Below, in pieces: positions 1 through 64,000 of a stretch of DNA of 64,000 nucleotides. Each line of letters begins with the position of its first letter. The first letter of the stretch is position 1. The DNA comes from Brevundimonas sp. EYE_349 (GTDB lineage: Bacteria; Pseudomonadota; Alphaproteobacteria; Caulobacterales; Caulobacteraceae), in assembly GCF_023147505.1 (NCBI RefSeq), contig NZ_JAHXPB010000002.1, forward strand, positions 434,001 to 498,000, given 5' to 3'. A program made the position numbers and the translations under genes. The notes beneath the pieces are model-generated. The model saw only the letters and a program-made list of their open reading frames with translations, was not told the origin of the DNA and searched no databases.

Positions 1-1082
<1,082 letters not shown>

Positions 1083-1280
1083 GGAGCTGAAAAGCATCCT
1101 GGGGGCTGAAGGCGCGCGACCGGAGGGCCTCACGCAGGTGAACGCTTCTCGAACGGCGAAGCGCCGCGCGTGAAACGATGGGAAAAGGATTTAGTCAGGT
1201 CGTCAGGATGCGAGGCCGTTCAGAAACGATCAGGACGCCCGCGGAAGCCGAGGGTGGCGCGTTGGATTTGCAAACCCGGC

Positions 1281-1925
1281 CTAAAGGCCATGTTTCGCGC
1301 GCGCCGCCTCGACGATACGGCGGGCCGCATCGAAGGCGGCCTCTATACCCATGTCGGTCGTGTCCAGCAAGACCGCGTCTTCGGCCTGCACCATCGGCGC
1401 CGCGCCACGCCCGGCGTCGCGTTCGTCGCGGCGCTGAATATCGGCCAGCATGGCCTCGAAACCGATGTCCGATCCGCGCGCGGCCAGCTGTTTCCAGCGG
1501 CGGGTCGCGCGCACCTGCGGCGTGGCCGTGACGAACAGCTTGGCCTGAGCATCGGGGGCGATCACCGTGCCGATGTCGCGCCCGTCCAGCACCGCCCCGC
1601 CCGCCTGGGCCGAAAACGCCCGCTGCAGCTCCAGTAGGGCCGCTCGCACGCCGGGGAAGCTGGCGACGCGGCTGGCCGCCTCTCCCGCCTCGCCGGTCGT
1701 CAGCCTGTCGTCTTCCGACAGACCGGACGCATCCAGCCCGCGCGCCGCTTCGGTCGCCGCCGCCTCGTCGTCCAGCGACCTGCACTCAGCCAGCAGACGC
1801 GCCCCCACGGCCCGGTAAAGCAAGCCCGTGTCCAGGTGCGGCAGGCCATAGGTCTGGGCCAGACGGGCGGCGATGGTGCCCTTGCCCGAGGCGGCCGGGC
1901 CGTCGACGGCGATGATCAGGGTCAA
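1281..1925 (-). CDS. cmk: (d)CMP kinase
   Basis: Cytidylate kinase phosphorylates CMP and dCMP with ATP in pyrimidine nucleotide salvage, in the cytoplasm. The protein (214 aa) opens with IIAVDGPAASGKGTIA, an N-terminal P-loop typical of bacterial Cmk. LDTGLLYR and DGRDIGTVIAPDA are the CMP-binding motifs. I chose the TTG at 1925 because GGAGA lies 5 bases upstream (1931-1935) and family members begin just before the P-loop; an ATG at 1955 would add 10 poorly conserved residues. It sits between two small membrane-protein genes and rpsA, all leftward, in the familiar aroA-cmk-rpsA arrangement. Confidence 0.93.
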   Translation of the reverse strand: MTLIIAVDGPAASGKGTIAARLAQTYGLPHLDTGLLYRAVGARLLAECRSLDDEAAATEAARGLDASGLSEDDRLTTGEAGEAASRVASFPGVRAALLELQRAFSAQAGGAVLDGRDIGTVIAPDAQAKLFVTATPQVRATRRWKQLAARGSDIGFEAMLADIQRRDERDAGRGAAPMVQAEDAVLLDTTDMGIEAAFDAARRIVEAARAKHGL

Positions 1926-2035
1926 ACAGGTCTCCGCAGCGCGTGGCGCAATCAAACTTCATCCCGAACGCACGAGAGGGCGCACCAGATAGCGAGGATC
2001 AGGCCCGCAATCCAGCCGCCCGGCCCAACAGACCT

Positions 2036-2308
2036 TCAGGCGCGCCGCTTAAACAGACTGCGCAGGGCGATGGCCGCCAGCAGAACCGCCATGCCCGCAC
2101 TGACCACGATGGCCGTCGTGTAGAAAACGATCAGGGCCCAGAAGATCATGGGGTGCTCGACCAGATAGACGTCTGGCCCCTTGCGGTTGTTCAGCATGCC
2201 CACATCGAGGCCATGCAGAACCTCGCGCGCGCCGATCACGCAGCCCCAGCCGATCAGCCCCGCGATCGCCAGGGTCACGAGGGGACTGAGCCAGCCAGGT
2301 TTGCTCAC
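2036..2308 (-). CDS. small two-helix membrane protein, unknown function
   Basis: A 90-aa protein starting at a GTG whose last bases overlap the stop codon of the preceding gene (GTGA, 2305-2308), so the two are probably translationally coupled. It has a hydrophobic stretch near residues 8-25 and a longer one near 52-82, ending in the basic tail KRRA. The segment between them is polar (RKGPDVYLVEHP). I recognise no family. It sits in the aroA-cmk operon, 110 bases before the cmk start. A longer reading frame upstream exists, but the overlap and composition favour this GTG. Confidence 0.65.
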   Translation of the reverse strand: MSKPGWLSPLVTLAIAGLIGWGCVIGAREVLHGLDVGMLNNRKGPDVYLVEHPMIFWALIVFYTTAIVVSAGMAVLLAAIALRSLFKRRA

Positions 2309-2571
2309 GTCCAATCCTTCCAGCGCGCCAAGACCAGCACCGCAAACGCCACAAGGCCCAGCCAGATGACGGACGCCGCCACATTCAGGATCGCGGTCGA
2401 GTAATAGAAGACATCGCCATCCGCCCGCAGATGAACGACGCCATGCCTGCCACGGACCACGCCGGTTGAAGCCGCCCGCCAGGCTGTCCAGCCCGTCCAT
2501 GCCGCCCCGCCAAGGCAGGTCAGAAGCCCCAGAACCGCAAGGCCGCGATGGAAGGCCTCGCGCAACCGCAT
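2305..2571 (-). CDS. small two-helix membrane protein, unknown function
   Basis: An 88-aa protein whose ATG overlaps the aroA stop codon (ATGA at 2568-2571) and whose stop overlaps the next GTG, so three genes are chained by overlaps. Hydrophobic segments lie near residues 10-32 and 62-82, separated by a polar loop containing VRGRHGVVHLRADGDVFYYS. No enzymatic motif is visible and I cannot assign a family. Coupling to aroA and to the following 90-aa membrane protein suggests the two small proteins act together, but that is inference. Confidence 0.65.
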   Translation of the reverse strand: MRLREAFHRGLAVLGLLTCLGGAAWTGWTAWRAASTGVVRGRHGVVHLRADGDVFYYSTAILNVAASVIWLGLVAFAVLVLARWKDWT

Positions 2572-3878
2572 CAGTCGATCCGGCCGCCCAGCCCGTTCAT
2601 CATCTCGACGAAGCCGGGGAAGCTGGTGGCGATCATTTCGGGGTCCAGCACCGACACCGGCTGTTCGGCGGCCAGGCCCAGGATCAGATGGCTCATGGCG
2701 ATGCGGTGATCGTGGGCGGTGGCGACCGTGGCGCCGCCGCGCACATCGCCGCCTGTGACCAGGAAGCCTTCCGGCTCTTCCTCGACCTGAACGCCACAGG
2801 CACGCAGGCCCTCGACCATCAGCGAGATCCGGTCGCTTTCCTTGACCCGCATCTCGCCGACGCCGCGCATGACGGTGACGCCATCCGCAAAGGCCGCCGT
2901 CGCCGCCAGGATCGGATACTCGTCAATCATCGAGGCCGCGCGCTCTTGCGGCACGACGACGCCCTTCAACTGGGAATAGCGGGCGGTGATGTCGCCGACG
3001 TCCTCGCCCCCGGCCTGACGTCGGTTAGCGATGGTCAGGTCCGCGCCCATTTCGATCCAGGTGTCGAACAGGCCGGTGCGCAGGGGATTCAGCATCACGC
3101 CTTCGACCGTCACCTCCGAACCCGGCACGATCAGCCCGGCCGCCAGGGGGAAGGCGGCGGACGACGGATCGCCCGGCACCGCCACATGGGCGGCCTTCAG
3201 CGGCTGCCCGCCCTTCAGCGTGATCTTCCAGCCCTCGCCCTGCTCTTCGACCATCACCTCGGCGCCGAAGGCCCGCAGCATACGCTCGGTGTGGTCGCGG
3301 CTCTTTTCCGGCTCGGTGACCGTGGTGACGCCCTGAGCGTTCAGTCCCGCCAGCAGGATGGCCGACTTGATCTGGGCCGAGGCCACCGTCTGCACATAGT
3401 CGACGCCCGTCAGCGTCCCGCCGGTCAGGGCGACCGGAACCCGATCCTCAGCCGCCAGCCAGTCGAACCCCGCGCCCATCTCGGCCAGCGGTCCCGTCAC
3501 CCGCTTCATCGGCCGCTTGCGCAGGGACGCATCGCCATCGAAGGTCGCCGTCAGCGGATAGCCCGCCGCCGCCCCCATCAGCAGACGCACGCCCGTTCCG
3601 GCGTTGCCGCAGTCGATCACCGAAGACGGCGTGGTGAACCCGCCCGCGCCCTCGATGCGCCATTCGCCCTCGCCGGTCCGCTCGACCTTCGCGCCGAAGG
3701 CTTCGACGGCGCGGCCGGTCGCCAGAACGTCATCGCCCTCCAGCAGGCCCTCGACTGTGGTCACGCCCGCGGCCATTCCGCCGAAGATCATCGCCCGGTG
3801 CGACATGGACTTGTCGCCCGGCGCACGGACCTTTCCAGCCAGTGCGGCGGCGCGTCTTGCGGTCAGTTGAGAAGGCAT
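2571..3878 (-). CDS. aroA: 3-phosphoshikimate 1-carboxyvinyltransferase (EPSP synthase)
   Basis: EPSP synthase joins PEP to shikimate-3-phosphate in the sixth step of the shikimate pathway. The 435-aa length is normal for the family. Motifs visible include GDKSMSHRA near the N-terminus (PEP and S3P binding), [12 protein letters not shown], the VKESDRI loop and DHRIAMS near the C-terminus. I start at the ATG at 3878 ([20 protein letters not shown]); upstream in-frame codons to 3965 are not family-like and would overlap the rightward FYDLN gene's promoter region. It heads a leftward operon ending in cmk and rpsA. Confidence 0.95.
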
Positions 3879-4003
3879 GGTCACCCGCTTCAGGCTGCGA
3901 TGTCGGAAGGGTCGCGCGGGCGGCGCGAAAAGACAGCTTTTGACAGCGGCCTTAAGGGGTGGCAAGGGACCGCCCCGAATTCAACCCGTTGAAAGTGTCC
4001 CCC

Positions 4004-4468
4004 GTGGCCAATCCCGAACTGGGCGCCAAACAGGTCTGCCCCAACTGTCAGGCGAAATTCTACGACCTGAACCGCCGCCCCGCCCACTGCCCCAAGTGCG
4101 GAACGGACTTCGATCCCGAAGAGGCGATGAAGCTGCGCAGCCGTCGCGCCCGTCCCGGCTATCCGGCCGACGACGAGGACACGGAAGATCAGGTCAAGAC
4201 CAAGTCGGCCGACGGCGATGACGACGAGGATGACAACGAAACCTCCACGCCGGAAATCGACGAGGAAGGTCATGAGCCGATCCTGACGCCCGACGACGAC
4301 GACGATTCCCCCGCCGACGCCTCGGAAGAGCCCGGCATGGGTTCGACGGACGGCGACGACGACGACCTGATGGCCGACGACGATGACGATTCCGTCCCCT
4401 TCATCGAGGACGAGGACGACGACTCCATCGACGACGAAATCGCCAAGCCGTCGCGCGACGACGACTAG
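4004..4468 (+). CDS. FYDLN-acid domain protein (TIGR02300 family)
   Basis: A 154-aa protein with an N-terminal zinc-ribbon-like module, CPNC and CPKC, around the family signature KFYDLNRRP, followed by an extremely acidic, Asp-rich tail with many DDDD runs. This matches the alphaproteobacterial TIGR02300/FYDLN_acid family, whose function is unknown. Family members begin MAxPELGxK, so I chose the GTG at 4004 over the in-frame GTG at 3959. It diverges from aroA, a common neighbour in this lineage. Confidence 0.88.
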   Translation: MANPELGAKQVCPNCQAKFYDLNRRPAHCPKCGTDFDPEEAMKLRSRRARPGYPADDEDTEDQVKTKSADGDDDEDDNETSTPEIDEEGHEPILTPDDDDDSPADASEEPGMGSTDGDDDDLMADDDDDSVPFIEDEDDDSIDDEIAKPSRDDD

Positions 4469-4479
4469 GTTCGGCTGGG

Positions 4480-4500
4480 CCGGTCGCGCTCGGCGACCGG
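4480..4500 (+). terminator. hairpin after the FYDLN gene
   Basis: A perfect 8-bp stem (CCGGTCGC / GCGACCGG) with a 5-base loop begins 11 bases after the stop codon. There is no clear T tract, so this may be a Rho-assisted or mRNA-stabilising hairpin rather than a classical terminator. The rest of the gap to 4725 holds no supported gene. Confidence 0.5.
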
Positions 4501-4725
4501 GACCAGATTCTTGTTGCGCCCGCCGCATTTGTCGCTAGAGAAGCGCGGCGGGACAGCAGGACTTTCGAGCCTTTTGGTTTGAAAAACCTGCGCATTTTCA
4601 CCTTTGGGAACGCGGTGAAAATAAATCTCGAAACGGGCTTGATCGCAGAAAAAGCCTGACATAGTTTCCGCCGCCTCGCCGGGGGCCATCGCAAGATGAA
4701 CCGGGCGAACCAGACCGCAAGGTCC

Positions 4726-4801
<76 letters not shown>

Positions 4802-4802
4802 T

Positions 4803-4845
4803 CAGTCTCCCTCTTTCCTCGGTTCGCCAGGGAAGAGGGAGACTG
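4803..4845 (+). terminator. hairpin immediately after tRNA-Ala
   Basis: A long stem, 16 bp with one G-T wobble, begins 2 bases after the tRNA 3' end (CAGTCTCCCTCTTTCC pairs with GGGAAGAGGGAGACTG) with an 11-base loop. No T run follows. Position and stability suggest it ends or processes the tRNA transcript. Confidence 0.6.
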
Positions 4846-4958
4846 GCCATCCTCCATGACACTTTAATCTTTGCCTTGTCCGCCGGTGTTCACCACGGGA
4901 ACCTCGGCTTTGCCGCCGCGCTCCTCTGCTGCAATCCGCTTCAGCCAGGAGAACGACG

Positions 4959-5210
4959 ATGAGCGAGATCAAGGAAGGCATGGACGTCATCGGCGCCGAC
5001 GGCGTCCATGTCGGCACGGTGGACCGCCTGGACGGCGACCGCATCAAGCTGACCCGGCGCGAGAACACCGGCGCCCACAGCGACCATCACCACTATATCG
5101 AAAAGGGCTTCGTCGCCGGCGTGGAGGGCGACAAGGTGCGCCTGTCGGCCAACGCCGATGTCGCCGTCACCCTGGAAGAAGAGAAATCCGGCAAGCCGGT
5201 CGATCTCTGA
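4959..5210 (+). CDS. DUF2171 domain protein
   Basis: An 83-aa soluble protein starting MSEIKEGMDVIGADGVHVGTV, with GGAGAA 7 bases before the ATG. It resembles the DUF2171 family: a short beta-rich module where the GxHVGTVDxxxGDRIKLTR core resembles PRC-barrel-like folds, followed by a His-rich stretch (HSDHHHYI). The function is unknown; relatives are often stress-associated, but nothing here shows that. It is a single gene facing the convergent DUF1345 gene. Confidence 0.8.
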   Translation: MSEIKEGMDVIGADGVHVGTVDRLDGDRIKLTRRENTGAHSDHHHYIEKGFVAGVEGDKVRLSANADVAVTLEEEKSGKPVDL

Positions 5211-5229
5211 ACCGCTTCGGCGGCGGCGT

Positions 5230-5880
5230 TCAGAACAGCGCCGCCGCCAGATTGACCGTCAGCGCCAGGATCACGGCGTTGAAGAACCAGGCGATCAGGC
5301 AGTGCAGCGTCGCCAGCCGGCGCAGGTCGCGGCTTGAAATCTGAACGTCGGCGGTCTGGTTCGCCACCCCGATGATCAGGCTGAAGTGCAGAAAATCCCA
5401 ATAGTCGGCGTCGTCCTCGCCCGGGAACATCAGGCCGCCCTGATCGCCCTTGCCCTTGTCCTTGGGCGAATAGAACTCGTGGGCGTAGTGCAGGGCGAAG
5501 ATGACGTGGACATAGAGCCACGACAGCCCCACCGTCAGAACTGAAAAGCCGGCCTGCGCCAGCGACGGCTTGCCGCCATGCAACAGGGACAACACCAGCA
5601 CGACCAAACTGGCCGCCGCCGCCGTCAGGCTGAGCGGCAGGACCAGCGCCCCGGCCTGATCCAGTTCCGCCGCCCTGCGTCGGATGGCCGCCTGAGAGCT
5701 TGAGCGCAGGATGTGAACCAGCGTCAGGAGCAGAAAGGCCGCCACCCCGGCGTCCCATCCCGCCGCCAGCCGCACAGCCAAACCGGCCGAAGCGGGCGTC
5801 GCCGCGACCACGACCGCCAGCACGGCCAGCCCCAGCCAAAGGGAGAAATGCAGACGGAACAGGCGCGTGACGAACCCCAT
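5230..5880 (-). CDS. DUF1345 membrane protein
   Basis: A 216-aa integral membrane protein with about five hydrophobic segments. The family-typical cytoplasmic motif FPGEDDADYWDFLHFSLIIG lies near residues 143-162. It matches DUF1345 in sequence and length; the role is unknown. The ATG at 5880 is chosen because the hydrophobic N-terminus (RLFRLHFSLWLGLAVLAVVV) follows directly. A much longer open frame continues upstream to 7959 but is antisense to the TonB receptor. Confidence 0.85.
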   Translation of the reverse strand: MGFVTRLFRLHFSLWLGLAVLAVVVAATPASAGLAVRLAAGWDAGVAAFLLLTLVHILRSSSQAAIRRRAAELDQAGALVLPLSLTAAAASLVVLVLSLLHGGKPSLAQAGFSVLTVGLSWLYVHVIFALHYAHEFYSPKDKGKGDQGGLMFPGEDDADYWDFLHFSLIIGVANQTADVQISSRDLRRLATLHCLIAWFFNAVILALTVNLAAALF

Positions 5881-5963
5881 GGCCCGAGATCGCGCATTTG
5901 CCCATCGCCGTCCATCGGCAAACCCGAGACGTGAGCGGAAAGCCGCAGTTGTCACCCGACGGT

Positions 5964-5994
5964 TACGAGAGTATTGCGACGCATTCTTATAATC
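5964..5994 (+). promoter_or_regulatory. possible promoter of the TonB receptor
   Basis: A perfect TATAAT lies at 5989-5994, 18 bases before the receptor ATG, preceded by TTACGA at 5964-5969 with a long 19-base spacer. The overlapping ATTCTTATAAT is AT-rich and partly symmetric, as iron-regulated promoters often are, but I cannot call a Fur or Irr box by eye. Confidence 0.35.
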
Positions 5995-6012
5995 AAAAGC
6001 GATCCTCCCCCG

Positions 6013-8184
6013 ATGCGTGCTTCCCTGTTCGGCCTTCTGGCGTCCGCCTCCGTCGCGACGCTGCTTGGCGCCGCCCCCGCCCTGGCCCAGCAGCAGGATG
6101 CGCCCACCACCCTGTCGGACATCGTCGTGACGGGATCGCAGGTGGCCCTGCCGCCGGCCTATGCAGGGGGTCAGGTGGCGCGTGGCGGAAGGGTCGGCCT
6201 GTTCGGCGCCCTGAACGCCATGGACACCCCCTTCTCCTCCACCAACTTCACCGAAAAGCTGGCGCGCGATCAGCAGGCCCGCAGCGTCGGCGACGTGCTG
6301 CAGAACGATCCGGCCGTGCGGCTGACCAAGGGGTTCGGCAACTTCCAGGAACTGTATGTGATCCGGGGCTTCCCGGTCTATTCGGACGACATGACCTATA
6401 ACGGTCTCTACGGCGTGCTGCCGCGCCAGTATGTGGCGGCCGAACTGCTGGAACGGGTCGAGGTCTTCCGAGGCGCCACAGCCTTTCTGAACGGCGCGGC
6501 GCCGGGCGGCAGCGGCGTGGGCGGCGCGGTCAATCTGGTGCCCAAGCGCGCGGGCGACGCGCCCCTGAACCGGCTGACGGCCGGCTGGGAAGGCGGCGAT
6601 CAGATCTACGCCGCCGCCGACCTGTCGCGCCGCTTCGGCTCCGATGGCGACTGGGGCCTGCGTCTGAACCTGGCCAGCCGCGCCGGCGAGGGCGGCGTCG
6701 AGGGCGAGGGCCGCGACATGAAGGTGCTCGGCCTGGGTCTGGACCACCGCGGCGACCGCGCGCGCTTTTCCGCCGACCTGGGCTGGCAGGACAACCGTAT
6801 CGACGCGCCGCGTCCCCAGGTGACGCCGAACGGCGCCATTCCCCGCGCGCCGGACGCCGACAAGAACTTCGCCCAGCCCTGGACCTATACCGACGAGACC
6901 CAGTTGTTCGGCGCCGCGCGCGGCGAGTTCGACGTCACCGACGCCGTGACCGTCTGGGCCGCCGTGGGCGGTCGCGACGGCAAGGAGCGCAACAGCCTGG
7001 CCAATCCCCGCGCCAACGCCGACGGGTCGCTGAACGCCTACCGCTTCGACAACGGCCGTCGCGATCAGGTCTTCTCGGCCGACGTGGGCGTGCGCGCCGA
7101 CTTCGACACCGGCCCGGTGCGACACCGCCTGGTCGCCTCGGCCGCCCAGGTGCAGTCGCGCGAGAAGAACTCCTACGCCTTCTCCAACTTCGGCGGCTTC
7201 GCCAGCAACCTGTACGATCCGGTGTTCGCGCCCGCTCCGGCCCCGACCGCCTTGGCCGCCGGCTCCCTGACCGACCCGACCGTGGTGGGCCGGGTCAGGA
7301 CCAACAGCGTCGCCATCGCCGACATGGCGTCCTTCCTGGACGACCGTCTGATGATCACCCTGGGCGCCCGCTATCAGGAGATCGACACCCGGTCCTATGA
7401 CTACAACACCACCGCCCGCAACGGCGGCTACGCCAGCGATGCCGTGACCCCGGTCTTCGCCGTGGTCTACCGCCCGATCGACCGGGTCTCGCTCTACGCC
7501 AACTATTCGGAGGCGCTGGTGCCTGGAAAGACCGCGCCCGGCGCGGTCAACGGGGCGCCCGTCGCCAACGCCGGCGAGGTTCTGGAGCCGTTCCGCGCCG
7601 AGCAGAACGAGATCGGGGTGAAATATGACGCCGGGTTGTTCGGCGCCACGCTCAGCGCCTTCCGCACCACCCTGCCCAGCGAATATTTCGACACGGCGAC
7701 CCGCACCTATTCCGCCGGCGGCGAGCAGGAGAACCGGGGCGTCGAACTGACCGTCTTCGGCGAACCGCTGGAGGGCCTGCGCGTCCTCGGCGGCGCGACC
7801 TGGCTGGACGCCGAGATCAAGCGCGCCCTGAACCCCGCCCTCAACGGCAAGTCCGCCATCGGCGTGCCGGACTTCCAGGCCAATCTGAACGTGGAATGGG
7901 ACGTGCGGGCCATCGACGGCCTGACGCTGGAGGGTCGGGTCGTACATACCGGCGCCCAACCGGCCAGCGCGGACAACGCCGTCGAACTGGACAGCTGGAC
8001 ACGCTACGACGCCGGCGTCCGCTACGCCTTCGAGGCGGGCGGCAAGCCGCTGACGCTGCGGGCGCGGGTCGAGAACCTGGCGGACAAGAACCAGTGGGTC
8101 GCGGTCGGCGGCTATCCGGGGTCCAACTATCTTACGCTGGGCGGGCCGCGCACCCTGCGCCTGTCGGTCTCGGCCGAGTTCTGA
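6013..8184 (+). CDS. TonB-dependent siderophore receptor
   Basis: An outer-membrane gated barrel of 723 aa for ferric-siderophore uptake. A signal peptide (MRASLFGLLASASVATLLG... ending APALAQ) is followed by a short TonB-box-like region (LSDIVVTGSQ). The plug domain contains GDVLQNDPAVRLTKGFGNFQ and the IRGF motif; the barrel ends in an aromatic residue (SVSAEF). Length and plug style match FhuA/FecA-type siderophore receptors rather than the 1000-aa sugar receptors. The start at 6013 places the signal peptide correctly. The following PepSY and small membrane genes are usual partners in periplasmic iron-siderophore reduction. The ligand cannot be told from sequence. Confidence 0.9.
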   Translation: MRASLFGLLASASVATLLGAAPALAQQQDAPTTLSDIVVTGSQVALPPAYAGGQVARGGRVGLFGALNAMDTPFSSTNFTEKLARDQQARSVGDVLQNDPAVRLTKGFGNFQELYVIRGFPVYSDDMTYNGLYGVLPRQYVAAELLERVEVFRGATAFLNGAAPGGSGVGGAVNLVPKRAGDAPLNRLTAGWEGGDQIYAAADLSRRFGSDGDWGLRLNLASRAGEGGVEGEGRDMKVLGLGLDHRGDRARFSADLGWQDNRIDAPRPQVTPNGAIPRAPDADKNFAQPWTYTDETQLFGAARGEFDVTDAVTVWAAVGGRDGKERNSLANPRANADGSLNAYRFDNGRRDQVFSADVGVRADFDTGPVRHRLVASAAQVQSREKNSYAFSNFGGFASNLYDPVFAPAPAPTALAAGSLTDPTVVGRVRTNSVAIADMASFLDDRLMITLGARYQEIDTRSYDYNTTARNGGYASDAVTPVFAVVYRPIDRVSLYANYSEALVPGKTAPGAVNGAPVANAGEVLEPFRAEQNEIGVKYDAGLFGATLSAFRTTLPSEYFDTATRTYSAGGEQENRGVELTVFGEPLEGLRVLGGATWLDAEIKRALNPALNGKSAIGVPDFQANLNVEWDVRAIDGLTLEGRVVHTGAQPASADNAVELDSWTRYDAGVRYAFEAGGKPLTLRARVENLADKNQWVAVGGYPGSNYLTLGGPRTLRLSVSAEF

Positions 8185-8213
8185 GCCCGCTCAATCGCGA
8201 TACGATGACGCCC

Positions 8214-8244
8214 CCGGACGGAGCCAGGAGCTGGTTCCGTCCGG
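8214..8244 (+). terminator. strong hairpin between receptor and PepSY gene
   Basis: The stem CCGGACGGA/TCCGTCCGG continues through a G-T pair into CCAG/CTGG around a 3-base loop. It lies 30 bases after the receptor stop and 26 bases before the PepSY ATG, with no T tract. It may partly terminate transcription or protect the receptor mRNA, lowering downstream expression. Confidence 0.55.
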
Positions 8245-8269
8245 AGGCCGCCCGTTCTAGAGGCTACCG

Positions 8270-9357
8270 ATGAAAGCCCGAACCATCCGCGCCTGGTCCT
8301 GGGTCCACAAATGGTCGAGCCTGGTCTCGACGGTGTTCCTGTTGATGCTGTGCGTCACCGGCCTGCCGCTGGTGTTCACCCACGAGTTGGACGAGGTGCT
8401 GCTGCATGAGCCCTGGCAGCCCAAGAACCCGGACGGGCCCCTTCTGGATCTGGACCAGGTGTTGAGCGCGGCCCTGGCCCTGCATCCGGGCGAGGTTCCG
8501 GCCTTCATGAGCTTTGACGAGGATCGGCCGGTGGTGAACGTCACCAGCCGCGCGCCCGACGCCCCCGCCGGCCAATACAGTTTCGAACCCATCGACCAGA
8601 CCAGCGGCGAGGTCGCCCCCCTGGTCGCCGGCCATCCGGTGATGGAGTTCTGCTGCAACTGCATACCGACATGTTCCTGGGCCTGGCCGGAATGCTGTTC
8701 CTGGGCGCCATGGGGCTGATGTTGGTGGCGGCCCTGGTGTCGGGGGTGGTCCTGTATGCGCCCTTCATGCGCCGTCTGCCGTTCGGCACGGTTCGGGCGT
8801 CCAAGGCGGCGCGGACCCGCTGGCTGGACTATCACAACCTGTTGGGCGTCGTGACCCTGGCCTGGGTGCTGGTGGTGGGGACGACCGGGGTGGTCAACAC
8901 CCTGGCGACGCCGATCATCGCCTTTTGGAAGGATACGGCGCTGAAGGAGCTGACCGTCGCCTATGACGCCCCCGCGCCGGCCGGCCGGCGCGCCTCGCTG
9001 GATGCGGCGGTCAAGCGCGCCCAGGCCGCCCTGCCCGGCATGACGCTGCAGTTCGTGGCCTTTCCGGGATCGACCTATTCGACCGACCATCACTATGCCG
9101 TCTTCTTCCACGGGGACACGCCGCTGACCAAGCACATGACCACGCCCGCCCTGATCGACGCGCGCACGGGCGAACTGGCGGCGGTCGCCTCCATGCCCTG
9201 GTATGTGAAGACCCTGTCCCTGTCCCAGCCGCTGCACTTCGGCGACTATGGCGGGCTGGGGCTGAAGATCGTCTGGGCGCTGCTGGACATCGCCACCATC
9301 GTTATCCTGATCTCCGGCCTCTATCTGTGGCTGGCCAAGCGCAGGAAGCCGGCATGA
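8270..9357 (+). pseudogene. PepSY-associated TM helix protein, single-base frameshift
   Basis: PepSY_TM proteins are inner-membrane partners of siderophore receptors, thought to help reduce ferric siderophores in the periplasm. The first frame (8270-8719) reads MKARTIRAWSWVHKWSSLVSTVFLLML and ends in an unnatural Cys-rich tail. The second frame (through 9357) carries the remaining helices and ends ISGLYLWLAKRRKPA. Adding one C at about 8650 would give VMEFLLQLHTDMFLGLAGML, the expected family sequence, so one base is missing. Either the gene is a recent pseudogene or the assembly has an error. Together the pieces would give about 363 aa, a normal length. Confidence 0.85.
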
Positions 9358-9536
9358 GCCGCAAGGACCTCGGCCTGCGCGCCATCTTCGGCATACCCGC
9401 CATCCTGTTCGCCCTGACTCTCACGGGCCTGATCGGCGCCCTGTTGGAAGACGGTCTCTGGGACTTCTTGGGCGCCGCCCTGCTGACCGCATGGCTGATC
9501 GTCCTGGCGTGGGCGCTGATCCGGCGGCGCCGATAG
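9354..9536 (+). CDS. small membrane protein of iron-uptake operon
   Basis: A 60-aa protein whose ATG overlaps the PepSY stop codon (ATGA). Two hydrophobic segments (residues about 11-30 and 37-55) are flanked by basic ends, finishing LIRRRR. Similar tiny membrane proteins often follow PepSY_TM genes in Caulobacterales-type iron loci; no function is known. Coupling to the frameshifted gene means its translation may suffer if the frameshift is real. Confidence 0.65.
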   Translation: MSRKDLGLRAIFGIPAILFALTLTGLIGALLEDGLWDFLGAALLTAWLIVLAWALIRRRR

Positions 9537-9582
9537 GCGAGGCCGATCAAGGGCGCGGCGTCCGACTTCGCAAAAACGGACT

Positions 9583-9611
9583 TTAACAAAACGGATCACA
9601 ACCCCTATAGT
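9583..9611 (+). promoter_or_regulatory. sigma70-type promoter for the PL11 operon
   Basis: TTAACA (9583-9588) and TATAGT (9606-9611) are separated by exactly 17 bases. The predicted transcript starts near 9618, giving a short leader to the GTG at 9655. This would drive PL11, the DUF6250-like lipoprotein and the SGNH hydrolase. Confidence 0.6.
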
Positions 9612-9654
9612 GATACAAAGTCCCAATAAGTGGACATTTGATAGGGAAACTGTC

Positions 9655-11577
9655 GTGGTCCAGTCTGTGACGTGGATGACAACCGCCGTCGCCTTGGCGG
9701 GCGTCCTTTCGCTTGCGCCACAGGCGGCGAAGGCGGAGCCGCAGGCCATCCGGCTGGAAACCTTGGATCGATCCGTTGTCGCCACGCCGATGGCGGACGG
9801 AGGCGTGTTCGTTCAATGGCGACTGAGCGCCTCCGACCCTGCGCGGGCGCGCTTCGAGGTGTTTAGGGACGGCGTTCGCCTTGGGCGGACGACATCGACC
9901 GATCCGACTGGATGGCGCGATCCGTCCGGCGATCTCAGCGCCCGCTACGCCGTGCGTCTGACGGGCGAAAGGCAGGACGCCGTCGCGCAGAACCTGGCTG
10001 ACGGCTATCTGACCATTCCGTTGGACCGCCCCGCTGGCGGCGTTACGCCCGACGGCGTCGCCTATGACTACGAGGCCAATGACGGGACGGTCGGCGATCT
10101 GGATGGCGACGGGCGCTATGAGATCATCCTGAAATGGCAACCGACAAACGCCAAGGACAACGCCTTCGCCGGCTTCACCGGCCCCACGCTGATCGACGCC
10201 TATACGTTGGACGGCCGGCGGCTTTGGCGCATCGACCTGGGTCGCAACATCCGTTCGGGCGCCCACTACACCCAGATGGTCGTGCAGGACTTCGACGGCG
10301 ACGGACGGGCCGAGGTCGTGCTGAAGACCGCGGATGGCACGATCGACGGCGCCGGTCGGATGATTGGCGACGCCGAAGCCGACTGGCGCGAAGACGGCGG
10401 CGAAATCCCCAGCCATGATCGCACGGGCGCCGAGCGCAAGGCGGACGGAAGCCTGGCGGCCGGTCTGGTCGGCCGCATCCTTTCGGGGCCGGAGTTCATC
10501 ACCGTCTTCGACGGCCGCACCGGCGCGGCCCTGGCCAGCGCGCCCTATGTCCCGTCGCGCGGTCGGGCGGGCGATTCGGCGACCGCTGAAGAGATGGCGG
10601 CCATCTGGGGGGACGGCTATGGCAATCGGTCCGAGCGGTATCTGGGCGGCGCGGCCTATCTGGACGGGCGTCTGCCCAGCATCGTCATGGCCCGCGGCTA
10701 TTACGCACGCACCGTGGTCGCCGCATGGGACTGGCGCGACGGGCGGCTGAGCCAGCGCTGGGTCTTCGACAGCGACACGGCGCCCGAAGGCTACGCCGGT
10801 CAGGGCAATCACCAGTTCAGCGTCGCCGACGTGGACGGCGACGGCCGTCAGGAGATCATTTACGGCGCCATGGCGCTGGATGACGACGGAACGCCGCTGT
10901 GGACCACGCGGCTGGGCCACGGCGACGCCATGCACGTCGGCGACCTGGACCCGACCCGTCCGGGGCTTGAGAAGTTCGGGGTGCATGAAAACGTCGTCGG
11001 CAATGGCGGCGTCGGTTCGGCCATGGTCGACGCCCGCACCGGCGAAGTCCTGTGGCGCACAGCCGGACAGCAGGATGTCGGGCGCGGCGTCGCCATCGAC
11101 ATCGATCCGCGCTATCCGGGCGCCGAGATCTGGGCGTCGAACAGCAACGATCTGTATTCGGCGGACGGCCGGGTCATCTCCCACACCCGCCCGCAGCAGA
11201 TGAATTTCGGCATCTGGTGGGACGGCGACGGCTTGCGCGAACTGCTGGACGGCACGCGCATCTTCAAATGGGACTGGGAGAACCAGCGATCCATCCCCCT
11301 GCTGAGCGCCGAGGGCGCAGCCTCCAACAACGGCACCAAGGCCAATCCGGTTCTGGTCGCCGACATCCTGGGCGACTGGCGTGAAGAGGTGATCTGGCGC
11401 ACGGCCGACAGTTCGGCGCTGCGCATCTATGTGACCCCGCACCCGACCCCCTTGCGTCATGCCACCCTGATGCACGACGCCCAGTATCGCTCGCAGGTGT
11501 CTGGTCAGAACTCGGCCTATAATCAGCCGTCGCACCCCAGCTTCGCCTTCGACGCGCCCCTGGGTCAGGGCCGGTGA
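9655..11577 (+). CDS. rhamnogalacturonan endolyase, polysaccharide lyase family 11
   Basis: PL11 enzymes cleave the alternating rhamnose-galacturonate backbone of RG-I by beta-elimination, leaving unsaturated galacturonate ends. The 640-aa protein has a signal peptide (VTWMTTAVALAGVLSLAPQ, cleaved near AAKA-EP), an N-terminal beta domain and then an eight-bladed propeller with repeated Asp-rich calcium motifs such as DLDGDGRYE, DFDGDGRAE and DVDGDGRQE. GVAYDYEANDGTVGDLDGDG is typical of YesW/YesX-like lyases. I chose the GTG at 9655, preceded by AGGGAAA, because it opens the signal peptide. Its stop overlaps the next start. Confidence 0.92.
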   Translation: MVQSVTWMTTAVALAGVLSLAPQAAKAEPQAIRLETLDRSVVATPMADGGVFVQWRLSASDPARARFEVFRDGVRLGRTTSTDPTGWRDPSGDLSARYAVRLTGERQDAVAQNLADGYLTIPLDRPAGGVTPDGVAYDYEANDGTVGDLDGDGRYEIILKWQPTNAKDNAFAGFTGPTLIDAYTLDGRRLWRIDLGRNIRSGAHYTQMVVQDFDGDGRAEVVLKTADGTIDGAGRMIGDAEADWREDGGEIPSHDRTGAERKADGSLAAGLVGRILSGPEFITVFDGRTGAALASAPYVPSRGRAGDSATAEEMAAIWGDGYGNRSERYLGGAAYLDGRLPSIVMARGYYARTVVAAWDWRDGRLSQRWVFDSDTAPEGYAGQGNHQFSVADVDGDGRQEIIYGAMALDDDGTPLWTTRLGHGDAMHVGDLDPTRPGLEKFGVHENVVGNGGVGSAMVDARTGEVLWRTAGQQDVGRGVAIDIDPRYPGAEIWASNSNDLYSADGRVISHTRPQQMNFGIWWDGDGLRELLDGTRIFKWDWENQRSIPLLSAEGAASNNGTKANPVLVADILGDWREEVIWRTADSSALRIYVTPHPTPLRHATLMHDAQYRSQVSGQNSAYNQPSHPSFAFDAPLGQGR

Positions 11578-12284
11578 GCCTGAGCCGACGCCTCGCCCTG
11601 CTGGGCGCCGCCGGTCTGGCGGCGGGATGCGCCACCGCACCCCGTATCGGCTCCAAGACCGGGCCCCGGCGGCTCTACGCCGACGACTTCCGACGCGGGC
11701 TAGACCAGTGGCTGATCGAGCTGGAGCAGGGGCGCGGTACGGTCAGCGCGGCGGACGGGGTCATGACCTTCGACGTGCCGCTGGGCGCCAGCGCCTGGTT
11801 CAGGCGAGAACTGACCTCGCCGGTCGAGATCCGCTTCACCGCGATGGCCGTGTCGGCGGACGGCGCCCATGATCGCGTCAGCGACCTGAACTGCTTCTGG
11901 ATGGCCGACGATCCACGCAGTCCCGGCGATCTGCTGGCCCGCCCGCGCTCGGGCGCCTTCGCCGATTATGACGTGATGCGGACCTATTATGTCGGGCTCG
12001 GCGGCAACTCGAACACCTCCTCGCGTTTCCGTCGCTATGTCGGGAACGGAGAACGGCCGCTGCTGCCCCAGCACGATCTGTCGGCGCCGGACGATCTGAT
12101 CGTCGCCAACCGCCCCTACCGCATCCGCCTGATCGCCGATGGCGGCCGTATCGAATACTGGCGCGACGATCGGCGCCTGTTCGCCCTGGACGACCCCGCC
12201 CCCTATCGCCGCGGCTGGTTCGCCCTGAGGACCACCTGGAATCACATGACCGTCCGGGACTTCTCCGTCTGGACCGTCGCCTGA
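11574..12284 (+). CDS. putative lipoprotein, DUF6250-like
   Basis: A 236-aa protein starting at a GTG overlapping the PL11 stop (GTGA). The N-terminus has an RR pair followed by a lipobox, LAAGC, so it is probably an exported lipoprotein. The body is beta-rich, with motifs RFTAMAVSADGAHDRVSDLNCFW and GLGGNSNTSSRFRRY, and a C-terminal RIRLIADGGRIEYWRDDRRLF stretch like concanavalin-type sugar-binding or lyase sandwiches. It resembles the DUF6250 family found beside rhamnogalacturonan enzymes; I recall this grouping rather than having searched it. Coupling to PL11 suggests a role on the same polymer. Confidence 0.7.
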   Translation: MSLSRRLALLGAAGLAAGCATAPRIGSKTGPRRLYADDFRRGLDQWLIELEQGRGTVSAADGVMTFDVPLGASAWFRRELTSPVEIRFTAMAVSADGAHDRVSDLNCFWMADDPRSPGDLLARPRSGAFADYDVMRTYYVGLGGNSNTSSRFRRYVGNGERPLLPQHDLSAPDDLIVANRPYRIRLIADGGRIEYWRDDRRLFALDDPAPYRRGWFALRTTWNHMTVRDFSVWTVA

Positions 12285-12303
12285 TCGCCCGCCTGAGGAA
12301 CCC

Positions 12304-13500
12304 ATGAAGAAGCAAGCTCTGATCCTGGCGCTGGCCCTTTCGGCCCTCGCCCCCGGCGCCCAGGCGCAGAACCATTGGGCGCGAAGCTGGAACGCCTCGC
12401 CCCTGGCCGCCGCGCCCGACCGCCGCCCGCCGACGCTGAAGGATGTCACGGTCCGCCAGGTGGTCCGCGTCAGCGCGGGCGGCGAACGGTTCCGACTGCG
12501 GCTGACAAACGAATACGGCCTGACCGCCGCGCGGATCGGACGGGTGCGGATCGTGCAGTTAGCCGATGACGGCGCCCCCGTCCCCGGCGCGGCGCGCGAC
12601 CTGACCTTCGACGGCGCGGCGGGCGCCCTGCTGGCCCCGGAGGCGCCCCTGCTCAGCGATCCGGTCGATCTTGCCCTGCCTGCGCTAAGCCGTCTGTCGA
12701 TCAGCCTCTATCTGCCTGATGAGGTCGCCGATCCCACCATACATCTGCTGGGCCTGTCGTCCGCCTGGATCGCGCCGGGCGATCAGACGGCGGCCGCCGA
12801 ATTGACCGACCCGACCCTGGTGACGCAGCGGCTGCTGATCTCGGGCGTCGATGTCGAGCGGGCCGAAGCGGGCCGGGTGATCGTGACCCTGGGCGATTCC
12901 ATCACCGACGGCGCCAACGGCACGCGCGACGCCGACCGGCGCTGGCCCGACCTGCTGGCGCGCCGTTTGCAGGCGGCGGGCCTGACCTCGGTGGCTGTCG
13001 CCAACGCAGGCATTTCGGGCAACCGCATCCTGAAGCCAAAGCCCGGTCTGGGGGTGGCGGCGTTGGCGCGATTCGACCGCGATGTTCTGGCCCTGCCGGG
13101 CGCGACGGATGTGATCGTGCTGGAGGGCGTCAACGACTTCGGCATGGCCTGGCGCGATCATGATCCGCAGCCGCCGACCCCGGCCGATCTGATCGCGGGC
13201 TACCGCCAGATGATCGCCCGCGCCCATGCCGCCGGCCTGAAGATCAGGCTGGCGACCATCCTGCCGTTCAAGGACGCCAACTACTGGTCCGAACAGGGCG
13301 AGGCGACCCGCCAGGCCGTCAATACCTGGATACGTGCAAACACAGAGGCGGACGGCCTCATCGACTTCGACGCCGTGATGCGCGACCCCGCCCAGCCGCT
13401 GAAACTGGCCGCCGCCTATGACAGCGGCGACCATCTGCACCCCAATGACGCGGGCTTCCGCGCCATGGCCGACGCCATCGACCTGACGCCCTATCGATGA
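12304..13500 (+). CDS. secreted SGNH/GDSL hydrolase
   Basis: A 398-aa exported esterase-type protein with a clear signal peptide (MKKQALILALALSALAPGAQA). The catalytic half shows all SGNH blocks: GDSITDG (serine), NAGISGNR (Gly), GVNDFG (Asn) and DHLHPND near the C-terminus (Asp/His). The first ~190 residues form a beta-rich domain usual in this subfamily. Placed third in the PL11 operon, it is probably a carbohydrate esterase removing acetyl or related groups from pectin, but the substrate is inferred from context. The start at 12304 follows GAGGAACCC. Confidence 0.85.
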   Translation: MKKQALILALALSALAPGAQAQNHWARSWNASPLAAAPDRRPPTLKDVTVRQVVRVSAGGERFRLRLTNEYGLTAARIGRVRIVQLADDGAPVPGAARDLTFDGAAGALLAPEAPLLSDPVDLALPALSRLSISLYLPDEVADPTIHLLGLSSAWIAPGDQTAAAELTDPTLVTQRLLISGVDVERAEAGRVIVTLGDSITDGANGTRDADRRWPDLLARRLQAAGLTSVAVANAGISGNRILKPKPGLGVAALARFDRDVLALPGATDVIVLEGVNDFGMAWRDHDPQPPTPADLIAGYRQMIARAHAAGLKIRLATILPFKDANYWSEQGEATRQAVNTWIRANTEADGLIDFDAVMRDPAQPLKLAAAYDSGDHLHPNDAGFRAMADAIDLTPYR

Positions 13501-13507
13501 GAAGCGG

Positions 13508-13537
13508 CTGGCGGTCTGACGCGGGTCAGATCGCCAG
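13508..13537. terminator. bidirectional hairpin between SGNH hydrolase and lldD
   Basis: The stem CTGGCG-G-TCTGAC pairs with GTCAGA-T-CGCCAG (one G-T), 13 bp with loop GCGG. It lies between two convergent genes and includes the lldD stop region, so it can serve both directions. Confidence 0.6.
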
Positions 13538-14659
13538 CATCTCGCGAGTCATGCCCGCGACCGACTTCGCCCCGGTCAGGGTCATGGCCACGCGCATTTC
13601 CTTTTCGAACAGGTCCAGCAGGTTTTCGACGCCCGCCTGACCGTTCGCCGCCAGCGCATAGATGAAGGCCCGGCCCAGCAGGACCGCGTCAGCGCCCAGC
13701 GAGATCGCCCGCACCACGTCCAGCCCGTTGCGGACGCCCGAATCCACCAGGATCTTCAGGTCGCCCTTCACCGCATCGGCTATGGCGGGCAGAGCGCGGG
13801 CAGACGACAAGACCCCGTCCAGCTGCCGTCCGCCGTGGTTCGACACCACGATGCCGTCGGCGCCGAAACTGACGGCGTCGCGGGCGTCCTGCGGATCAAG
13901 CACGCCCTTGATGATCATCGGCCCGTCCCAGAAGTCGCGGATCCATTGCAGGTCCTTCCATGAAATCGACGGATCGAAATTGTTGGCCAGCCAGCCGATA
14001 TAGTCGGCCAATCCCGTCGGCTTGCCCAGATAGGCAGACACATTGCCCAGGTCGTGCGGGCGGCCATTCAACCCTACGTCCCAGGCCCAGGCGGGATGGG
14101 TCATGGCCTGGACCATCCGGCGCATCTCGGCGTTGGGGCCGCTCATGCCCGAATGGGCGTCGCGGTAGCGGGCGCCGGGGGTGGGCATGTCGACCGTGAA
14201 GACCAGGGTCTTCACCCCCGCCGCCCTGGCGCGCTCCAAAGCATTCTTCATGAAACCCCGGTCGCCCAGCACATAGAGTTGGAACCACATGGGCCGGTCG
14301 ATGGCGGGCGTCACCTCCTCGATCGGGCAGACCGAAACGGTGGACAGGATGAAGGGAACCCCGCGCGACGCCGCCGCCCTGGCCGCCTGCACCTCGCCAC
14401 GCCGGGCGTACATGCCGGTCAGGCCGACCGGCGCCAGGATGATGGGCAGGCGCAGGGTTTCGTCGAACAGTTTCGTCTCAAGGCTGAGGCTGGTCATGTC
14501 CTGCAGCACACGCTGGCGCAGGGCGATGGCCTGCCAGTCCTCGACGTTGCGCCTCAGCGTCTGTTCGGCGTAGGCGCCGCCGTCGATGTAGTGGAACAGG
14601 AAAGGCGGCAGCTTGCGCCGCGCGGCCTCGCGATAATCGCCGGGCGAGGAGATGATCAC
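13526..14659 (-). CDS. lldD: FMN-dependent L-lactate dehydrogenase
   Basis: An alpha-hydroxy-acid oxidoreductase (377 aa) that oxidises L-lactate to pyruvate at the membrane, passing electrons to quinone. Family motifs are [18 protein letters not shown] near residue 72, [42 protein letters not shown] (catalytic His in SNHGGR) and [25 protein letters not shown]. The GTG start at 14659 has AGGA upstream. It is the last gene of a leftward IclR - rhamnose dehydrogenase - lldD set, 9 bases after the dehydrogenase. That fits the rhamnose route here, whose last hydrolase yields L-lactate. Confidence 0.92.
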
Positions 14660-14668
14660 GCGCCTGTC

Positions 14669-15430
14669 CTACTGGAAGTTGGCGAAGGCGCCGCCGTCGA
14701 CCAGCAGGGCCGCGCCGGACATGTAGGACGCCATGTCCGAGGCCAGGAAGGCGACGACGGAGGCGATGTCCTCGGGTCGCCCCAGGCGGCCCAGCGGAAT
14801 GCGACCCTCCATATATTCGCGCTTCTTCGGATCGGCGAGGTCGTCCTTGTTGATGTCGGTGGCGATGGTGCCGGGCAGGACAGAGTTGCAGCGAACGCCG
14901 TAACGACCCATGGCGACGGCGCAGGACTGCATCAGGCTGTGCACCCCCGCCTTGGTCGGGGTGTAGTGGGTCTGCATCTCGCCGCCGACCAGGGCCGAGA
15001 TCGAGCTGATCGCCACGATGGCGCCGCCGTCCCCCTGCTTCACCATCTGATTGGCCGCCGCCTGCACCATGTAATAGGCGCCGTGCAGATTAACCTCCAT
15101 CGTGCGGCGCAGGGTCTCGACCGGCATGTCGAGGAAGGCGTGGAACGGGCAGATGCCGGCGTTGGAGACGAAGACGTCCACCCGGCCGAGCGCCTGCACC
15201 GCCGCGGCGACGAAGACTGCGGCGCTTTCCGGCTGGGCCACGTCGCCGTCGATGGCGATGGCGTGGCGGCCCAGCGCCTCGATCTCGGCGACCACCTCGG
15301 CGGCGGCGGCATCGTCCCGGAAGGTGTTGATGGCGACGTCGGCGCCTTGGCGCGCGGCCTCGATCGCCGTCGCCCGCCCGATGCCCCGCGATGCGCCCGT
15401 GATCAGGACGACCTTGTTCTCAAGCAGCAT
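14669..15430 (-). CDS. L-rhamnose 1-dehydrogenase (SDR family)
   Basis: A short-chain dehydrogenase of 253 aa that should oxidise L-rhamnose to L-rhamnono-lactone, the entry step of the non-phosphorylating pathway (LRA1 activity). It has TGASRGIGRA for cofactor binding, the SNAG motif, catalytic Ser in SSISALVGG, and YTPTKAG with Tyr and Lys. NAGICPFHAFLDMP, MQTHYTPTKAG and LPGTIATDINKDDL closely resemble the characterised Azotobacter enzyme as I remember it. GGAG precedes the ATG. Neighbours include rhamnonate dehydratase, lactonase and the IclR regulator. Confidence 0.9.
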   Translation of the reverse strand: MLLENKVVLITGASRGIGRATAIEAARQGADVAINTFRDDAAAAEVVAEIEALGRHAIAIDGDVAQPESAAVFVAAAVQALGRVDVFVSNAGICPFHAFLDMPVETLRRTMEVNLHGAYYMVQAAANQMVKQGDGGAIVAISSISALVGGEMQTHYTPTKAGVHSLMQSCAVAMGRYGVRCNSVLPGTIATDINKDDLADPKKREYMEGRIPLGRLGRPEDIASVVAFLASDMASYMSGAALLVDGGAFANFQ

Positions 15431-15454
15431 GGGGGCTCCGGCGATGGTTCGGTT

Positions 15455-16261
15455 TCAGGGTTTGGGCGACCAGCCCAGGTCGGCGCTGATCGCGTCGGCG
15501 GCCTCGGTCACCGTCTTGGTCAGTTCGGTCATCCGGGCGTCGGACATATATTGGGCGGCCGAGGAGACGCTGAGGGCGGCGACGATCTGGCCGTTCACCG
15601 AACGGATCGGAGCGGCGACGCAGCGAATCTGGTCCTCGTTCTCTTCAAGGTCGAAGGCGTAGCCCTTCTGGGCATAGCCATGCATCCGCTCCAGCCAGAC
15701 GGCGCGGGCCGACGAGTCAAAGGCGGCGCCCGGCTCGGCGTAGAAGTCGATCCACTCCGGCTCGGTCTTGTCCAGGATCAGCGCCTTGCCCAGGCCGGTA
15801 GAGGCGATGGGGTGACGTTCGCCCAGGCGCGAGCCGATGTTGATGCGCCGGCGCCCCGCCACCTTGTCCAGATAAAGCGCATGACGCCCGTCCAGCACGC
15901 CCAGATGCACTGTGTCGTCGGTCTGGGCCGACAGTTGCTCCAGCCACGGGCGGGCCACGCGCGGCAGATGCATCTGCTGGCTGGCGGCATGGCCCAGCTC
16001 AAGCAGTTTGGGACCGAGGGAATAGCCCTCGCGCGGGCGGAACGACAGCAGCCGCCGCTCGACCAGGGCCGAGGCCAGACGGTGGGTCGTGCTGCGCGTC
16101 AGCTCCAGCTTTTCGGACAGTTCGGCCAGGGGCAGGGAGCCGTCGATCAGGGCGTCGATGACGTCCAGACCCCGCAGCAGGGTCTGGCTGCCGGACGCCT
16201 TGGCGCCGATCTCTTCATCTCCATCGACCTGTGCGGTCTTCATTGACGGCGTTCGTCCCAT
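15455..16261 (-). CDS. IclR-family transcriptional regulator of the rhamnose genes
   Basis: A 268-aa repressor/activator with an N-terminal winged helix (SQTLLRGLDVIDALIDGSLP then LSEKLELTRSTTHRLASAL) and a C-terminal effector domain (ASTGLGKALIL, IRCVAAPIRSVNGQIVAALSVSS). I chose the ATG at 16261, with GAGG 8 bases upstream; a start at 16300 would include a palindrome that looks like an operator. It is divergent from rhmD and first in the set with rhamnose dehydrogenase and lldD, so it probably controls both directions and itself in response to a rhamnose intermediate. Confidence 0.88.
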   Translation of the reverse strand: MGRTPSMKTAQVDGDEEIGAKASGSQTLLRGLDVIDALIDGSLPLAELSEKLELTRSTTHRLASALVERRLLSFRPREGYSLGPKLLELGHAASQQMHLPRVARPWLEQLSAQTDDTVHLGVLDGRHALYLDKVAGRRRINIGSRLGERHPIASTGLGKALILDKTEPEWIDFYAEPGAAFDSSARAVWLERMHGYAQKGYAFDLEENEDQIRCVAAPIRSVNGQIVAALSVSSAAQYMSDARMTELTKTVTEAADAISADLGWSPKP

Positions 16262-16272
16262 TTCGTAATCCT

Positions 16273-16285
16273 CATTCTCAGAATG
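16273..16285. promoter_or_regulatory. candidate IclR operator
   Basis: The 13-base palindrome CATTCTCAGAATG (6-bp arms, one central base) lies 11 bases upstream of the IclR gene start in the divergent IclR-rhmD region. IclR proteins usually bind such inverted repeats and repress themselves. Whether it is bound is inference. Confidence 0.45.
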
Positions 16286-16401
16286 TAGCAAAACGCGCAA
16301 GTCGCTCCGTCACACGAGCCTGACTTTGACGCCATGCACGGAGGAACGCCAGTGAAATCCCGCATTATGGGAGCGAATCGCCAATCACTGGTGATGACGC
16401 G

Positions 16402-17595
16402 ATGAGCCGCCTGCCCCGCATCAAACACGTCCGCGCCTTCGTCGTGAAGAACGATGGCGCAGGTGGCGGCGCCGACTATCACGATCAGGGCGACGGTCAC
16501 TGGATCGACGATCATATCACCACCCCCATGGCGAAATACCCCGAGTACCGCCAGAGCCGCCGCAGCTTCGGCATCAATGTGCTGGGCACCTTGGTTGTCG
16601 AGATCGAGGCCGAGAACGGCGTGGTCGGGTTTGCGGTCACGACCGGCGGCGAACCGGCGGCCTATATCGTCGAGAAGCATCTGGCCCGCTTCCTGGAGGG
16701 CCGCGATCCGTCCGAGGTCGAGAAGATCTGGGACCAGATGTATTTCTCCACCCAGTATTACGGCCGCAAGGGTCTGGTGGTGAACGCCATCTCCGGCGTC
16801 GATCTGGCGCTGTGGGACTTGCTGGGCCGCCTGCGGCAGGAGCCGGTCTTCGCCATGCTGGGCGGTCCGGTTCGTGACGAACTGACCTTCTACGCCACCG
16901 GCGCCCGTCCCGACAAAGCCAAGGAGCTGGGCTTCATCGGCGGCAAGATGCCGCTGCACCACGGCCCGGCCGAGGGCGAGGAAGGCCTGCGCAAGAACCT
17001 CGCCGAGCTGGAGGCCATGCGCAACGCCTGCGGCGACGACTTCTGGCTGATGTTCGACTGCTGGATGGCGCTGGACCTGAACTACGCCACCCGCCTGGCG
17101 CACGAGGCCCACAAGCTGGGTCTGAAGTGGATCGAGGAGGCGCTCAGCCCCGACGACTACTGGGGCTATCAGGCGCTGAAGAAGAACGCCCCCAAGGGGA
17201 TGCTGGTCACGACCGGCGAGCATGAGGCCACCCGCTGGGGCTTCCGCATGCTGCTGGAGATGGAATGCTGCGACATCATCCAGCCCGACGTGGGCTGGTG
17301 CGGCGGGGTCACCGAACTGATCAAGATCTCCGCCATGGCCGACGCCAAGGGCGTGCTGATGATCCCGCACGGCTCATCGGTCTATTCCTACCACTTCGTG
17401 GTGACGCGCCATAACAGCCCGTTCGCGGAGTTCCTGATGATGGCCCCCGGCGCCGACGAGGTCGTGCCCATGTTCCATCCGCAACTGATCGGCGAACCCG
17501 TTCCGGTGAATGGCCGCCTGAAGGTGCCGGATGCGCCCGGTTTCGGCGTCGAGTTGAACCGCGACATCGCCCTGCAGCGCCCCTACGCGCGTTAA
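16402..17595 (+). CDS. rhmD: L-rhamnonate dehydratase (enolase superfamily)
   Basis: RhmD removes water from L-rhamnonate to give 2-keto-3-deoxy-L-rhamnonate, using magnesium. The 397-aa protein shares many family landmarks: [90 protein letters not shown] and [10 protein letters not shown]. The metal ligands (Asp in MFDCW, the following Glu in WIEEAL, and Glu in TTGEHEA) and the catalytic His in IPHGSS are present. It starts the rightward operon rhmD - hydrolase - dehydrogenase - lactonase. Confidence 0.95.
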
Positions 17596-17616
17596 GACGA
17601 AAGCCCTTCCCCCACC

Positions 17617-18465
17617 ATGAAACTGCTGCGTTACGGCCCCAGGGGCCAGGAAAAGCCGGGCACGCTGGATACTGAGGGGCGCATCCGCGACCTGTCGGGC
17701 CACATCGCCGACATCACCCCGGACCAACTGCATGGCCCTGCGCTCGAGGCGCTGAAGGCCATCGACCCGACCACCCTGCCCCTGGTCGAGGGCCGGCCCC
17801 GCTATGGCGTGCCGATAAACGGCGTGCGCAAATTCCTGGCCATCGGCCTGAACTTCGCCGACCACGCGGCCGAATCCAACCTGCCGATCCCGGCCGAGCC
17901 GGTGCTGTTCACCAAGGCCGTCACCTGCCTGAACGGGCCGAACGACGACGTGGTCATTCCGCGCGGGTCCGAGAAGACCGACTGGGAGGTCGAACTGGGC
18001 GTCGTCATCGGCAAGCCCGCCTCCTATGTGACCACGGAAGAGGCCCTGGATCACGTCGCTGGCTATGTGCTGATCAACGACGTGTCCGAGCGCGCCTATC
18101 AGACCGAGCGCGGCGGCACCTGGGACAAGGGCAAGGGCTGCGACACCTTCGGCCCCGTCGGCCCCTGGCTGGTCACGACCGACGAGGTCGGCGACGTCCA
18201 GAACCTGGACATGTGGCTGGACCTGAACGGCAAGCGCATGCAGACCGGCAACACCCGCACCATGATCTTCGGCGTCGCCGAGATCGTGTCCTATCTGTCA
18301 GAGTTCATGACGCTGGAGCCCGGCGACCTGATCACCACCGGCACCCCGCCTGGCGTGGGTCTGGGCCAGAAGCCGCCCCTTTATCTGAAGGCGGGCGACA
18401 CGGTGCGTCTGGGCATCCAGAAGCTGGGCGAACAGGGCCAGACCTTCGTGGAGTGGACCCGATGA
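17617..18465 (+). CDS. 2,4-diketo-3-deoxy-L-rhamnonate hydrolase (FAH family)
   Basis: A fumarylacetoacetate-hydrolase-fold protein (282 aa) expected to split 2,4-diketo-3-deoxy-L-rhamnonate into pyruvate and L-lactate (LRA6 step). It has the FAH core: FLAIGLNFADHAAESN, then DWEVELGVVIG with metal-binding Glu residues, GYVLINDVSERAYQ, KGCDTFGPVGPWLVT, and GDLITTGTPPGVG. The assignment among FAH enzymes rests on its place between rhamnonate dehydratase and a dehydrogenase, an order known for this pathway. Its stop overlaps the next ATG. Confidence 0.88.
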   Translation: MKLLRYGPRGQEKPGTLDTEGRIRDLSGHIADITPDQLHGPALEALKAIDPTTLPLVEGRPRYGVPINGVRKFLAIGLNFADHAAESNLPIPAEPVLFTKAVTCLNGPNDDVVIPRGSEKTDWEVELGVVIGKPASYVTTEEALDHVAGYVLINDVSERAYQTERGGTWDKGKGCDTFGPVGPWLVTTDEVGDVQNLDMWLDLNGKRMQTGNTRTMIFGVAEIVSYLSEFMTLEPGDLITTGTPPGVGLGQKPPLYLKAGDTVRLGIQKLGEQGQTFVEWTR

Positions 18466-19214
18466 GCGCCTATCGGGACCGGTTCGCGGGCCGCACCGCC
18501 GTCGTCACCGGCGGGGCCTCGGGCCTGGGCAAGGCCGCCGCCGCCCGCATCGTCGCCGAAGGCGGCAGGGTGGTGCTGTGGGACCTGAACGCCCAGGCGC
18601 TGACCGCCGCCGCCGCCGAGGTCGGGGCCGCCCATGTGATCGCCCTGGACGTCGCCGACCCTGACGCCGTCGCCGCCGCCGCCGAGGCCTCGGCCCAGGC
18701 GCTGGACGGCCGCATCGACATCCTGGTCGCCTCGGCCGGCATCACCGGCGCCACCGTGCCGGTGCAGGACTTCCCCGTCGACAGCTGGAAGCGCGTGGTC
18801 GACATCAATCTGAACGGCGTCTTCTACTGCTGCCGCGCCGTCGTGCCCTTCATGCTGGCCAACGGCTATGGCCGCATCGTCAACGTCGCCTCGGTCGCGG
18901 GCAAGGAAGGCAATCCCAACGCATCCGCCTATTCCGCCTCCAAGGCCGGGGTGATCGGCTTCACCAAGTCGCTGGGCAAGGAGTTGGCCGGCAAGGGCGT
19001 CGTCGCCAACAGCCTGACCCCCGCCACCTTCGAAAGCCCCATCCTGGAACAGCTGCCCCAGAGCCAGGTCGACTACATGCGCTCCAAGATCCCCATGGGC
19101 CGCCTCGGCGAGGTCGACGAAAGCGCCGCTATGGTCTGCTTCATGGCCTCCGAGGAATGCAGCTTCACAACCGCCTCCACCTTCGACACCTCCGGCGGAA
19201 GAACGACGTACTAA
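18462..19214 (+). CDS. 2-keto-3-deoxy-L-rhamnonate 4-dehydrogenase (SDR family)
   Basis: A 250-aa short-chain dehydrogenase that should oxidise 2-keto-3-deoxy-L-rhamnonate to the 2,4-diketo acid (LRA5 step), supplying the hydrolase encoded just before it. It has TGGASGLGKAAA, ASAGITGA, catalytic Ser in NVASVAGKEGNPN and YSASKAG. The ATG lies in an ATGA overlap with the hydrolase gene, so the two are translationally coupled. The specific substrate is inferred from operon position; SDR sequence alone would not decide it. Confidence 0.87.
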   Translation: MSAYRDRFAGRTAVVTGGASGLGKAAAARIVAEGGRVVLWDLNAQALTAAAAEVGAAHVIALDVADPDAVAAAAEASAQALDGRIDILVASAGITGATVPVQDFPVDSWKRVVDINLNGVFYCCRAVVPFMLANGYGRIVNVASVAGKEGNPNASAYSASKAGVIGFTKSLGKELAGKGVVANSLTPATFESPILEQLPQSQVDYMRSKIPMGRLGEVDESAAMVCFMASEECSFTTASTFDTSGGRTTY

Positions 19215-19224
19215 GGACGCAGCC

Positions 19225-20127
19225 GTGGCCCACGACCTCCGCATCGTCGACAGCCATGTCCACCTGTGGGACCTGTCGCGCGCCCGCTACGATTGGCTTC
19301 AGGACGATCCCCTGCCGAACAATCCGGCGGGGGACATGAGCCCCATCGCCCACCGGAACTATCTGCTGGACGACTATCTGGCCGATACGGCGGGCTGGCG
19401 CGTGGACAAGATCGTCCATGTCGAGGCTGGCCAGCCCATCGGTCGGCAGTTGGCCGAGACCGACTGGCTGCAATCCATCGCTGACCAGCGCGGCTACCCC
19501 CACGCCATCGTCGCCGGCGCCGACCTGCTGGATCCCGACCTGGACGCCCTGCTGGAAGCCCAGGCGGCGCGTCCGAACGTGCGCGGCGTGCGCCAGATCG
19601 TCTGCTGGCACGAAGACCCACTGAAGACCTACACCGACCGCGATCTGCTGCGCGATCCCAAATGGGTCGAGGGTTTCGCCAAGCTGGCCCGACACGGCCT
19701 GTCGTTCGACCTCCAGCTCTATCCGTCGCAGATGGCGACCGCCGCCATCATCGCCGCCCGCCATCCCGACATTCCGATGATCGTCAATCACGCCGGTCTG
19801 CCGACCGACCGCAACGACATCGGCATGGAGCGTTGGCGGATCGGCCTGCGCCTGCTGGCCGCCCAGCCCCAGGTCTCGATCAAGATTTCGGGCCTTGGCA
19901 TCACCGACCGCGCCTGGACGCCCGACAGCATCCGCCCGACCTTCCTCGAGTGCATCGACGCCTTTGGAACCGAGCGCGCCATGTTCGCCTCGGACTTCCC
20001 GGTCGAAAGCGTCCACGGAACCTTCGACGCCTTCTATTCCGCCTTCGACGCCATCACCGCCGACTTCTCGCCCAACGAGCGAGACCGCCTGTTCGCGGGC
20101 AACGCCGAGGCGATCTACCGCCTCTGA
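19225..20127 (+). CDS. L-rhamnono-gamma-lactonase (amidohydrolase family)
   Basis: A 300-aa metal-dependent TIM-barrel hydrolase expected to open L-rhamnono-1,4-lactone to L-rhamnonate (LRA2 step). Metal and active-site motifs are DSHVHLWDL at the N-terminus, SFDLQLYPSQ, MIVNHAGLPTDR and MFASDFPVE. It begins at a GTG 10 bases after the dehydrogenase stop and is the last gene of the rhmD operon. Alternative lactone or 2-pyrone hydrolases share the fold, but the surrounding genes make the rhamnose role most likely. Confidence 0.87.
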   Translation: MAHDLRIVDSHVHLWDLSRARYDWLQDDPLPNNPAGDMSPIAHRNYLLDDYLADTAGWRVDKIVHVEAGQPIGRQLAETDWLQSIADQRGYPHAIVAGADLLDPDLDALLEAQAARPNVRGVRQIVCWHEDPLKTYTDRDLLRDPKWVEGFAKLARHGLSFDLQLYPSQMATAAIIAARHPDIPMIVNHAGLPTDRNDIGMERWRIGLRLLAAQPQVSIKISGLGITDRAWTPDSIRPTFLECIDAFGTERAMFASDFPVESVHGTFDAFYSAFDAITADFSPNERDRLFAGNAEAIYRL

Positions 20128-20146
20128 CCTCGCCGCTATGTGGCGG

Positions 20147-22882
20147 TCAGGGCCTGTAGCCCAGACGCGCCGCCGCCTCCTCCAGACTGTCGCCGATCAG
20201 GGCCAGGTTTTCGATGGCCGCCAAACTCCATTGCGCCGCGTCGTTGGTCGACACCTGCGCGTCCTCTTGGATGGGACGCAGAACATCCACGCCGCCCACG
20301 GGCATCGAACGGGCGCCCAGCAGCGCCTGCAGCTTGGCCGGATCTTTGCCCAGAAACTCGCTCCAGGCCCGTTGCGCCAGGGCGGGGTCGCCTTCCTTAT
20401 TGGCTGCATAGGCGGTCAGGCGTGAGTGCGCCTCGGTCAGCGACCGGCCCCTGGGCGCCTGGCCCAGCAGGCCGGCGATCTCGTTGTCCGGCGCGTTGTA
20501 GTAGCGGCAGTATTCCAGCCAGGCGGCGCGATAGGACGGCACATCCAGCAGGTCCAGCAGTTCGGCGTTCATCTCCGCCACGCCGAAGACGGCGTTCAGA
20601 TGCGACACGGCGACATAATCGCCCTGCCCCTGATAGCGGCCGGTGGCCAGATCGAACGGCGCCTCTCCGGCGAACCAGCGGCGCTTCATGCCGCCGATGG
20701 TGGTCATGCCGTTGACGATCCGGTCGCGCCAGCGGCGGTCGCCCGTCCGCTCCCATTCCGTCAGCCAGGCCGAGATGAAGGCGCCCCATGAGGTGCCGAA
20801 GCCGGACACCACCTGCCCCTCGGGGACGGCGCGTCCCGGCGCGGGCGGCAGCTTGCGTGAGATGTCGACGTTCTGAAGCGCGTGGTCCGACTCGTTCAGT
20901 TCGCGCATCAGGTCCCCGACCCGCTCGTCCGCCGTCAGGAAATAGTAGATGCGGCGATAGGCGACGTTCGAGACGCGCGGCTGTTTGGACGAATCCGACC
21001 AGTGCTGCACCCCGTGGCGCGTGCCGAAGCCCTTGAACCGGCCCAGGTGATAGACGTCCACCTCGCCCGTGTGGCGCGTCATGGCCTCGGCCAGCTTGAA
21101 CACATCGGCTCGGCCCGTCCGCAAGTAGCTGGTCCACAGCCACAGGTCGGTCGAAAGCTCTGAGTTGTCCCAGGCGTAGCCGCCGACGTCGTAGCGCCAC
21201 ATGTGGCGATCGGGGTCATAGGTGTGCATGACGTCGCCATAGGACCAGAACCCGTACCAGCGCCGCTGATCGACCTCCTGAATATAGTGGTCCAGCAGGT
21301 GGGTCAGCCGCCCCTCCAGCGCCGCGCGAACGGGCGTGGAGGCATCGGGCAGGGACCAGTCGCCGAACACGCCCGCCCTATGCATCCGCGCCGGCTCGAC
21401 CGTCAGGCGCGCCGGATCGGCGATCTGTTCGGCCATGGCCGAGAAGTCCGCGTGCGAGGGCGTCCCGCCCAGGGCCCAGAGCGTCAGTTCCGAGGTGCGG
21501 GCGATGCCGTGGGCGTCGTCCCAGCCGGCCTCATAATCCTCATAGGTGATGTCCAGCCCGACCAGCTCCTCGGCCGTGGTGTCCATGCCGTTGGCGCTGC
21601 GATAGGGGCGCAGGTCCATGGCCGGGGCTTCCGGCGACCACATCCAGGCCGTCAGCTGCGCCGTGTCGGTATGGGCGTTGCGGATGTCCAGCGCGACCGG
21701 CGCGCGTTGCCAGAAGTCCTTCAGCCCCAGGGCGACCTCGCCCGAGGCGCCGCCGACATAGGCCAGGCCCCGGCTGCGCCTGCCCGCATTGGAATCGATC
21801 CAGGCATGGCCCTCGCTGGTCCGCTTGCGCAGGGTGAAGCCGTCGGGCGACAACTGGCTGAAGGCGAAATCGCCCCACTCAGGCACCCATTGCAGACCGT
21901 CGTTCTTGAGGATGTCGGGCAGGTCGGCGAAGGCCACGGCGCGGCCTTCGATCTGGGCCTGACGTACGGCGGGGGCCGGGTTGGCGCGTGTCCGCAGCCC
22001 CGTCAGCGTCCGCACCGCCTCGCCCCACACCCCCTCGCCCTCTCCGGCGAAACGGATGTGGCGGTTATAGCTTTCGTCGGTCATCGGCGTGTCGGCGACG
22101 ACGCCCACCCCCCGGATGAAGTCGGTCTTCGGGTCGCCGTCGAAGATGAAGCTGTGGACGATCCGCACGCTGTCGGACCCGGCGTAGAAGTACAGCCGCA
22201 CCGAGACCGGCAGCCACTCGCGCGTTCCATCGGTGTGAACGCCGTCCAGCTTGATCACCGCGCGTACGGGGCCGGACTGCTCGACCACAGCCTGACGGAT
22301 GCGGACGCCGTAGCGCGAGGACTTCACCGCCCCGCCCTCTTCCAGTTCGGGCTTGTCTTGCGACAGGGCGACCAGGGACAGCTTGCCCACGACCGAACGG
22401 CCGCCGCGCGTCGCGCCGGAAACCAGGGCGTCGCCCGACTTCGGCACGCGCCATTCCAGATCGCCGACCGTGACGACGATCTGCTGGCCCCGATCGGCGA
22501 CCCGCACCGGCTTGCCGGGCGCAGGCGAGACGCCGGGGGCCAGCGTCAGACCGTCCAGCGAAGCATCCCCGGTCACCGCATGGGCCGACCATTTCAGCGA
22601 ACCATCCGGCCAATAGGCGATCGGCCAGGACTGGGCGGGGGTTGCGCGGCCCGATCCGTCGCGGATACTGAACGCCTGATTGGGGCGAAGGGCGCCGCGC
22701 GGCCACGGCACGCCGAAGGTCGCGCCCTCAAGCCGGGCAGGCTTATGGCCATCCAGCCAGCGAAGAGGCGTGGCGGGCGCGCCGCGGCGCGGTGCGGCCA
22801 AGGCGACGCCGGATACGGCCTGAGCGGCGGCGAGAGAGACGGCGCCCATCAGCAGGTGACGCCGCGAAGGTTGGAACGACAT
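20147..22882 (-). CDS. Tat-exported PcRGLX-like exo-rhamnogalacturonan lyase (PL26-like)
   Basis: A 911-aa exported protein with a twin-arginine signal (SRRHLLMGAVSLAAAQAVSG). It has an N-terminal beta-barrel-like domain (LEGATFGVPWPRGALR, WPIAYWPDGSLKWSAHAV), a middle beta domain and a C-terminal alpha-helical toroid (RWYGFWSYGDVMHTYDPDRH, VGGYAWDNSELSTDLWLW). This arrangement matches the PcRGLX/PL26 exo-rhamnogalacturonan lyases as I know them. The enzyme would release unsaturated disaccharide units from RG-I ends, complementing PL11. The start at 22882 has GGGAG 6 bases upstream. It follows the large TonB receptor on the same strand, across a strong terminator. Confidence 0.78.
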   Translation of the reverse strand: MSFQPSRRHLLMGAVSLAAAQAVSGVALAAPRRGAPATPLRWLDGHKPARLEGATFGVPWPRGALRPNQAFSIRDGSGRATPAQSWPIAYWPDGSLKWSAHAVTGDASLDGLTLAPGVSPAPGKPVRVADRGQQIVVTVGDLEWRVPKSGDALVSGATRGGRSVVGKLSLVALSQDKPELEEGGAVKSSRYGVRIRQAVVEQSGPVRAVIKLDGVHTDGTREWLPVSVRLYFYAGSDSVRIVHSFIFDGDPKTDFIRGVGVVADTPMTDESYNRHIRFAGEGEGVWGEAVRTLTGLRTRANPAPAVRQAQIEGRAVAFADLPDILKNDGLQWVPEWGDFAFSQLSPDGFTLRKRTSEGHAWIDSNAGRRSRGLAYVGGASGEVALGLKDFWQRAPVALDIRNAHTDTAQLTAWMWSPEAPAMDLRPYRSANGMDTTAEELVGLDITYEDYEAGWDDAHGIARTSELTLWALGGTPSHADFSAMAEQIADPARLTVEPARMHRAGVFGDWSLPDASTPVRAALEGRLTHLLDHYIQEVDQRRWYGFWSYGDVMHTYDPDRHMWRYDVGGYAWDNSELSTDLWLWTSYLRTGRADVFKLAEAMTRHTGEVDVYHLGRFKGFGTRHGVQHWSDSSKQPRVSNVAYRRIYYFLTADERVGDLMRELNESDHALQNVDISRKLPPAPGRAVPEGQVVSGFGTSWGAFISAWLTEWERTGDRRWRDRIVNGMTTIGGMKRRWFAGEAPFDLATGRYQGQGDYVAVSHLNAVFGVAEMNAELLDLLDVPSYRAAWLEYCRYYNAPDNEIAGLLGQAPRGRSLTEAHSRLTAYAANKEGDPALAQRAWSEFLGKDPAKLQALLGARSMPVGGVDVLRPIQEDAQVSTNDAAQWSLAAIENLALIGDSLEEAAARLGYRP

Positions 22883-22921
22883 GTTCGACTCCCGCCGCCC
22901 CAGCGGCGCTTTACGCACTGA

Positions 22922-22957
22922 AGGAAAAACGGCCGCCGCCCCTAGAGGCGACGGCCG
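22922..22957 (-). terminator. Rho-independent terminator after the large TonB receptor
   Basis: Read leftward, an 11-bp stem (CGGCCGTCGCC / GGCGGCGGCCG, one T-G pair) with a 6-base loop is followed at once by TTTTT. It is the clearest intrinsic terminator in the window and would limit read-through from the receptor gene into the PL26-like gene. Confidence 0.8.
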
Positions 22958-22972
22958 CGATCACCGAGATGA

Positions 22973-25900
22973 TCAGTATTTGTAGGTCGCGCCCAGGAAG
23001 AAGCGGCGGCCCGAATAGCCCCTGTTGATCAGGCGGATGTCGCCCGCATAGGTGCTTTCATCCTCTTCGGTCAGGTTCTTGCCTTCCGCGAACAGGGTCA
23101 GCCCCTTCAGGCCGGGCTTCCAGGAGATCTTGCCGTCCAGATAGCCGGTTGGCTCCTTGATGATCGGATTGCCCGACTGATCGGCGGCCGTAACCAGGTA
23201 CTGCGAGCGATAGTTGTAGGCCAGGCGCGCGTTGATCGGACCGCGCTCATACCACAGGGTCGCGTTGTAGCTGGTGCTGGACAGGCCGGGATACGACAAC
23301 TCCGAACCATCGAGTTGGCTGAAAACGCCGACGTCCGAGGCTTCCTGATAGGTGTAGTTCACGTCGGCGCCGAGGCCGGACAACAGGCCGGGTAGGAAGG
23401 TGAAGGCGGTTTTGGCCGTCAGTTCGACGCCCGAAATCTTAGCGCCTTCGCCGTTGATGAAGCTGTTATAGTAGTACAGCACGCCGTCGCCAAACACGTC
23501 CCGCTGGCCCAGGCTGGTGCGCGAGGGCAGATAGAAGGTTTGGATGTCCTTATAGAAGAAGCCGGCCGAGAACTGGGTGTCGCGGTTCGGATACCATTCG
23601 AAGGACAGGTCGTACTGCGCCGCTTCATAAGGCTTCAGGTCTGGGTTGCCGGCCGAGCAGCTGTCGGGACCATCTTCCGCCGTTCCGTCGTTGGCGTAGT
23701 TGATGGTGCAGGTCATGTTCGGCAGTAGGTAGTTGTAAAGCGGCCGCGCCATCAGCTTGGCGTAACCGACCCGCATGCTCAGCATATTGTCGATCAGCCA
23801 GGCGTTGACGTTGAAGCTGGGCAGCCACTTGGTATAGTCGCGCGTTTGCTCGACTAGGGTGTTGGACACGACCGCTGTGGTCGCCACGCCGTTGACCAGA
23901 CGGGTCTCGCTGCGCGTGAACTTGCCCGCCGTATTGGTCTGAGTATGGACGCGGCGCAGGCCCAGGTTCCCGACCAGATCCAGGCCGAAGATCGGCAGGG
24001 CCCAGTCCAGACGGACGTACTGAGCGTCGGTCTGTTCCTTCACGCGGTACGGAATCTGGTCATAGGTTTTGCCGTCGTTGCCGACGCCGGAATACAGGTT
24101 GTCCAGGTTGAAGTGGCTGGTGTCCAGGTTCTGGGCGATGGCGCCGAAGTTCGGATACAGCCAGTTCGAAGGCAGAGCGCCGCCGCCGTAGTAAAAGTCG
24201 GACGGCAGAGCCGTCATGGCCGAGCCGAACACCGAGTTCGAGAAGGCGCGCGACCAGGTCTCGGTCGTGTTCCAATAGTTGGTCTGATACGCATTGCCGT
24301 ACAGCGGCGCCGTCTGATCGACCGTCGCCGTGTCGCTGACTCGGGCCGTGGAGTTAATCGAGTTGGCGTAGATGACGATGTTGTCGAGTTCCGAGGCCAG
24401 ATTTGCGCCAGGGCTGACGATGAAGCCGCCGTAATCGTAGCCCTTGGTTTCGGCGTTCGAATACCGCCCGCCGAACTTAATGTTGGTCAGGAAGGTCGTG
24501 CGCGGGTCGAAATCGATGTCCAGCTTGTACTGATCCTCCTTGTTCGACGATTGCGAGGGCCGATACTGGATCTGGTATTGGCTGACCGCAGAGGCGTCGG
24601 ACGGCGAGAAGCCGGGCGCGAAGGTGAAGATCGGCGCCGAGGTGCCTGGTTCCAGGCTGACGACCATGCCGGGCGTGTTGAAGCTGACCGAGACGTTGTT
24701 GGTCTGGCTCAGCGTCTCGCTCTTGGCGTTGGCGCCGAGGAAATCGACCTTGAAACGGTCATTGTACCACTTCAGCCCGTAGGTGATGTAGTCGGAGTCC
24801 GTCTCGTAGCGGAAATCGCGCGACGAGATGCTGAATGCCGAATCGCCGCCTCGACCCGAGGTGCCCAGGCAGTTGCCCACAGTGTATTTTATGACGTTGT
24901 GGTTCGCATCCACGACCACGCCCGGAACGGTTTCGGCGGTGGCCGGTGTGACGCGGGTGCACGCCGGACCGTAGTTCAGACGGTCAAGTGCGGTGAAGTC
25001 CGTACCATAGTTGATGTCGTTCAACTGCTGCGTCCGGTGGTTCGTCTGATAGGTGACGAAGCCACGCAGATTGTCGGCGAACTTGTATTCCGCAGTGAAC
25101 TCGCCGGAGCTGCGCTTGTCCTCCCGCGTCCAAACACGATAGCGCGACACGCGCGGATTATAGTCGTACCACTGGCTTTGGCACGCGGTGCGAGCCTGCG
25201 CGGTAGTCAGGGTGTTGGCGTCGGGCGTGGTGAGAGTCGCGCACGCCGCCTCGCTGCCCACGGCGGCGATATAGTCGTTCACCGCGCGGCTATAGGATTG
25301 GTTATAATAGTTGACCGTCTTGTTCGGCGAGTTGTCGAAGTCCGCGAGGCGGGCCCACGAGTGATCGTCGTAGAAGTCACCGCGGGTCAGGACATTGTCA
25401 TAGGTGACATTTGCCATGAGGCCGAGACGGCCGTCCAGCAACTGGGTCGCACCAAACACGCTGGCGCGGGGCTTCCAGTCCGGCAGGGTGTCCAGCTTCT
25501 GACCGGACAAGGTCATGGAGAAGGTCGGCGCGCGGAAATCCAGCGGCTTTCGCGTCTGGACCGACACCGTGCCGCCAACGGCTCCCTCGGTCATGTCGGA
25601 AGTGAAGCCCTTGAACACGTCGATGGACTTGACGATCTCGGCCGGCAATTCACGGAAGTCGTTGGACCGGCCGCCGCCGCCATAGACGTTCAGGTTTCCG
25701 GCCGTGGACAGGACGCTGACGCCGTTGACTTCGACGCGGTTCAGGTCGGGCTCGACGCCACGGATCGAGACGGCGTTGCCTTCGCCGAAGTCACGCGACA
25801 GTTGGACCCCCGTCACTCGGCCCAGGGCCTCGCCCACGTTCTTGTCGGGGAACTGGCCGATGTCGTCGGCGACGATGGAGTCCGACACGGTGCTGGCCGA

Positions 25901-26104
25901 ACGCTTGCGGTTCATGGCCGACTGAAGGCTGGAACGGGTGCCGACCACCACGACTTCATCGACGGTCGAAACCGGAGCGTCCGACGCCTGGGTTCCCGTC
26001 GGCTGCTGGGCGTTCGCCGCGCCGGCGGACGCCAGCATCAGGGCGGCGGCCCCGGCGGTGTACATGAAGCGGCGGGCCCGTCGCCCGTTCGACTGTGTCG
26101 TCAC
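22973..26104 (-). CDS. large TonB-dependent receptor for oligosaccharides
   Basis: A 1043-aa outer-membrane receptor of the Xanthomonas/Caulobacter type (TIGR01782-like), the alphaproteobacterial counterpart of SusC. A signal peptide ends AGAANAQ; a TonB-box-like VDEVVVVGTRSS follows, then the plug (DDIGQFPDKNVGEALGRVTG, SIRGVEPDLNRVEVNG). The barrel ends GYSGRRFFLGATYKY with a terminal aromatic residue. The GTG start at 26104 has AGGAGG 8 bases upstream. Such receptors import glycans; its place among RG-I lyases makes rhamnogalacturonan oligosaccharides the likely cargo. No SusD-like partner is present, as expected outside Bacteroidota. Confidence 0.92.
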   Translation of the reverse strand: MTTQSNGRRARRFMYTAGAAALMLASAGAANAQQPTGTQASDAPVSTVDEVVVVGTRSSLQSAMNRKRSASTVSDSIVADDIGQFPDKNVGEALGRVTGVQLSRDFGEGNAVSIRGVEPDLNRVEVNGVSVLSTAGNLNVYGGGGRSNDFRELPAEIVKSIDVFKGFTSDMTEGAVGGTVSVQTRKPLDFRAPTFSMTLSGQKLDTLPDWKPRASVFGATQLLDGRLGLMANVTYDNVLTRGDFYDDHSWARLADFDNSPNKTVNYYNQSYSRAVNDYIAAVGSEAACATLTTPDANTLTTAQARTACQSQWYDYNPRVSRYRVWTREDKRSSGEFTAEYKFADNLRGFVTYQTNHRTQQLNDINYGTDFTALDRLNYGPACTRVTPATAETVPGVVVDANHNVIKYTVGNCLGTSGRGGDSAFSISSRDFRYETDSDYITYGLKWYNDRFKVDFLGANAKSETLSQTNNVSVSFNTPGMVVSLEPGTSAPIFTFAPGFSPSDASAVSQYQIQYRPSQSSNKEDQYKLDIDFDPRTTFLTNIKFGGRYSNAETKGYDYGGFIVSPGANLASELDNIVIYANSINSTARVSDTATVDQTAPLYGNAYQTNYWNTTETWSRAFSNSVFGSAMTALPSDFYYGGGALPSNWLYPNFGAIAQNLDTSHFNLDNLYSGVGNDGKTYDQIPYRVKEQTDAQYVRLDWALPIFGLDLVGNLGLRRVHTQTNTAGKFTRSETRLVNGVATTAVVSNTLVEQTRDYTKWLPSFNVNAWLIDNMLSMRVGYAKLMARPLYNYLLPNMTCTINYANDGTAEDGPDSCSAGNPDLKPYEAAQYDLSFEWYPNRDTQFSAGFFYKDIQTFYLPSRTSLGQRDVFGDGVLYYYNSFINGEGAKISGVELTAKTAFTFLPGLLSGLGADVNYTYQEASDVGVFSQLDGSELSYPGLSSTSYNATLWYERGPINARLAYNYRSQYLVTAADQSGNPIIKEPTGYLDGKISWKPGLKGLTLFAEGKNLTEEDESTYAGDIRLINRGYSGRRFFLGATYKY

Positions 26105-26332
26105 TGAAGTTCCTCCTGCGGCCTATGGCCTTATTGTTTGAGCGGCGCCCTCGCGGCCGCCCCCCGGCGGCGCATTGTGTGAAGGCTGTGGCGCGGGCGT
26201 TGCGACGCCCGCAAATCATCTGCGGCTGGCGCTCCGGTCAGCGTCCATCGACGCCGGACGCGAAGACGCGCCCATTCACGCTTCCCTCCTGACAGCGGTC
26301 CTTTGCGGACTCGTATTCTCGCTACCCAGCCC
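26105..26332 (-). promoter_or_regulatory. long 5' leader of the TonB receptor gene
   Basis: About 220 bases separate the predicted transcription start from the GTG. No coding signal is convincing here. The near end holds the AGGAGG ribosome binding site. The length would allow post-transcriptional control, but I see no known riboswitch. Confidence 0.4.
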
Positions 26333-26363
26333 TCTATAGCACCGGGTCTGATTTGTGCCAAAT
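26333..26363 (-). promoter_or_regulatory. promoter with overlapping inverted repeat, TonB receptor gene
   Basis: Leftward TTGGCA (26356-26361) and TATAGA (26333-26338) are spaced by exactly 17 bases, a good sigma70-type promoter. The inverted repeat ATTTG-TGC-CAAAT (26351-26363) covers the -35 box, the position expected for a repressor operator. Which regulator binds is unknown; none encoded nearby is an obvious match. Confidence 0.6.
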
Positions 26364-26419
26364 ATGAATTTGTCGTCTCACATTTTAGGAAATCAGAGAT
26401 GGCGCTCAGAAAAACTTAA

Positions 26420-28009
26420 TCACACCAGCCGGTTGCGGCCCCACAGACGCTCGTACTTCCACCCCGTCAGGCTTTCGACGATCTGCTTGGCTTCTGGGCT
26501 GGACGGCTCGGTCTCTCCAGACCGCAGACGGTCGATTTCGCTCATCAGGACCTTGTGGCTGGGTTGATCTAGGCGGAATGACCACGAAAGGATCGCGCCC
26601 GCCGCCATGACCAGGATCGGGCCGGCGACCAGCAGCCCCGCGACCGTGGCCACCGCCCCCGGCGTCTGCGCGACCACGCCCCCCGCTGCGCCAGCCTTAG
26701 GCGAGACATAGCCTCCGGTCTCGATGATCCAGCCGGTCAGGATGATGGCCCCGGACTGGGCGACCTTGCGCACCAGGGTCATTACCCCCGCGAAGATGCC
26801 CTCGCGACGCTGGCCCGTGACCGCCTCGTCGACGTCCGGCAGATAGTTGTAGACCGACCACGGCACGAAATTCAGCGTGCCGCGCCCCAGCCCCGCCAAG
26901 ACGATTGGCCCCAGCAGCCAGAAGGCGGCGCCCAGGTTGAACCCGCCTGAGCCCGGATTGACCAGGGCGAACAGATCCTGCCCCCCGACCGTCGGCCGCA
27001 CGAAGTAGAAGATCAACAACAGCATCAGGGCGGCGGTGAAGAAGCCCGCCGCGATCCGATAGGCGATCACCGGCCCGATGCGGATGACCAGATGGATCGC
27101 CACCATCACGGAGATCAGCTGGGCGACATACATGGCGGTCATCATCTGCGAGATCATCACCGTCGCGCCCAGCATCACGGTCGCCACGAAGATCGGAAAC
27201 GCGGTGTTGAAGATGTCCTGAGAGATATAGCCGCCCAGATAGATCGACAGATGCTGGCGGAAGGCCCGGATCCGCAGGGTCGAGAACAGGTCGCGGAACA
27301 TGTTCACCGGGATCAGCAGCGCCTTGCGCAGGCTGGGCGGCTCGGCCTTCACCGCCTTCTCGGCGTCGGTGAACGGACGTTCCCAGGTGAAGATCACGAC
27401 CAGGATCACAACGGCGCTGAACAACAGGCCGAAGATGGTCGCCATGATCAGGAAGGTCTGGGCCGAATCCCGACCGCCGAAGTTGTTGATGATCAGGGTC
27501 GGCAGATAGGAGGCCAGGATGGCCGAGCTTTGGGCCATCAGCATGCGCGCGCCCGCAAACTTGGCCTTCTCCTTGTAATCCTTGGTCATCTCGGCCGCGA
27601 GCGTTTCCCAGGGAATGAGAAACATCGTGTACAGCAGCTCGAAGAAGATGAAGGCGGTCAGATAATAGACGAAGGTCTGGCCGCTGATGAAGATCAGGGC
27701 GAAGCTGGGCAGCAGCGGAATGGTGATCAGAAGGAAGATCTTGCGCCGCCCCACCGTCCTGCCGATCCAGGTGTGGCGCAGATTGTCCGACACATAGCCG
27801 ATCAGCGGACAGGTGATGGCCTCCAGCAGTCGCGGCAGGCCCAGGATCAGGCCGGCCTGGACCGGCGTCAGGTCGCAGAAGGTCGTGAAGAAGTAGAACA
27901 GCCAGCCGGTGATCACCGCCTGGGCGCCCGCCCCCAGCATGTCGCCGGAGCCCCAGCCCCAGTAGTTGTACCAGCGCGGGATGCGGGCGGACGGTTCCGT
28001 GGACGTCAT
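26420..28009 (-). CDS. GPH-type MFS sugar:cation symporter
   Basis: A 529-aa, roughly 12-helix inner-membrane transporter of the glycoside-pentoside-hexuronide:cation family (MFS_2). It begins RIPRWYNYWGWGSGDMLGAG, contains the loop motif GRTVGRRKIFLLITIP and the conserved LLYTMFLIPWETLAAEMTKD segment. Context with GH105, KduI and the lyases points to uptake of unsaturated rhamnogalacturonan or oligogalacturonide products into the cytoplasm, like TogT-type carriers. It follows GH105 on the same strand by 25 bases, so the two are probably co-transcribed. Confidence 0.87.
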   Translation of the reverse strand: MTSTEPSARIPRWYNYWGWGSGDMLGAGAQAVITGWLFYFFTTFCDLTPVQAGLILGLPRLLEAITCPLIGYVSDNLRHTWIGRTVGRRKIFLLITIPLLPSFALIFISGQTFVYYLTAFIFFELLYTMFLIPWETLAAEMTKDYKEKAKFAGARMLMAQSSAILASYLPTLIINNFGGRDSAQTFLIMATIFGLLFSAVVILVVIFTWERPFTDAEKAVKAEPPSLRKALLIPVNMFRDLFSTLRIRAFRQHLSIYLGGYISQDIFNTAFPIFVATVMLGATVMISQMMTAMYVAQLISVMVAIHLVIRIGPVIAYRIAAGFFTAALMLLLIFYFVRPTVGGQDLFALVNPGSGGFNLGAAFWLLGPIVLAGLGRGTLNFVPWSVYNYLPDVDEAVTGQRREGIFAGVMTLVRKVAQSGAIILTGWIIETGGYVSPKAGAAGGVVAQTPGAVATVAGLLVAGPILVMAAGAILSWSFRLDQPSHKVLMSEIDRLRSGETEPSSPEAKQIVESLTGWKYERLWGRNRLV

Positions 28010-28034
28010 CTCGGCTTCTCCAGACCGCGGCGCG

Positions 28035-29141
28035 TCAGATGTACTGACGCAGGAATTCGCCCAGGCACAGGATCGCCAGGGACTGGCCGTAAGGCATGGA
28101 GGTCAGCGGAATGTCCTTATAGCCCTGCAGGTCGTCGAAGACCGGCGTGCCGAACGACACCTGCTGCAGCTCGCCGTCATCCGAGATGTTGGCCAGCACG
28201 CCCTTGACCGCCTTCAGCGCCATTGGGGCGTATTCGGCGCTGATGTAGCGTTTGCGCACCGCCTTCAGGACGCCGTAGGCGAAACCGGCGGTCGCCGAGG
28301 CCTCCAGATAGCTGTCGTGATCGGGGATCAGGGTGCGCCACAGGCCGCTCTCATCCTGATGTTCAGCCAGGGCCTTCACCTGGGCCTCCAGCGTCTCGAT
28401 CAGGAAGCGGCGCAGGCTGTCTTCTGGCGGCAGGTCCAGCAGCTCGATGAACTCGGGGATGGCGATGGTGACCCAGCAGTTTCCGCGCGCCCACAGGGCG
28501 TCGGCGAAGTTGTGCCGTCCCAGGAAGGTCCAGCCGTGGAACCACAGGCCGGTCTTGCGGTCGAACAGATATTTGATGTGGAGGAGGAACTGCTTCTTGG
28601 CCTCCTCGACATAGTGCGGGCGGCCCAGCACCAGGCCGATCTTGGCCAGTGGCAGGACGCTCATCATCAAGGTGTCGTCCCACAGTTCCTGCGGGTTCTC
28701 GTCGTTGAAGACGATGTGCTGGAAGCCGTCTTCCTCGGTGCGGGGCAGACCATCCATCAGCCACTCCGCCCAGGTGTCGAGATAGGGGATGAAGGTCTGG
28801 TCGCCTGTCTGCTCGTAAAGATAGGCCAGGGTCAGGAAGGGCGAGACGGTGTTGATGTTCTTGGTGGGGGTGCCGGCGGCGAAGCGGTCGCGGAACCAGT
28901 TCAGCATGATGTCCAGCGCCGCCTGATCATTGGTCTGCTCATACAGCTTGTAGATGCCGTACAGGCCGATGCCGTGGGTCCACTCCCAGTCGTTCCAGCC
29001 CTTGGTGTCGATGACGCGACCGTCTTCCAGACGCAGCAGGAACTCGCCCGTGTCGTCCTTGATGTTCACCAGATTGTCCAGCAGGCGGGCGATGGCGTCG
29101 CGGACGTCGGCGTAAGGCAGGTCGTGGATCAGATTCGGCAT
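28035..29141 (-). CDS. unsaturated rhamnogalacturonyl hydrolase, GH105
   Basis: GH105 enzymes hydrolyse the unsaturated galacturonyl residue left by lyases, releasing it from rhamnose. The 368-aa protein is an alpha/alpha barrel with GWNDWEWTHGIGLYG, ENPQELWDDTLMM (catalytic Asp region), LWFHGW, LWARGNCWV and LEASATAGFAYG, as in YteR/YesR. It lacks a signal peptide, so it acts in the cytoplasm after uptake. I start at the ATG at 29141 because the upstream in-frame sequence is Arg-rich and unlike the family. It diverges from kduI and precedes the symporter. Confidence 0.92.
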   Translation of the reverse strand: MPNLIHDLPYADVRDAIARLLDNLVNIKDDTGEFLLRLEDGRVIDTKGWNDWEWTHGIGLYGIYKLYEQTNDQAALDIMLNWFRDRFAAGTPTKNINTVSPFLTLAYLYEQTGDQTFIPYLDTWAEWLMDGLPRTEEDGFQHIVFNDENPQELWDDTLMMSVLPLAKIGLVLGRPHYVEEAKKQFLLHIKYLFDRKTGLWFHGWTFLGRHNFADALWARGNCWVTIAIPEFIELLDLPPEDSLRRFLIETLEAQVKALAEHQDESGLWRTLIPDHDSYLEASATAGFAYGVLKAVRKRYISAEYAPMALKAVKGVLANISDDGELQQVSFGTPVFDDLQGYKDIPLTSMPYGQSLAILCLGEFLRQYI

Positions 29142-29436
29142 GACGGGTTCCCAAGGCGCCGAGGCGCCGTCGCTCAGACAACATCGGGCGTCGGCAGGCG
29201 GGTCTGTCCGCTGGCGCGACAGCCTAGGCCGTATCGCGCGCCTTCGGCGTCCCCGACAGTTTCCACCCCATTCCTTGAAACGGCGACTGGCATCACCGTC
29301 CCATTTTTTATATAGCTCTCTCATTATGTGAGCCGCAATGCCTCGTCAAGGCGACGGCCGGCTCTCAGATAGCCTTGGGATCGATCGTCGACGTCAGACG
29401 CCTCGGCCCCTCTCAAACCAGCGCGAGACCCACGCC
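29142..29436. promoter_or_regulatory. divergent control region of GH105 and kduI
   Basis: About 295 bases without a gene between two divergent pectin operons. The AT-rich part at 29303-29332 contains TATATA (29309-29314), preceded by CTGGCA with about 16 bases between, a plausible rightward promoter. Just downstream lies the 15-base palindrome CTCTCATTATGTGAG (29318-29332, one mismatched pair). The word ATGTGAG also occurs leftward upstream of the TonB receptor promoter near 26377-26383, which hints at a shared regulator. Confidence 0.45.
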
Positions 29437-30294
29437 ATGTCCGATCCGATGTACGACAAGATTTATCAGGCCACCCACCCGGACATGATGGAGGGAGCCA
29501 CGAACCAGCAGCTGCGGGATCGCTATCTGGTCGGCGGGCTGTTCACGCCCGGCAAGGTCAGCCTGAACTATTCCCACAACGAGCGGATGGTGCTGGGCGG
29601 GGCGATGCCGGTGGACGGCGCCCTGGGCCTGCCCAGCCATTCGGAGCCGCCGTCCCTGGCGGGCAAGCCGTTCCTGCACGCCCGCGAACTGGGCGTGGTC
29701 AATATCGGCGGCGCCGGTTCGGTGACGGTTGATGGCGAGACCATCGAACTGGCCTTCCGCGACGGCCTCTATGTGCCGATGGGGTCGACCGAAGTGACCT
29801 TCGCGTCGAAGGACGCCGCTGAGCCGGCCCGATTCTATCTAGTCGCCACGCCGGCCCACGCCCGCTACGACCTGACCAAAATTTCGATCGATGAGGCGGT
29901 GCCGTTGGAGATGGGGTCGCTGGAGACCTCCAATGAGCGCACCATCTATCAGTACATCGTCCCGGCGAAGGTGAAGTCCTGCCAACTGCTGCTGGGCGTG
30001 ACGGTCCTGAAACCGGGCTCGGTGTGGAACACCATGCCGCCGCATCTGCATGACCGCCGTTCCGAAGCCTATCTGTATTTCGGTCTGGGCGAGAACGACC
30101 GCGTCTTCCACTTCATGGGCGAGCCGGACAATGCGCGTCACATCGTCGTGGCCGACGGCGAAGCCGTCATCAGCCCGCCCTGGTCGATCCACATGGGTTC
30201 GGGCACGTCCAACTACACCTTCATCTGGGGCATGGGCGGCGAGAACCTCGACTATACCGACATGCACAAGCTCGACATCTGCCAACTGCGCTGA
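29437..30294 (+). CDS. kduI: 5-dehydro-4-deoxy-D-glucuronate isomerase
   Basis: KduI converts 4-deoxy-5-keto-uronate, formed from unsaturated galacturonate, to 2,5-diketo-3-deoxygluconate in the cytoplasm. The 285-aa cupin has [16 protein letters not shown], supplying zinc-binding His/His/Glu, and [20 protein letters not shown] with the further His. [14 protein letters not shown] and RYLVGGLF near the N-terminus are also family-typical. The start at 29437 follows this alignment; the frame is open for 33 codons further upstream. It heads the rightward kduI-kduD-kdgK-esterase operon. Confidence 0.95.
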
Positions 30295-30317
30295 TCCGAA
30301 CAGGAGAGGAAACAACC

Positions 30318-31076
30318 ATGAGCAATCCGTTCGACCTGACCGGCAAGGTCGCCTTGGTCACCGGGGGCAACACGGGTCTGGGTCAGGGCATCGCCCTGGC
30401 CTTGGCCGAGGCCGGCGCCGACATCGTTTCGGTCGCCCTGTCCGATTCCGACGATACGGTCGCCCAGGTTCAGGCCATGGGCCGGCGCGCCCACGCCGTC
30501 AGCGCCGACCTGACCTCGATCGAACCGGTCGAGCGCGTTCTGGCCGAGGCGCTTCAGGCCATGGGTCGGGTGGATATTCTGGTCAACAACGCCGGTCTGA
30601 TCCGCCGCGCCGACGCGGTGGACTTCTCCGAAGCCGACTGGGACCTGGTGATGAACATCAATCTGAAGACCGTCTTCTTCATGAGCCAGGCGGTCGCCCG
30701 CCACTTCATCAAGCAGGGCGATGGCGGCAAGATCATCAACATCGCCTCCATGCTGTCCTTCCAGGGCGGCATCCGCGTGCCGTCCTACACCGCGTCCAAG
30801 TCTGGCGTGGCGGGTCTGACCAAGCTGATGGCCAACGAATGGGCGCCGCACGGCATCACCGCCAACGCCATCGCCCCCGGCTATTTCGCCACGGCCAACA
30901 CCCAGGCCCTGCGTGAAGACCCGGTGCGGTCGGCCGAGATCCTGGGCCGCATTCCCGCCGGTCGCTGGGGCCAGCCCTCGGACCTGGGCGGCGCCGCCGT
31001 CTTCCTGGCCAGCCGGGCCTCCGACTATGTTCAGGGCGCCATCCTGCCGGTCGACGGCGGCTGGCAGGCGCGCTGA
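30318..31076 (+). CDS. kduD: 2-dehydro-3-deoxy-D-gluconate 5-dehydrogenase
   Basis: A short-chain dehydrogenase (252 aa) reducing 2,5-diketo-3-deoxygluconate to 2-keto-3-deoxygluconate (KDG), the step after KduI. It carries TGGNTGLGQGIALAL, NNAGLIRRADAVDFSEADWD (characteristic of KduD), catalytic Ser in NIASMLSFQGGIRVPSYTASKSG with Tyr and Lys, and GYFATANTQALR. A strong GGAGAGGAA site precedes the ATG. Being directly after kduI removes most doubt among SDR functions. Confidence 0.94.
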   Translation: MSNPFDLTGKVALVTGGNTGLGQGIALALAEAGADIVSVALSDSDDTVAQVQAMGRRAHAVSADLTSIEPVERVLAEALQAMGRVDILVNNAGLIRRADAVDFSEADWDLVMNINLKTVFFMSQAVARHFIKQGDGGKIINIASMLSFQGGIRVPSYTASKSGVAGLTKLMANEWAPHGITANAIAPGYFATANTQALREDPVRSAEILGRIPAGRWGQPSDLGGAAVFLASRASDYVQGAILPVDGGWQAR

Positions 31077-31096
31077 GACACGGTTAGCGTTCCGAC

Positions 31097-32155
31097 ATGA
31101 CCAACACCGCCTCGGGTCCCTCGGCCGCCTCCCGCGCCATCCTCTGCTTCGGCGAGATGCTGCTGCGGCTGTCGCCCAATCAGAATGAACTGCTGATGCA
31201 GTCCCCCGCCCTGACCGTGCGTCCGGGCGGGGCCGAGGCCAATGTCGCCGTGGCCCTGGCCCGCTTCGGCGCGCCGACGCGGATGGCGACGGTCCTGCCG
31301 GACAATGCGCTGGGCCACGCCGCCCGCGACGAGGTGCGAAAGCACGGCGTCGACACCACCCCCATCGTCTTCACGGCGGGACGAATGGGCCTGTATTTCC
31401 TGACGCCCGGCGCCGTGCGCCGTCCGTCCGAAGTCCTCTATGACCGCGCCGGTTCGGCCTTCGTGGAGCGTGTCCACACGGCCTTCGACTGGGACCGGCT
31501 GCTGGACGGCGTCGAGTGGCTGCACGCCTCGGGCGTCACGCCCGCGACCGGCCCCAACGGCTCGGCCGCCGCTGTCGCCCTCATCGAGGCCGCCGTCCGC
31601 ATGGGCGTGAAGGTCAGCTATGACGGCAACTTCCGCGGCAAGCTGTGGGACCAGTGGGACGGCGATCCGCCCGCGACACTGGGCAAGATGCTGGCGGGCG
31701 CCACCGTCGCCTTCGCCGACGACCGCGACTTCGCCTTGGTGCTGAAGACCCGCTTCGACAGCCCCGACCCAGCCGAGCGCCGCCGTCAGGCCGCCAAGGC
31801 CGCCTTCGCCGCCTTCCCCCGCCTGGAACGCATCGCCTGCACCCTGCGGGTTCAGGACAGCGTCGCCGACCAGGCCCTGTCGGCGGTCATGCTGACCCGC
31901 GACGGGGACAGCATCATCGAGACCCATGCCGAAGCCATCCACCTGAGCGGCGTCGTCGACCGCGTCGGCGGCGGCGACGCCTTCGCCTCGGGCGTCCTGT
32001 TCGGCTTGTGGAGCGGATGGGCGGATCAGCAGGCCCTGGACTTCGGCCTGGCCGCCGCCGGGCTGAAACACTCGGTCCCCGGCGACTTCAACCTGTTCAC
32101 CGCCGACCAGGTTCAGGCCGCCATGGGCGACGGCGGGTTCGACATCCGGCGATAG
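31097..32155 (+). CDS. kdgK: 2-keto-3-deoxygluconate kinase
   Basis: A PfkB-family sugar kinase (352 aa) phosphorylating KDG to KDPG, which would then be split by an aldolase not in this window. The N-terminal motif ILCFGEMLLRLSP, the substrate loop RPGGAEANVAVALARFG, VSYDGNFRGKLW and the C-terminal signature VDRVGGGDAFASG with catalytic Asp are all present. It lies 20 bases after kduD in the same operon. Confidence 0.93.
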   Translation: MTNTASGPSAASRAILCFGEMLLRLSPNQNELLMQSPALTVRPGGAEANVAVALARFGAPTRMATVLPDNALGHAARDEVRKHGVDTTPIVFTAGRMGLYFLTPGAVRRPSEVLYDRAGSAFVERVHTAFDWDRLLDGVEWLHASGVTPATGPNGSAAAVALIEAAVRMGVKVSYDGNFRGKLWDQWDGDPPATLGKMLAGATVAFADDRDFALVLKTRFDSPDPAERRRQAAKAAFAAFPRLERIACTLRVQDSVADQALSAVMLTRDGDSIIETHAEAIHLSGVVDRVGGGDAFASGVLFGLWSGWADQQALDFGLAAAGLKHSVPGDFNLFTADQVQAAMGDGGFDIRR

Positions 32156-32183
32156 GCCGTCCTCTCACCAAAGAGACACCCCG

Positions 32184-33392
32184 ATGCTGACGGCGATCCT
32201 GATGGCGGCGACGATATCGACCTGGCGTTTCGACCTGGCGCCCCAGCCGACCGCGCCGGATCGGATCGCGGTCCAGCCCAGCCAGACCTATCAGCCGGGC
32301 GGATACGGCTTTGAGCCACAGTTGACGCCGGACGGTTATGCCTTCTCGGCGGCCGTCCCCGAGGGCCTCTATCGCGTGACGGTCCGCTTCGGCAGCGCCC
32401 AGGCTGGGCGCACCACGGTCAAGGCCGAGGCTCGGCGGCTGATGGCGCGCGACATCGTCACCGCCCCCGGCGTCTATCAGACCCGCAGCTTCATCGTTCC
32501 CGTGCGCGGCCCCGCCCTGGCCGCGCCGCCCGCCAATGCGCCGGGCGGCGCGGCCGTCGTGCTGACGCCGCAGGAGCTCGCCTCGCGCACCTGGGACGAC
32601 CGGCTGACGCTGGAGTTTCTGGACCATCCACAGGTCGCCGCCATCGACATCGCGCCGGTCGAGGCGCCCGTGATCTATCTGGCGGGCGATTCCACCGTCA
32701 CCGACCAGCCGTCCGAACCGGCGGCCAGCTGGGGCCAGATGCTGCCAGCCCTGCTTGGTCCCGACATCGCCGTGGCCAACCACGCCCAGTCGGGAGAGAC
32801 GCTGAAATCCTTCATAAGCGAACTGCGCCTGGCCAAGATTCTGACCACGCTGAAGGCCGGGGACTGGCTGCTGATCCAGTTCGGTCACAACGATCAGAAG
32901 GTCCAGTGGCCCCAGACCTATGTGGACCCTGAAACTACCTATCCCGCCTATCTGAAGGTCTTCATCGCCGAGGCGAAGCGACGCGGCGCCCACCCGGTCC
33001 TGGTGACCTCGCCCGAACGGCGCAACTTCCGCGACGGACGCATCCAGGACACCCTGGGCGCCTATGCCGAGGCGGCGCGCAAGGTCGCGCGCGAAGAGGA
33101 CGTGCCTCTGATCGACCTGAACGACGCATCCCGCCGCATCTATGAGGCGCTGGGCCCGGATCAGGCGGCGAGCCTGTTCAACGACGGCGGGGCGGACCGC
33201 ACCCATCATGACAATGCCGGGGCCTGGCTGCTGGCCCGCGCCGTCGCCGCCCAACTCGCCGAAAAGGCGCCGGATCTGGCGGCGCACATCGCGCCCGAGT
33301 TCCGCACCTTCACGCCCGACGCTCCGCCGATGTCCGAGACCGACATCGCCCCCAGCCTGTCGGCAAGCCGGGAACGCCCGCGCGGCGATTGA
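32184..33392 (+). CDS. rhamnogalacturonan acetylesterase, CE12-like SGNH hydrolase
   Basis: A 402-aa SGNH esterase with a long N-terminal beta domain (residues about 15-160, a galactose-binding-like module) before the catalytic domain. Catalytic motifs are AGDSTVTD (Ser near residue 170), NHAQSGET, QFGHNDQK and DRTHHDNAGA (Asp/His). These match CE12 rhamnogalacturonan acetylesterases, which remove acetyl groups from galacturonate in RG-I so lyases can act. The N-terminus (MLTAILMAATIST) is short but signal-like. Last gene of the kdu operon. Confidence 0.87.
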   Translation: MLTAILMAATISTWRFDLAPQPTAPDRIAVQPSQTYQPGGYGFEPQLTPDGYAFSAAVPEGLYRVTVRFGSAQAGRTTVKAEARRLMARDIVTAPGVYQTRSFIVPVRGPALAAPPANAPGGAAVVLTPQELASRTWDDRLTLEFLDHPQVAAIDIAPVEAPVIYLAGDSTVTDQPSEPAASWGQMLPALLGPDIAVANHAQSGETLKSFISELRLAKILTTLKAGDWLLIQFGHNDQKVQWPQTYVDPETTYPAYLKVFIAEAKRRGAHPVLVTSPERRNFRDGRIQDTLGAYAEAARKVAREEDVPLIDLNDASRRIYEALGPDQAASLFNDGGADRTHHDNAGAWLLARAVAAQLAEKAPDLAAHIAPEFRTFTPDAPPMSETDIAPSLSASRERPRGD

Positions 33393-33478
33393 CCGCGCTG
33401 CGAAGCGTTTGACGCGCGACGTCGGAGCCACTACCAAATGGTGAAACAGAATACCGAATAATCGGAACTGGAGGAATC

Positions 33479-33796
33479 ATGAGTTCGCTTCACGCCTTCC
33501 GCATGCAACTGAAGCCCGGCGCGGTCGAGGAATACAAGGCGCGTCACGACGCCATCTGGCCCGAACTGGCCGAACTGCTTACGGCCAGCGGGGTCAGCGA
33601 CTATTCGATCTTCCTGGATGAGGAGACCCTGTCCCTGTTCGCGGTGCTGCGCCGCGCGGACGACCATACGCTGAACGACCTGCCCAACCATCCGCTGATG
33701 AAGAAATGGTGGACGCATATGGCGCCCCTGATGGAGGTCCTGCCCGGCGACCAGCCGCGCGAATGGCCCCTGCAACTGATGTTCCATCAAGCCTGA
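33479..33796 (+). CDS. rhaM: L-rhamnose mutarotase
   Basis: RhaM interconverts alpha and beta anomers of L-rhamnose, speeding supply to the next enzyme. The 105-aa ferredoxin-like protein has the family signatures YKARHDAIWPELAELL (active-site His), DYSIFLDEETLSLFAVL and MKKWWTHMAPLMEV. GGAGG lies 5 bases upstream of the ATG. Its stop overlaps the GH35 start (TGATG), tying rhamnose handling to backbone and side-chain cleavage. Confidence 0.93.
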   Translation: MSSLHAFRMQLKPGAVEEYKARHDAIWPELAELLTASGVSDYSIFLDEETLSLFAVLRRADDHTLNDLPNHPLMKKWWTHMAPLMEVLPGDQPREWPLQLMFHQA

Positions 33797-36783
33797 TGCG
33801 GGCGCTTCTTCTCGCGGCCGCCGTCGCCGCCGCCCCGCTGGTTCAAGCCTCGACCGCCGTCGCCCAGACAGCCCAGGCCACCGCCGATTTCACCGCCCCC
33901 GCCCAGACCTTCGGCCGCGTCTCCTATGACGCGCGATCCCTGATGATCGACGGCAAGCGCCTGGTCATCTGGTCGAGCGAAATGCACCCCTTCCGCCTGC
34001 CCAGCCCCGAGCTGTGGCGCGACGTGCTGCAGAAGATGAAGGCGAGCGGGTTCAACACCGTCGCCTTCTATTTCGACTGGGGATACCACAGCCCCAAACA
34101 GGGGGTTTACGACTTCACCGGCATCCGCGACCTGGATCTGTTGCTGAAGATGTCCGAGGAAGAAGGCCTGTACGTCATCGTCCGGCCTGGCCCCTACGCC
34201 AACGCCGAACTGACGCGCGGCGGCTTCCCCGGCTGGCTGGTCAATCAGCGCGCGCCGTCGCGCACGGATTCGCCCGAATATCTGGCCGCCGCCGACGAGT
34301 GGATGACCCAGATCAATGGCATCATCGCCCGCCACCAGATCAACGGCGACGGCAAGGGCAACCAGGGCTCGGTCATCCTCTATCAGATCGAGAACGAGCT
34401 GGCGCTGACCACGCCTGCGCACCGCCGCTACATGGACCATCTGTACGCCAAGGCGCGGGCGGACGGCATCAATGTGCCGATCTTCCATAACGACCAGGGC
34501 CGCAACGGCTATTGGGCGCCCGAGACCTCGCCCGTCGACAAGGTGGTGCACGGTCCGGTCGACCTCTACGCCTTCGACGGCTATCCCGGCGGCACCTGCA
34601 CAGTAGGCGGCCAAGTCACGCGCGGCGCGGCGGCGCCCGACTGGGGCTTCTATGGTCCGGGCGGAGCCAAGGGCGGAGCCTCGGCCTCGCCTTCGACCCC
34701 CGGCTTCATGGCCGAGATCGGCGGCGGCTGGTTCGACTATTGGGGCTCCAACGGCGGCTATGAATGCAACGCCCGCCAGCGCGGCGAACGGTTCCAGCGC
34801 GTCTTCTACGGCGTGAACCTGGCCAACGGCATCACGCTGCAGAGCATCTATGTCGGCTTTGGCGGCACCAGCTGGGGCTGGCTGGCGGCGCCCGTGGTCT
34901 TCACCAGCTACGACTATGGCGCGGCCATCTCGGAGGCGCGCGAAATACGGCCCAAGGCCGAGGAGATGAAGCAGCTGGCGGGCCTGCTGGAGTCGGTTCC
35001 CGATCTGGCCGGCATGATTCCCGCCGGGCCGGTCGAAATCTCGTCGCCGAACATCCAAGTCTATCATAACCGCAGCCCGGAGACGGACGCCCGCTTCCTG
35101 CTGGTCACGCACAAGCCGTCGAACGGCCAGACGAACGACGACTTCACCGTCACCGCCAGCCTGCCCGATGGCCGCTATGTCGTGCCGATGACGCTCAACG
35201 GGTTCGACGCCAAATGGCTGGTCGCGGGGGTCGATCTGGCCGGTCAGCGGCTGGTCTATTCGACGTCCGAGGTCCAGGCGGTCCTGCCGTCGGCGCGCCA
35301 GCCGGTCGTGCTGATCCACGGCCGTAAGGATGAGCCGGGTCAGACCATGCTGCGCTTCGCCTCGGCCCCGACCGTGACGGTGCTGGAGGGGCAGGTTCGC
35401 TCCGCCTTCGACGCGGCGGCCGGCGACCTGAAGCTGGACTACGCCCACCAGGGTCTGGCCCGCGTGAAGATCAGCGGCGGCGGCCGTCCCGACCTTCTGC
35501 TGCTGATCGGCGAAGAGAAGGAAGCCGCCCGCTTCTGGCGTCAGGGCGATGTCCTGGTGCGCGGCCCGGCCCTTCTGCGTCACGCCCGTATCGACCGCGG
35601 CCAGCTGCTGCTGACCGGCGACACCCGTGAGGCGACGCCGCTGGAGCTGTGGTCGTCCCAGGCGGTGCGGTCCGTCCGCTGGAACGGCGCGACCGTCGCC
35701 ACCCGCACCACGGCCTCTGGCGGACTGGAAGCCCGGTCCGCCCTGCCCGGCCCGGCCGACTTCGCCCTGCCCGTTCTGACGAACTGGCGCGCGGCCCCCG
35801 GATCGCCCGAGGCCAAGCCGGACTTCGACGACCGCGACTGGCAGGCCATCGACAACCGCGCCTACGCCAGCAACACCCTGCGCCCCGACGGCCAGCCGAA
35901 CATGCTGATGGACGCCTATGGCTTCCATGAAGGCGACGTCTGGTATCGCGGCCGGTTCGAGGGCGGTCCGAACGCCGAGACGATCGAGCTGTTCTACGGC
36001 GCAGGCGGCGCAGGCATGCTGCAGCTGTTCCTGGACGGCGAACTGGTTGGTCAGGACGAACTGCCCACCGGAATGCCGCGCCCGATCACCACGGGCATGG
36101 CGCGCTTCACTCTGCCCGCCGCCGCCCGCACGCCGGGTCCGCACGTCCTGTCGGTCATGGTGCGCAACAACGGCCACAACTGGAACCTGGACGCCAACGA
36201 CTTCCACAAGGAGGCGCGTGGTCTGGTCTCGGCCTCGGTCGGACCACGCAGCGGCCCCGGTTTCTCGGCGCCTGTCGCCTGGAAGATCCAGGGCCGTCAG
36301 GGCGGTGAGGACTTCACGGACACCGTGCGGGGCGTCGCCAACAACGGCGGTCTGTTCGGCGAGCGCAACGGCTGGCACCTGCCGCAGTTCGACGACACGG
36401 GCTGGAGCGCCGCCACGGTCGGTCAGCCCCTGCAGGCGGGCGTAACCTGGTATCGCACCGGCTTCGACCTGAATGTGCCCCAGGGCCAGGACGCCTCCAT
36501 CGCCCTGGCGTTCGGCGACATCGACAAGCCGCGTTCGGACACCGCCTATCGCGTGCTGATCTTCGTCAATGGCTGGCACATGGGCCAGTTCATCGCCAAC
36601 GTCGGCCCGCAACGGGTCTTCACCCTGCCGGAAGGCATACTGAACGCCCGCGGCCATAACAGCATCGCCCTGGCCGTCTCGACCGACGGGGCGCCCGGCA
36701 ATGTGCTGGAGGACGTTCGCCTGATCACCCAGCGCAATGTGCGCGGCGGCGTTCAGACCACGACGGAAGGGGGGCGGCGATGA
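33796..36783 (+). CDS. exported beta-galactosidase, GH35
   Basis: A 995-aa secreted enzyme likely trimming galactan side chains from RG-I. It has a signal peptide (MRALLLAAAVAAAPLVQAS), then the GH35 barrel: SSEMHPFRLPSPELWRDVL, YFDWGYHSPKQGVYDF, VRPGPYANAE, and YQIENELALT, whose NE pair supplies the acid/base Glu near residue 201. FMAEIGGGWFDYWG carries the nucleophile Glu near residue 307. C-terminal beta-sandwich domains follow, with jelly-roll features (GDVWYRGRFEGG, TWYRTGFDLN). The start overlaps the rhaM stop; the end overlaps the next gene. Confidence 0.93.
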   Translation: MRALLLAAAVAAAPLVQASTAVAQTAQATADFTAPAQTFGRVSYDARSLMIDGKRLVIWSSEMHPFRLPSPELWRDVLQKMKASGFNTVAFYFDWGYHSPKQGVYDFTGIRDLDLLLKMSEEEGLYVIVRPGPYANAELTRGGFPGWLVNQRAPSRTDSPEYLAAADEWMTQINGIIARHQINGDGKGNQGSVILYQIENELALTTPAHRRYMDHLYAKARADGINVPIFHNDQGRNGYWAPETSPVDKVVHGPVDLYAFDGYPGGTCTVGGQVTRGAAAPDWGFYGPGGAKGGASASPSTPGFMAEIGGGWFDYWGSNGGYECNARQRGERFQRVFYGVNLANGITLQSIYVGFGGTSWGWLAAPVVFTSYDYGAAISEAREIRPKAEEMKQLAGLLESVPDLAGMIPAGPVEISSPNIQVYHNRSPETDARFLLVTHKPSNGQTNDDFTVTASLPDGRYVVPMTLNGFDAKWLVAGVDLAGQRLVYSTSEVQAVLPSARQPVVLIHGRKDEPGQTMLRFASAPTVTVLEGQVRSAFDAAAGDLKLDYAHQGLARVKISGGGRPDLLLLIGEEKEAARFWRQGDVLVRGPALLRHARIDRGQLLLTGDTREATPLELWSSQAVRSVRWNGATVATRTTASGGLEARSALPGPADFALPVLTNWRAAPGSPEAKPDFDDRDWQAIDNRAYASNTLRPDGQPNMLMDAYGFHEGDVWYRGRFEGGPNAETIELFYGAGGAGMLQLFLDGELVGQDELPTGMPRPITTGMARFTLPAAARTPGPHVLSVMVRNNGHNWNLDANDFHKEARGLVSASVGPRSGPGFSAPVAWKIQGRQGGEDFTDTVRGVANNGGLFGERNGWHLPQFDDTGWSAATVGQPLQAGVTWYRTGFDLNVPQGQDASIALAFGDIDKPRSDTAYRVLIFVNGWHMGQFIANVGPQRVFTLPEGILNARGHNSIALAVSTDGAPGNVLEDVRLITQRNVRGGVQTTTEGGRR

Positions 36784-37775
36784 CCGCACCCCGCCTGCCG
36801 CGTCGGGCTCTGTTGGCGTTAGGCGCGGGCGCCGTCATTGCGCCCGCCGTCGCCCGCTCGCAAACGGCGTCCTCGGCCACGCCCGCCGTGTCCGCGCCCT
36901 TCGAGGTCCGCCCCCTGTGGCCCAGCGCCGCGCCGGGCGGCGAGGCGGTGACGGTTCAGGAGCAGGTCGTGCTGCGTAACCCGAACGGCGATCCCAACGA
37001 CACGGCCTTCGTGCATGTGCGCGATCCGTGGATCATGCTGCGTCGTCCGGCCCGGCCCAATGGCGCGGCCATTCTGATGATCCCCGGCGGCGGCTATCAG
37101 CGCGTCGCCGTCAGTAAGGCGGGCGGCGCCATCGACGCGCGCCTGGCAGAGATGGGCTACACCGTCTTCATCATGGATTACCGCCTGCCCGGCGACGGCT
37201 GGGCCGCCGGTCCCGCCGTCGCGCTGCAGGACGCCCAGCGCGCCATCCGCATCGTCCGCTCACGCGCGGCGGAACTGGGTTTCGACCCGAACCGCGTCGC
37301 GGTCGCCGGTTTCTCGGCCGGGGGCCATGTGGCGGGCATGCTGGCGACACGCTTCGCCCAGGAGACCTACGCCCCCATCGACGCTATCGACCGCCTGCCG
37401 ACCCGGCCCGACTTCGCCGGACTGATGTTCCCGGTCGTCACCCTGACCCAGCCCTACGCCCACGGCCCATCCACGCGCGCCCTGGTCGGCTCCGCACCCA
37501 CGGACGCCGCCAGCGACGCCTGGTCCAACGAACGCCATGTACCCGCCGACATGCCGCCGACCTTCATCGCCTCGGCGGCGGACGACCGCGTGGTGCCGGT
37601 CGAGAACAGTCTGATGCTGTGGCAGGCCCTGCGCGCCCAGAACCTGCCCACCGAACTGCACGTGTTCGAAAAAGGCGGCCACGGCCTGAACGATCCGGGT
37701 CAGTCAGGCCCGCCCGCGTGGGAAGGTCTGTTCGACGCCTTCCTGCAACGCGATCGCACACCGCCCACACGCTAG
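36780..37775 (+). CDS. exported alpha/beta hydrolase, probable carbohydrate esterase
   Basis: A 331-aa serine hydrolase whose ATG overlaps the GH35 stop (ATGA). An RR-containing N-terminus (PRRALLALGAGAVIAPAVA) suggests Tat or Sec export. The fold is shown by IPGGGYQRVAVSKAGG (oxyanion hole), GFSAGGHVAGML (nucleophile Ser), ASAADDRVVPVENS (Asp) and EKGGHGLNDPG (His). Such enzymes act as acetyl esterases on hemicellulose or pectin. The exact ester is unknown; the operon suggests RG-I decorations. Confidence 0.85.
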   Translation: MTAPRLPRRALLALGAGAVIAPAVARSQTASSATPAVSAPFEVRPLWPSAAPGGEAVTVQEQVVLRNPNGDPNDTAFVHVRDPWIMLRRPARPNGAAILMIPGGGYQRVAVSKAGGAIDARLAEMGYTVFIMDYRLPGDGWAAGPAVALQDAQRAIRIVRSRAAELGFDPNRVAVAGFSAGGHVAGMLATRFAQETYAPIDAIDRLPTRPDFAGLMFPVVTLTQPYAHGPSTRALVGSAPTDAASDAWSNERHVPADMPPTFIASAADDRVVPVENSLMLWQALRAQNLPTELHVFEKGGHGLNDPGQSGPPAWEGLFDAFLQRDRTPPTR

Positions 37776-37806
37776 CGTTGGAGCCCCATCAGCCCAGCAG
37801 AACGCA

Positions 37807-37833
37807 AGACCCTATCGCGGCGCGGAAGGGTCT
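37807..37833 (+). terminator. probable terminator of the rhaM-GH35-esterase operon
   Basis: AGACCCT and AGGGTCT form a 7-bp stem around a 13-base GC-rich loop, about 30 bases after the esterase stop. No strong T run follows. Confidence 0.4.
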
Positions 37834-37913
37834 CCGCCTTCGCCTAGCCTGTACGAACGATGCACGTCGGCTCCCGGCCAAGCCGTCGGCGATCTGTCAT
37901 TGAGAGAAGGAAA

Positions 37914-37959
37914 TGGTGGACGCGACAGGGATTGAACCTGTGACCCCCTCGATGTCAAC
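37914..37959 (-). repeat. tRNA-Val(GAC) 3' fragment, probable attachment site
   Basis: Read leftward, the sequence contains anticodon loop TTGACAT, the 3' strand of the anticodon stem (CGAGG), a full T arm (ACAGG TTCAATC CCTGT), the 3' acceptor strand CGCGTCC and ACCA. The 5' half is missing: no GGACGCG partner occurs in the following 150 bases. A 3' tRNA piece of this size is the usual scar left when an element integrates at a tRNA 3' end. By its orientation the element lies to the right, and the intact tRNA should have been at its far end. Confidence 0.75.
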
Positions 37960-38170
37960 GAACTGCGCTCTGACAGAAATCCAGACGACGATTGAGCAGT
38001 GGAGCCACTTCGTTTGCGGCTGATGTAGCTAGATGCTGCCCTTTTTCATGCGTTTCTGGTTAGTTTCTGGTAAGCGCCGTCATCGGGCAGCGAGGGCGAA
38101 GCGTCATGACGTGACCCCCTGAAACTCCTCCACGAATAGCTAGAGTCCGCCCCTCGAAAGGACGGACAGA

Positions 38171-38437
38171 ATGAAGCGATCACGGTTTACGGAAGAGCAG
38201 ATCATCGGGATCCTGCGCGAGCAGGAGGCCGGTGTTCCGGTGGCGGACCTGTGCAGGAAGCACGGGCTGAGCTCGCCGACCTTCTACAAATGGAAGGCCA
38301 AGTATGGCGGCATGGACGTGTCGGAGGCCCGGCGGCTGAAGGCGCTGGAAGAGGAGAACGCCAAGCTGAAGCGGATGCTGGCGGACTCGATGCTGGACAA
38401 CGTCGCGCTGAAGGATCTGCTGGGAAAAAAGTGGTGA
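38171..38437 (+). CDS. IS3-family transposase OrfA
   Basis: An 88-aa DNA-binding protein: helix-turn-helix ([20 protein letters not shown] ... [21 protein letters not shown]) followed by a leucine-zipper-like coiled coil ([20 protein letters not shown]). The end of the gene contains AAAAAAG (38425-38431), the slippery site for -1 frameshifting that makes the OrfAB transposase. Confidence 0.92.
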
Positions 38438-39360
38438 CGCCCGCTGCGCATCGAGCGGCGGCGGCGCACCTGCAGTCGGCTTACGGGATGAGCGAACGGC
38501 GGGCCTGCCGGGTGCTGGGCGTGGACCGGACGAGCGTGCGCTATCAGGCGACGCGACCGGACGACGGCGCCCTGCGCGATCGGCTGAAGGCCCTGGCTCA
38601 GGAGCGTCGGCGGTTCGGCTATCGACGTCTGCACGTGATGCTCCGGCGCGAGGGCCATGCGGTCAACAAGAAGCGTGTCCAGCGGATCTACCGCGAGGAG
38701 AAGCTGACGGTGCGTCGGCGCGGCGGGCGCAAACGCGCGATGGGCACAAGGCGGCCGCTGGAGATTCCTCTGGTCGCAAACCAGCGCTGGTCGCTGGACT
38801 TCGTGTCCGACCAGATGACGGACGGGCGGCGCTTCCGCATCCTGACGGTGATCGACAACTGCACCCGCGAGTGCCTCGGGCTCGTCGCCGACACCTCGCT
38901 GTCAGGGCGACGGGTGGCGCGCGAGTTGGACGCCATCATCCTGCGACGCGGGCGACCCGAGACGATCATCAGCGACAACGGCACGGAATACACGTCCAAC
39001 GCCATCCTGGCCTAGGCCGACGACGCCGGTGTGGGCTGGCACTACATCGCGCCGGGCAAGCCTCAGCAGAACGGCTTCAACGAGAGCTTCAACGGCCGTC
39101 TGCGTGACGAGCTGCTGAACGAGACGCTGTTCCGATCCCTGCCGCACGCCCGTGCGGTGCTCGAAACCTGGCGGCGCGACTACAACGAAACCCGGCCGCA
39201 CTCGAAGCTCGGCTGGCTGACGCCGCAGGCCTACGCAGATGCGCTCAGCGGAAAGATCGGCCGGTCCGCTGCGCTGGTTGGAGGCTGCGCTGACCGGCCT
39301 CTTGCCAACCCCACCAACCCCAGTTCAGATCACCAAAGGACTCTCGTTATGGCTGGATGA
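38432..39360 (+). pseudogene. IS3-family transposase OrfB, interrupted by an amber codon
   Basis: The catalytic part in the -1 frame relative to OrfA. It reads [20 protein letters not shown], then the DDE domain: [26 protein letters not shown], and after the break [20 protein letters not shown] with the Glu. A TAG at 39013-39015 replaces the expected Trp codon ([13 protein letters not shown]), separating the second Asp from the Glu. A single G-to-A change explains it. The element cannot make full transposase unless the codon is suppressed. Confidence 0.88.
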
Positions 39361-39373
39361 GAAACGGGGGTCA

Positions 39374-39657
39374 CGTCACGTCGAATAGCCTTGGCGCTCA
39401 TTGTCATTCTCCAGATTGTGATGGTTGCGCGCGATAGGTGCGCGCGATAACGTCAAGGCTGAGCCTTTCGGCTCGCTCTAGCGGGGAGCTAGGGCCGGAG
39501 GTTCCGCAGATGCCCCGGCCAGTCTTCCAAATTTGCCAAGCCGGGCATTGAGGCGATACGGCAGAGCTGTCGCGGCTCATGCCCGAACTGCGTCACGCGG
39601 CCCGGGCGGGGCGAGGGCACATTCGGCCGGGCCGCATCACAGCGATTGGGGGGTGCG
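39374..39657. other. non-coding stretch after the IS
   Basis: No supported gene. The 10-mer GCGCGCGATA occurs twice in tandem-like spacing near 39428-39450. Small hairpins follow (GAGCC TTTC GGCTC, CTAGC GGGGA GCTAG). These could end transcription leaving the IS, but nothing is certain. Confidence 0.3.
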
Positions 39658-39849
39658 ATGGATGACGGTACGCTGGAGCGGCGCGCTATGGGGGCTGAAC
39701 AGCTGGTCGCCGCCAAGATCACCGAGTTCGGGGCGCACTTGACGGCAGGCGACCGAGCAGCGGCCGAGCGAGCGCGGACGGAAGCCCTTGCCGCCCTGGA
39801 GGTTCACTTCGACCTGACCGATCAGTTGATCAGCCAGACGTTCGCGTAG
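39658..39849 (+). CDS. hypothetical protein, 63 aa
   Basis: A short, mostly helical protein (MDDGTLERRAMGAEQLVAAK ... LEVHFDLTDQLISQTFA) with a G-rich stretch just before the ATG. Composition looks protein-like and alanine-rich. I recognise no family. It lies in the decayed island, so it may be cargo or phage-derived. Confidence 0.45.
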   Translation: MDDGTLERRAMGAEQLVAAKITEFGAHLTAGDRAAAERARTEALAALEVHFDLTDQLISQTFA

Positions 39850-39857
39850 ACCTGACT

Positions 39858-40097
39858 TCAGATGATGGGCGCTTCCATCGCAAAGCTTAGATTGGCTTGC
39901 AGACCCGGCAGGAGCGGATCCACAACCGCTGACGACAGCCGCACAGCCGATACCCGATCAGACAAGCGTATCATCGCGATGGGGATGGGCACCGACGGTC
40001 CGCGTTCCAACCAAGCCGACGACCAATAGGTCGGAAAGAGGCCTTCCACCTCTCTAAGCATGTTTTCGGCCGATTGACCGTCCGCATGGTCGTTTGC
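39858..40097 (-). pseudogene. possible remnant ORF
   Basis: A leftward open frame reading GQSAENMLREVEGLFPTYWS and ending LQANLSFAMEAPII. The earliest ATG is at 40061, but the protein-like sequence continues upstream to a stop near 40097, so the original start is missing. The rest of 40098-40170 holds nothing recognisable. Evidence is only composition; no family is recognised. Confidence 0.25.
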
Positions 40098-40170
40098 CTA
40101 CTGCTGTACGTCGTGCTGAACCTGACGTGGTGGTTCTGCACCACGGCTTCGCAGGCGCGGTTGTCGCATT

Positions 40171-41000
40171 CTACTCGATCACCGGCACACCGTCGGCTCT
40201 GGACGGTGGGGGACCATCGGGCCAATGCCACGTCTCTGGCGTCCGCTGCATGGACTGGATGGTCTGACCGGGCACCGCCGGAATGCCGGTGGGGACGGGA
40301 AAGTCCGTTCCAGACGGGACAAGATACAGCGTGAAACGATGTGGCGCGCCGGCGAAGTTGACCTCGACGACGATCTGGCGCCCGTTCCTTCCGGGATCAG
40401 CAGTTGGTCCGCAAAGATGTAGCCCCCGAAGGTGGCTCCGGAGTCGATGGTTGTGGTCTGGAGGACGTTCCGTCCCCACGCCGACATGGCATGGCGTAGT
40501 CGGCTTTCGATTGTGGCGGAGTCCACTGCATAGGAACCGGAAGCCGTGCGGAAGGCGATCTGGCGGCGGGTTCGGTCGGGCAGGCCTTTCGTGTCGAGGT
40601 AGGCCAAATACCCCTCCACACCAGCGTCGATCCAGGCCGCGTTGAGGTCGCGCTGGGCTTTAACGCGCTCTTGATGGCGCAGATAGTTGAAGTCCTGAAC
40701 GTAGAGTGGCGTGCCATCCTCTAGGGATATGCGAACATCTTCGGTGCCGAAATTGATCGGCTGACCTGACGTGTTGAAGGCTGCAAGGGCGAAATACATC
40801 TTCGAGGTCGCGTTGTACCGGACCGGCAGAAGCATCACTGCACCGGCCGGGCCATTCGACACCATCGCGGCGTTGCCGCGCGAGAACCGGACACCGACAT
40901 TGTGATCACCCGTAGGGATCATGCGATATTCTGGCTCGACAGTTGCACAGCCCGCAAGAACCGCGCTCGCCACCAGTGTTGCGAGCAGTTTGGATTTCAT
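40171..41000 (-). pseudogene. lipoprotein, frameshifted near its C-terminus
   Basis: The N-terminus MKSKLLATLVASAVLAGCATVEPEY is a clear lipoprotein signal with lipobox LAGC. The body (VSNGPAGAVMLLPVRYNATS, FNTSGQPINFGTEDVRISLE) is beta-rich. At about 40390 the frame breaks. The continuing frame turns into Arg/Ser-rich nonsense, while the neighbouring frame gives the natural-looking RQIVVEVNFAGAPHRFTLYL and ends PVIE at 40171. One base seems lost. No function is recognised. The ATG overlaps the stop of an upstream 39-aa gene. Confidence 0.7.
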
Positions 41001-41116
41001 CGACGTTTTCCCCGAACGGCGCCGAAGATGCCGATGAGAAGCCCGATGATCGCCCCGACAGGACCGGCAACGAAGAAGCCGACCACTCCGAATATGATGC
41101 CCATCAGGCAACCCAT
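40997..41116 (-). CDS. 39-aa glycine-rich membrane protein
   Basis: A very short gene starting MGCLMGIIFGVVGFFVAG and ending GAVRGKRR. It has one or two closely packed hydrophobic segments with regular glycines (glycine-zipper-like) and a basic tail. Its stop overlaps the lipoprotein start (ATGA), arguing that it is truly translated. It is divergent from the XRE regulator across an 18-bp palindrome. The function is unknown; small toxic or pore-like peptides and envelope-stress peptides look similar, but that is speculation. Confidence 0.6.
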   Translation of the reverse strand: MGCLMGIIFGVVGFFVAGPVGAIIGLLIGIFGAVRGKRR

Positions 41117-41134
41117 TTTGCATCCCCCTTCAGA

Positions 41135-41152
41135 TAGGACATCTATGTCCTA
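41135..41152. promoter_or_regulatory. perfect 18-bp palindromic operator candidate
   Basis: TAGGACATCTATGTCCTA: 8-bp arms with a 2-base centre, between the divergent membrane peptide/lipoprotein genes and the XRE regulator. Its size and placement fit binding by a dimer of the neighbouring small helix-turn-helix protein. Confidence 0.65.
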
Positions 41153-41186
41153 GCGGGGTTACCGCTCCGCTAACACCATCGCACCG

Positions 41187-41411
41187 ATGGAATGGGAGAA
41201 GATCGTCGGCGCGAATATCAGGCGCCTCCGCAAAGAGCGTGGGTTGAGCCAGGAGGCGCTTGCCGGCGACGCAGGCCTCGCGATGCGCCACATCGGCCGG
41301 ATCGAACGTGGCGAGGGCAATCCCACAGTGTCGATGGTCGCTAAGATTGCGACCGTACTCGGCGTTCATCCATCCGCGCTCTACGACGAGATCGCTGCCG
41401 CGAAATTTTGA
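41187..41411 (+). CDS. XRE-family transcriptional regulator
   Basis: A 74-aa single-domain regulator: MEWEKIVGANIRRLRKERGL, SQEALAGDAGLAMRHIGRIE (helix-turn-helix), GNPTVSMVAKIATVLGVHPS. Size and layout resemble Cro/C-type repressors, which bind as dimers. It faces the small membrane protein and lipoprotein across the palindrome at 41135-41152 and probably represses them and itself. Confidence 0.85.
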   Translation: MEWEKIVGANIRRLRKERGLSQEALAGDAGLAMRHIGRIERGEGNPTVSMVAKIATVLGVHPSALYDEIAAAKF

Positions 41412-41443
41412 CAAGTCCTCGGCATATGATCGCGAGGCAAGTA

Positions 41444-41890
41444 TCACTCCGTCAGGGGCTCTTCTCGAAGCCCCTGCGCCACGGCCTCGTCGCACAAACG
41501 GACGATCATCATGTAGATCATTCGATTCTTCAGCCGCCCCATGTCGAATCCCGCCGCCAACGCCAGCGCGGTACGCTTCGTCATACTTGCCGGCAATCGC
41601 TCCTCGCGTGCCGATCCCAGAAAACAGATCGCATCGTGCATCGCTTGTTGTTCGAGTCGTTCGTCATGGGGCAGGCGTTGGAAGGACGGTTTTGCCTCGA
41701 TAGCATCGATGCAAGATCGCCACCCACCGAGCCGCCAGACACGGTTCGCTGCTTCGCGGTTAGCCTCGACGCGAGGGTCACGCTCGGCTGGCGGCAGGTC
41801 ATGAAAGACCATCGATGAGTCGAGCCATTCCGTGGCAGGGTCGATTTCGGCAGCACCAACCGCGTCGTCCAGCAGGCGTTCAAGTTCCAT
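41444..41890 (-). CDS. hypothetical protein, 148 aa
   Basis: A soluble, acidic protein (MELERLLDDAVGAAEIDPAT ... RLCDEAVAQGLREEPLTE) with AGGAAA well placed before the ATG. No signal peptide or motif is recognised. GC content is lower than in the flanking chromosome, consistent with island cargo. A middle part with two Trp and Cys residues (RVWRLGGWRSCIDAIEAKP) gives no family hint. Confidence 0.6.
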   Translation of the reverse strand: MELERLLDDAVGAAEIDPATEWLDSSMVFHDLPPAERDPRVEANREAANRVWRLGGWRSCIDAIEAKPSFQRLPHDERLEQQAMHDAICFLGSAREERLPASMTKRTALALAAGFDMGRLKNRMIYMMIVRLCDEAVAQGLREEPLTE

Positions 41891-41929
41891 AGAGTTTCCT
41901 TTCGTAAGTATGAAATGATGCGGCGTCGT

Positions 41930-42241
41930 TCAGGCTTTGGATGACGAGCGTCCGCCGCGCGTCAGTGCGGCGCCGACATCGGATTGATAGTCAGGCCGGT
42001 GATGTCCGTAGACACGCTCGAGGGTTCGAGGGGTCATACCCAAGTACTGAGCCGCCTTGCGGGTAGGCACATCGGCTTCCATCAGCCAGGTCGCCGCCGT
42101 ATGGCGGTGCCAGTGAGGCGTGACGGTATCGGAAAGACCGGCGTCTTTAACGATGCTCGAATAGGCTGGAGGAACACCAAGAGCGACTCGTCGATCCAGC
42201 TGTTGATGGCGGCTTCCTCGGCGTTCCCACTGGTCGTCGCG
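41930..42241 (-). pseudogene. tyrosine recombinase C-terminal remnant
   Basis: About 103 codons in a frame without a start. They include VALGVPPAYSSIVKDAGLSD, TPHWHRHTAATWLMEADV (HxxR motif), YLGMTPRTLERVYGHHRPDY (GH-like His and nucleophile Tyr). This is the catalytic C-terminus of a phage or island integrase; its N-terminal two thirds are gone. It is separate from the second remnant at 43.3 kb. Confidence 0.75.
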
Positions 42242-42504
42242 TCAATGCCGACAAGCCAACACACCCCTTGGCGAAGGATGGATCCTACTGCTGGTCCGCA
42301 AAGATGACGGGCAAGCAATTCGCGCACGCTCTGGGTGGACGCTTCGGCGAACATCAGCTCACCTTCCATAATTATGGTAAGTTCATCTGGGCTCGGACCG
42401 CGTGCGGCAATGCTCGTCCGCAGCTTGAACAACACGGCTCCTGGCGCCGATGTTGGCAGATTGCCCCGCAGACATGCAGGATGAAAACCTTCAAGATCAG
42501 TCAT
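42082..42504 (-). CDS. hypothetical ORF overlapping the integrase remnant
   Basis: A 140-aa frame starting MTDLEGFHPACLRGNLPTSA with GGGAG upstream of the ATG. Its last 50 codons overlap the integrase remnant in another frame and become Arg/Pro-rich, so the original gene probably ended elsewhere and was joined to the recombinase by a deletion. No family recognised. Confidence 0.4.
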   Translation of the reverse strand: MTDLEGFHPACLRGNLPTSAPGAVLFKLRTSIAARGPSPDELTIIMEGELMFAEASTQSVRELLARHLCGPAVGSILRQGVCWLVGIDATTSGNAEEAAINSWIDESLLVFLQPIRASLKTPVFPIPSRLTGTAIRRRPG

Positions 42505-42598
42505 ACAGCGCTCCCTGTTTGAAGACCCCATAGACAAAGGAGTCACTTTTTGCGTAATGGTCAGAATAAGAGATGTGGTTGATTTGGGGTAGACTGAC

Positions 42599-43258
42599 AT
42601 GGCGCGCCTTCCGGCTCTTATCGATGCACTTGCCGCCGCTGACGGGCGCCCGCGTCGCAGCGTCGATCATGTCGCCCGTGAGGTACGCGAGGCGGGGCTG
42701 ATTCGAACCACCAAGAGGGGTCGCGGCGCGGCCGACATGACTTCGATTGATGCAGCCTACCTTATGCTTGGACTTTATGGTGCCCCGACCCCAGCCGACG
42801 CAAAGGCCGCGGCGCAGGAGTTGGCCAGTTTTAAGAACGTCGTCCCAGGAAGGGTCTATCCAGAACTGGAAGCGATCAGGGCGGCCCCCGATTTGGTGCA
42901 CGCTTTGGCTGCCTTGATCGAACTCGCGCCGCTGGTTGCGGCTCCAACCTCTCTTGCGGACACTTTTATGGAAATGTCTGGAGGGGCGCGCTTCCCCGAG
43001 CTTTTGCCGAAGGGGTGGACAGTCCATCTGACCTTCGAGCGTCCCAATGCTTCCGTATGGCTGGGCTTGGTGCGACCAGACTCGACTGAAGAACATGGAT
43101 ACGATGAGATCATCTTCATCTTCGATGGCGCGAGACCACCCGCCCCGCCGCGCGCGCCCTTCGTGAAGATCAAGACACGAGTCAACGGCGGCGTAATACG
43201 CGCGGTGCATCAAAGCCTGTTCGGCGCCGAACCTGGCTCCCGGTTGGAGAGGCGTTGA
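42599..43258 (+). CDS. hypothetical island protein, 219 aa
   Basis: A soluble protein beginning MARLPALIDALAAADGRPRR with a helical N-terminal part (SVDHVAREVREAGLIRTTKR) that could be DNA-binding, and a mixed C-terminal part (WTVHLTFERPNASVWLGLVR, DEIIFIFDGARP). The length, even codon use and lack of breaks suggest an intact gene. I do not recognise the family. It lies between the two integrase remnants. Confidence 0.6.
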   Translation: MARLPALIDALAAADGRPRRSVDHVAREVREAGLIRTTKRGRGAADMTSIDAAYLMLGLYGAPTPADAKAAAQELASFKNVVPGRVYPELEAIRAAPDLVHALAALIELAPLVAAPTSLADTFMEMSGGARFPELLPKGWTVHLTFERPNASVWLGLVRPDSTEEHGYDEIIFIFDGARPPAPPRAPFVKIKTRVNGGVIRAVHQSLFGAEPGSRLERR

Positions 43259-43310
43259 GCGGTCGCAGCCGCCTTGCCAAAGACGAGCACTTTTGCTTCC
43301 AACACGTCGC

Positions 43311-43700
43311 TTACAGAGATCCATAGGCCGCCACCTCCGCTGGGGTTAGCGGCTGCTCAGCCTTGCGGTGTGTAAGAAGCTGTCGCCGCGCGCCTTCGAT
43401 AAGCATCGTGCCGGAAGTGTTCGCATCCCGCATGGCCTGGCGCCGCCCCATGGCTTGAACAGCCGTCAATTCGTCCTGGGATAGGTAGTGCTCTAGGGTA
43501 GCGTGGATGTGCTTGAGCGAATGCCCGGTGACGGAAGCGATCATGGGCACCGTACAGCCCGCGCGACCGAACTCGACGATCGCCGTATGGCGCAGCGTGC
43601 CTAGCTTCAACTTGCTGTTTTCGTAGCCCGTCGCTCGAGAGCGGATATAGCCAAACCGAGCACTGATTTCCCGCCCGAACGGCTTCCCACCCTCCCCCAG
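43311..43700 (-). pseudogene. second tyrosine recombinase C-terminal remnant
   Basis: Reads KLGTLRHTAIVEFGRAGCTV (catalytic Arg in LRHT), PMIASVTGHSLKHIHATLEH and YLSQDEL with the nucleophile Tyr, then a charged tail. The protein-like sequence starts abruptly at about 43700; beyond that the open frame is antisense to the DUF411 gene. The N-terminal half was lost at this junction. An integrase here, at the right edge, is where an island integrase next to its tRNA would be expected. Confidence 0.75.
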
Positions 43701-43728
43701 CCGTCGCAGCATTCTGTCTGGCGGGCTG

Positions 43729-44151
43729 GTGCTTTGTGGCGTCGTCGTCGGATCCGGAGCGATGGCCCAGACGCGACGAAACATCACGGTCTACAAGACG
43801 CCCTGGTGCGGTTGCTGCGGCCTTTGGGTCGGTCATCTGCGCCAGGCCGGCTGGACGGCCCGTGTCATCGATGTCGAGGACCTCGCCCCCGTCCGGGCGC
43901 GCCACGGGGTGCCGGACAGGCTCGCCTCCTGCCATACCGGCGTCGTCGGCCGCTACGCCATCGAGGGTCATGTGCCGGCCGCCGATATCGATCGGCTGAT
44001 CAGGGAGGCGCCCGCTGGGCGCGCCCTGGTGGTTCCCGGCATGCCCGCCGGCTCGCCTGGGATGGAATCCGCCGGACGTGAGCCCTACGTCTCCCTGCTG
44101 TTGCTCGCCGATGGTCGGACCCGGGTGTACGGCCGTCATAACGGGGGGTGA
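43729..44151 (+). CDS. DUF411 metal-binding protein, 5' end truncated
   Basis: DUF411 proteins are small periplasmic proteins linked to copper handling. The core motif VYKTPWCGCCGLWVGHLRQA is present, with HGVPDRLASCHTGVVGRYAI and the conserved GHVPAADIDRLI. The in-frame sequence continues upstream of the GTG as SRRSILSGGLVLCGVVVG, a twin-arginine signal, but no start codon precedes it before the integrase remnant at about 43700. The gene has therefore probably lost its first codons, and expression is doubtful. Confidence 0.65.
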   Translation: MLCGVVVGSGAMAQTRRNITVYKTPWCGCCGLWVGHLRQAGWTARVIDVEDLAPVRARHGVPDRLASCHTGVVGRYAIEGHVPAADIDRLIREAPAGRALVVPGMPAGSPGMESAGREPYVSLLLLADGRTRVYGRHNGG

Positions 44152-44207
44152 CTTTCGGCGGGTGTGGCCGGGCGACCGGCACTCGGCGCACACCCGGCCG
44201 AAACCGT

Positions 44208-45413
44208 TCAGGCGGCGGGGAGCAGTTCGGTCTCAACCTCCGCGCCCCGGACGAGCATCAGATCGACAGGGCAGCGGTCCGCCATCTCCAGCAACCGGGC
44301 GCGCTGCGTCTCGTCCAGCGCGCCTTCAAGGGTGATGGCGCGTTTGAAGACGTCGGCCGGCGTCTGGTCCCGCCGTTTCGAGTGCACGACGCGAACGGCG
44401 GCCCGTTTCAGCGGCCATCCCTTCCGGGCGGCGTACATACGCATGGTCATCACACTGCAGGCGCCCAGACCCGCCGAAACGAGTTCGAACGGCGATGGAC
44501 CACTGCCCAGGCCGCCCAGGCTCACCGGTTCGTCGGCGAGGAAGGCATGAGGCCCGGCGCGAACCCGGGTCTGATAGGCGCCGCCGCCCGTCTCCTCGAC
44601 GAGGACGCCAGCCAAGTCGCCCTCGTCTCCCGTCAGGTCGGGCTCGAGCGCCGGAAGGTAGCGCGACGCCCAGCAGGCGATGACGCCGGCGACATAGTCG
44701 GCGTCCGTCTGGCGGGTGAGCAGGTGATCGGCGTCGTCCAGGGAAATGAAGCTCTTGGGATGTCTGGCCGCCACGAATATGGCGGAAGCGTTGTCGATGC
44801 TGACGACCTCGTCCAGCGGCGCATGCATCACCAGCAGCGCGCGTTTCAGACGGCTGACGGCATCCAGAGGCGAGTGGGTCCTGACGTCGTCGACGAAGCT
44901 CTGGCCGATCCGGTACGGTCGACCGCCGAGCGTCACCTCGGCCTCCCCTTCGCTTTCGATCCGCTTCAGATCCTCTTCTGACACATGGGTCAGTACATGG
45001 GCCGCGTCGGCGGGCGCCCCTATGGTGGCGATGGCCCGCACCTGGGGCAGATGTTCGGCGGCGGCCAGCACCGCCAGGCCGCCCAGGCTGTGACCGACCA
45101 GAAGATTCGGCGTCATGCCGGCCGCTTCCATGGCTCCGCTGGCCGCGATCAGATCCTGCACGTCGGCGGCGAAGCTCGCGTCAGCGACCTGGCCGTCCCG
45201 ATCACCCGCCCCGGCGAAGTTGAAACGCAGGACGCCTACCCCGCTTCGCGCCAGCGCCCGAGACAGCCGCACCGCGGCCAGACCGTCCTGACCACAGCTG
45301 AAGCAATGCGCGACGATGGCCCAGCCTCGCAGCGTCGCCTGCGGCCGCTCGATCACGCCGACGATCCTGCGCCCGTCCCCCAGTCCGAACTCGAACTCCT
45401 TGTCTCCGCTCAT
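44208..45413 (-). CDS. alpha/beta hydrolase - OsmC fusion protein
   Basis: A two-domain protein of about 401 aa. Residues 1-255 form an alpha/beta hydrolase with VGHSLGGLAVLA (nucleophile Ser), HAPLDEVVS (Asp) and DDADHLL (His). Residues 260-400 form an OsmC/Ohr domain with LGACSVMTMRMYA and MADRCPVDLMLV carrying the two redox Cys. OsmC proteins reduce organic peroxides; the fused hydrolase's substrate is unknown. I prefer the ATG at 45413 because GGAG lies 9 bases upstream; 45428 is possible. Confidence 0.88.
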   Translation of the reverse strand: MSGDKEFEFGLGDGRRIVGVIERPQATLRGWAIVAHCFSCGQDGLAAVRLSRALARSGVGVLRFNFAGAGDRDGQVADASFAADVQDLIAASGAMEAAGMTPNLLVGHSLGGLAVLAAAEHLPQVRAIATIGAPADAAHVLTHVSEEDLKRIESEGEAEVTLGGRPYRIGQSFVDDVRTHSPLDAVSRLKRALLVMHAPLDEVVSIDNASAIFVAARHPKSFISLDDADHLLTRQTDADYVAGVIACWASRYLPALEPDLTGDEGDLAGVLVEETGGGAYQTRVRAGPHAFLADEPVSLGGLGSGPSPFELVSAGLGACSVMTMRMYAARKGWPLKRAAVRVVHSKRRDQTPADVFKRAITLEGALDETQRARLLEMADRCPVDLMLVRGAEVETELLPAA

Positions 45414-45428
45414 TCGCATGTTCTCCAT

Positions 45429-46493
45429 TCATGGGTCCAATCGGCGCGGGCCGCTCGGGATGATGCGGCCCAGCCTACAGTGTTCCGCCGCGGCAGGGTC
45501 AAGCGACGCGTCGTCGGGCTTCACATCAGGCGGCCGCCTCGGTCTCTGTCGGCCGTCCCGGAGGGTCAGCCAGACGCCGCCGGCGCAGACCAGCAGCAAC
45601 AGCAGGCTGAATGCGCCCGGCGCGGCTTCCCAGCCGAGCCCCCACTCCCCCATGCGGACGAGGAACGGCACCGCCAGCATCAGCGAGGCTGTGAAGAGCG
45701 CCCCCTTCCGCAGGATGAGCCTGTGCAGGATGAGGAAGACCGGCGCCGTCAGCCCCGCGCCCAGACCTGCGATGGCGGCCCAGTCTGAAGGCGCGACGCC
45801 GACGAGCGGGACGAAGAGAACGACCGTCACGGCCAGCATGGCGGCGCCGGCCCCGGTAATGGCCGGCAAGGCCGAGAAGGCGGACAGGTCCGCCATGCGC
45901 GCGCGGAAGACGTAGCCATAGAGGGCGTAGGACGCTGTTCCGCCGAACACGAGCAGGGCGCCGCCGATGAGGTGCAGCCCCTCCGCCCCGGCATGACCCT
46001 CGCTTGCGGGCATGTCTGAGATCGCATAGGCCAGCGCGCCGCCCAGGGCGAGACAGGCTCCCAGCACCTTGTTGCGGGTGACCCGTTCCCCAAAGGCGAC
46101 GGCGCCGATCACGAATGTGAGGCTCGGCAGAAGCGAGATGATCAGACCGGTGCGGGAGGGGCCGATGAACGCCGCGCCGAGCATGGTTCCGGCATAGTAG
46201 AGGAAGAAGCCCAGCAGTCCGAGCAGAGCGACTGTTCCGCCGCGTCGCGCCGCAATCCGCGCCTCGGAACGGCTCCGAGCGGAAAACAGCACGATCGCGG
46301 CAAAGACGATGAAGCTGGCCCCTGTGCGGCCGGCGGCCACCAGCAGCGGCGACACGCCCGAAACGAGGTAGCCGACGAGCAGCCAGCTCGCCGACAGAAG
46401 CAGAACGAGCGTGACCGAGAGGATCGGCGTCGTCAGCGCGGTGCGCGAGGCGGCGACCAGGCGAGTCCCGTTCCACATCCTGCTTCCCTTCAT
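45429..46493 (-). CDS. DMT-superfamily (EamA) transporter
   Basis: A 354-aa inner-membrane protein with ten hydrophobic segments in two EamA-like halves (LSVTLVLLLSASWLLVGYLV, GLIISLLPSLTFVIGAVAFG and LHLIGGALLVFGGTASYALY). Such proteins export metabolites or amino acids. The ATG at 46493 has GGAGGAGG upstream. It lies just before the hydrolase-OsmC gene on the same strand. The tail after about residue 310 is polar and Pro/Arg-rich. Confidence 0.82.
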   Translation of the reverse strand: MKGSRMWNGTRLVAASRTALTTPILSVTLVLLLSASWLLVGYLVSGVSPLLVAAGRTGASFIVFAAIVLFSARSRSEARIAARRGGTVALLGLLGFFLYYAGTMLGAAFIGPSRTGLIISLLPSLTFVIGAVAFGERVTRNKVLGACLALGGALAYAISDMPASEGHAGAEGLHLIGGALLVFGGTASYALYGYVFRARMADLSAFSALPAITGAGAAMLAVTVVLFVPLVGVAPSDWAAIAGLGAGLTAPVFLILHRLILRKGALFTASLMLAVPFLVRMGEWGLGWEAAPGAFSLLLLLVCAGGVWLTLRDGRQRPRRPPDVKPDDASLDPAAAEHCRLGRIIPSGPRRLDP

Positions 46494-46655
46494 CGCCTCC
46501 TCCAATCGCCGACGAGCAAGGCTCCCCAGCCCGCCGGCGGCGTCCGGCAAGCCCGTGACGGATCAGAGGAAGACGCAGGTGATCCGGACATCGCACGCAG
46601 CGCGCCAGGCCCGGACGGCGCCGGCACGGTCAGGCCGGTCGAGCATCCGGTCCCG

Positions 46656-48338
46656 TCAGTCGGCCTCGTTCTCAAAGGCGCTCAGGCGACAGAAACAGGC
46701 TGCGGCGATCTTGATGTCGGCCGAAGCCACGGCGATGTCGCGCTGGAGGACGATCTCCCGGGCCTCGTCGTGCCGGCCGAGTTTCGTCAGACACTCGTAG
46801 AGGCCGTGCAGGCTCCAGACGTTGTTCGGTCGGATCCGCCGCCTGCCCAGCTTGCGCTCCAGCCCGAGGTCGATCCTGTGCTGTTCGGCAGCTTCGGCGT
46901 GCCGCCCCTGCTCGGTCAGCAGGGCGCAATAGGCGTGGCGGACGGGCTGCAGCCAGGCCGGAGGGTCGCTGTAGGGCAGCGTGTCCTCGAGGGCGATCGC
47001 CTCGCGCAACAGCGAGAACGCCTCCTCGATATTTCCCTTCCTGTATTCCAGTTCCCCGTCGAGCATCTTGCGCGCAATAGCGAGCGCCTGGAGCTCCGGC
47101 ACGGGAATGGAGTTGAAACGGCTGTCCGGCACCGCGGCGACGGCGTCGATGAATTTCTCCCGTTCCGCCTCGGCTTCCGGCACGCGCCGCAGGGCCGCGA
47201 AAGCGATGCCGCGGGCATAGTGGATCATCGCCGTGGTCGAACAATAAAGTTCGCGGTCCGTCGGAAATTCCAAATCGAGGATGTCCTGCCAGCGCCCGAA
47301 GCGAATGAGAACATGCGGAAGCGTGGTGCCGTGCGCCTCGAGCAAATCCGCCATCGGCGGACTCTGGATGCCGAGCAGTTGCGGCGTCAGGACTTCCTTC
47401 AGCCGGTTCGCCATGAACAACGCCTCACGCGAACGGCCCGCCATCATCGCGCCATAGGCGCCGACCATCAGGTTGTGGACGCGATAGACGTTGTACCAGG
47501 CGCCGACTTCGGTCTCGTGACCGAAATAGCGTTCATCCGCCTCGACCGCATCGAGGTTGGAATCGATCACCCGGCGCCAGTCGCCGCAGGCGTTGTCGAT
47601 GTGGGTGGACATATGCGCCAGATGGGCGCCGTCCCGCGACAGGCGACGCAGACGGTCGGCGGCCGGAAGCGCGATCTCGGGCCACGGCGACATCTCCATC
47701 AGGTGGATATAGAGATGGTTCAGGACCGGATGCCGGTCGCCCCCGGGACGCGGCAGGGCGTCCTCGATCACCGCCCGGGCCTCCAGCGTGCCCGGTCCGA
47801 TCGGTTCTCCCGTATCGAGATCCCACAGAGCCCGCGGACTGAGACAGATCAAGGCGTCCCCGAACAGCGCCGCCGCGTCGATGTCGTCAGAGAACTGCTG
47901 ATAAAAGACCCGCATGGCGTCCGCGTAGGCGCGGTTCAGGCGATCGAATTCCTCCGGGTCGCGGGTCGCCTGTTCGGGAAAGCGTGGTCCAAGCGCCGCG
48001 ATCAGGGCCTTTTCGAAGGCGGTGCCGTTGCGGGCGACCGCTTCGCGAGCGCGTTCAAGCGCGCCACGGCCGATCGTCACGGCCTTCTGCATGTCCTCGG
48101 CGTCGAAAAGCCGCCAAGCCTTGTTGTAGTTCGGGCCCGTGCCGAAGGCGACGCCCCAGTGCGCCATGGCGCAGTCGGGATCGTAGTCGAGCGCCTTTTC
48201 GAAGCAGCGGACCGCTTCCTCGGGATTGAAGCAGTAGGCCCAGGCCAGCCCCCGATCAAACCAGAGTTGCGCCTGTGGCGAGGTGGTCGTCACATCGCGA
48301 CGGAAGTCGCCAAGGTCGTAATAGTCGTCTTTCATCAT
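46656..48338 (-). CDS. tetratricopeptide-repeat protein
   Basis: A 560-aa soluble protein with an N-terminal TPR-like pair (AQLWFDRGLAWAYCFNPEEA, CFEKALDYDPDCAMAHWGVA) and further TPR-like helices near the C-terminus (EAFSLLREAIALEDTLPYSD, GLYECLTKLGRHDEAREIVL). The middle is unusual, with HLAHMSTHIDNACGDWRRVI. No signal peptide is seen. Similar TPR proteins are uncharacterised. It has its own strong promoter and lies downstream of the Lrp gene on the same strand. Confidence 0.75.
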   Translation of the reverse strand: MMKDDYYDLGDFRRDVTTTSPQAQLWFDRGLAWAYCFNPEEAVRCFEKALDYDPDCAMAHWGVAFGTGPNYNKAWRLFDAEDMQKAVTIGRGALERAREAVARNGTAFEKALIAALGPRFPEQATRDPEEFDRLNRAYADAMRVFYQQFSDDIDAAALFGDALICLSPRALWDLDTGEPIGPGTLEARAVIEDALPRPGGDRHPVLNHLYIHLMEMSPWPEIALPAADRLRRLSRDGAHLAHMSTHIDNACGDWRRVIDSNLDAVEADERYFGHETEVGAWYNVYRVHNLMVGAYGAMMAGRSREALFMANRLKEVLTPQLLGIQSPPMADLLEAHGTTLPHVLIRFGRWQDILDLEFPTDRELYCSTTAMIHYARGIAFAALRRVPEAEAEREKFIDAVAAVPDSRFNSIPVPELQALAIARKMLDGELEYRKGNIEEAFSLLREAIALEDTLPYSDPPAWLQPVRHAYCALLTEQGRHAEAAEQHRIDLGLERKLGRRRIRPNNVWSLHGLYECLTKLGRHDEAREIVLQRDIAVASADIKIAAACFCRLSAFENEAD

Positions 48339-48399
48339 CCATGCTCCGCTGGCCAGGGCCGATCTGGGAACCCGACCGCCAAGGCTATAAGTTAATACC

Positions 48400-48428
48400 T
48401 GAATACATATTCATATATCATGTTTCAA
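48400..48428 (-). promoter_or_regulatory. promoter of the TPR gene with embedded palindrome
   Basis: Leftward TTGAAA (48423-48428) and TATTCA (48400-48405) with a 17-base spacer in an AT-rich patch. The 14-base palindrome TGAATACATATTCA (48400-48413) covers the -10 box. The neighbouring Lrp-family gene ends just upstream, so its product is a candidate binder. Confidence 0.55.
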
Positions 48429-48472
48429 GCGCAGATCGCGGGATTCCGGCCGTGTCGATCCATGCGATCCGC

Positions 48473-48940
48473 CTAGAGCGGCACGGCGGTGGTGTATTTC
48501 ACCTGGCTGAGCGCGAAGTGGGAGGCGGCGGTCGCCACATTCGGATGGTTCAGCAGATCGCACATCAGGAAGCGTTCGTAACCGGCGACGTCTGCGGCCA
48601 CGATCCGCAGAAGGTAGTCCCATTCCCCGGACATGGAATGGGCCTCCATGACGTCCGGCCGGGTGGCGAGGTAGGCCTCGAAGGCGGTCCTGTCTGCCGG
48701 GGCGTGCGACCGCATCCTGACCTGGCACATCACGTTCACGCCCCGGCCGACCCTTTCGGCATCGACCAGTCGCACGGCTCCCTTCAGAATTCCCGCCTCT
48801 TCCAGCGCCCGGATCCGGCGCCAGCACGACGCCGGAGACGATCCGGCGAGCTCCGCCAGGGCCACATGGCTCAGGCCGGCGTCGCCCTGCAAGGCGCGCA
48901 ACAGCCGACGATCGACATCATCCAGCACTCTTTCTTTCAT
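48473..48940 (-). CDS. Lrp/AsnC-family regulator
   Basis: A 155-aa regulator with N-terminal helix-turn-helix (LDDVDRRLLRALQGDAGLSH, LAELAGSSPASCWRRIRALE) and a C-terminal RAM effector domain (AHSMSGEWDYLLRIVAADVA, NVATAASHFALSQVKYTTAV). I chose the ATG at 48940; in-frame ATGs at 48952 and 48970 are possible. It diverges from the HPPD gene, suggesting control of tyrosine/phenylalanine breakdown. Confidence 0.87.
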   Translation of the reverse strand: MKERVLDDVDRRLLRALQGDAGLSHVALAELAGSSPASCWRRIRALEEAGILKGAVRLVDAERVGRGVNVMCQVRMRSHAPADRTAFEAYLATRPDVMEAHSMSGEWDYLLRIVAADVAGYERFLMCDLLNHPNVATAASHFALSQVKYTTAVPL

Positions 48941-49132
48941 GAACTCGTCCATTCTGGAATTGGATTTCATATCACGCTCAAATTCGAGCCGCTTTGAAAG
49001 GCGATCCTCGCCTATCCGGTCTACAATGACCACGATGGCGCAGCCTCCTCGCGAGCTCTGGCCTCACCTCCCTCGCGCGCGCCTGCGCCATCTGTCACAG
49101 GCGCGCCGTCAAAGAATGCCGGAGACACCCCC
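48941..49132. promoter_or_regulatory. divergent region between Lrp and HPPD genes
   Basis: No gene. A short inverted repeat, ATTCTGGAAT, lies close to the Lrp start near 48953-48962; Lrp-type regulators favour such AT-rich repeats. GGAGA precedes the HPPD ATG. No confident promoter. Confidence 0.3.
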
Positions 49133-50203
49133 ATGAGCATCACCCCCGAGAACCCCATTGGTCTGGACGGCTTCGAATTCGTGGAATTCACCAGCCCCGA
49201 TCCCGAGGCGATGACCACCTTGATCGAACGCCTCGGCTTCGTCGCCACACACCGTCACCCGACGAAGGCGGTGGTTCGCTACAAGCAGGGGCGCACCAAT
49301 CTGCTCGTCAACAGCGAAGCGACCGGACAGGCGGCTGCGTTCCGGGCGCTGCACGGGCCTTCAGCCAGCGGTATGGCCTTCCGCGTGGCCAACGCTCGCC
49401 AGGCCTATGATCTGGCCCTGTCGCGCGGTGCGCGCGCCGCCGACGCCGCCGCCGGCGCGCTCGGCGCTGACGCCATGGTGCTGGAAGGCATCGGCGGCTC
49501 CTACCTCTATCTCGTCGACCGCCACGGCGCAGCCGGGTCGCTGTACGACGATTGGACCGAGATCGACGGATGGCGCGAGGCCGAGGCCGCAAACAGCGTC
49601 GGCCTCGATATCCTGGATCACCTCACCCACAACGTCCGTCGGGGCCAGATGCGGACCTGGTCCGGCTTCTACAACCAGATTTTCGGCTTCGAGGAGCAGA
49701 AGTATTTCAACATCAAGGGCCAGGCCACCAGCCTCATCTCCCAGGCGATGATCGCGCCGGACAAGGCCATCCGCATTCCGCTGAACGAGAGCGAGGACGA
49801 CCAGTCCCAGATCGAGGAGTTTATCCGTGAATACAACGGCGAGGGCATCCAGCACCTGGCCATGACCACGGATAACATCTACGAAACCGTCGAAGCCCTG
49901 CGCGCCCGTGGCGTACGATTGCAGGACACGATCGAGACCTATTACGAACTGGTCGACAAGCGGGTGCCCGGCCACGGCGAGGATCTGGAGCGGCTGAAGG
50001 CGAACCGCATCCTCATCGACGGAAACGTCGGCGAGGAAGGCATTCTGCTGCAGATATTCACCGAGAATCTGTTCGGACCCATCTTCTTCGAAATCATCCA
50101 GCGCAAGGGCAACGAAGGGTTCGGCAACGGCAACTTCCAGGCCCTGTTCGAATCGATCGAGCTCGACCAGATCCGGCGCGGGGTGATCAAGGTCGACGCC
50201 TGA
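49133..50203 (+). CDS. hppD: 4-hydroxyphenylpyruvate dioxygenase
   Basis: HPPD is a non-haem Fe(II) enzyme that turns 4-hydroxyphenylpyruvate into homogentisate in tyrosine catabolism. The 356-aa protein has two vicinal-oxygen-chelate halves. Iron ligands are His in LDHLTHNVRRG, His in IQHLAMTTDNIY and Glu in FFEIIQRKGNEGFGNGNF; the last stretch is the classic C-terminal signature. The other homogentisate genes are not next to it. It is followed by a strong terminator. Confidence 0.95.
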   Translation: MSITPENPIGLDGFEFVEFTSPDPEAMTTLIERLGFVATHRHPTKAVVRYKQGRTNLLVNSEATGQAAAFRALHGPSASGMAFRVANARQAYDLALSRGARAADAAAGALGADAMVLEGIGGSYLYLVDRHGAAGSLYDDWTEIDGWREAEAANSVGLDILDHLTHNVRRGQMRTWSGFYNQIFGFEEQKYFNIKGQATSLISQAMIAPDKAIRIPLNESEDDQSQIEEFIREYNGEGIQHLAMTTDNIYETVEALRARGVRLQDTIETYYELVDKRVPGHGEDLERLKANRILIDGNVGEEGILLQIFTENLFGPIFFEIIQRKGNEGFGNGNFQALFESIELDQIRRGVIKVDA

Positions 50204-50211
50204 CCCGGCGC

Positions 50212-50240
50212 GGGGGTCGGATGCATATCATCCGACCCCC
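50212..50240. terminator. strong hairpin between HPPD and cueR
   Basis: A perfect 11-bp stem GGGGGTCGGAT / ATCCGACCCCC with a 7-base loop, between the convergent HPPD and CueR-like genes. It can serve both strands. Confidence 0.75.
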
Positions 50241-50248
50241 GTCATCGC

Positions 50249-50701
50249 TCAGACGCGCGACTTCAGTTGACCGACCCCGCCGGCCGACCGGACACCGGTC
50301 GGCGGCGCTTCCGAGGTTTCTTCCAGATCCATTAGGATCGGACAGTCGGGGCGATTATCGCCCGCGCAACAGGCGATCAGCGTCTGCAGGGTTTCCGACA
50401 TCTGCCTGAGGCTGGCGATTCGCGCATTGAGCACCGCGATATGCGCGCTGGCGATGCGTTTTACATCAGCACTTTGACGCGACCGGTCGTTCCACAGACT
50501 CAGCAGGTCCTGAATCTCAGCGACGGAAAAACCGAGGTCGCGGGCGCGCCGGATGAACCGGAACCGGTGCACGTCCGCGTCCGAATAGTCGCGATAGCCC
50601 GACTCCTTTCTGTCCGCCACCGGGATCAGTCCGGTCTGCTCATAGTAGCGGATCATCTTGGCGGATACGCCGGAAGCCTTAGCTGCCTGACCGATATTCA
50701 T
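50249..50701 (-). CDS. cueR: CueR-like copper-responsive MerR regulator
   Basis: A 150-aa MerR-family activator. It starts MNIGQAAKASGVSAKMIRYY with the winged-helix DNA-binding domain, then a dimer helix containing QSADVKR, the position of the Ser that selects monovalent ions in CueR. The metal loop ACCAGDNRPDCPIL has two Cys spaced by seven residues as in CueR and GolS. It responds to Cu(I), perhaps also Ag or Au, by remodelling promoters with 19-bp spacers; three such promoters occur in this window. It follows copA by 15 bases on the same strand. Confidence 0.9.
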   Translation of the reverse strand: MNIGQAAKASGVSAKMIRYYEQTGLIPVADRKESGYRDYSDADVHRFRFIRRARDLGFSVAEIQDLLSLWNDRSRQSADVKRIASAHIAVLNARIASLRQMSETLQTLIACCAGDNRPDCPILMDLEETSEAPPTGVRSAGGVGQLKSRV

Positions 50702-50716
50702 ACTGATCTCTCCTAT

Positions 50717-53224
50717 TCACCCAAGCCGTCCCGCGCCATCGCCCTCGCCGCCCTGCGGCGACCGGAAGCCACGCAGCCGCAGGGCGTTGCCAAGCACGAA
50801 CACGCTGGACATGGCCATGGCGCCCGCCGCGAACACGGGCGACAGCAAGACACCCCACACAGGATACAGCACGCCGGCGGCGACAGGGATGAGCGCGGCG
50901 TTATAGACGAAGGCCCAGAACAGGTTCTGGCGGATGTTGCCGATGGTGGCCCGCGACAGGGCGATGGCCGTGGCCACGCCCTTCAGGCTGCCCGACATCA
51001 ACACCACATCGGCCGCCTCGATGGCGATATCCGTGCCGTTGCCGACCGCCAGGCCCACATCCGATTCCGCCAGCGCGGGGGCGTCATTGATGCCGTCGCC
51101 GACGAAGGCGACCCGGCCATGCTCGCCCTTGAGACGGCGGACCGCCTCGACCTTGCCGTCCGGCAACACCTCGGCCACGACTTCGTCGATGCCCAATTGG
51201 CGGGCGATGGCGGCGGCGGTGCGGCGGTTGTCGCCGGTGATCATCGCCACCTTCAGGCCCAGTCCGTGCAGGGCGGCGATGGCCGCCGGAGTGCTGGCCT
51301 TGATCGGATCGGCCACCGCGATGATCGCCGCCAGACGTCCGCCGATGGCGGCGTAGAGCGGCGTCTTGCCCTCATCGCCCATGCGGCCAGCGGCGGCGGC
51401 GAAGACGCCCACGTCCAGTCCCAGTTCGCCCATGTAGCGATCCGAACCGATCTGCACGGCCTCGCCGTCCACCGTCGCGGTCACGCCACGTCCCGTAACG
51501 GACTCAAAGGCCGAAACCAGCGGCAGCGTCAGACCCTCGGCCTCGGCGGCCTCGACAATGGCGCGGGCGATGGGGTGTTCGGACTTGGCCTCGACCGCAG
51601 CCACCAGAGCCAGAACGCGGGCGCGCTCCATGCCGGGTTCAATCTGCAGGTCCGTCAGGGCGGGACGACCTTCCGTCAGGGTGCCGGTCTTGTCGACGGC
51701 CACGACCTTGGCGTCCTTGAGCAGTTGCAGCGCCTCGCCCTTGCGGAACAGCACGCCCAGTTCGGCGCCGCGACCGGTGCCGACCATGATGGAGGTCGGC
51801 GTCGCCAGACCCATGGCGCACGGGCAGGCGATGATCAGCACAGCCACCGCATTGACCAGGGCGAAGGTGAGCGCAGGCGACGGACCGAACACCAGCCAGA
51901 CCAGGAAGGTCAGGGCGGCAACAGCCATGACCGCCGGAACGAACCACATCGTCACCTTGTCGACCAGCGCCTGGATCGGCAGCTTGGAGCCCTGGGCCTG
52001 TTCGACCATGCGAATGATCTGGGACAGCATGGTGCCGTCGCCGACCGCCGTGGCGCGGAACACCAGGGCGCCCTTCTGATTGACAGTGCCGCCCACCAGA
52101 GCTGCGCCCGAAGTCTTGGCCACAGGGACCGGCTCGCCGGTGATCATGGATTCATCGACATAGCTTTCGCCCTCGACGACTTCGCCGTCGACCGGAACGC
52201 GCTCGCCGGGACGGACCTCGACCAGATCGCCAGCCGCCACCTCGGTGATGGCGATTTCGACCATCATGCCGTCGCGGCGCACGCGCGCGGTCTTGGCCTG
52301 AAGCCCGACCAGACGCTTGATGGCCTCGGAAGTGCGGCCCTTGGCCTGGGCCTCAAGGAAGCGCCCCAGCAGGACCAGGGTGACGATGACGGCGGCCGCC
52401 TCGTAATAGACATTGACCGTTCCCGCCGGCAGTAGCGCCGGAGCGAAGGTCGCCACCAGGGAATAGGCATAGGCCGCCAGGGTGCCGACAGACACCAGCG
52501 AGTTCATGTCCGGCGCCAGACGCCCCAGGGCGGGCAGACCCTTCTTGTAGAAACGCGCGCCCGGCACGGCCAGCACCAGCGTGGTCAGGGCAAACTGCAG
52601 ATACCAACTGGCCTGCATGCCGATGGTCCCTGCGATCATCGCATGGACGCCCGGAATGAGGTGCGACCCCATCTCCAGCAGGAAGACCGGAAGGCTCAGA
52701 GCGGCGGCGATGATCAGATCACGCTTCAGGGCGGCGCGTTCGGCGTCCTTGCGCTCGGCCGCTTCTTCGCCCGCATCCGCAGCGTCGCTCAGCGGACGCG
52801 CCGTATAGCCCGCGCCAGCCACGGCGGCGATCAGGGCCGACACGTCCGCCGCCCCCTGGATCGTGGCCCGTTCTGTGGCCAGGTTCACGCTGGCGCTCAC
52901 CACGCCCGGCGTCGCCTTCAGCGCCTTTTCGACCCGCCCGACGCAGGACGCGCAGGTCATGCCCTCAATCGCCAGTTCGACGCTGGCGGCCGGAACGGTG
53001 TAACCGGCCGATTCCACAGCCTTGACGAGGTCTGCCATCTGGATCGGTCCGCTCGCCTGGATGTCGGCCCGCTCCGTGGCGAGGTTGACGCTGACCGCGG
53101 CCACGCCCGGCGCCTTGCTGATGGCGCGTTCGACGCGGCCGACGCAGGACGCGCAGGTCATGCCTTCGATCGGCAGACTCAACGGGGAGCCGACGGTTTT
53201 CGTCGGCGCATAGGGGGCGTTCAT
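50717..53224 (-). CDS. copA: copper-exporting P1B-type ATPase
   Basis: An inner-membrane pump of 835 aa that expels Cu(I) from the cytoplasm. Two N-terminal heavy-metal-associated domains each carry GMTCASC (about residues 20 and 90). Further motifs are the TGEP actuator loop, the membrane CPC in [19 protein letters not shown], the phosphorylation site DKTGTLTEG, the [11 protein letters not shown] motif and [14 protein letters not shown]-terminal [11 protein letters not shown] and [16 protein letters not shown] match the Cu(I) class. I start at the ATG at 53224. A CueR-type promoter lies upstream. Confidence 0.95.
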
Positions 53225-53261
53225 CGCGCGATCCTCACACGGGTGACTAGAGTTCGCAGGG

Positions 53262-53292
53262 ATGATGGGGCTTCCCATTGTTGGAATGTCAA
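53262..53292 (-). promoter_or_regulatory. CueR-type promoter of copA
   Basis: Leftward TTGACA (53287-53292), a 19-base spacer and CATCAT as -10 (53262-53267). Inside the spacer is TTCC-N7-GGAA (53272-53286), the core of known CueR boxes. The over-long spacer is the hallmark of MerR-activated promoters. Confidence 0.78.
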
Positions 53293-53318
53293 CTCCCCAA
53301 AAAAAGTCGCGACCATCC

Positions 53319-53349
53319 TTGACCTTCCAACGATGGCAAGGGGCATTTC
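53319..53349 (+). promoter_or_regulatory. second CueR-like promoter, facing the HMA gene
   Basis: TTGACC (53319-53324), then TTCCAACGATGGCAAGG within a 19-base spacer and a poor -10 (CATTTC). The right half-site is degenerate (GCAAGG rather than GGAAGG). It would drive the HMA chaperone and DUF305 genes. Confidence 0.55.
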
Positions 53350-53383
53350 ATCTCTCACCAACCGATGCGAAAGGACTTTTCCC

Positions 53384-53578
53384 ATGCAGTTCCACGTCGA
53401 AAACATGACCTGCGGCTCGTGCGTGAAGCACATCACCCAGGCCATCGCCACGGTGGATCCGAACGCCCGTCTCGAGGCCGATACGGTGTCGCGCACCATC
53501 TCGGTGACCACCACCGCCGACGCCGACGCCATCCAGCAGGCGCTGGCGGACGACGGATACACCGCCCGGCCCCTCTGA
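53384..53578 (+). CDS. small heavy-metal-associated copper chaperone
   Basis: A 64-aa single HMA domain: [20 protein letters not shown] carries the MxCxxC copper site, and the rest ([20 protein letters not shown]) completes the ferredoxin-like fold. Such CopZ-like proteins carry Cu(I) to CopA in the cytoplasm. AAAGGA precedes the ATG. It is divergent from copA with CueR-like boxes between and is followed after 11 bases by a DUF305 gene. Confidence 0.9.
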
Positions 53579-53589
53579 GCTCTTCCGAC

Positions 53590-54000
53590 ATGCAAGCGAA
53601 GGCTCTCACCGTCATCTTCATCGCCGGCGTCGCCCTGGCCGCCAGCGGTCTCGCCTATGCCCAGTCCCAGATCGTCAAAGGAGATTCGGAACACGCCATG
53701 ACCCAGAACAGCCACGCCAATCACCCCGCCCCCGTCCCTTCCGGCAATCCTGCCGTGCGCGCCTATCAGGAAGCCAACGACCGGATGCACGCCGACATGA
53801 CCATCGATTTCACCGGCGACGCCGACGTCGATTTCATGAAGGGAATGATTCCACACCATCAGGGGGCCATCGACATGGCCCGCGTCGCGCTGGAACATGG
53901 ACGGGATCCGGAGGTTCGCCGGCTCGCCGAGTCCGTCATCACCGCCCAAGAGGCGGAGATCGCCATGATGCAGTCCTGGCTCGATACCCGGAACCGGTAA
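53590..54000 (+). CDS. DUF305 periplasmic protein, CopM-like
   Basis: A 136-aa exported protein with an N-terminal signal ([20 protein letters not shown]) and the DUF305 ferritin-like core [20 protein letters not shown], plus [13 protein letters not shown]. The Met/His-rich sequence suits copper binding; CopM of this family binds copper in cyanobacteria. It probably shares the CueR-controlled transcript with the HMA chaperone. Confidence 0.87.
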
Positions 54001-54084
54001 AGGCCGCCCCTTCGCCGCCGTTCCCTCCCCCGATGTGGGGGTGGAGTTGGCGTCATCGGACAGAAACCTTCGAGAACGCCATGG

Positions 54085-54111
54085 CAGGCGCACCAGTCCC
54101 TGGTGCGCCTG
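54085..54111 (+). terminator. terminator after the DUF305 gene
   Basis: A perfect 12-bp stem CAGGCGCACCAG / CTGGTGCGCCTG with loop TCC, followed by AACCCTTTT. It also separates the convergent arsR gene. Confidence 0.7.
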
Positions 54112-54150
54112 AACCCTTTTCCGAACAGCGCCCAATCGCCGCCGTCGTCT

Positions 54151-54480
54151 TCAGGCGTCCTCATCCTCATTGATGTGGTGAAGCATGTCGATCAGCACAT
54201 GACTGACATGATGATCGGCCACCTCGTAGAAAACCTGCCGCGAGGAACGTTCTCCCCGGACCAAGCGCGCCCCGCGCAGAAGCCTGAGATGGTGGCTGAC
54301 GAGGGTCTGGGACAGGTCCAGGCTGTCGGCGATCTGCTTGACAGGCTTCGGGCCATTCAGACAGAACATGAGGATTCTCAGACGGGTCGGATCGCCCAGC
54401 AGACGAAAGGTCTCTGCAAGAGCCGACAGTTGGCGCGTATCCAGCGCTGGCACCTTTTCGTCGCTGGCCCGTTCCGACAT
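54151..54480 (-). CDS. ArsR/SmtB-family metal-responsive repressor
   Basis: A 109-aa winged-helix repressor: LSALAETFRLLGDPTRLRIL, VKQIADSLDLSQTLVSHHLR (recognition helix), RGERSSRQVFYEVADHHVSH. The C-terminal helix ADHHVSHVLIDMLHH supplies Asp/His ligands at the alpha5 metal site, as in zinc, nickel or cobalt sensors such as CzrA and KmtR. It follows the outer-membrane channel gene of the RND operon by 80 bases; it may be part of that transcript or control it. Its targets are unknown. Confidence 0.87.
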   Translation of the reverse strand: MSERASDEKVPALDTRQLSALAETFRLLGDPTRLRILMFCLNGPKPVKQIADSLDLSQTLVSHHLRLLRGARLVRGERSSRQVFYEVADHHVSHVLIDMLHHINEDEDA

Positions 54481-54560
54481 GGCGTACGCTCCCCCGCATC
54501 ATTAAACATATGGCGATGTCTTCACCTGTTCATGTATCGTGAGACAGGGCGTCGCTCCAA

Positions 54561-56039
54561 TCAAGTGCGACCGCCTGTCTGCGTCTGTTCGGTCCAGCCG
54601 CCGCCCAGCGCCTTGTAGAGGGTCGTCAGATTGCTCAGCCGGGCCAGACGGGCGCGCAGCAGCGCCTGTTCCGATCCATAAAGGGTGCGCTGGGCGTCCA
54701 GAACCGACAGCGAACTGTCCTCGCCTTCCTGATGCCGCCTCTGCGCCAGATCATAGGCGCGGCGGCTCGCATCCACCCTCTGCTGTTCGGAAAGGATCTG
54801 TCGTTCGAGGGCGTCGCGCGCGGCAAGCCCATCGGCGACCTCCCGGAAGCCCGCCTGAACGGCCCGCTCATAACGCGCCACCTCGATTCTCTGCCGCACC
54901 TTGGCGAGGTCCAGATTGGCCGACAGGGCGCCGCCGTTGAAAATCGGCAGGCTGAGCCGGGGCGCGAAACTCCAGCTTCTGGTTCCGGCGCTGAACAGAT
55001 TGTCCAGATCGCTGCTGGCCGATCCTGCCGAGCCCGTCAGGGTGATCGTCGGAAAGAAGGCCGCGCGCGCGGCGCCGATATTGGCGTCGGCGCCGCGCAG
55101 CATCTGTTCGGCGGCGCGGATATCCGGTCGTCGGTCCAGCAGATCGGACGGCAGACCGGCGGGCAGGTTCGCCTCGACCACATCATCCGGCAGCGGTTCG
55201 CCCGCCCATGCCTGAAGCGTCCGGGCCAGGTCCGCATCCAGAGGCTGGCCGATCAGCAGGGTCAAGGCGTTGAGATCCTGAGCCGCCTGCCGTTCGTAAA
55301 CCGCCTGATCCGCCTCGGCGGAGCGAAGCGCGATCTCGGTCCTGCGGACATCGAGTTCGCCCGCCTCCCCGACCTCGGCCAGAAGCTGGGTCAGTTCATG
55401 AGAGCGCCGCTGGGCTTCGGCGGTGTCCCTGGCCAGTTCCAGCAGGGCCTGATCGGTGCGCAGGGTGAAATAGGCGGTCGCCACCTCCGACACCAGACTG
55501 AGTTGCGCGGCCGTCCGCGTCTCGTCCAGCGCAAGCCAGGTCGCCAGGGCCTGGTCATTGAGGCTGCGCACACGGCCCCAGAGGTCCAGCTCCCAGGCCG
55601 TGACCGCCCCGCCCGCCTCATAGGCGCGCGTCACCTCGGACTGACCGGTTGGGCTGAGATCCGCCGGCGTCCTCTGCGACACGCCCGCGGCGACGCCGTC
55701 GATGCGGGGCAGGCTGTCAGCGCGCCGGATGCGATACTGGGCGCGCGCCGCCTCAACATTCAGGGCGGCGACCCTCAGGTCGCGGTTGGCGTCCAGTGAG
55801 GTCGCGATAAGCTGTTGCAGGACCGGATCACGAAAGACATCGCGCCAGCCCAGATCAGCCGCCGCAACCGCAGCCGGAGCGGCCGCCTGATCCGCCTGCG
55901 AAGGATAGGCCGCCGCCACCGGCGCGACGGGCCGCACCGTCGTCGGCGCCATGGCGCAACCGGCCACCGCAAAGACCGCCGACAGGGCGACGCCGTAAGC
56001 GAGCCTGCGGCCCGGACGAAGCAGAGAAGAGGATTTCAT
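54561..56039 (-). CDS. RND efflux outer-membrane channel (NodT/OprM family)
   Basis: A 492-aa TolC-like lipoprotein channel. The N-terminal signal ends with lipobox VAGC. Two repeated coiled-coil halves are visible (DLRVAALNVEAARAQYRIRR; LLDRRPDIRAAEQMLRGADA with the family signature, then NIGAARAAFFPTITLTGSAG). It lies after the RND permease and forms the outer-membrane exit of the tripartite pump. The ATG at 56039 is chosen because the signal peptide begins there. Confidence 0.92.
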   Translation of the reverse strand: MKSSSLLRPGRRLAYGVALSAVFAVAGCAMAPTTVRPVAPVAAAYPSQADQAAAPAAVAAADLGWRDVFRDPVLQQLIATSLDANRDLRVAALNVEAARAQYRIRRADSLPRIDGVAAGVSQRTPADLSPTGQSEVTRAYEAGGAVTAWELDLWGRVRSLNDQALATWLALDETRTAAQLSLVSEVATAYFTLRTDQALLELARDTAEAQRRSHELTQLLAEVGEAGELDVRRTEIALRSAEADQAVYERQAAQDLNALTLLIGQPLDADLARTLQAWAGEPLPDDVVEANLPAGLPSDLLDRRPDIRAAEQMLRGADANIGAARAAFFPTITLTGSAGSASSDLDNLFSAGTRSWSFAPRLSLPIFNGGALSANLDLAKVRQRIEVARYERAVQAGFREVADGLAARDALERQILSEQQRVDASRRAYDLAQRRHQEGEDSSLSVLDAQRTLYGSEQALLRARLARLSNLTTLYKALGGGWTEQTQTGGRT

Positions 56040-56119
56040 GGAGTCATTCTCCTTGTGGGTTGGCCGCGTCGTCCTCCGTCCTGACCGCGAGGGCCGTTGA
56101 ACGGAGGACGACCACGGCA

Positions 56120-59100
56120 TCACTCGGCCGTCGGCGCGATGTGTCGGGCCGCATTGCGGCGGCGCTCACGACGCAGTTCGAAACGGCGCACGATCACGTA
56201 GAAAACCGGGGTCAGCAGCAGACCGAACAGGGTCACGCCCAGCATCCCCGAGAAAACGGCGATACCCATGGCGTGCCGCATCTCCGCCCCCGCGCCCGTG
56301 GCCAGCACCAGCGGCACGACACCGGCGATGAAGGCGAGCGAGGTCATCAGAATGGGCCGCAGACGCAGACGGGCGGCTTCCAGAACGGCGCCGAGCGGAT
56401 CGACCCCGTCATGTTCCCTGGCGCGGGCGAACTCGACGATCAGGATGGCGTTCTTGGCCGCCAGCCCCACCAGCACCACAAAGCCGATCTGGGTGAAGAT
56501 GTTGTTGTCGCCCCCCGACAGCCACACGCCGACGATCGCCGACAGAAGGGCCATGGGCGCGATCAGCAGCACCGCCAGAGGCAGGGACCAGCTATTATAC
56601 TGGGCCGCCAGGATCAGGAAGGCGAGCAGGACCGCCAGCGGGAAGACATACATGGCCGTGTTGCCCGCCTGCTTCTCCTGGAACGTCAGATCGGTCCATT
56701 CATAGGTCATGCCCGCCGGCAGGGTTTCCTGCACGATCCGCTCGATCGCCGCCGTCGCCTGGCCTGAAGAATAGCCGGGCGCGGCGCCGCCGCTGATGTC
56801 GGCGGACGGATAGCCGTTATAGTGCATGACCCGGTCCGGTCCCGAACTGCGCGTGATGCGGACCAGAGAGGCCAGAGGGATCATTTCGCCCGAGGCGTTG
56901 CGCACCTTGAGCTGGCCGATGTCCTCGGCCTGCTGACGGAACGGCGCGTCCGCCTGGACCATGACGCGATAGGTCCGGCCGAAACGATTGAAGTCGTTCA
57001 CATACATCGAGCCGAGATTGACCTGCAAAGCCTCGAAAACGGTCGTCAGGGGCACGCCCATGGCCCGCGCCTTGACCCGGTCGATATCGACCTGAATCTG
57101 TGGCGCATTGGTCTGGAAGCTGGCCAGCATGCCGGCCAGTTCCGGCGTCTGATAGGCCTTGGCCATGACCTCGCCCTGGGCCTTGGCCAGGGCGTCGAAG
57201 CCCAGTCCCGCCCGATCCTCGATCTGGAGTTTGAACCCGCCCATGGCGCCCAGTCCCGGCACCGGCGGCGGCGGGAAGACGCCGATGAAGCCGTCGGGAA
57301 TCTGGCTGAACTGCCCCATCAGGCGACCAGCGATGGCGTTGGCCGACAGATCAGGCGTCTTGCGCTGGTCGAACGGGTCCAGCATCACGAACATGAGGGC
57401 CGCATTGGGGATGTTGGCCCCGCCGTTGACCGACAGACCAGGGAAGGCGACGACGCTTTCGACGCCGGGCGTCTTCAGAGCCGTATCGGACACCTGCTTC
57501 ACCACCGCCTCGGTGCGGTCCAGAGAGGCGCCCGTGGGCAACTGAACCACGCCGACCAGATAGTATTTGTCCTGCGGCGGCACGAAACCGTTGGGGATAT
57601 GGTTGAAGCCCAGCCACGTCAGGCCGATCAGACCGCCATAGACGATCAGAACCAGTCCCGTGACCCGCACCGCGCGCTTCACCGACCAGACATAGCCGTT
57701 GGACGCACGATCAAAGGCGCCGTTGAAGCGGCGGAAGAAGCCGCCGAACAGGCGATCGATGATCCGGGTCAGCCGGTCGCGCGGCGCATCGCCGTGGTGC
57801 GGCTTCAGCAGCACGCCCGCCAGGGCCGGAGACAGGGTCAGAGAGTTGACCGCCGAGAAGATGGTCGAGATGGCGATGGTCAGGGCGAACTGGCGATAGA
57901 ACTCGCCCTGCAGGCCCGACAGGAAGGCGGAGGGAATGAAGACCGCCGCCAGCACCGAGGTGATGGCCAGGATCGGCCCCGTCACCTCGTCCATGGCCGC
58001 GCGCGCCGCCTCCTTGGGCGACTTGCCCATGGCGATGTGACGCTCGACGTTTTCCACCACGACGATGGCGTCATCGACCACGATGCCGATCGACAGCACC
58101 AGGCCGAACAGCGACAGGGTGTTCAGCGAGAAGCCGAACAGATGCATCATCGCAAAGGTCGCCACCAGCGAGATCGGCACCGCCACCAGCGGAATGATCG
58201 AGGCGCGCCACGACTGAAGGAACAGCACCACCACCAGCACCACCAGCAGGATGGCTTCCACCAGGGTGACGCTGACCGACTTCAGCGAAGCCCGGACGAA
58301 GACCGTCGGATCATAGGCGATCTGATATTCAAGCCCCTCGGGGAACTCGGTCTGCAAACGATCCATGGCGCCGCGAACGGCGTCGGACACGTCCAGCGCA
58401 TTGGCGCCGGGGCTCTGGAAAATCTGCATGGCCACGGCGGGTTTGCCGTTCAGCAGGCTGCGCATGCCATAGGCGTCGGCGCCCAGTTCGATGCGCGCAA
58501 CATCACGCAGGCGCGTAACCTGCCCCTCATCGCCCGACTTGATCACAATGTCGCCGAACTGCTCTTCGGATGTCAGCCGCCCCAGGGTGTTGACGGTGAT
58601 CTGGGTGGCCGCCGAGGCGTTGGGCTGCTGGCCGATGGAGCCGGCGGCGACCTGGACGTTCTGTTCGCGGATGGCCGCGACCACGTCGCCGGCGGTCAGG
58701 CCGCGCGCCGCCACCTTGTCAGGATCCAGCCACGCGCGCATGGCGTATTCGCCCTCGCCGCCCAGAACCACGTCGCCGACCCCCGGCAGACGCGCCAGTT
58801 CATCGCGGATATGCAAGCGCGCATAGTTGGAGACGAACAGGGAATCATAACGGTCGTTGGGCGACCGCAGGTGGACCACCATTAGCACGTCAGGCGACGT
58901 CTTCTGGGTGACGACCCCGATGCGCTGCACCTCTTCGGGAAGACGCGGCAGCGCGCGGGCCACACGGTTCTGGACCTGGATCTGGGCCAGGTCAGGGTCC
59001 GTGCCCTGTTTGAAGGCGACCGTCAGGGTCATGCGGCCGTCGGTGGCCGCCTGAGAGCCCATATAGAGCATTCCCTCGACACCGTTGATGGCCTGTTCCA

Positions 59101-59299
59101 GCGGCGCGGAGACTGTCTCGGCGATGACCTGGGGATTGGCGCCGGGATAGCTGGCCGTGACCTGCACCGTGGGCGGCGTCACCTGGGGATACTCGCTCAG
59201 CGGCAGGCGCATGAAGGCCAGCCCCCCGGCGATCAGCATCAAGACCGAAAGCACGACCGCAAAGATCGGCCGGTCCACAAAGAAACGGGGAAATTTCAT
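56120..59299 (-). CDS. RND efflux permease, HAE-1 (AcrB/MexB) type
   Basis: A 1059-aa trimeric proton-driven inner-membrane pump. It starts MKFPRFFVDRPIFAVVLSVL and has twelve membrane segments and two large periplasmic loops. GIVVDDAIVVVENVERH in TM4 contains the paired Asp of drug-type pumps, not the variant typical of CzcA/CusA heavy-metal pumps. By sequence it belongs with AcrB/MexB, yet its operon promoter looks CueR-controlled. The ATG overlaps the adaptor gene's stop (ATGA). Confidence 0.94.
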   Translation of the reverse strand: MKFPRFFVDRPIFAVVLSVLMLIAGGLAFMRLPLSEYPQVTPPTVQVTASYPGANPQVIAETVSAPLEQAINGVEGMLYMGSQAATDGRMTLTVAFKQGTDPDLAQIQVQNRVARALPRLPEEVQRIGVVTQKTSPDVLMVVHLRSPNDRYDSLFVSNYARLHIRDELARLPGVGDVVLGGEGEYAMRAWLDPDKVAARGLTAGDVVAAIREQNVQVAAGSIGQQPNASAATQITVNTLGRLTSEEQFGDIVIKSGDEGQVTRLRDVARIELGADAYGMRSLLNGKPAVAMQIFQSPGANALDVSDAVRGAMDRLQTEFPEGLEYQIAYDPTVFVRASLKSVSVTLVEAILLVVLVVVLFLQSWRASIIPLVAVPISLVATFAMMHLFGFSLNTLSLFGLVLSIGIVVDDAIVVVENVERHIAMGKSPKEAARAAMDEVTGPILAITSVLAAVFIPSAFLSGLQGEFYRQFALTIAISTIFSAVNSLTLSPALAGVLLKPHHGDAPRDRLTRIIDRLFGGFFRRFNGAFDRASNGYVWSVKRAVRVTGLVLIVYGGLIGLTWLGFNHIPNGFVPPQDKYYLVGVVQLPTGASLDRTEAVVKQVSDTALKTPGVESVVAFPGLSVNGGANIPNAALMFVMLDPFDQRKTPDLSANAIAGRLMGQFSQIPDGFIGVFPPPPVPGLGAMGGFKLQIEDRAGLGFDALAKAQGEVMAKAYQTPELAGMLASFQTNAPQIQVDIDRVKARAMGVPLTTVFEALQVNLGSMYVNDFNRFGRTYRVMVQADAPFRQQAEDIGQLKVRNASGEMIPLASLVRITRSSGPDRVMHYNGYPSADISGGAAPGYSSGQATAAIERIVQETLPAGMTYEWTDLTFQEKQAGNTAMYVFPLAVLLAFLILAAQYNSWSLPLAVLLIAPMALLSAIVGVWLSGGDNNIFTQIGFVVLVGLAAKNAILIVEFARAREHDGVDPLGAVLEAARLRLRPILMTSLAFIAGVVPLVLATGAGAEMRHAMGIAVFSGMLGVTLFGLLLTPVFYVIVRRFELRRERRRNAARHIAPTAE

Positions 59300-60516
59300 C
59301 GGGCGGCCTCCGCCGACGGGGCCGCCTGCCCAGCAGGGGCCGCAGCCCCCGTCGCAGTCGCAGCCGCAGTCGGGGCGGCCGCCATGGGCTGCGGCGTCAC
59401 CTTCATGCCGGGACGCACCAGTCCCTTGACGATGACAGTGTCGCCGGGATTGAGGCCCGTCTCCACCACACGCATCCCGTCAACCACGGGACCGAGCGAC
59501 ACCGGGCGATATTCAGCGGTGTTTCCTTCACCCAGAACCATGACATAGGTCTGGCCCTGTTCAGCGCCGACCGCCTGATCGTCGATCAGCATGGCCTGAC
59601 GCGGCGCCCCGGTATCCAGTCGGATCCTGGCGAAAAGACCCGGCGCCAGTTGACCGGACGGATTGGCCACGATCGCACGCGCGCGGATCGTTCCAGTGCC
59701 GCGATCGACCTGGGCGCCGAGGAAGTCCAGCGTGCCCTGATGCGGGAACCCGTCTTCGCTCATCAGCCCGATCTGGACCGGAAAACGCCCCGCCCGGCCC
59801 GAGCCGTTCGGACGGGCGCGCTGTGCGAAGTCGAGATAGGTCGCCTCATCCATGTCGAAATAGGCATAGACGGGGTTCACCGAGACGATGGAGGTCAGCG
59901 GCGTGGTTCCGGCGGCCACAATATTGCCGGTCGTCACCAGCACCCGATCGACCCGGCCGCTGATCGGCGCGGTCACGCGGGTGTAGGACAGGTCCAGACG
60001 CGCGGCGGCGACGGCGGCGCGCGCGGCGGCGACCTGGGCCTCGGACTGACGCGCCTTGCTCTGGGCGTTCTCAAGGGCGCGGACCGGTATGGCGCCGCCG
60101 GGCGCCAGTTGCTCAGCCCGCGACAGATCGGACTGAGCCTGCGCCAGCAGGGCCTCGGCCTGCCTCAACTGCGCCTGGGCGCCGTCCAGCGCGACCTGGA
60201 ATGGTCTGGGATCGATCTGGAAGAGCAGTTGCCCACGCTGGACCAGCCCGCCTTCCGGCACGCTGACCCGGATGATCGGGCCGCTGACCTGGGCGCGCAG
60301 CTCGACGGTATCGGGCGCAGCGAGGTGTCCGGTGAATTCCGCAGCCGGTGCGATTTCCCGCATGACGACCTTGGCGACGGGAACGGCGGGCGCTCCCGGC
60401 GGGGCGGAAGCGGCGGCCGGCGCGCCCCCGCCCTGTGTTTGCAGAACATAGATCAGCCCCGCCGCGGCCAGCAGCCCGGCGGCCGCGATCACGGCGGTCT
60501 TCTTGTTGAAGCGCAT
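59296..60516 (-). CDS. RND efflux periplasmic adaptor
   Basis: A 406-aa membrane-fusion protein linking the permease to the outer channel. It has an N-terminal anchor (KKTAVIAAAGLLAAAGLIYV), lipoyl/barrel domains (VELRAQVSGPIIRVSVPEGG, LSYTRVTAPISGRVDRVLVT), a helical hairpin rich in Ala/Gln/Glu, and an Ala/Pro-rich tail. AAGGGGA lies before the ATG at 60516. It is the first gene of the leftward adaptor-permease-channel operon. Confidence 0.92.
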   Translation of the reverse strand: MRFNKKTAVIAAAGLLAAAGLIYVLQTQGGGAPAAASAPPGAPAVPVAKVVMREIAPAAEFTGHLAAPDTVELRAQVSGPIIRVSVPEGGLVQRGQLLFQIDPRPFQVALDGAQAQLRQAEALLAQAQSDLSRAEQLAPGGAIPVRALENAQSKARQSEAQVAAARAAVAAARLDLSYTRVTAPISGRVDRVLVTTGNIVAAGTTPLTSIVSVNPVYAYFDMDEATYLDFAQRARPNGSGRAGRFPVQIGLMSEDGFPHQGTLDFLGAQVDRGTGTIRARAIVANPSGQLAPGLFARIRLDTGAPRQAMLIDDQAVGAEQGQTYVMVLGEGNTAEYRPVSLGPVVDGMRVVETGLNPGDTVIVKGLVRPGMKVTPQPMAAAPTAAATATGAAAPAGQAAPSAEAAR

Positions 60517-60585
60517 CGGTCGTCCCCTTGGAAATCGCCGCAGATTCGACACTGATCGAAGGCGGCTTGGCGCCGATTTCCATGG

Positions 60586-60616
60586 GTGATGCAGATTCCA
60601 ACGCTAGGAAGGTCAA
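60586..60616 (-). promoter_or_regulatory. CueR-type promoter of the RND efflux operon
   Basis: Leftward TTGACC (60611-60616), 19-base spacer containing TTCC-TAGCGTT-GGAA (60596-60610), and CATCAC as -10 (60586-60591). Its layout is nearly identical to the copA promoter at 53262-53292, including the spacer and the CATCA -10. Confidence 0.72.
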
Positions 60617-60688
60617 GCGTTAAATCGCTGATATTCGAACAGCCGACGTCCAGACGTCCGCGGAACGCCGGGCCTCAGGGACCGGCGA

Positions 60689-61879
60689 TCAGATCGAAGG
60701 GGGCGCGCTTCGCCGCGCGGCCTGCCACAGCAGGGGCGCCAGAATCAGGGCGACAGGCGGAAACAGCAGCCAGTTGATGGCCTGCCAGCCGGAGGTGTTC
60801 AGCACGGCCCCCGCCAGGAAGGACACGATGGCGGTGGCCCCGAAGACGAAGAAGTCATTGGCGCCCTGGGCCTTGCCCCGCTCCTCGGCCGTATGACAGT
60901 CCGTCACCATGGCCGTGGCCCCGATGAAGCTGAAATTCCAGCCCACGCCCATAATCATCAGCGACAGCCAGAAATTGGCCACCGCCATGCCTGACAGGGC
61001 GACAGCCGCCGAGACGGCGATCAGCACCATGCCCACGGCGGCGACCCGCTCCTTGCCGAAACGCCCCATCAGCCGTCCGGTGAAGAAGCTCGGCGCGAAC
61101 ATGGCCAGCAGATGCCACTGGATGCCCAGCGCCGCGCTGTTCACCGAATGGCCGGCGTTGACCATGGCCACCGGGGCGGCCGTCATGACGAAAGCCATCA
61201 GGCCGTAGGACACCACGCCCGTCGCCACCGCCAGGATGAAACGCGGAACGCGCATGATCTGACCCAGAGACCGGCCGCCGCCGGCGCCGGACTGAACGAC
61301 CGCCGGCGGCGAACGCAGCAGCAACAGGACCGGGATGACCAGCAAGGCCAGGGCGGCCTGACTGAGGAAACTGCCGACGTAGGGCGTGCCCGGCACGGCG
61401 TCCCGGGTCCAGATGACCAGTTGTGGGCCGACGACGGCGGCGACCAAGCCGCCGACCATCACCCAGGAAATCGCCTTTGCTTTCAGGTCTCCTTCGGCGC
61501 CGTCGGCGGCCGCGAAGCGGTAGCTCTGAACATAGGCGCCGTAGAGACCGGCGGTGAAGGCGCCTATGCAAAAGAGCCAGAAGGACGCGATGAAGATGCC
61601 GAAGGCCGCCACGAGACCGGAGGCGACGCCGAACAGCGCGCCCAGCAGATAGCCGTTCCGACGACCATGTCGCCGCATGATGAAGGCCGCCGGCGGTGCG
61701 CCGAGGGCGAGGCCGACGCCGAACAGACTGACTGGAAACGTGACCCAGGCGGGATCGGCGGCCAGGTGCTGCCCCACCAGACCGCCTAAGGACATCACGA
61801 TCGGCGGGCTGGCGCCGCCCAATGCTTGGGCGGCGGTGAGGACGGCCATGTTTCGGCGGGCGATCGACTGATCAGTCAT
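60689..61879 (-). CDS. MFS transporter
   Basis: A 396-aa protein with about 12 membrane helices. The start is MTDQSIARRNMAVLTAAQAL, and RRHGRRNGYLLGALFGVASG is the usual MFS loop 2-3 motif. FMTDCHTAEERGKAQG-like loops suggest the YnfM/multidrug-like group. It diverges from the CsoR-type gene across a candidate CsoR operator, so it could be metal-regulated. The substrate is unknown. Confidence 0.85.
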   Translation of the reverse strand: MTDQSIARRNMAVLTAAQALGGASPPIVMSLGGLVGQHLAADPAWVTFPVSLFGVGLALGAPPAAFIMRRHGRRNGYLLGALFGVASGLVAAFGIFIASFWLFCIGAFTAGLYGAYVQSYRFAAADGAEGDLKAKAISWVMVGGLVAAVVGPQLVIWTRDAVPGTPYVGSFLSQAALALLVIPVLLLLRSPPAVVQSGAGGGRSLGQIMRVPRFILAVATGVVSYGLMAFVMTAAPVAMVNAGHSVNSAALGIQWHLLAMFAPSFFTGRLMGRFGKERVAAVGMVLIAVSAAVALSGMAVANFWLSLMIMGVGWNFSFIGATAMVTDCHTAEERGKAQGANDFFVFGATAIVSFLAGAVLNTSGWQAINWLLFPPVALILAPLLWQAARRSAPPSI

Positions 61880-61929
61880 GAAGACCTTCGGGAGGGAGGC
61901 CGGGCGGGAACAAATCGGTGCTTTGCACG

Positions 61930-61946
61930 ATACCTAGCCAGGGTAT
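61930..61946. promoter_or_regulatory. candidate CsoR operator
   Basis: ATACCTAGCCAGGGTAT: an inverted repeat ATACC...GGTAT with a short GC-rich centre, the general shape of CsoR/RcnR operators. It lies 9 bases before the CsoR gene, between it and the divergent MFS gene. Confidence 0.6.
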
Positions 61947-61955
61947 GGTAGACAC

Positions 61956-62231
61956 ATGCAGGCCAGAGACGTCAAATCAATCCGCTCCGCCCTGAACCGG
62001 ATTTCCGGTCAGGTTCGCGGCGTCAGCCAGATGGTGGAGGACGGCCGTTACTGCATCGATATCCTTTATCAGGTCCATGCCGCCCGCGCGGCCCTGGCCC
62101 GTGTCGAAACCCAGATTCTCAAATCGCACGCCGCGTCCTGTGTCGAGGACGCGATTGCGTCAGGCGACGCCGCTCAGCAGCGCGAAAAATTCACCGAACT
62201 GGCGGAGTTGTTCGCCAAAGCGAAACTCTAG
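61956..62231 (+). CDS. csoR: CsoR-type copper-sensing repressor
   Basis: A 91-aa all-helical DUF156 repressor (CsoR/RcnR/FrmR family). Metal ligands follow the CsoR Cys-His-Cys pattern: Cys in GRYCIDILYQV, His and Cys in LKSHAASCVEDAI. RSALNRISGQVRGVSQMVED is the DNA-binding N-terminal helix. Metal binding releases it from DNA. The ATG is 9 bases after the candidate operator. It is followed by a glutaredoxin fusion gene. The copper assignment rests on ligands and context. Confidence 0.88.
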   Translation: MQARDVKSIRSALNRISGQVRGVSQMVEDGRYCIDILYQVHAARAALARVETQILKSHAASCVEDAIASGDAAQQREKFTELAELFAKAKL

Positions 62232-62246
62232 AACCCGGAGGGAACC

Positions 62247-63005
62247 ATGGCCTCACCCGCCAAACGCGCCGAAATTTACCGAATGGTCATGCCGGGCCAC
62301 ACCTGCCCCTATGGCCTGAAGGCGCTGCACCTGCTCAAGAGCCAGGGCTATGCGGTGCAGGATCACCACCTCGCCTCGCGTGAGGAAACCGACGCCTTCA
62401 AGGCCGAACACGGCGTCCAGACCACGCCCCAGACCTTCATCGACGGCCAGCGGATCGGCGGCTACGACGACCTGCGGCGCTTCTTCGGCAAGCGAGTGCG
62501 CGACAAGGACGAAGTCACCTATACGCCCGTCATCGCCCTGTTCGCCATGGCCGTGCTGATGGCCCTCGCGGCGGGCTGGGCCGCCTATGGCGAACTGATG
62601 TCGGTGCGTGTCGTCGAATGGTTCATCGCCATCGCCATGTGTCTTCTGGCCCTGCAGAAGCTCAAGGACGTGGACGCCTTCGCCACCATGTTCCTGAACT
62701 ATGATCTGCTGGCCAAGCGCTGGGTTCCCTATGGGACGATCTATCCCTTCGCCGAAGCACTGGCGGGTGTGCTGATGCTGGCCGGGGCGCTGATGTGGGT
62801 TTCGATCCCGGTCGCCCTGTTCATCGGCGGCGTGGGCGCCGCATCGGTGTTCAAGGCGGTCTATATCGACAAGCGTGAACTGAAATGCGCCTGCGTCGGC
62901 GGCGACAGCAAGGTGCCGCTGGGTTTCGTCTCGCTGTCGGAAAACCTGATGATGGTCGGCATGGCGATCTGGATGCTCGTCAAGCCGATGACCATGGGGC
63001 ACTGA
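62247..63005 (+). CDS. glutaredoxin - MauE/DoxX-like membrane fusion
   Basis: A 252-aa two-part protein. Residues 1-85 are a glutaredoxin: MPGHTCPYGLKALHLLKSQG with the CPYG active site, and TTPQTFIDGQRIGGYDDLRR. Residues 90-250 are four membrane helices like MauE/DoxX redox proteins (VRVVEWFIAIAMCLLALQKL, ALAGVLMLAGALMWVSIPVA) ending with CACVGGDSKVPLGFVSLSEN, a second Cys pair. It probably shuttles electrons or handles copper-damaged thiols. It lies 15 bases after csoR in the same operon. Confidence 0.85.
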   Translation: MASPAKRAEIYRMVMPGHTCPYGLKALHLLKSQGYAVQDHHLASREETDAFKAEHGVQTTPQTFIDGQRIGGYDDLRRFFGKRVRDKDEVTYTPVIALFAMAVLMALAAGWAAYGELMSVRVVEWFIAIAMCLLALQKLKDVDAFATMFLNYDLLAKRWVPYGTIYPFAEALAGVLMLAGALMWVSIPVALFIGGVGAASVFKAVYIDKRELKCACVGGDSKVPLGFVSLSENLMMVGMAIWMLVKPMTMGH

Positions 63006-63041
63006 GCGGAAGCTCATCCACGAGCCTCCGCACATAGCCTG

Positions 63042-63067
63042 TCCGGCGCCGGTCGCCCGGCGCCGGA
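63042..63067. terminator. bidirectional hairpin
   Basis: A perfect 11-bp stem TCCGGCGCCGG / CCGGCGCCGGA with loop TCGC, between the convergent glutaredoxin-fusion and CDF genes. A second weaker stem lies at 63006-63031 (GCGGA-GCTC with GAGC-TCCGC). Confidence 0.65.
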
Positions 63068-63076
63068 TCACCTGCC

Positions 63077-64000
63077 TCAGTGGGCGTGCGCCCTGCGCGC
63101 CCCCGCTGCGGACTTTGGCTCGTGATCGTGACCGGCGTGGTCATGATCTCCATGATCATGGCCCGAATGGTCGTGATCCGAATGGTCATGACCAGAGTGA
63201 TCGTGGCCAGAGCGATCGTGGGCATCATGGTCATTGACCGGCGGCGACGACAGGCTGCACACCACGGACCCATCGTTCCAGTCCACGGCGACGGTGGGAT
63301 GCTCAATACTGAACCTGGACTTCAACTCCCGCTCAACAGCGATCGCCACGGCCCGCGCCTGAGCGTCGGATTCCGGACGCACATGCAGGGTCGCCAGGGT
63401 GCGGCCTGACGTGATCTGCCAGACGTGGACGTGGCTGACCTCGGCCAGACCCGGCACCTTGGCCTTCAGGTGAGCCGTCACCGCATCAGGCGCGGCGTTG
63501 TCAGGCGCGCCTTCCAGCAGGATGTGCAGCGACTTGCCCAGCAGCTTCCAGGCGCTGCGCAGGATCAGCAGCGAAACCAGCACCGACAGGATCGGGTCGA
63601 TCGGCGTCCAGCCCGTCAGGGAGATGATGATCGCGGCGGCGACAGCACCGACCGAGCCAAGCAGATCGCCCATCACATGCAGGGCCGCGCCCTTGATGTT
63701 GACGTGTTCGGTGTCGCCGCGGGTCAGGATCCAGAACACCAGGATGTTGACCAGCAGGCCCGCCACGGCCACCCAGAACATCGGGCCGGCCAGAACGGCA
63801 TGCGGTTCCTTGAAGCGGTTCCACGCCTCAAACAGGATCCAGCCGACGATGGCGAACAACGTCACCGCATTGACGAAACCGGCGACGACCTCGAAGCGCA
63901 TATAACCGAAGGTGCGCTTGGAATCGGCCATGCGGCGTCCGAAGCGGAACGCCAGATAGGCCAGCGCCAGCGCGATGGCGTCGGTCAGCATGTGGCCGGC
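63077..64000 (-). CDS. CDF-family cation efflux protein, N-terminus outside window
   Basis: A zinc/cobalt/cadmium exporter of the CzcD/ZitB type; about 307 codons are visible and the N-terminal helices lie beyond the right edge. AGHMLTDAIALALAYLAFRF has the His/Asp metal site of TM2, and HVMGDLLGSVGAVAAAIIIS gives the second His/Asp site in TM5. The cytoplasmic domain (VHVWQITSGRTLATLHVRPE) follows. The C-terminus is a striking His/Asp repeat (HDHSGHDHSDHDHSGHDHGD) likely to bind metal. Confidence 0.92.
   Translation of the reverse strand, partial: AGHMLTDAIALALAYLAFRFGRRMADSKRTFGYMRFEVVAGFVNAVTLFAIVGWILFEAWNRFKEPHAVLAGPMFWVAVAGLLVNILVFWILTRGDTEHVNIKGAALHVMGDLLGSVGAVAAAIIISLTGWTPIDPILSVLVSLLILRSAWKLLGKSLHILLEGAPDNAAPDAVTAHLKAKVPGLAEVSHVHVWQITSGRTLATLHVRPESDAQARAVAIAVERELKSRFSIEHPTVAVDWNDGSVVCSLSSPPVNDHDAHDRSGHDHSGHDHSDHDHSGHDHGDHDHAGHDHEPKSAAGARRAHAH

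Follow-up and report, generated by a model that had tools for sequence, protein, structure and literature searches.

Does the copper sensor of an alphaproteobacterium also switch on a multidrug-type efflux pump? This question is raised by a gene cluster of Brevundimonas sp. EYE_349 (GCF_023147505.1, NZ_JAHXPB010000002.1, positions 434,001-498,000; genome 3.44 Mb). The whole 64,000-nt stretch that was analysed is called here the window. Its relevant features are given below, percentages being identities to proteins of G690, a genome taken for Salmonella.

50249-50701, minus strand: cueR/golS-type MerR activator (TIGR02044, 174 bits against a cut-off of 147.4; S77, C112, C120)
50717-53224, minus strand: copA/golT-type Cu(I)-exporting P1B ATPase with two HMA domains (model matches; 75% to GolT)
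53272-53292, minus strand: box A, CueR-type operator/promoter of copA, TTGACATTCCAACAATGGGAA; hexamer CATCAT at 53267-53262
53319-53339, plus strand: box B, CueR-type operator/promoter of the chaperone, TTGACCTTCCAACGATGGCAA, GCAA variant; hexamer CATTTC at 53344-53349
53384-53578, plus strand: HMA copper chaperone, CopZ/GolB-like (PF00403; 39% to GolB)
53590-54000, plus strand: CopM-family DUF305 metallochaperone (NF049983, over cut-off)
54561-56039, minus strand: outer-membrane factor of the NodT family, GesC-like (TIGR01845, over cut-off; 57% to GesC)
56120-59299, minus strand: HAE1 RND permease of the GesB clade (NF000282, over cut-off; tree; relay residues)
59296-60516, minus strand: periplasmic adaptor, GesA/MexP-like (TIGR01730, over cut-off; 54% to GesA)
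60596-60616, minus strand: box C, CueR-type operator/promoter of the RND operon, TTGACCTTCCTAGCGTTGGAA; hexamer CATCAC at 60591-60586

The copA frame is readable from 53278, i.e. from within its operator, and 53224 is the plausible start. Genome-wide, a single protein passes the CueR cut-off (TIGR02044), and it is the one encoded in the cluster. The adaptor finds its nearest model in MexE, with a score below the MexE cut-off; its ATG lies 100 bp downstream of box C. An SmtB/ArsR-type gene (54151-54480) is located just downstream of the RND operon and could add zinc control.

An earlier note on this DNA had described three CueR-type promoters, one of them degenerate, and they can be read directly. 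Sites of the pattern TTGACN-TTCC-N7-GGAA, with a 19-bp spacer, stand before three genes, those for CopA, for the HMA chaperone and for the RND adaptor, box B having GCAA in place of GGAA. None of the hexamers 19 nt past TTGACN is a strong -10. Taken by itself, the palindrome TTCC-N7-GGAA occurs three times in the window against 0.77 expected; as many are reached in 7 of 100 shuffles, which is not significant, and the full promoter pattern was therefore used as the test in its place. With TTGACN in register, exact matches in the genome number two, boxes A and C, against 0.03 expected from the base composition of the window and none for the reversed control. Seven more sites, box B among them, match with one mismatch. 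Of the others, one is located 5.4 kb past the window's edge, where it precedes a second HMA gene (L007), three fall within long ORFs (L003, L008, L009) and two lie where an ORF of doubtful status begins (L004, L005). CueR control of acetolactate synthase was dropped as a general feature, since all five plasmid homologues, out of 163 matched records, lack an upstream box at up to two mismatches; the papers searched contained no report of CueR with acetolactate synthase.

Next, we examined the box among relatives, scanning 400 bp upstream of the best 80 of at least 572 related adaptors for matches with at most two mismatches. Within this set, 28 of the 29 closest adaptors (L061-L089, at least 54% identity) are preceded by a box, which is exact in seven cases, has one mismatch in seven and two in fourteen. 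In the exception, L086, a box with one mismatch is separated from the adaptor by an ISL3-type transposase. The reversed pattern matched in two of the same 29 upstream stretches (L062, L082). Six of the loci (L070, L071, L073-L076) are near-identical copies and hence not independent. In the family of G268 (taken for Enterobacteriaceae), the box is present at seven of seven loci. None of the 51 MexE-like adaptors in the same best 80 of at least 572 (L090-L140) has one, L090 and L091 being weak negatives with less than 200 bp of upstream sequence. Two MexE-like adaptors were scanned against the model; one passes the MexE cut-off and the other, of incomplete sequence, falls just below it. The box is likewise missing at 28 paralogous adaptors and at the 28 other adaptors of a phylum sample (55 matches besides our own, of which the 29 with loci were scanned).

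At the -10 position, 29 of 36 boxed loci show [TC]A-N3-T, and box C of the window (CATCAC) does not. Because the hexamer was taken at that offset by construction, our claim is limited to this count, and the idea that every relative keeps a constant 19-bp spacing was dropped. Nor did we retain a distinction between RND and copA boxes, whose mean Hamming distances differ slightly (3.86 vs 4.42). A Leclercia locus (L085) was rejected as a gol locus, there being no CueR- or CopA-like match at 1e-5 within 21 kb.

Could box C still be a chance match, with the RND operon controlled otherwise, e.g. by the downstream ArsR? Its -10 is weak, a metal-sensor gene adjoins the operon and weak matches are not rare in the genome (56 at up to two mismatches; the reversed control gives 22). 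Nevertheless, only about 2e-6 exact boxes are expected in a 460-bp stretch, and the retention of the box in 28 of 29 close relatives, and at every locus of the G268 family, makes coincidence extremely improbable. Since the box is kept across alpha-, beta- and gammaproteobacteria, the RND operon is likely regulated by a CueR/GolS-type activator.

What kind of pump is placed under this predicted control? The earlier note had called its TM4 drug-type rather than CusA-type, and the alignment bears this out: the motif is VDDAIVV, as in AcrB, against VDAAIVM in CusA. The proton relay D409, D410, K949, R979 and T986 corresponds to AcrB D407, D408, K940, R971 and T978. The permease is 41.7% identical to AcrB and 23.6% to CusA, and its TIGR00914 score is 379 bits against a cut-off of 701; it has neither the Met triad nor the single TM4 Asp of CusA/HME-RND pumps. 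The five relay residues are present in 30/30 GesB-type and 6/6 MexQ-type rows. In the permease tree (a quick search on the 41 rows kept after thinning, with a long outgroup), permeases of GesB type and of MexQ type group in a single clade (SH-aLRT 97) that excludes the MexF-like rows and AcrB. The window pump falls within the 26-row GesB clade (SH-aLRT 98), sister to the MexQ clade. Left out were rows too short (L066, L088, L091) and, from the tree, also L071, L073, L074 and L076, MexF-like rows being reduced to eight.

These data bear on whether copper or silver could be the pump's own substrate, making it a functional replacement of Cus. E. coli CusCFBA is also copper-linked RND efflux, with CusRS, its regulator, encoded beside it, but it is of HME type with a Met relay. 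In favour of such a role, our pump is co-regulated with copA by prediction, and a passage of one review places CusCBA, which we take as a MexPQ-OpmE-type pump, under P. aeruginosa CueR (PMC9470648). However, besides the AcrB-type relay and the greater identity to AcrB, the positions of CusA M573/M623/M672 are V/A/V in the window permease and the triad occurs in none of the 30 GesB-type and none of the 6 MexQ-type rows. The same argument is made for MexQ in part of PMC7922089. We consider copper or silver export by the pump very unlikely. It is orthologous to GesABC/MdsABC, within which it stands on an alphaproteobacterial branch, and closely related to MexPQ-OpmE.

The note had proposed a gol-like regulon, which is largely supported, and as homology rather than analogy: the pump, the ATPase and the regulator resemble the Ges/Gol proteins of G690 more than they do that genome's own CopA and CueR. 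Salmonella gesABC (mdsABC)-golTS-golB, controlled by GolS, has orthologous pump, ATPase and regulator, the G690 permease being 78% identical (outer-membrane protein and adaptor as listed); CopA, so close to GolT, is only 44% identical to G690's own CopA. The order adaptor-permease-outer-membrane protein is shared, as is the same kind of box before pump, ATPase and chaperone, the ges box lying about 100 bp before the adaptor. In contrast to Salmonella, ATPase and pump are about 7 kb apart here and not divergently adjacent, the regulator gene follows copA and no other protein of the genome passes the CueR cut-off, there are additional genes for CopM and an ArsR, and the cluster sits in a block shared with one congener. 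For Salmonella, gold resistance, GolS-dependent, gold-induced drug resistance and relatedness of MdsB to MexQ are described in passages of PMC10333786. The papers searched held no report of an alphaproteobacterial GesABC.

The other close system is one the note missed, MexPQ-OpmE, the CueR-controlled sister-clade pump of Pseudomonas, also drug-type (permease 71% identical, outer-membrane protein only 32%). Parts of PMC7922089 and PMC12833586 place it under P. aeruginosa CueR, whose regulon takes in copA1 and copZ1/2 (PMC7922089) and which binds the mexPQ-opmE promoter in vitro (PMC12833586). The operator seen there is CCTTG-type, that of the window CCTTCC-type. In G927, taken for P. aeruginosa, mexPQ-opmE stands apart from copA- and cueR-like genes. 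According to a passage of PMC12833586, expression from P. aeruginosa promoters that CueR binds with higher affinity exceeds that of mexPQ-opmE by up to 50-fold, so induction of the pump may be modest. MexEF-OprN/OqxAB belong to the same HAE1 subfamily (permease identity 63-65%; the window matches models NF000282, OqxB and MexE) and differ in that none of the 51 MexE-like loci carries a box at up to two mismatches. The link that the note drew between metal sensing and drug efflux is likely on its regulatory side, given box conservation, and has a precedent in MexPQ-OpmE. The pump family is widespread and already known from Salmonella and Pseudomonas, and the putative switch is found in nearly every relative examined.

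Is the metal gold rather than copper? The recognition helix of the regulator, SAKMIRYYE, is identical to that of GolS, and the protein is 65% identical to GolS vs 39% to CueR, both of G690. At positions 113 and 118, presumably determinants of gold selectivity, it shares A113 and P118 with GolS (loop CAGDNRPDC vs CAGDALPDC), whereas E. coli and G690 CueR have P113 and A118. A passage of PMC6337107 attributes the selective Au(I) response of GolS to loop residues 113 to 118. Together with the GolT-like CopA, this would fit a gold-selective GolS-type sensor and a gold-resistance (gol) regulon. However, when 21 CueR-type proteins of congeners and of other copper loci are aligned, 16 combine A113 with P118, and all 21 have P118; gold rather than copper sensing cannot for this reason be inferred, and the loop was rejected as proof of a gold sensor. 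P118 is found also in the CueR-like protein of G927, and P. aeruginosa CueR is a copper sensor. Moreover, the cluster lies on a 35.6-kb block, 99.7% shared with one congener, that carries copper genes (CopM and, outside the window, a PcoA-type oxidase). A gold regulon is therefore unlikely. Composition does not change abruptly at the cluster; a candidate recombinase at the block's left margin, read by eye, was discarded, having no NCBIfam or Pfam match.

We favour, at a probability of about 85%, a metal-switched regulon of three promoters that includes a GesABC/MdsABC-orthologous pump. The activator (50249-50701) would bind three operators in over-long (19-bp) promoters and, with Cu(I) or another monovalent coinage metal, untwist the DNA, switching on copA, the copZ-copM pair and the MexE/OqxB-like tripartite RND operon. 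CopA would export the ion. The pump, because of its drug-type proton relay and the absence of metal-relay methionines, most likely exports organic molecules toxic or abundant under copper stress, candidates being drugs, ionophores and metal-ligand complexes. Regulator binding, metal response and substrate are here predicted from sequence.

The window pump is a real, well-conserved case of a kind already known. Our results suggest that the metal control of GolS-GesABC and CueR-MexPQ is a shared trait of one clade, not two inventions, and that, in environmental bacteria, the GesB/MexQ clade is able to move together with genes for copper resistance. We tentatively raise the possibility, doubtful as it is, that a coinage-metal switch was gained once in this clade and kept across alpha-, beta- and gammaproteobacteria, and that the pump is therefore specialised in exporting organic toxins linked to copper, rather than being a drug pump of general use whose metal induction is incidental. 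If true, the switch would persist even in pumps that travel together with copper genes, and defence would have two substrates, CopA removing the ion and the pump its ligand (ionophores and chelates of copper or gold). Independently of this possibility, the suggested shared control predicts that copper would co-induce a multidrug-type pump in such environmental hosts, and it makes the question of the substrate testable.

The three sites that the earlier note had claimed before copA, the HMA chaperone gene and the RND adaptor gene were confirmed, at the positions claimed:

53292-53272, minus strand: box A, before copA
53319-53339, plus strand: box B, before the HMA chaperone gene, with GCAA replacing GGAA
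60616-60596, minus strand: box C, before the RND adaptor gene

In all three, the -35-like TTGACN directly abuts the palindrome, and the hexamers 19 bp beyond it are weak. A 172-bp stretch separating the adaptor gene from an MFS gene contains box C, and the box and both genes are on the same strand. The bare TTCC-N7-GGAA is unremarkable (three occurrences in the window versus 0.77 expected). Once TTGACN is required in register, exact matches occur at two sites in the 3.44-Mb genome, boxes A and C, the expectation from base composition being 0.03; a reversed control pattern has no exact match in that genome. Of seven sites with one mismatch, one is box B and another precedes a second HMA gene, 5.4 kb beyond the window; three are internal to long ORFs, and the last two fall where a doubtful ORF begins. 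Allowing up to two mismatches gives a modest genome-wide excess (56 sites versus 22 for the reversed control), and weak matches elsewhere are therefore not to be counted as regulon members.

The regulator encoded in the cluster (50249-50701, minus strand) is the one protein genome-wide that passes the CueR cut-off. It possesses C112, C120 and S77, and its helix SAKMIRYYE is identical in GolS. Part of an earlier comparative study (PMC1526738) gives the CueR signal as ACCTTCCC-(5)-TGGAAGGT and the HmrR signal as ACCTTCCAG-(3)-CTGGAAGG, with 19-bp spacers, and boxes A, B and C resemble these signals. According to a portion of PMC5045206, CueR-type regulators with A13-K14-M15 pair with operators having A at site position 8 and T at 11; all three boxes fit, on our own position mapping rather than the authors' alignment. 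Like GolS, the regulator carries A113 and P118, in its loop CAGDNRPDC. Since the same two residues are present in 16 of 21 CueR-type sequences from other loci, the loop does not settle metal preference.

The cluster was compared with that of G690, a genome taken for Salmonella from its gesABC-golTS-golB layout. The pump proteins share 78% (GesB), 54% (GesA) and 57% (GesC) identity, the ATPase, regulator and chaperone 75% (GolT), 65-66% (GolS) and 39% (GolB), versus 44% to the CopA and 39% to the CueR of G690. Over the full alignment, the regulator is 60.8% identical to GolS and 35.5% to CueR. By extrapolation from the alignment, the ges box is about 101 bp upstream of the adaptor start; for box C the distance is 100 bp. 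The suggested gol-like regulon linking copper ATPase and RND pump is thus largely supported by homology, with 78%, 75% and 65-66% identity to GesB, GolT and GolS.

The observation is real, and the box before the adaptor is strongly conserved. Of at least 572 relatives of the adaptor in a scan of species genomes, the best 80 were examined for a box with up to two mismatches within 400 bp upstream. Within these best 80, a box was found at 28 of 29 loci with adaptors of at least 54% identity (L061-L089; alpha-, beta- and gammaproteobacteria), seven exact, seven with one mismatch and 14 with two, versus none of 51 loci with MexE-like adaptors of 47-49% identity (L090-L140; Pseudomonas and one Stutzerimonas). 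Fisher's test gives p ~1e-20, ignoring relatedness. The reversed control at up to two mismatches matched 2/29 (L062, L082) and 0/51. The sole exception among the 29, L086 of Achromobacter pulmonis, has a one-mismatch box at 8466; an ISL3 transposase lies between this box and the adaptor (region 8466-9878), so that pump and switch are naturally apart there. At the same threshold, none of 28 paralogous adaptors, 27 of them from congeners and one from another genome of the same order, is preceded by a box, and in a 397-genome phylum sample one of 29 loci has a box (L184, whose permease is MexQ-type in the tree). All seven loci from the family of G268, taken for Enterobacteriaceae (genomes passing E 1e-95 among 392), are boxed at up to two mismatches. 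The -10 position carries [TC]A-N3-T in 29 of 36 boxed loci, window counted; it is absent in the window, L088 and five MexQ-type loci.

G927, taken for P. aeruginosa, was located via the published mexPQ-opmE operator (one mismatch, in 1 of 398 genomes); its MexQ and MexP are 71% and 51% identical to the window proteins. In a permease tree (41 sequences after thinning, quick search, AcrB as long outgroup), sequences of the GesB and MexQ types group into a single clade (SH-aLRT 97). The window permease sits in its GesB part (support 98), where it joins an alphaproteobacterial branch (87, not starred). MexF-like sequences, without boxes, fall outside. A review, in the part concerned, notes MdsB (GesB) as related to MexQ (PMC10333786). 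The simplest reading is that the metal switch was gained once, at the base of the GesB/MexQ clade.

Alignment with AcrB and CusA from the E. coli K-12 record revealed a complete AcrB relay in the permease, with V, A and V at CusA M573, M623 and M672. Identity is 41.7% to AcrB and 23.6% to CusA, and the best-matching solved chains carry annotations as multidrug or membrane efflux pumps. The full relay and the absence of the CusA methionines bear out the proposal of a drug-type rather than CusA-type pump. MexPQ-OpmE has been argued, in a section of PMC7922089, to be a drug pump and not a copper pump. We infer that the present pump may export copper-linked organic toxins.

NCBIfam and Pfam models match CueR, a copper P-type ATPase with two HMA domains, the HMA chaperone, CopM/DUF305, an ArsR/SmtB regulator, a NodT-type outer-membrane factor, an HAE1 permease and the RND adaptor, whose best model is MexE, with a score below the MexE cut-off. 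The adaptor gene shares a 4-bp overlap with the permease gene. Directly behind the outer-membrane gene, the ArsR/SmtB-type gene (54151-54480, minus) encodes a C-terminal helix D-x-H ... H-x-x-E, which resembles the SmtB zinc site. The MFS transporter gene (60689-61879, minus) is directly upstream of box C, and relatives (~73%) adjoin the same pump in several beta- and gammaproteobacterial loci. A CsoR-family repressor (61956-62231, plus; best model RicR, below cut-off) has C33, H58 and C62, which are copper-type ligands, and is possibly a second copper sensor besides CueR; a glutaredoxin-membrane protein fusion adjoins it (62247-63005, plus). Near the end of a CDF transporter gene (63077-63991, minus), a 15-bp-period repeat codes for a His/Asp-rich tail.

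A search of 36 congeners gave the adaptor at 99% in a single genome, G001; the matches listed for the rest are paralogues or fragments of at most 45%. A block of 35,587 bp, 99.67% identical in G001, extends from window position 43688 to ~15 kb past the window end (~79267), its edges being provisional because the G001 flanks compared span only 1.6 and 1.8 kb. Besides the block, the stretches compared share no match above 200 bp except cross-hits of two CDF genes. Many window genes (CueR, CopA, CDF, ArsR, MFS, glutaredoxin fusion, pump) are also present together within 21 kb at L081 and L083. A DUF411 gene occupies the left edge of the block; the nearby ORF 43311-43787 (minus) looks like a tyrosine-recombinase fragment and matches no NCBIfam or Pfam model. 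A divergent CueR-like box pair (one and two mismatches; G000:C12:503393-503461) lies 5.4 kb past the window end, one box preceding the second HMA chaperone gene, behind which a PoxB-type pyruvate dehydrogenase is encoded. The other box stands ahead of genes for the large subunit of an acetolactate synthase and for a protein resembling aldehyde dehydrogenase. Through this pair, copper may possibly control pyruvate metabolism; none of five plasmid homologues has a box upstream of acetolactate synthase.

Copper-bound CueR, a MerR-type activator, realigns promoters with a 19-bp spacer. From this knowledge and the anatomy of the cluster, copper would switch on transcription at boxes A, B and C, and with it copA, the chaperone pair and the RND pump. 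For P. aeruginosa CueR, part of PMC12833586 reports that it binds mexPQ-opmE in vitro less tightly than copZ2 (146 versus 33 nM), and that stronger promoters give up to 50-fold higher expression. The cluster represents a known type of metal-switched pump, to which our analysis adds the likely single-clade origin of the switch and the accompaniment of pump and switch by copper genes on a shared block.
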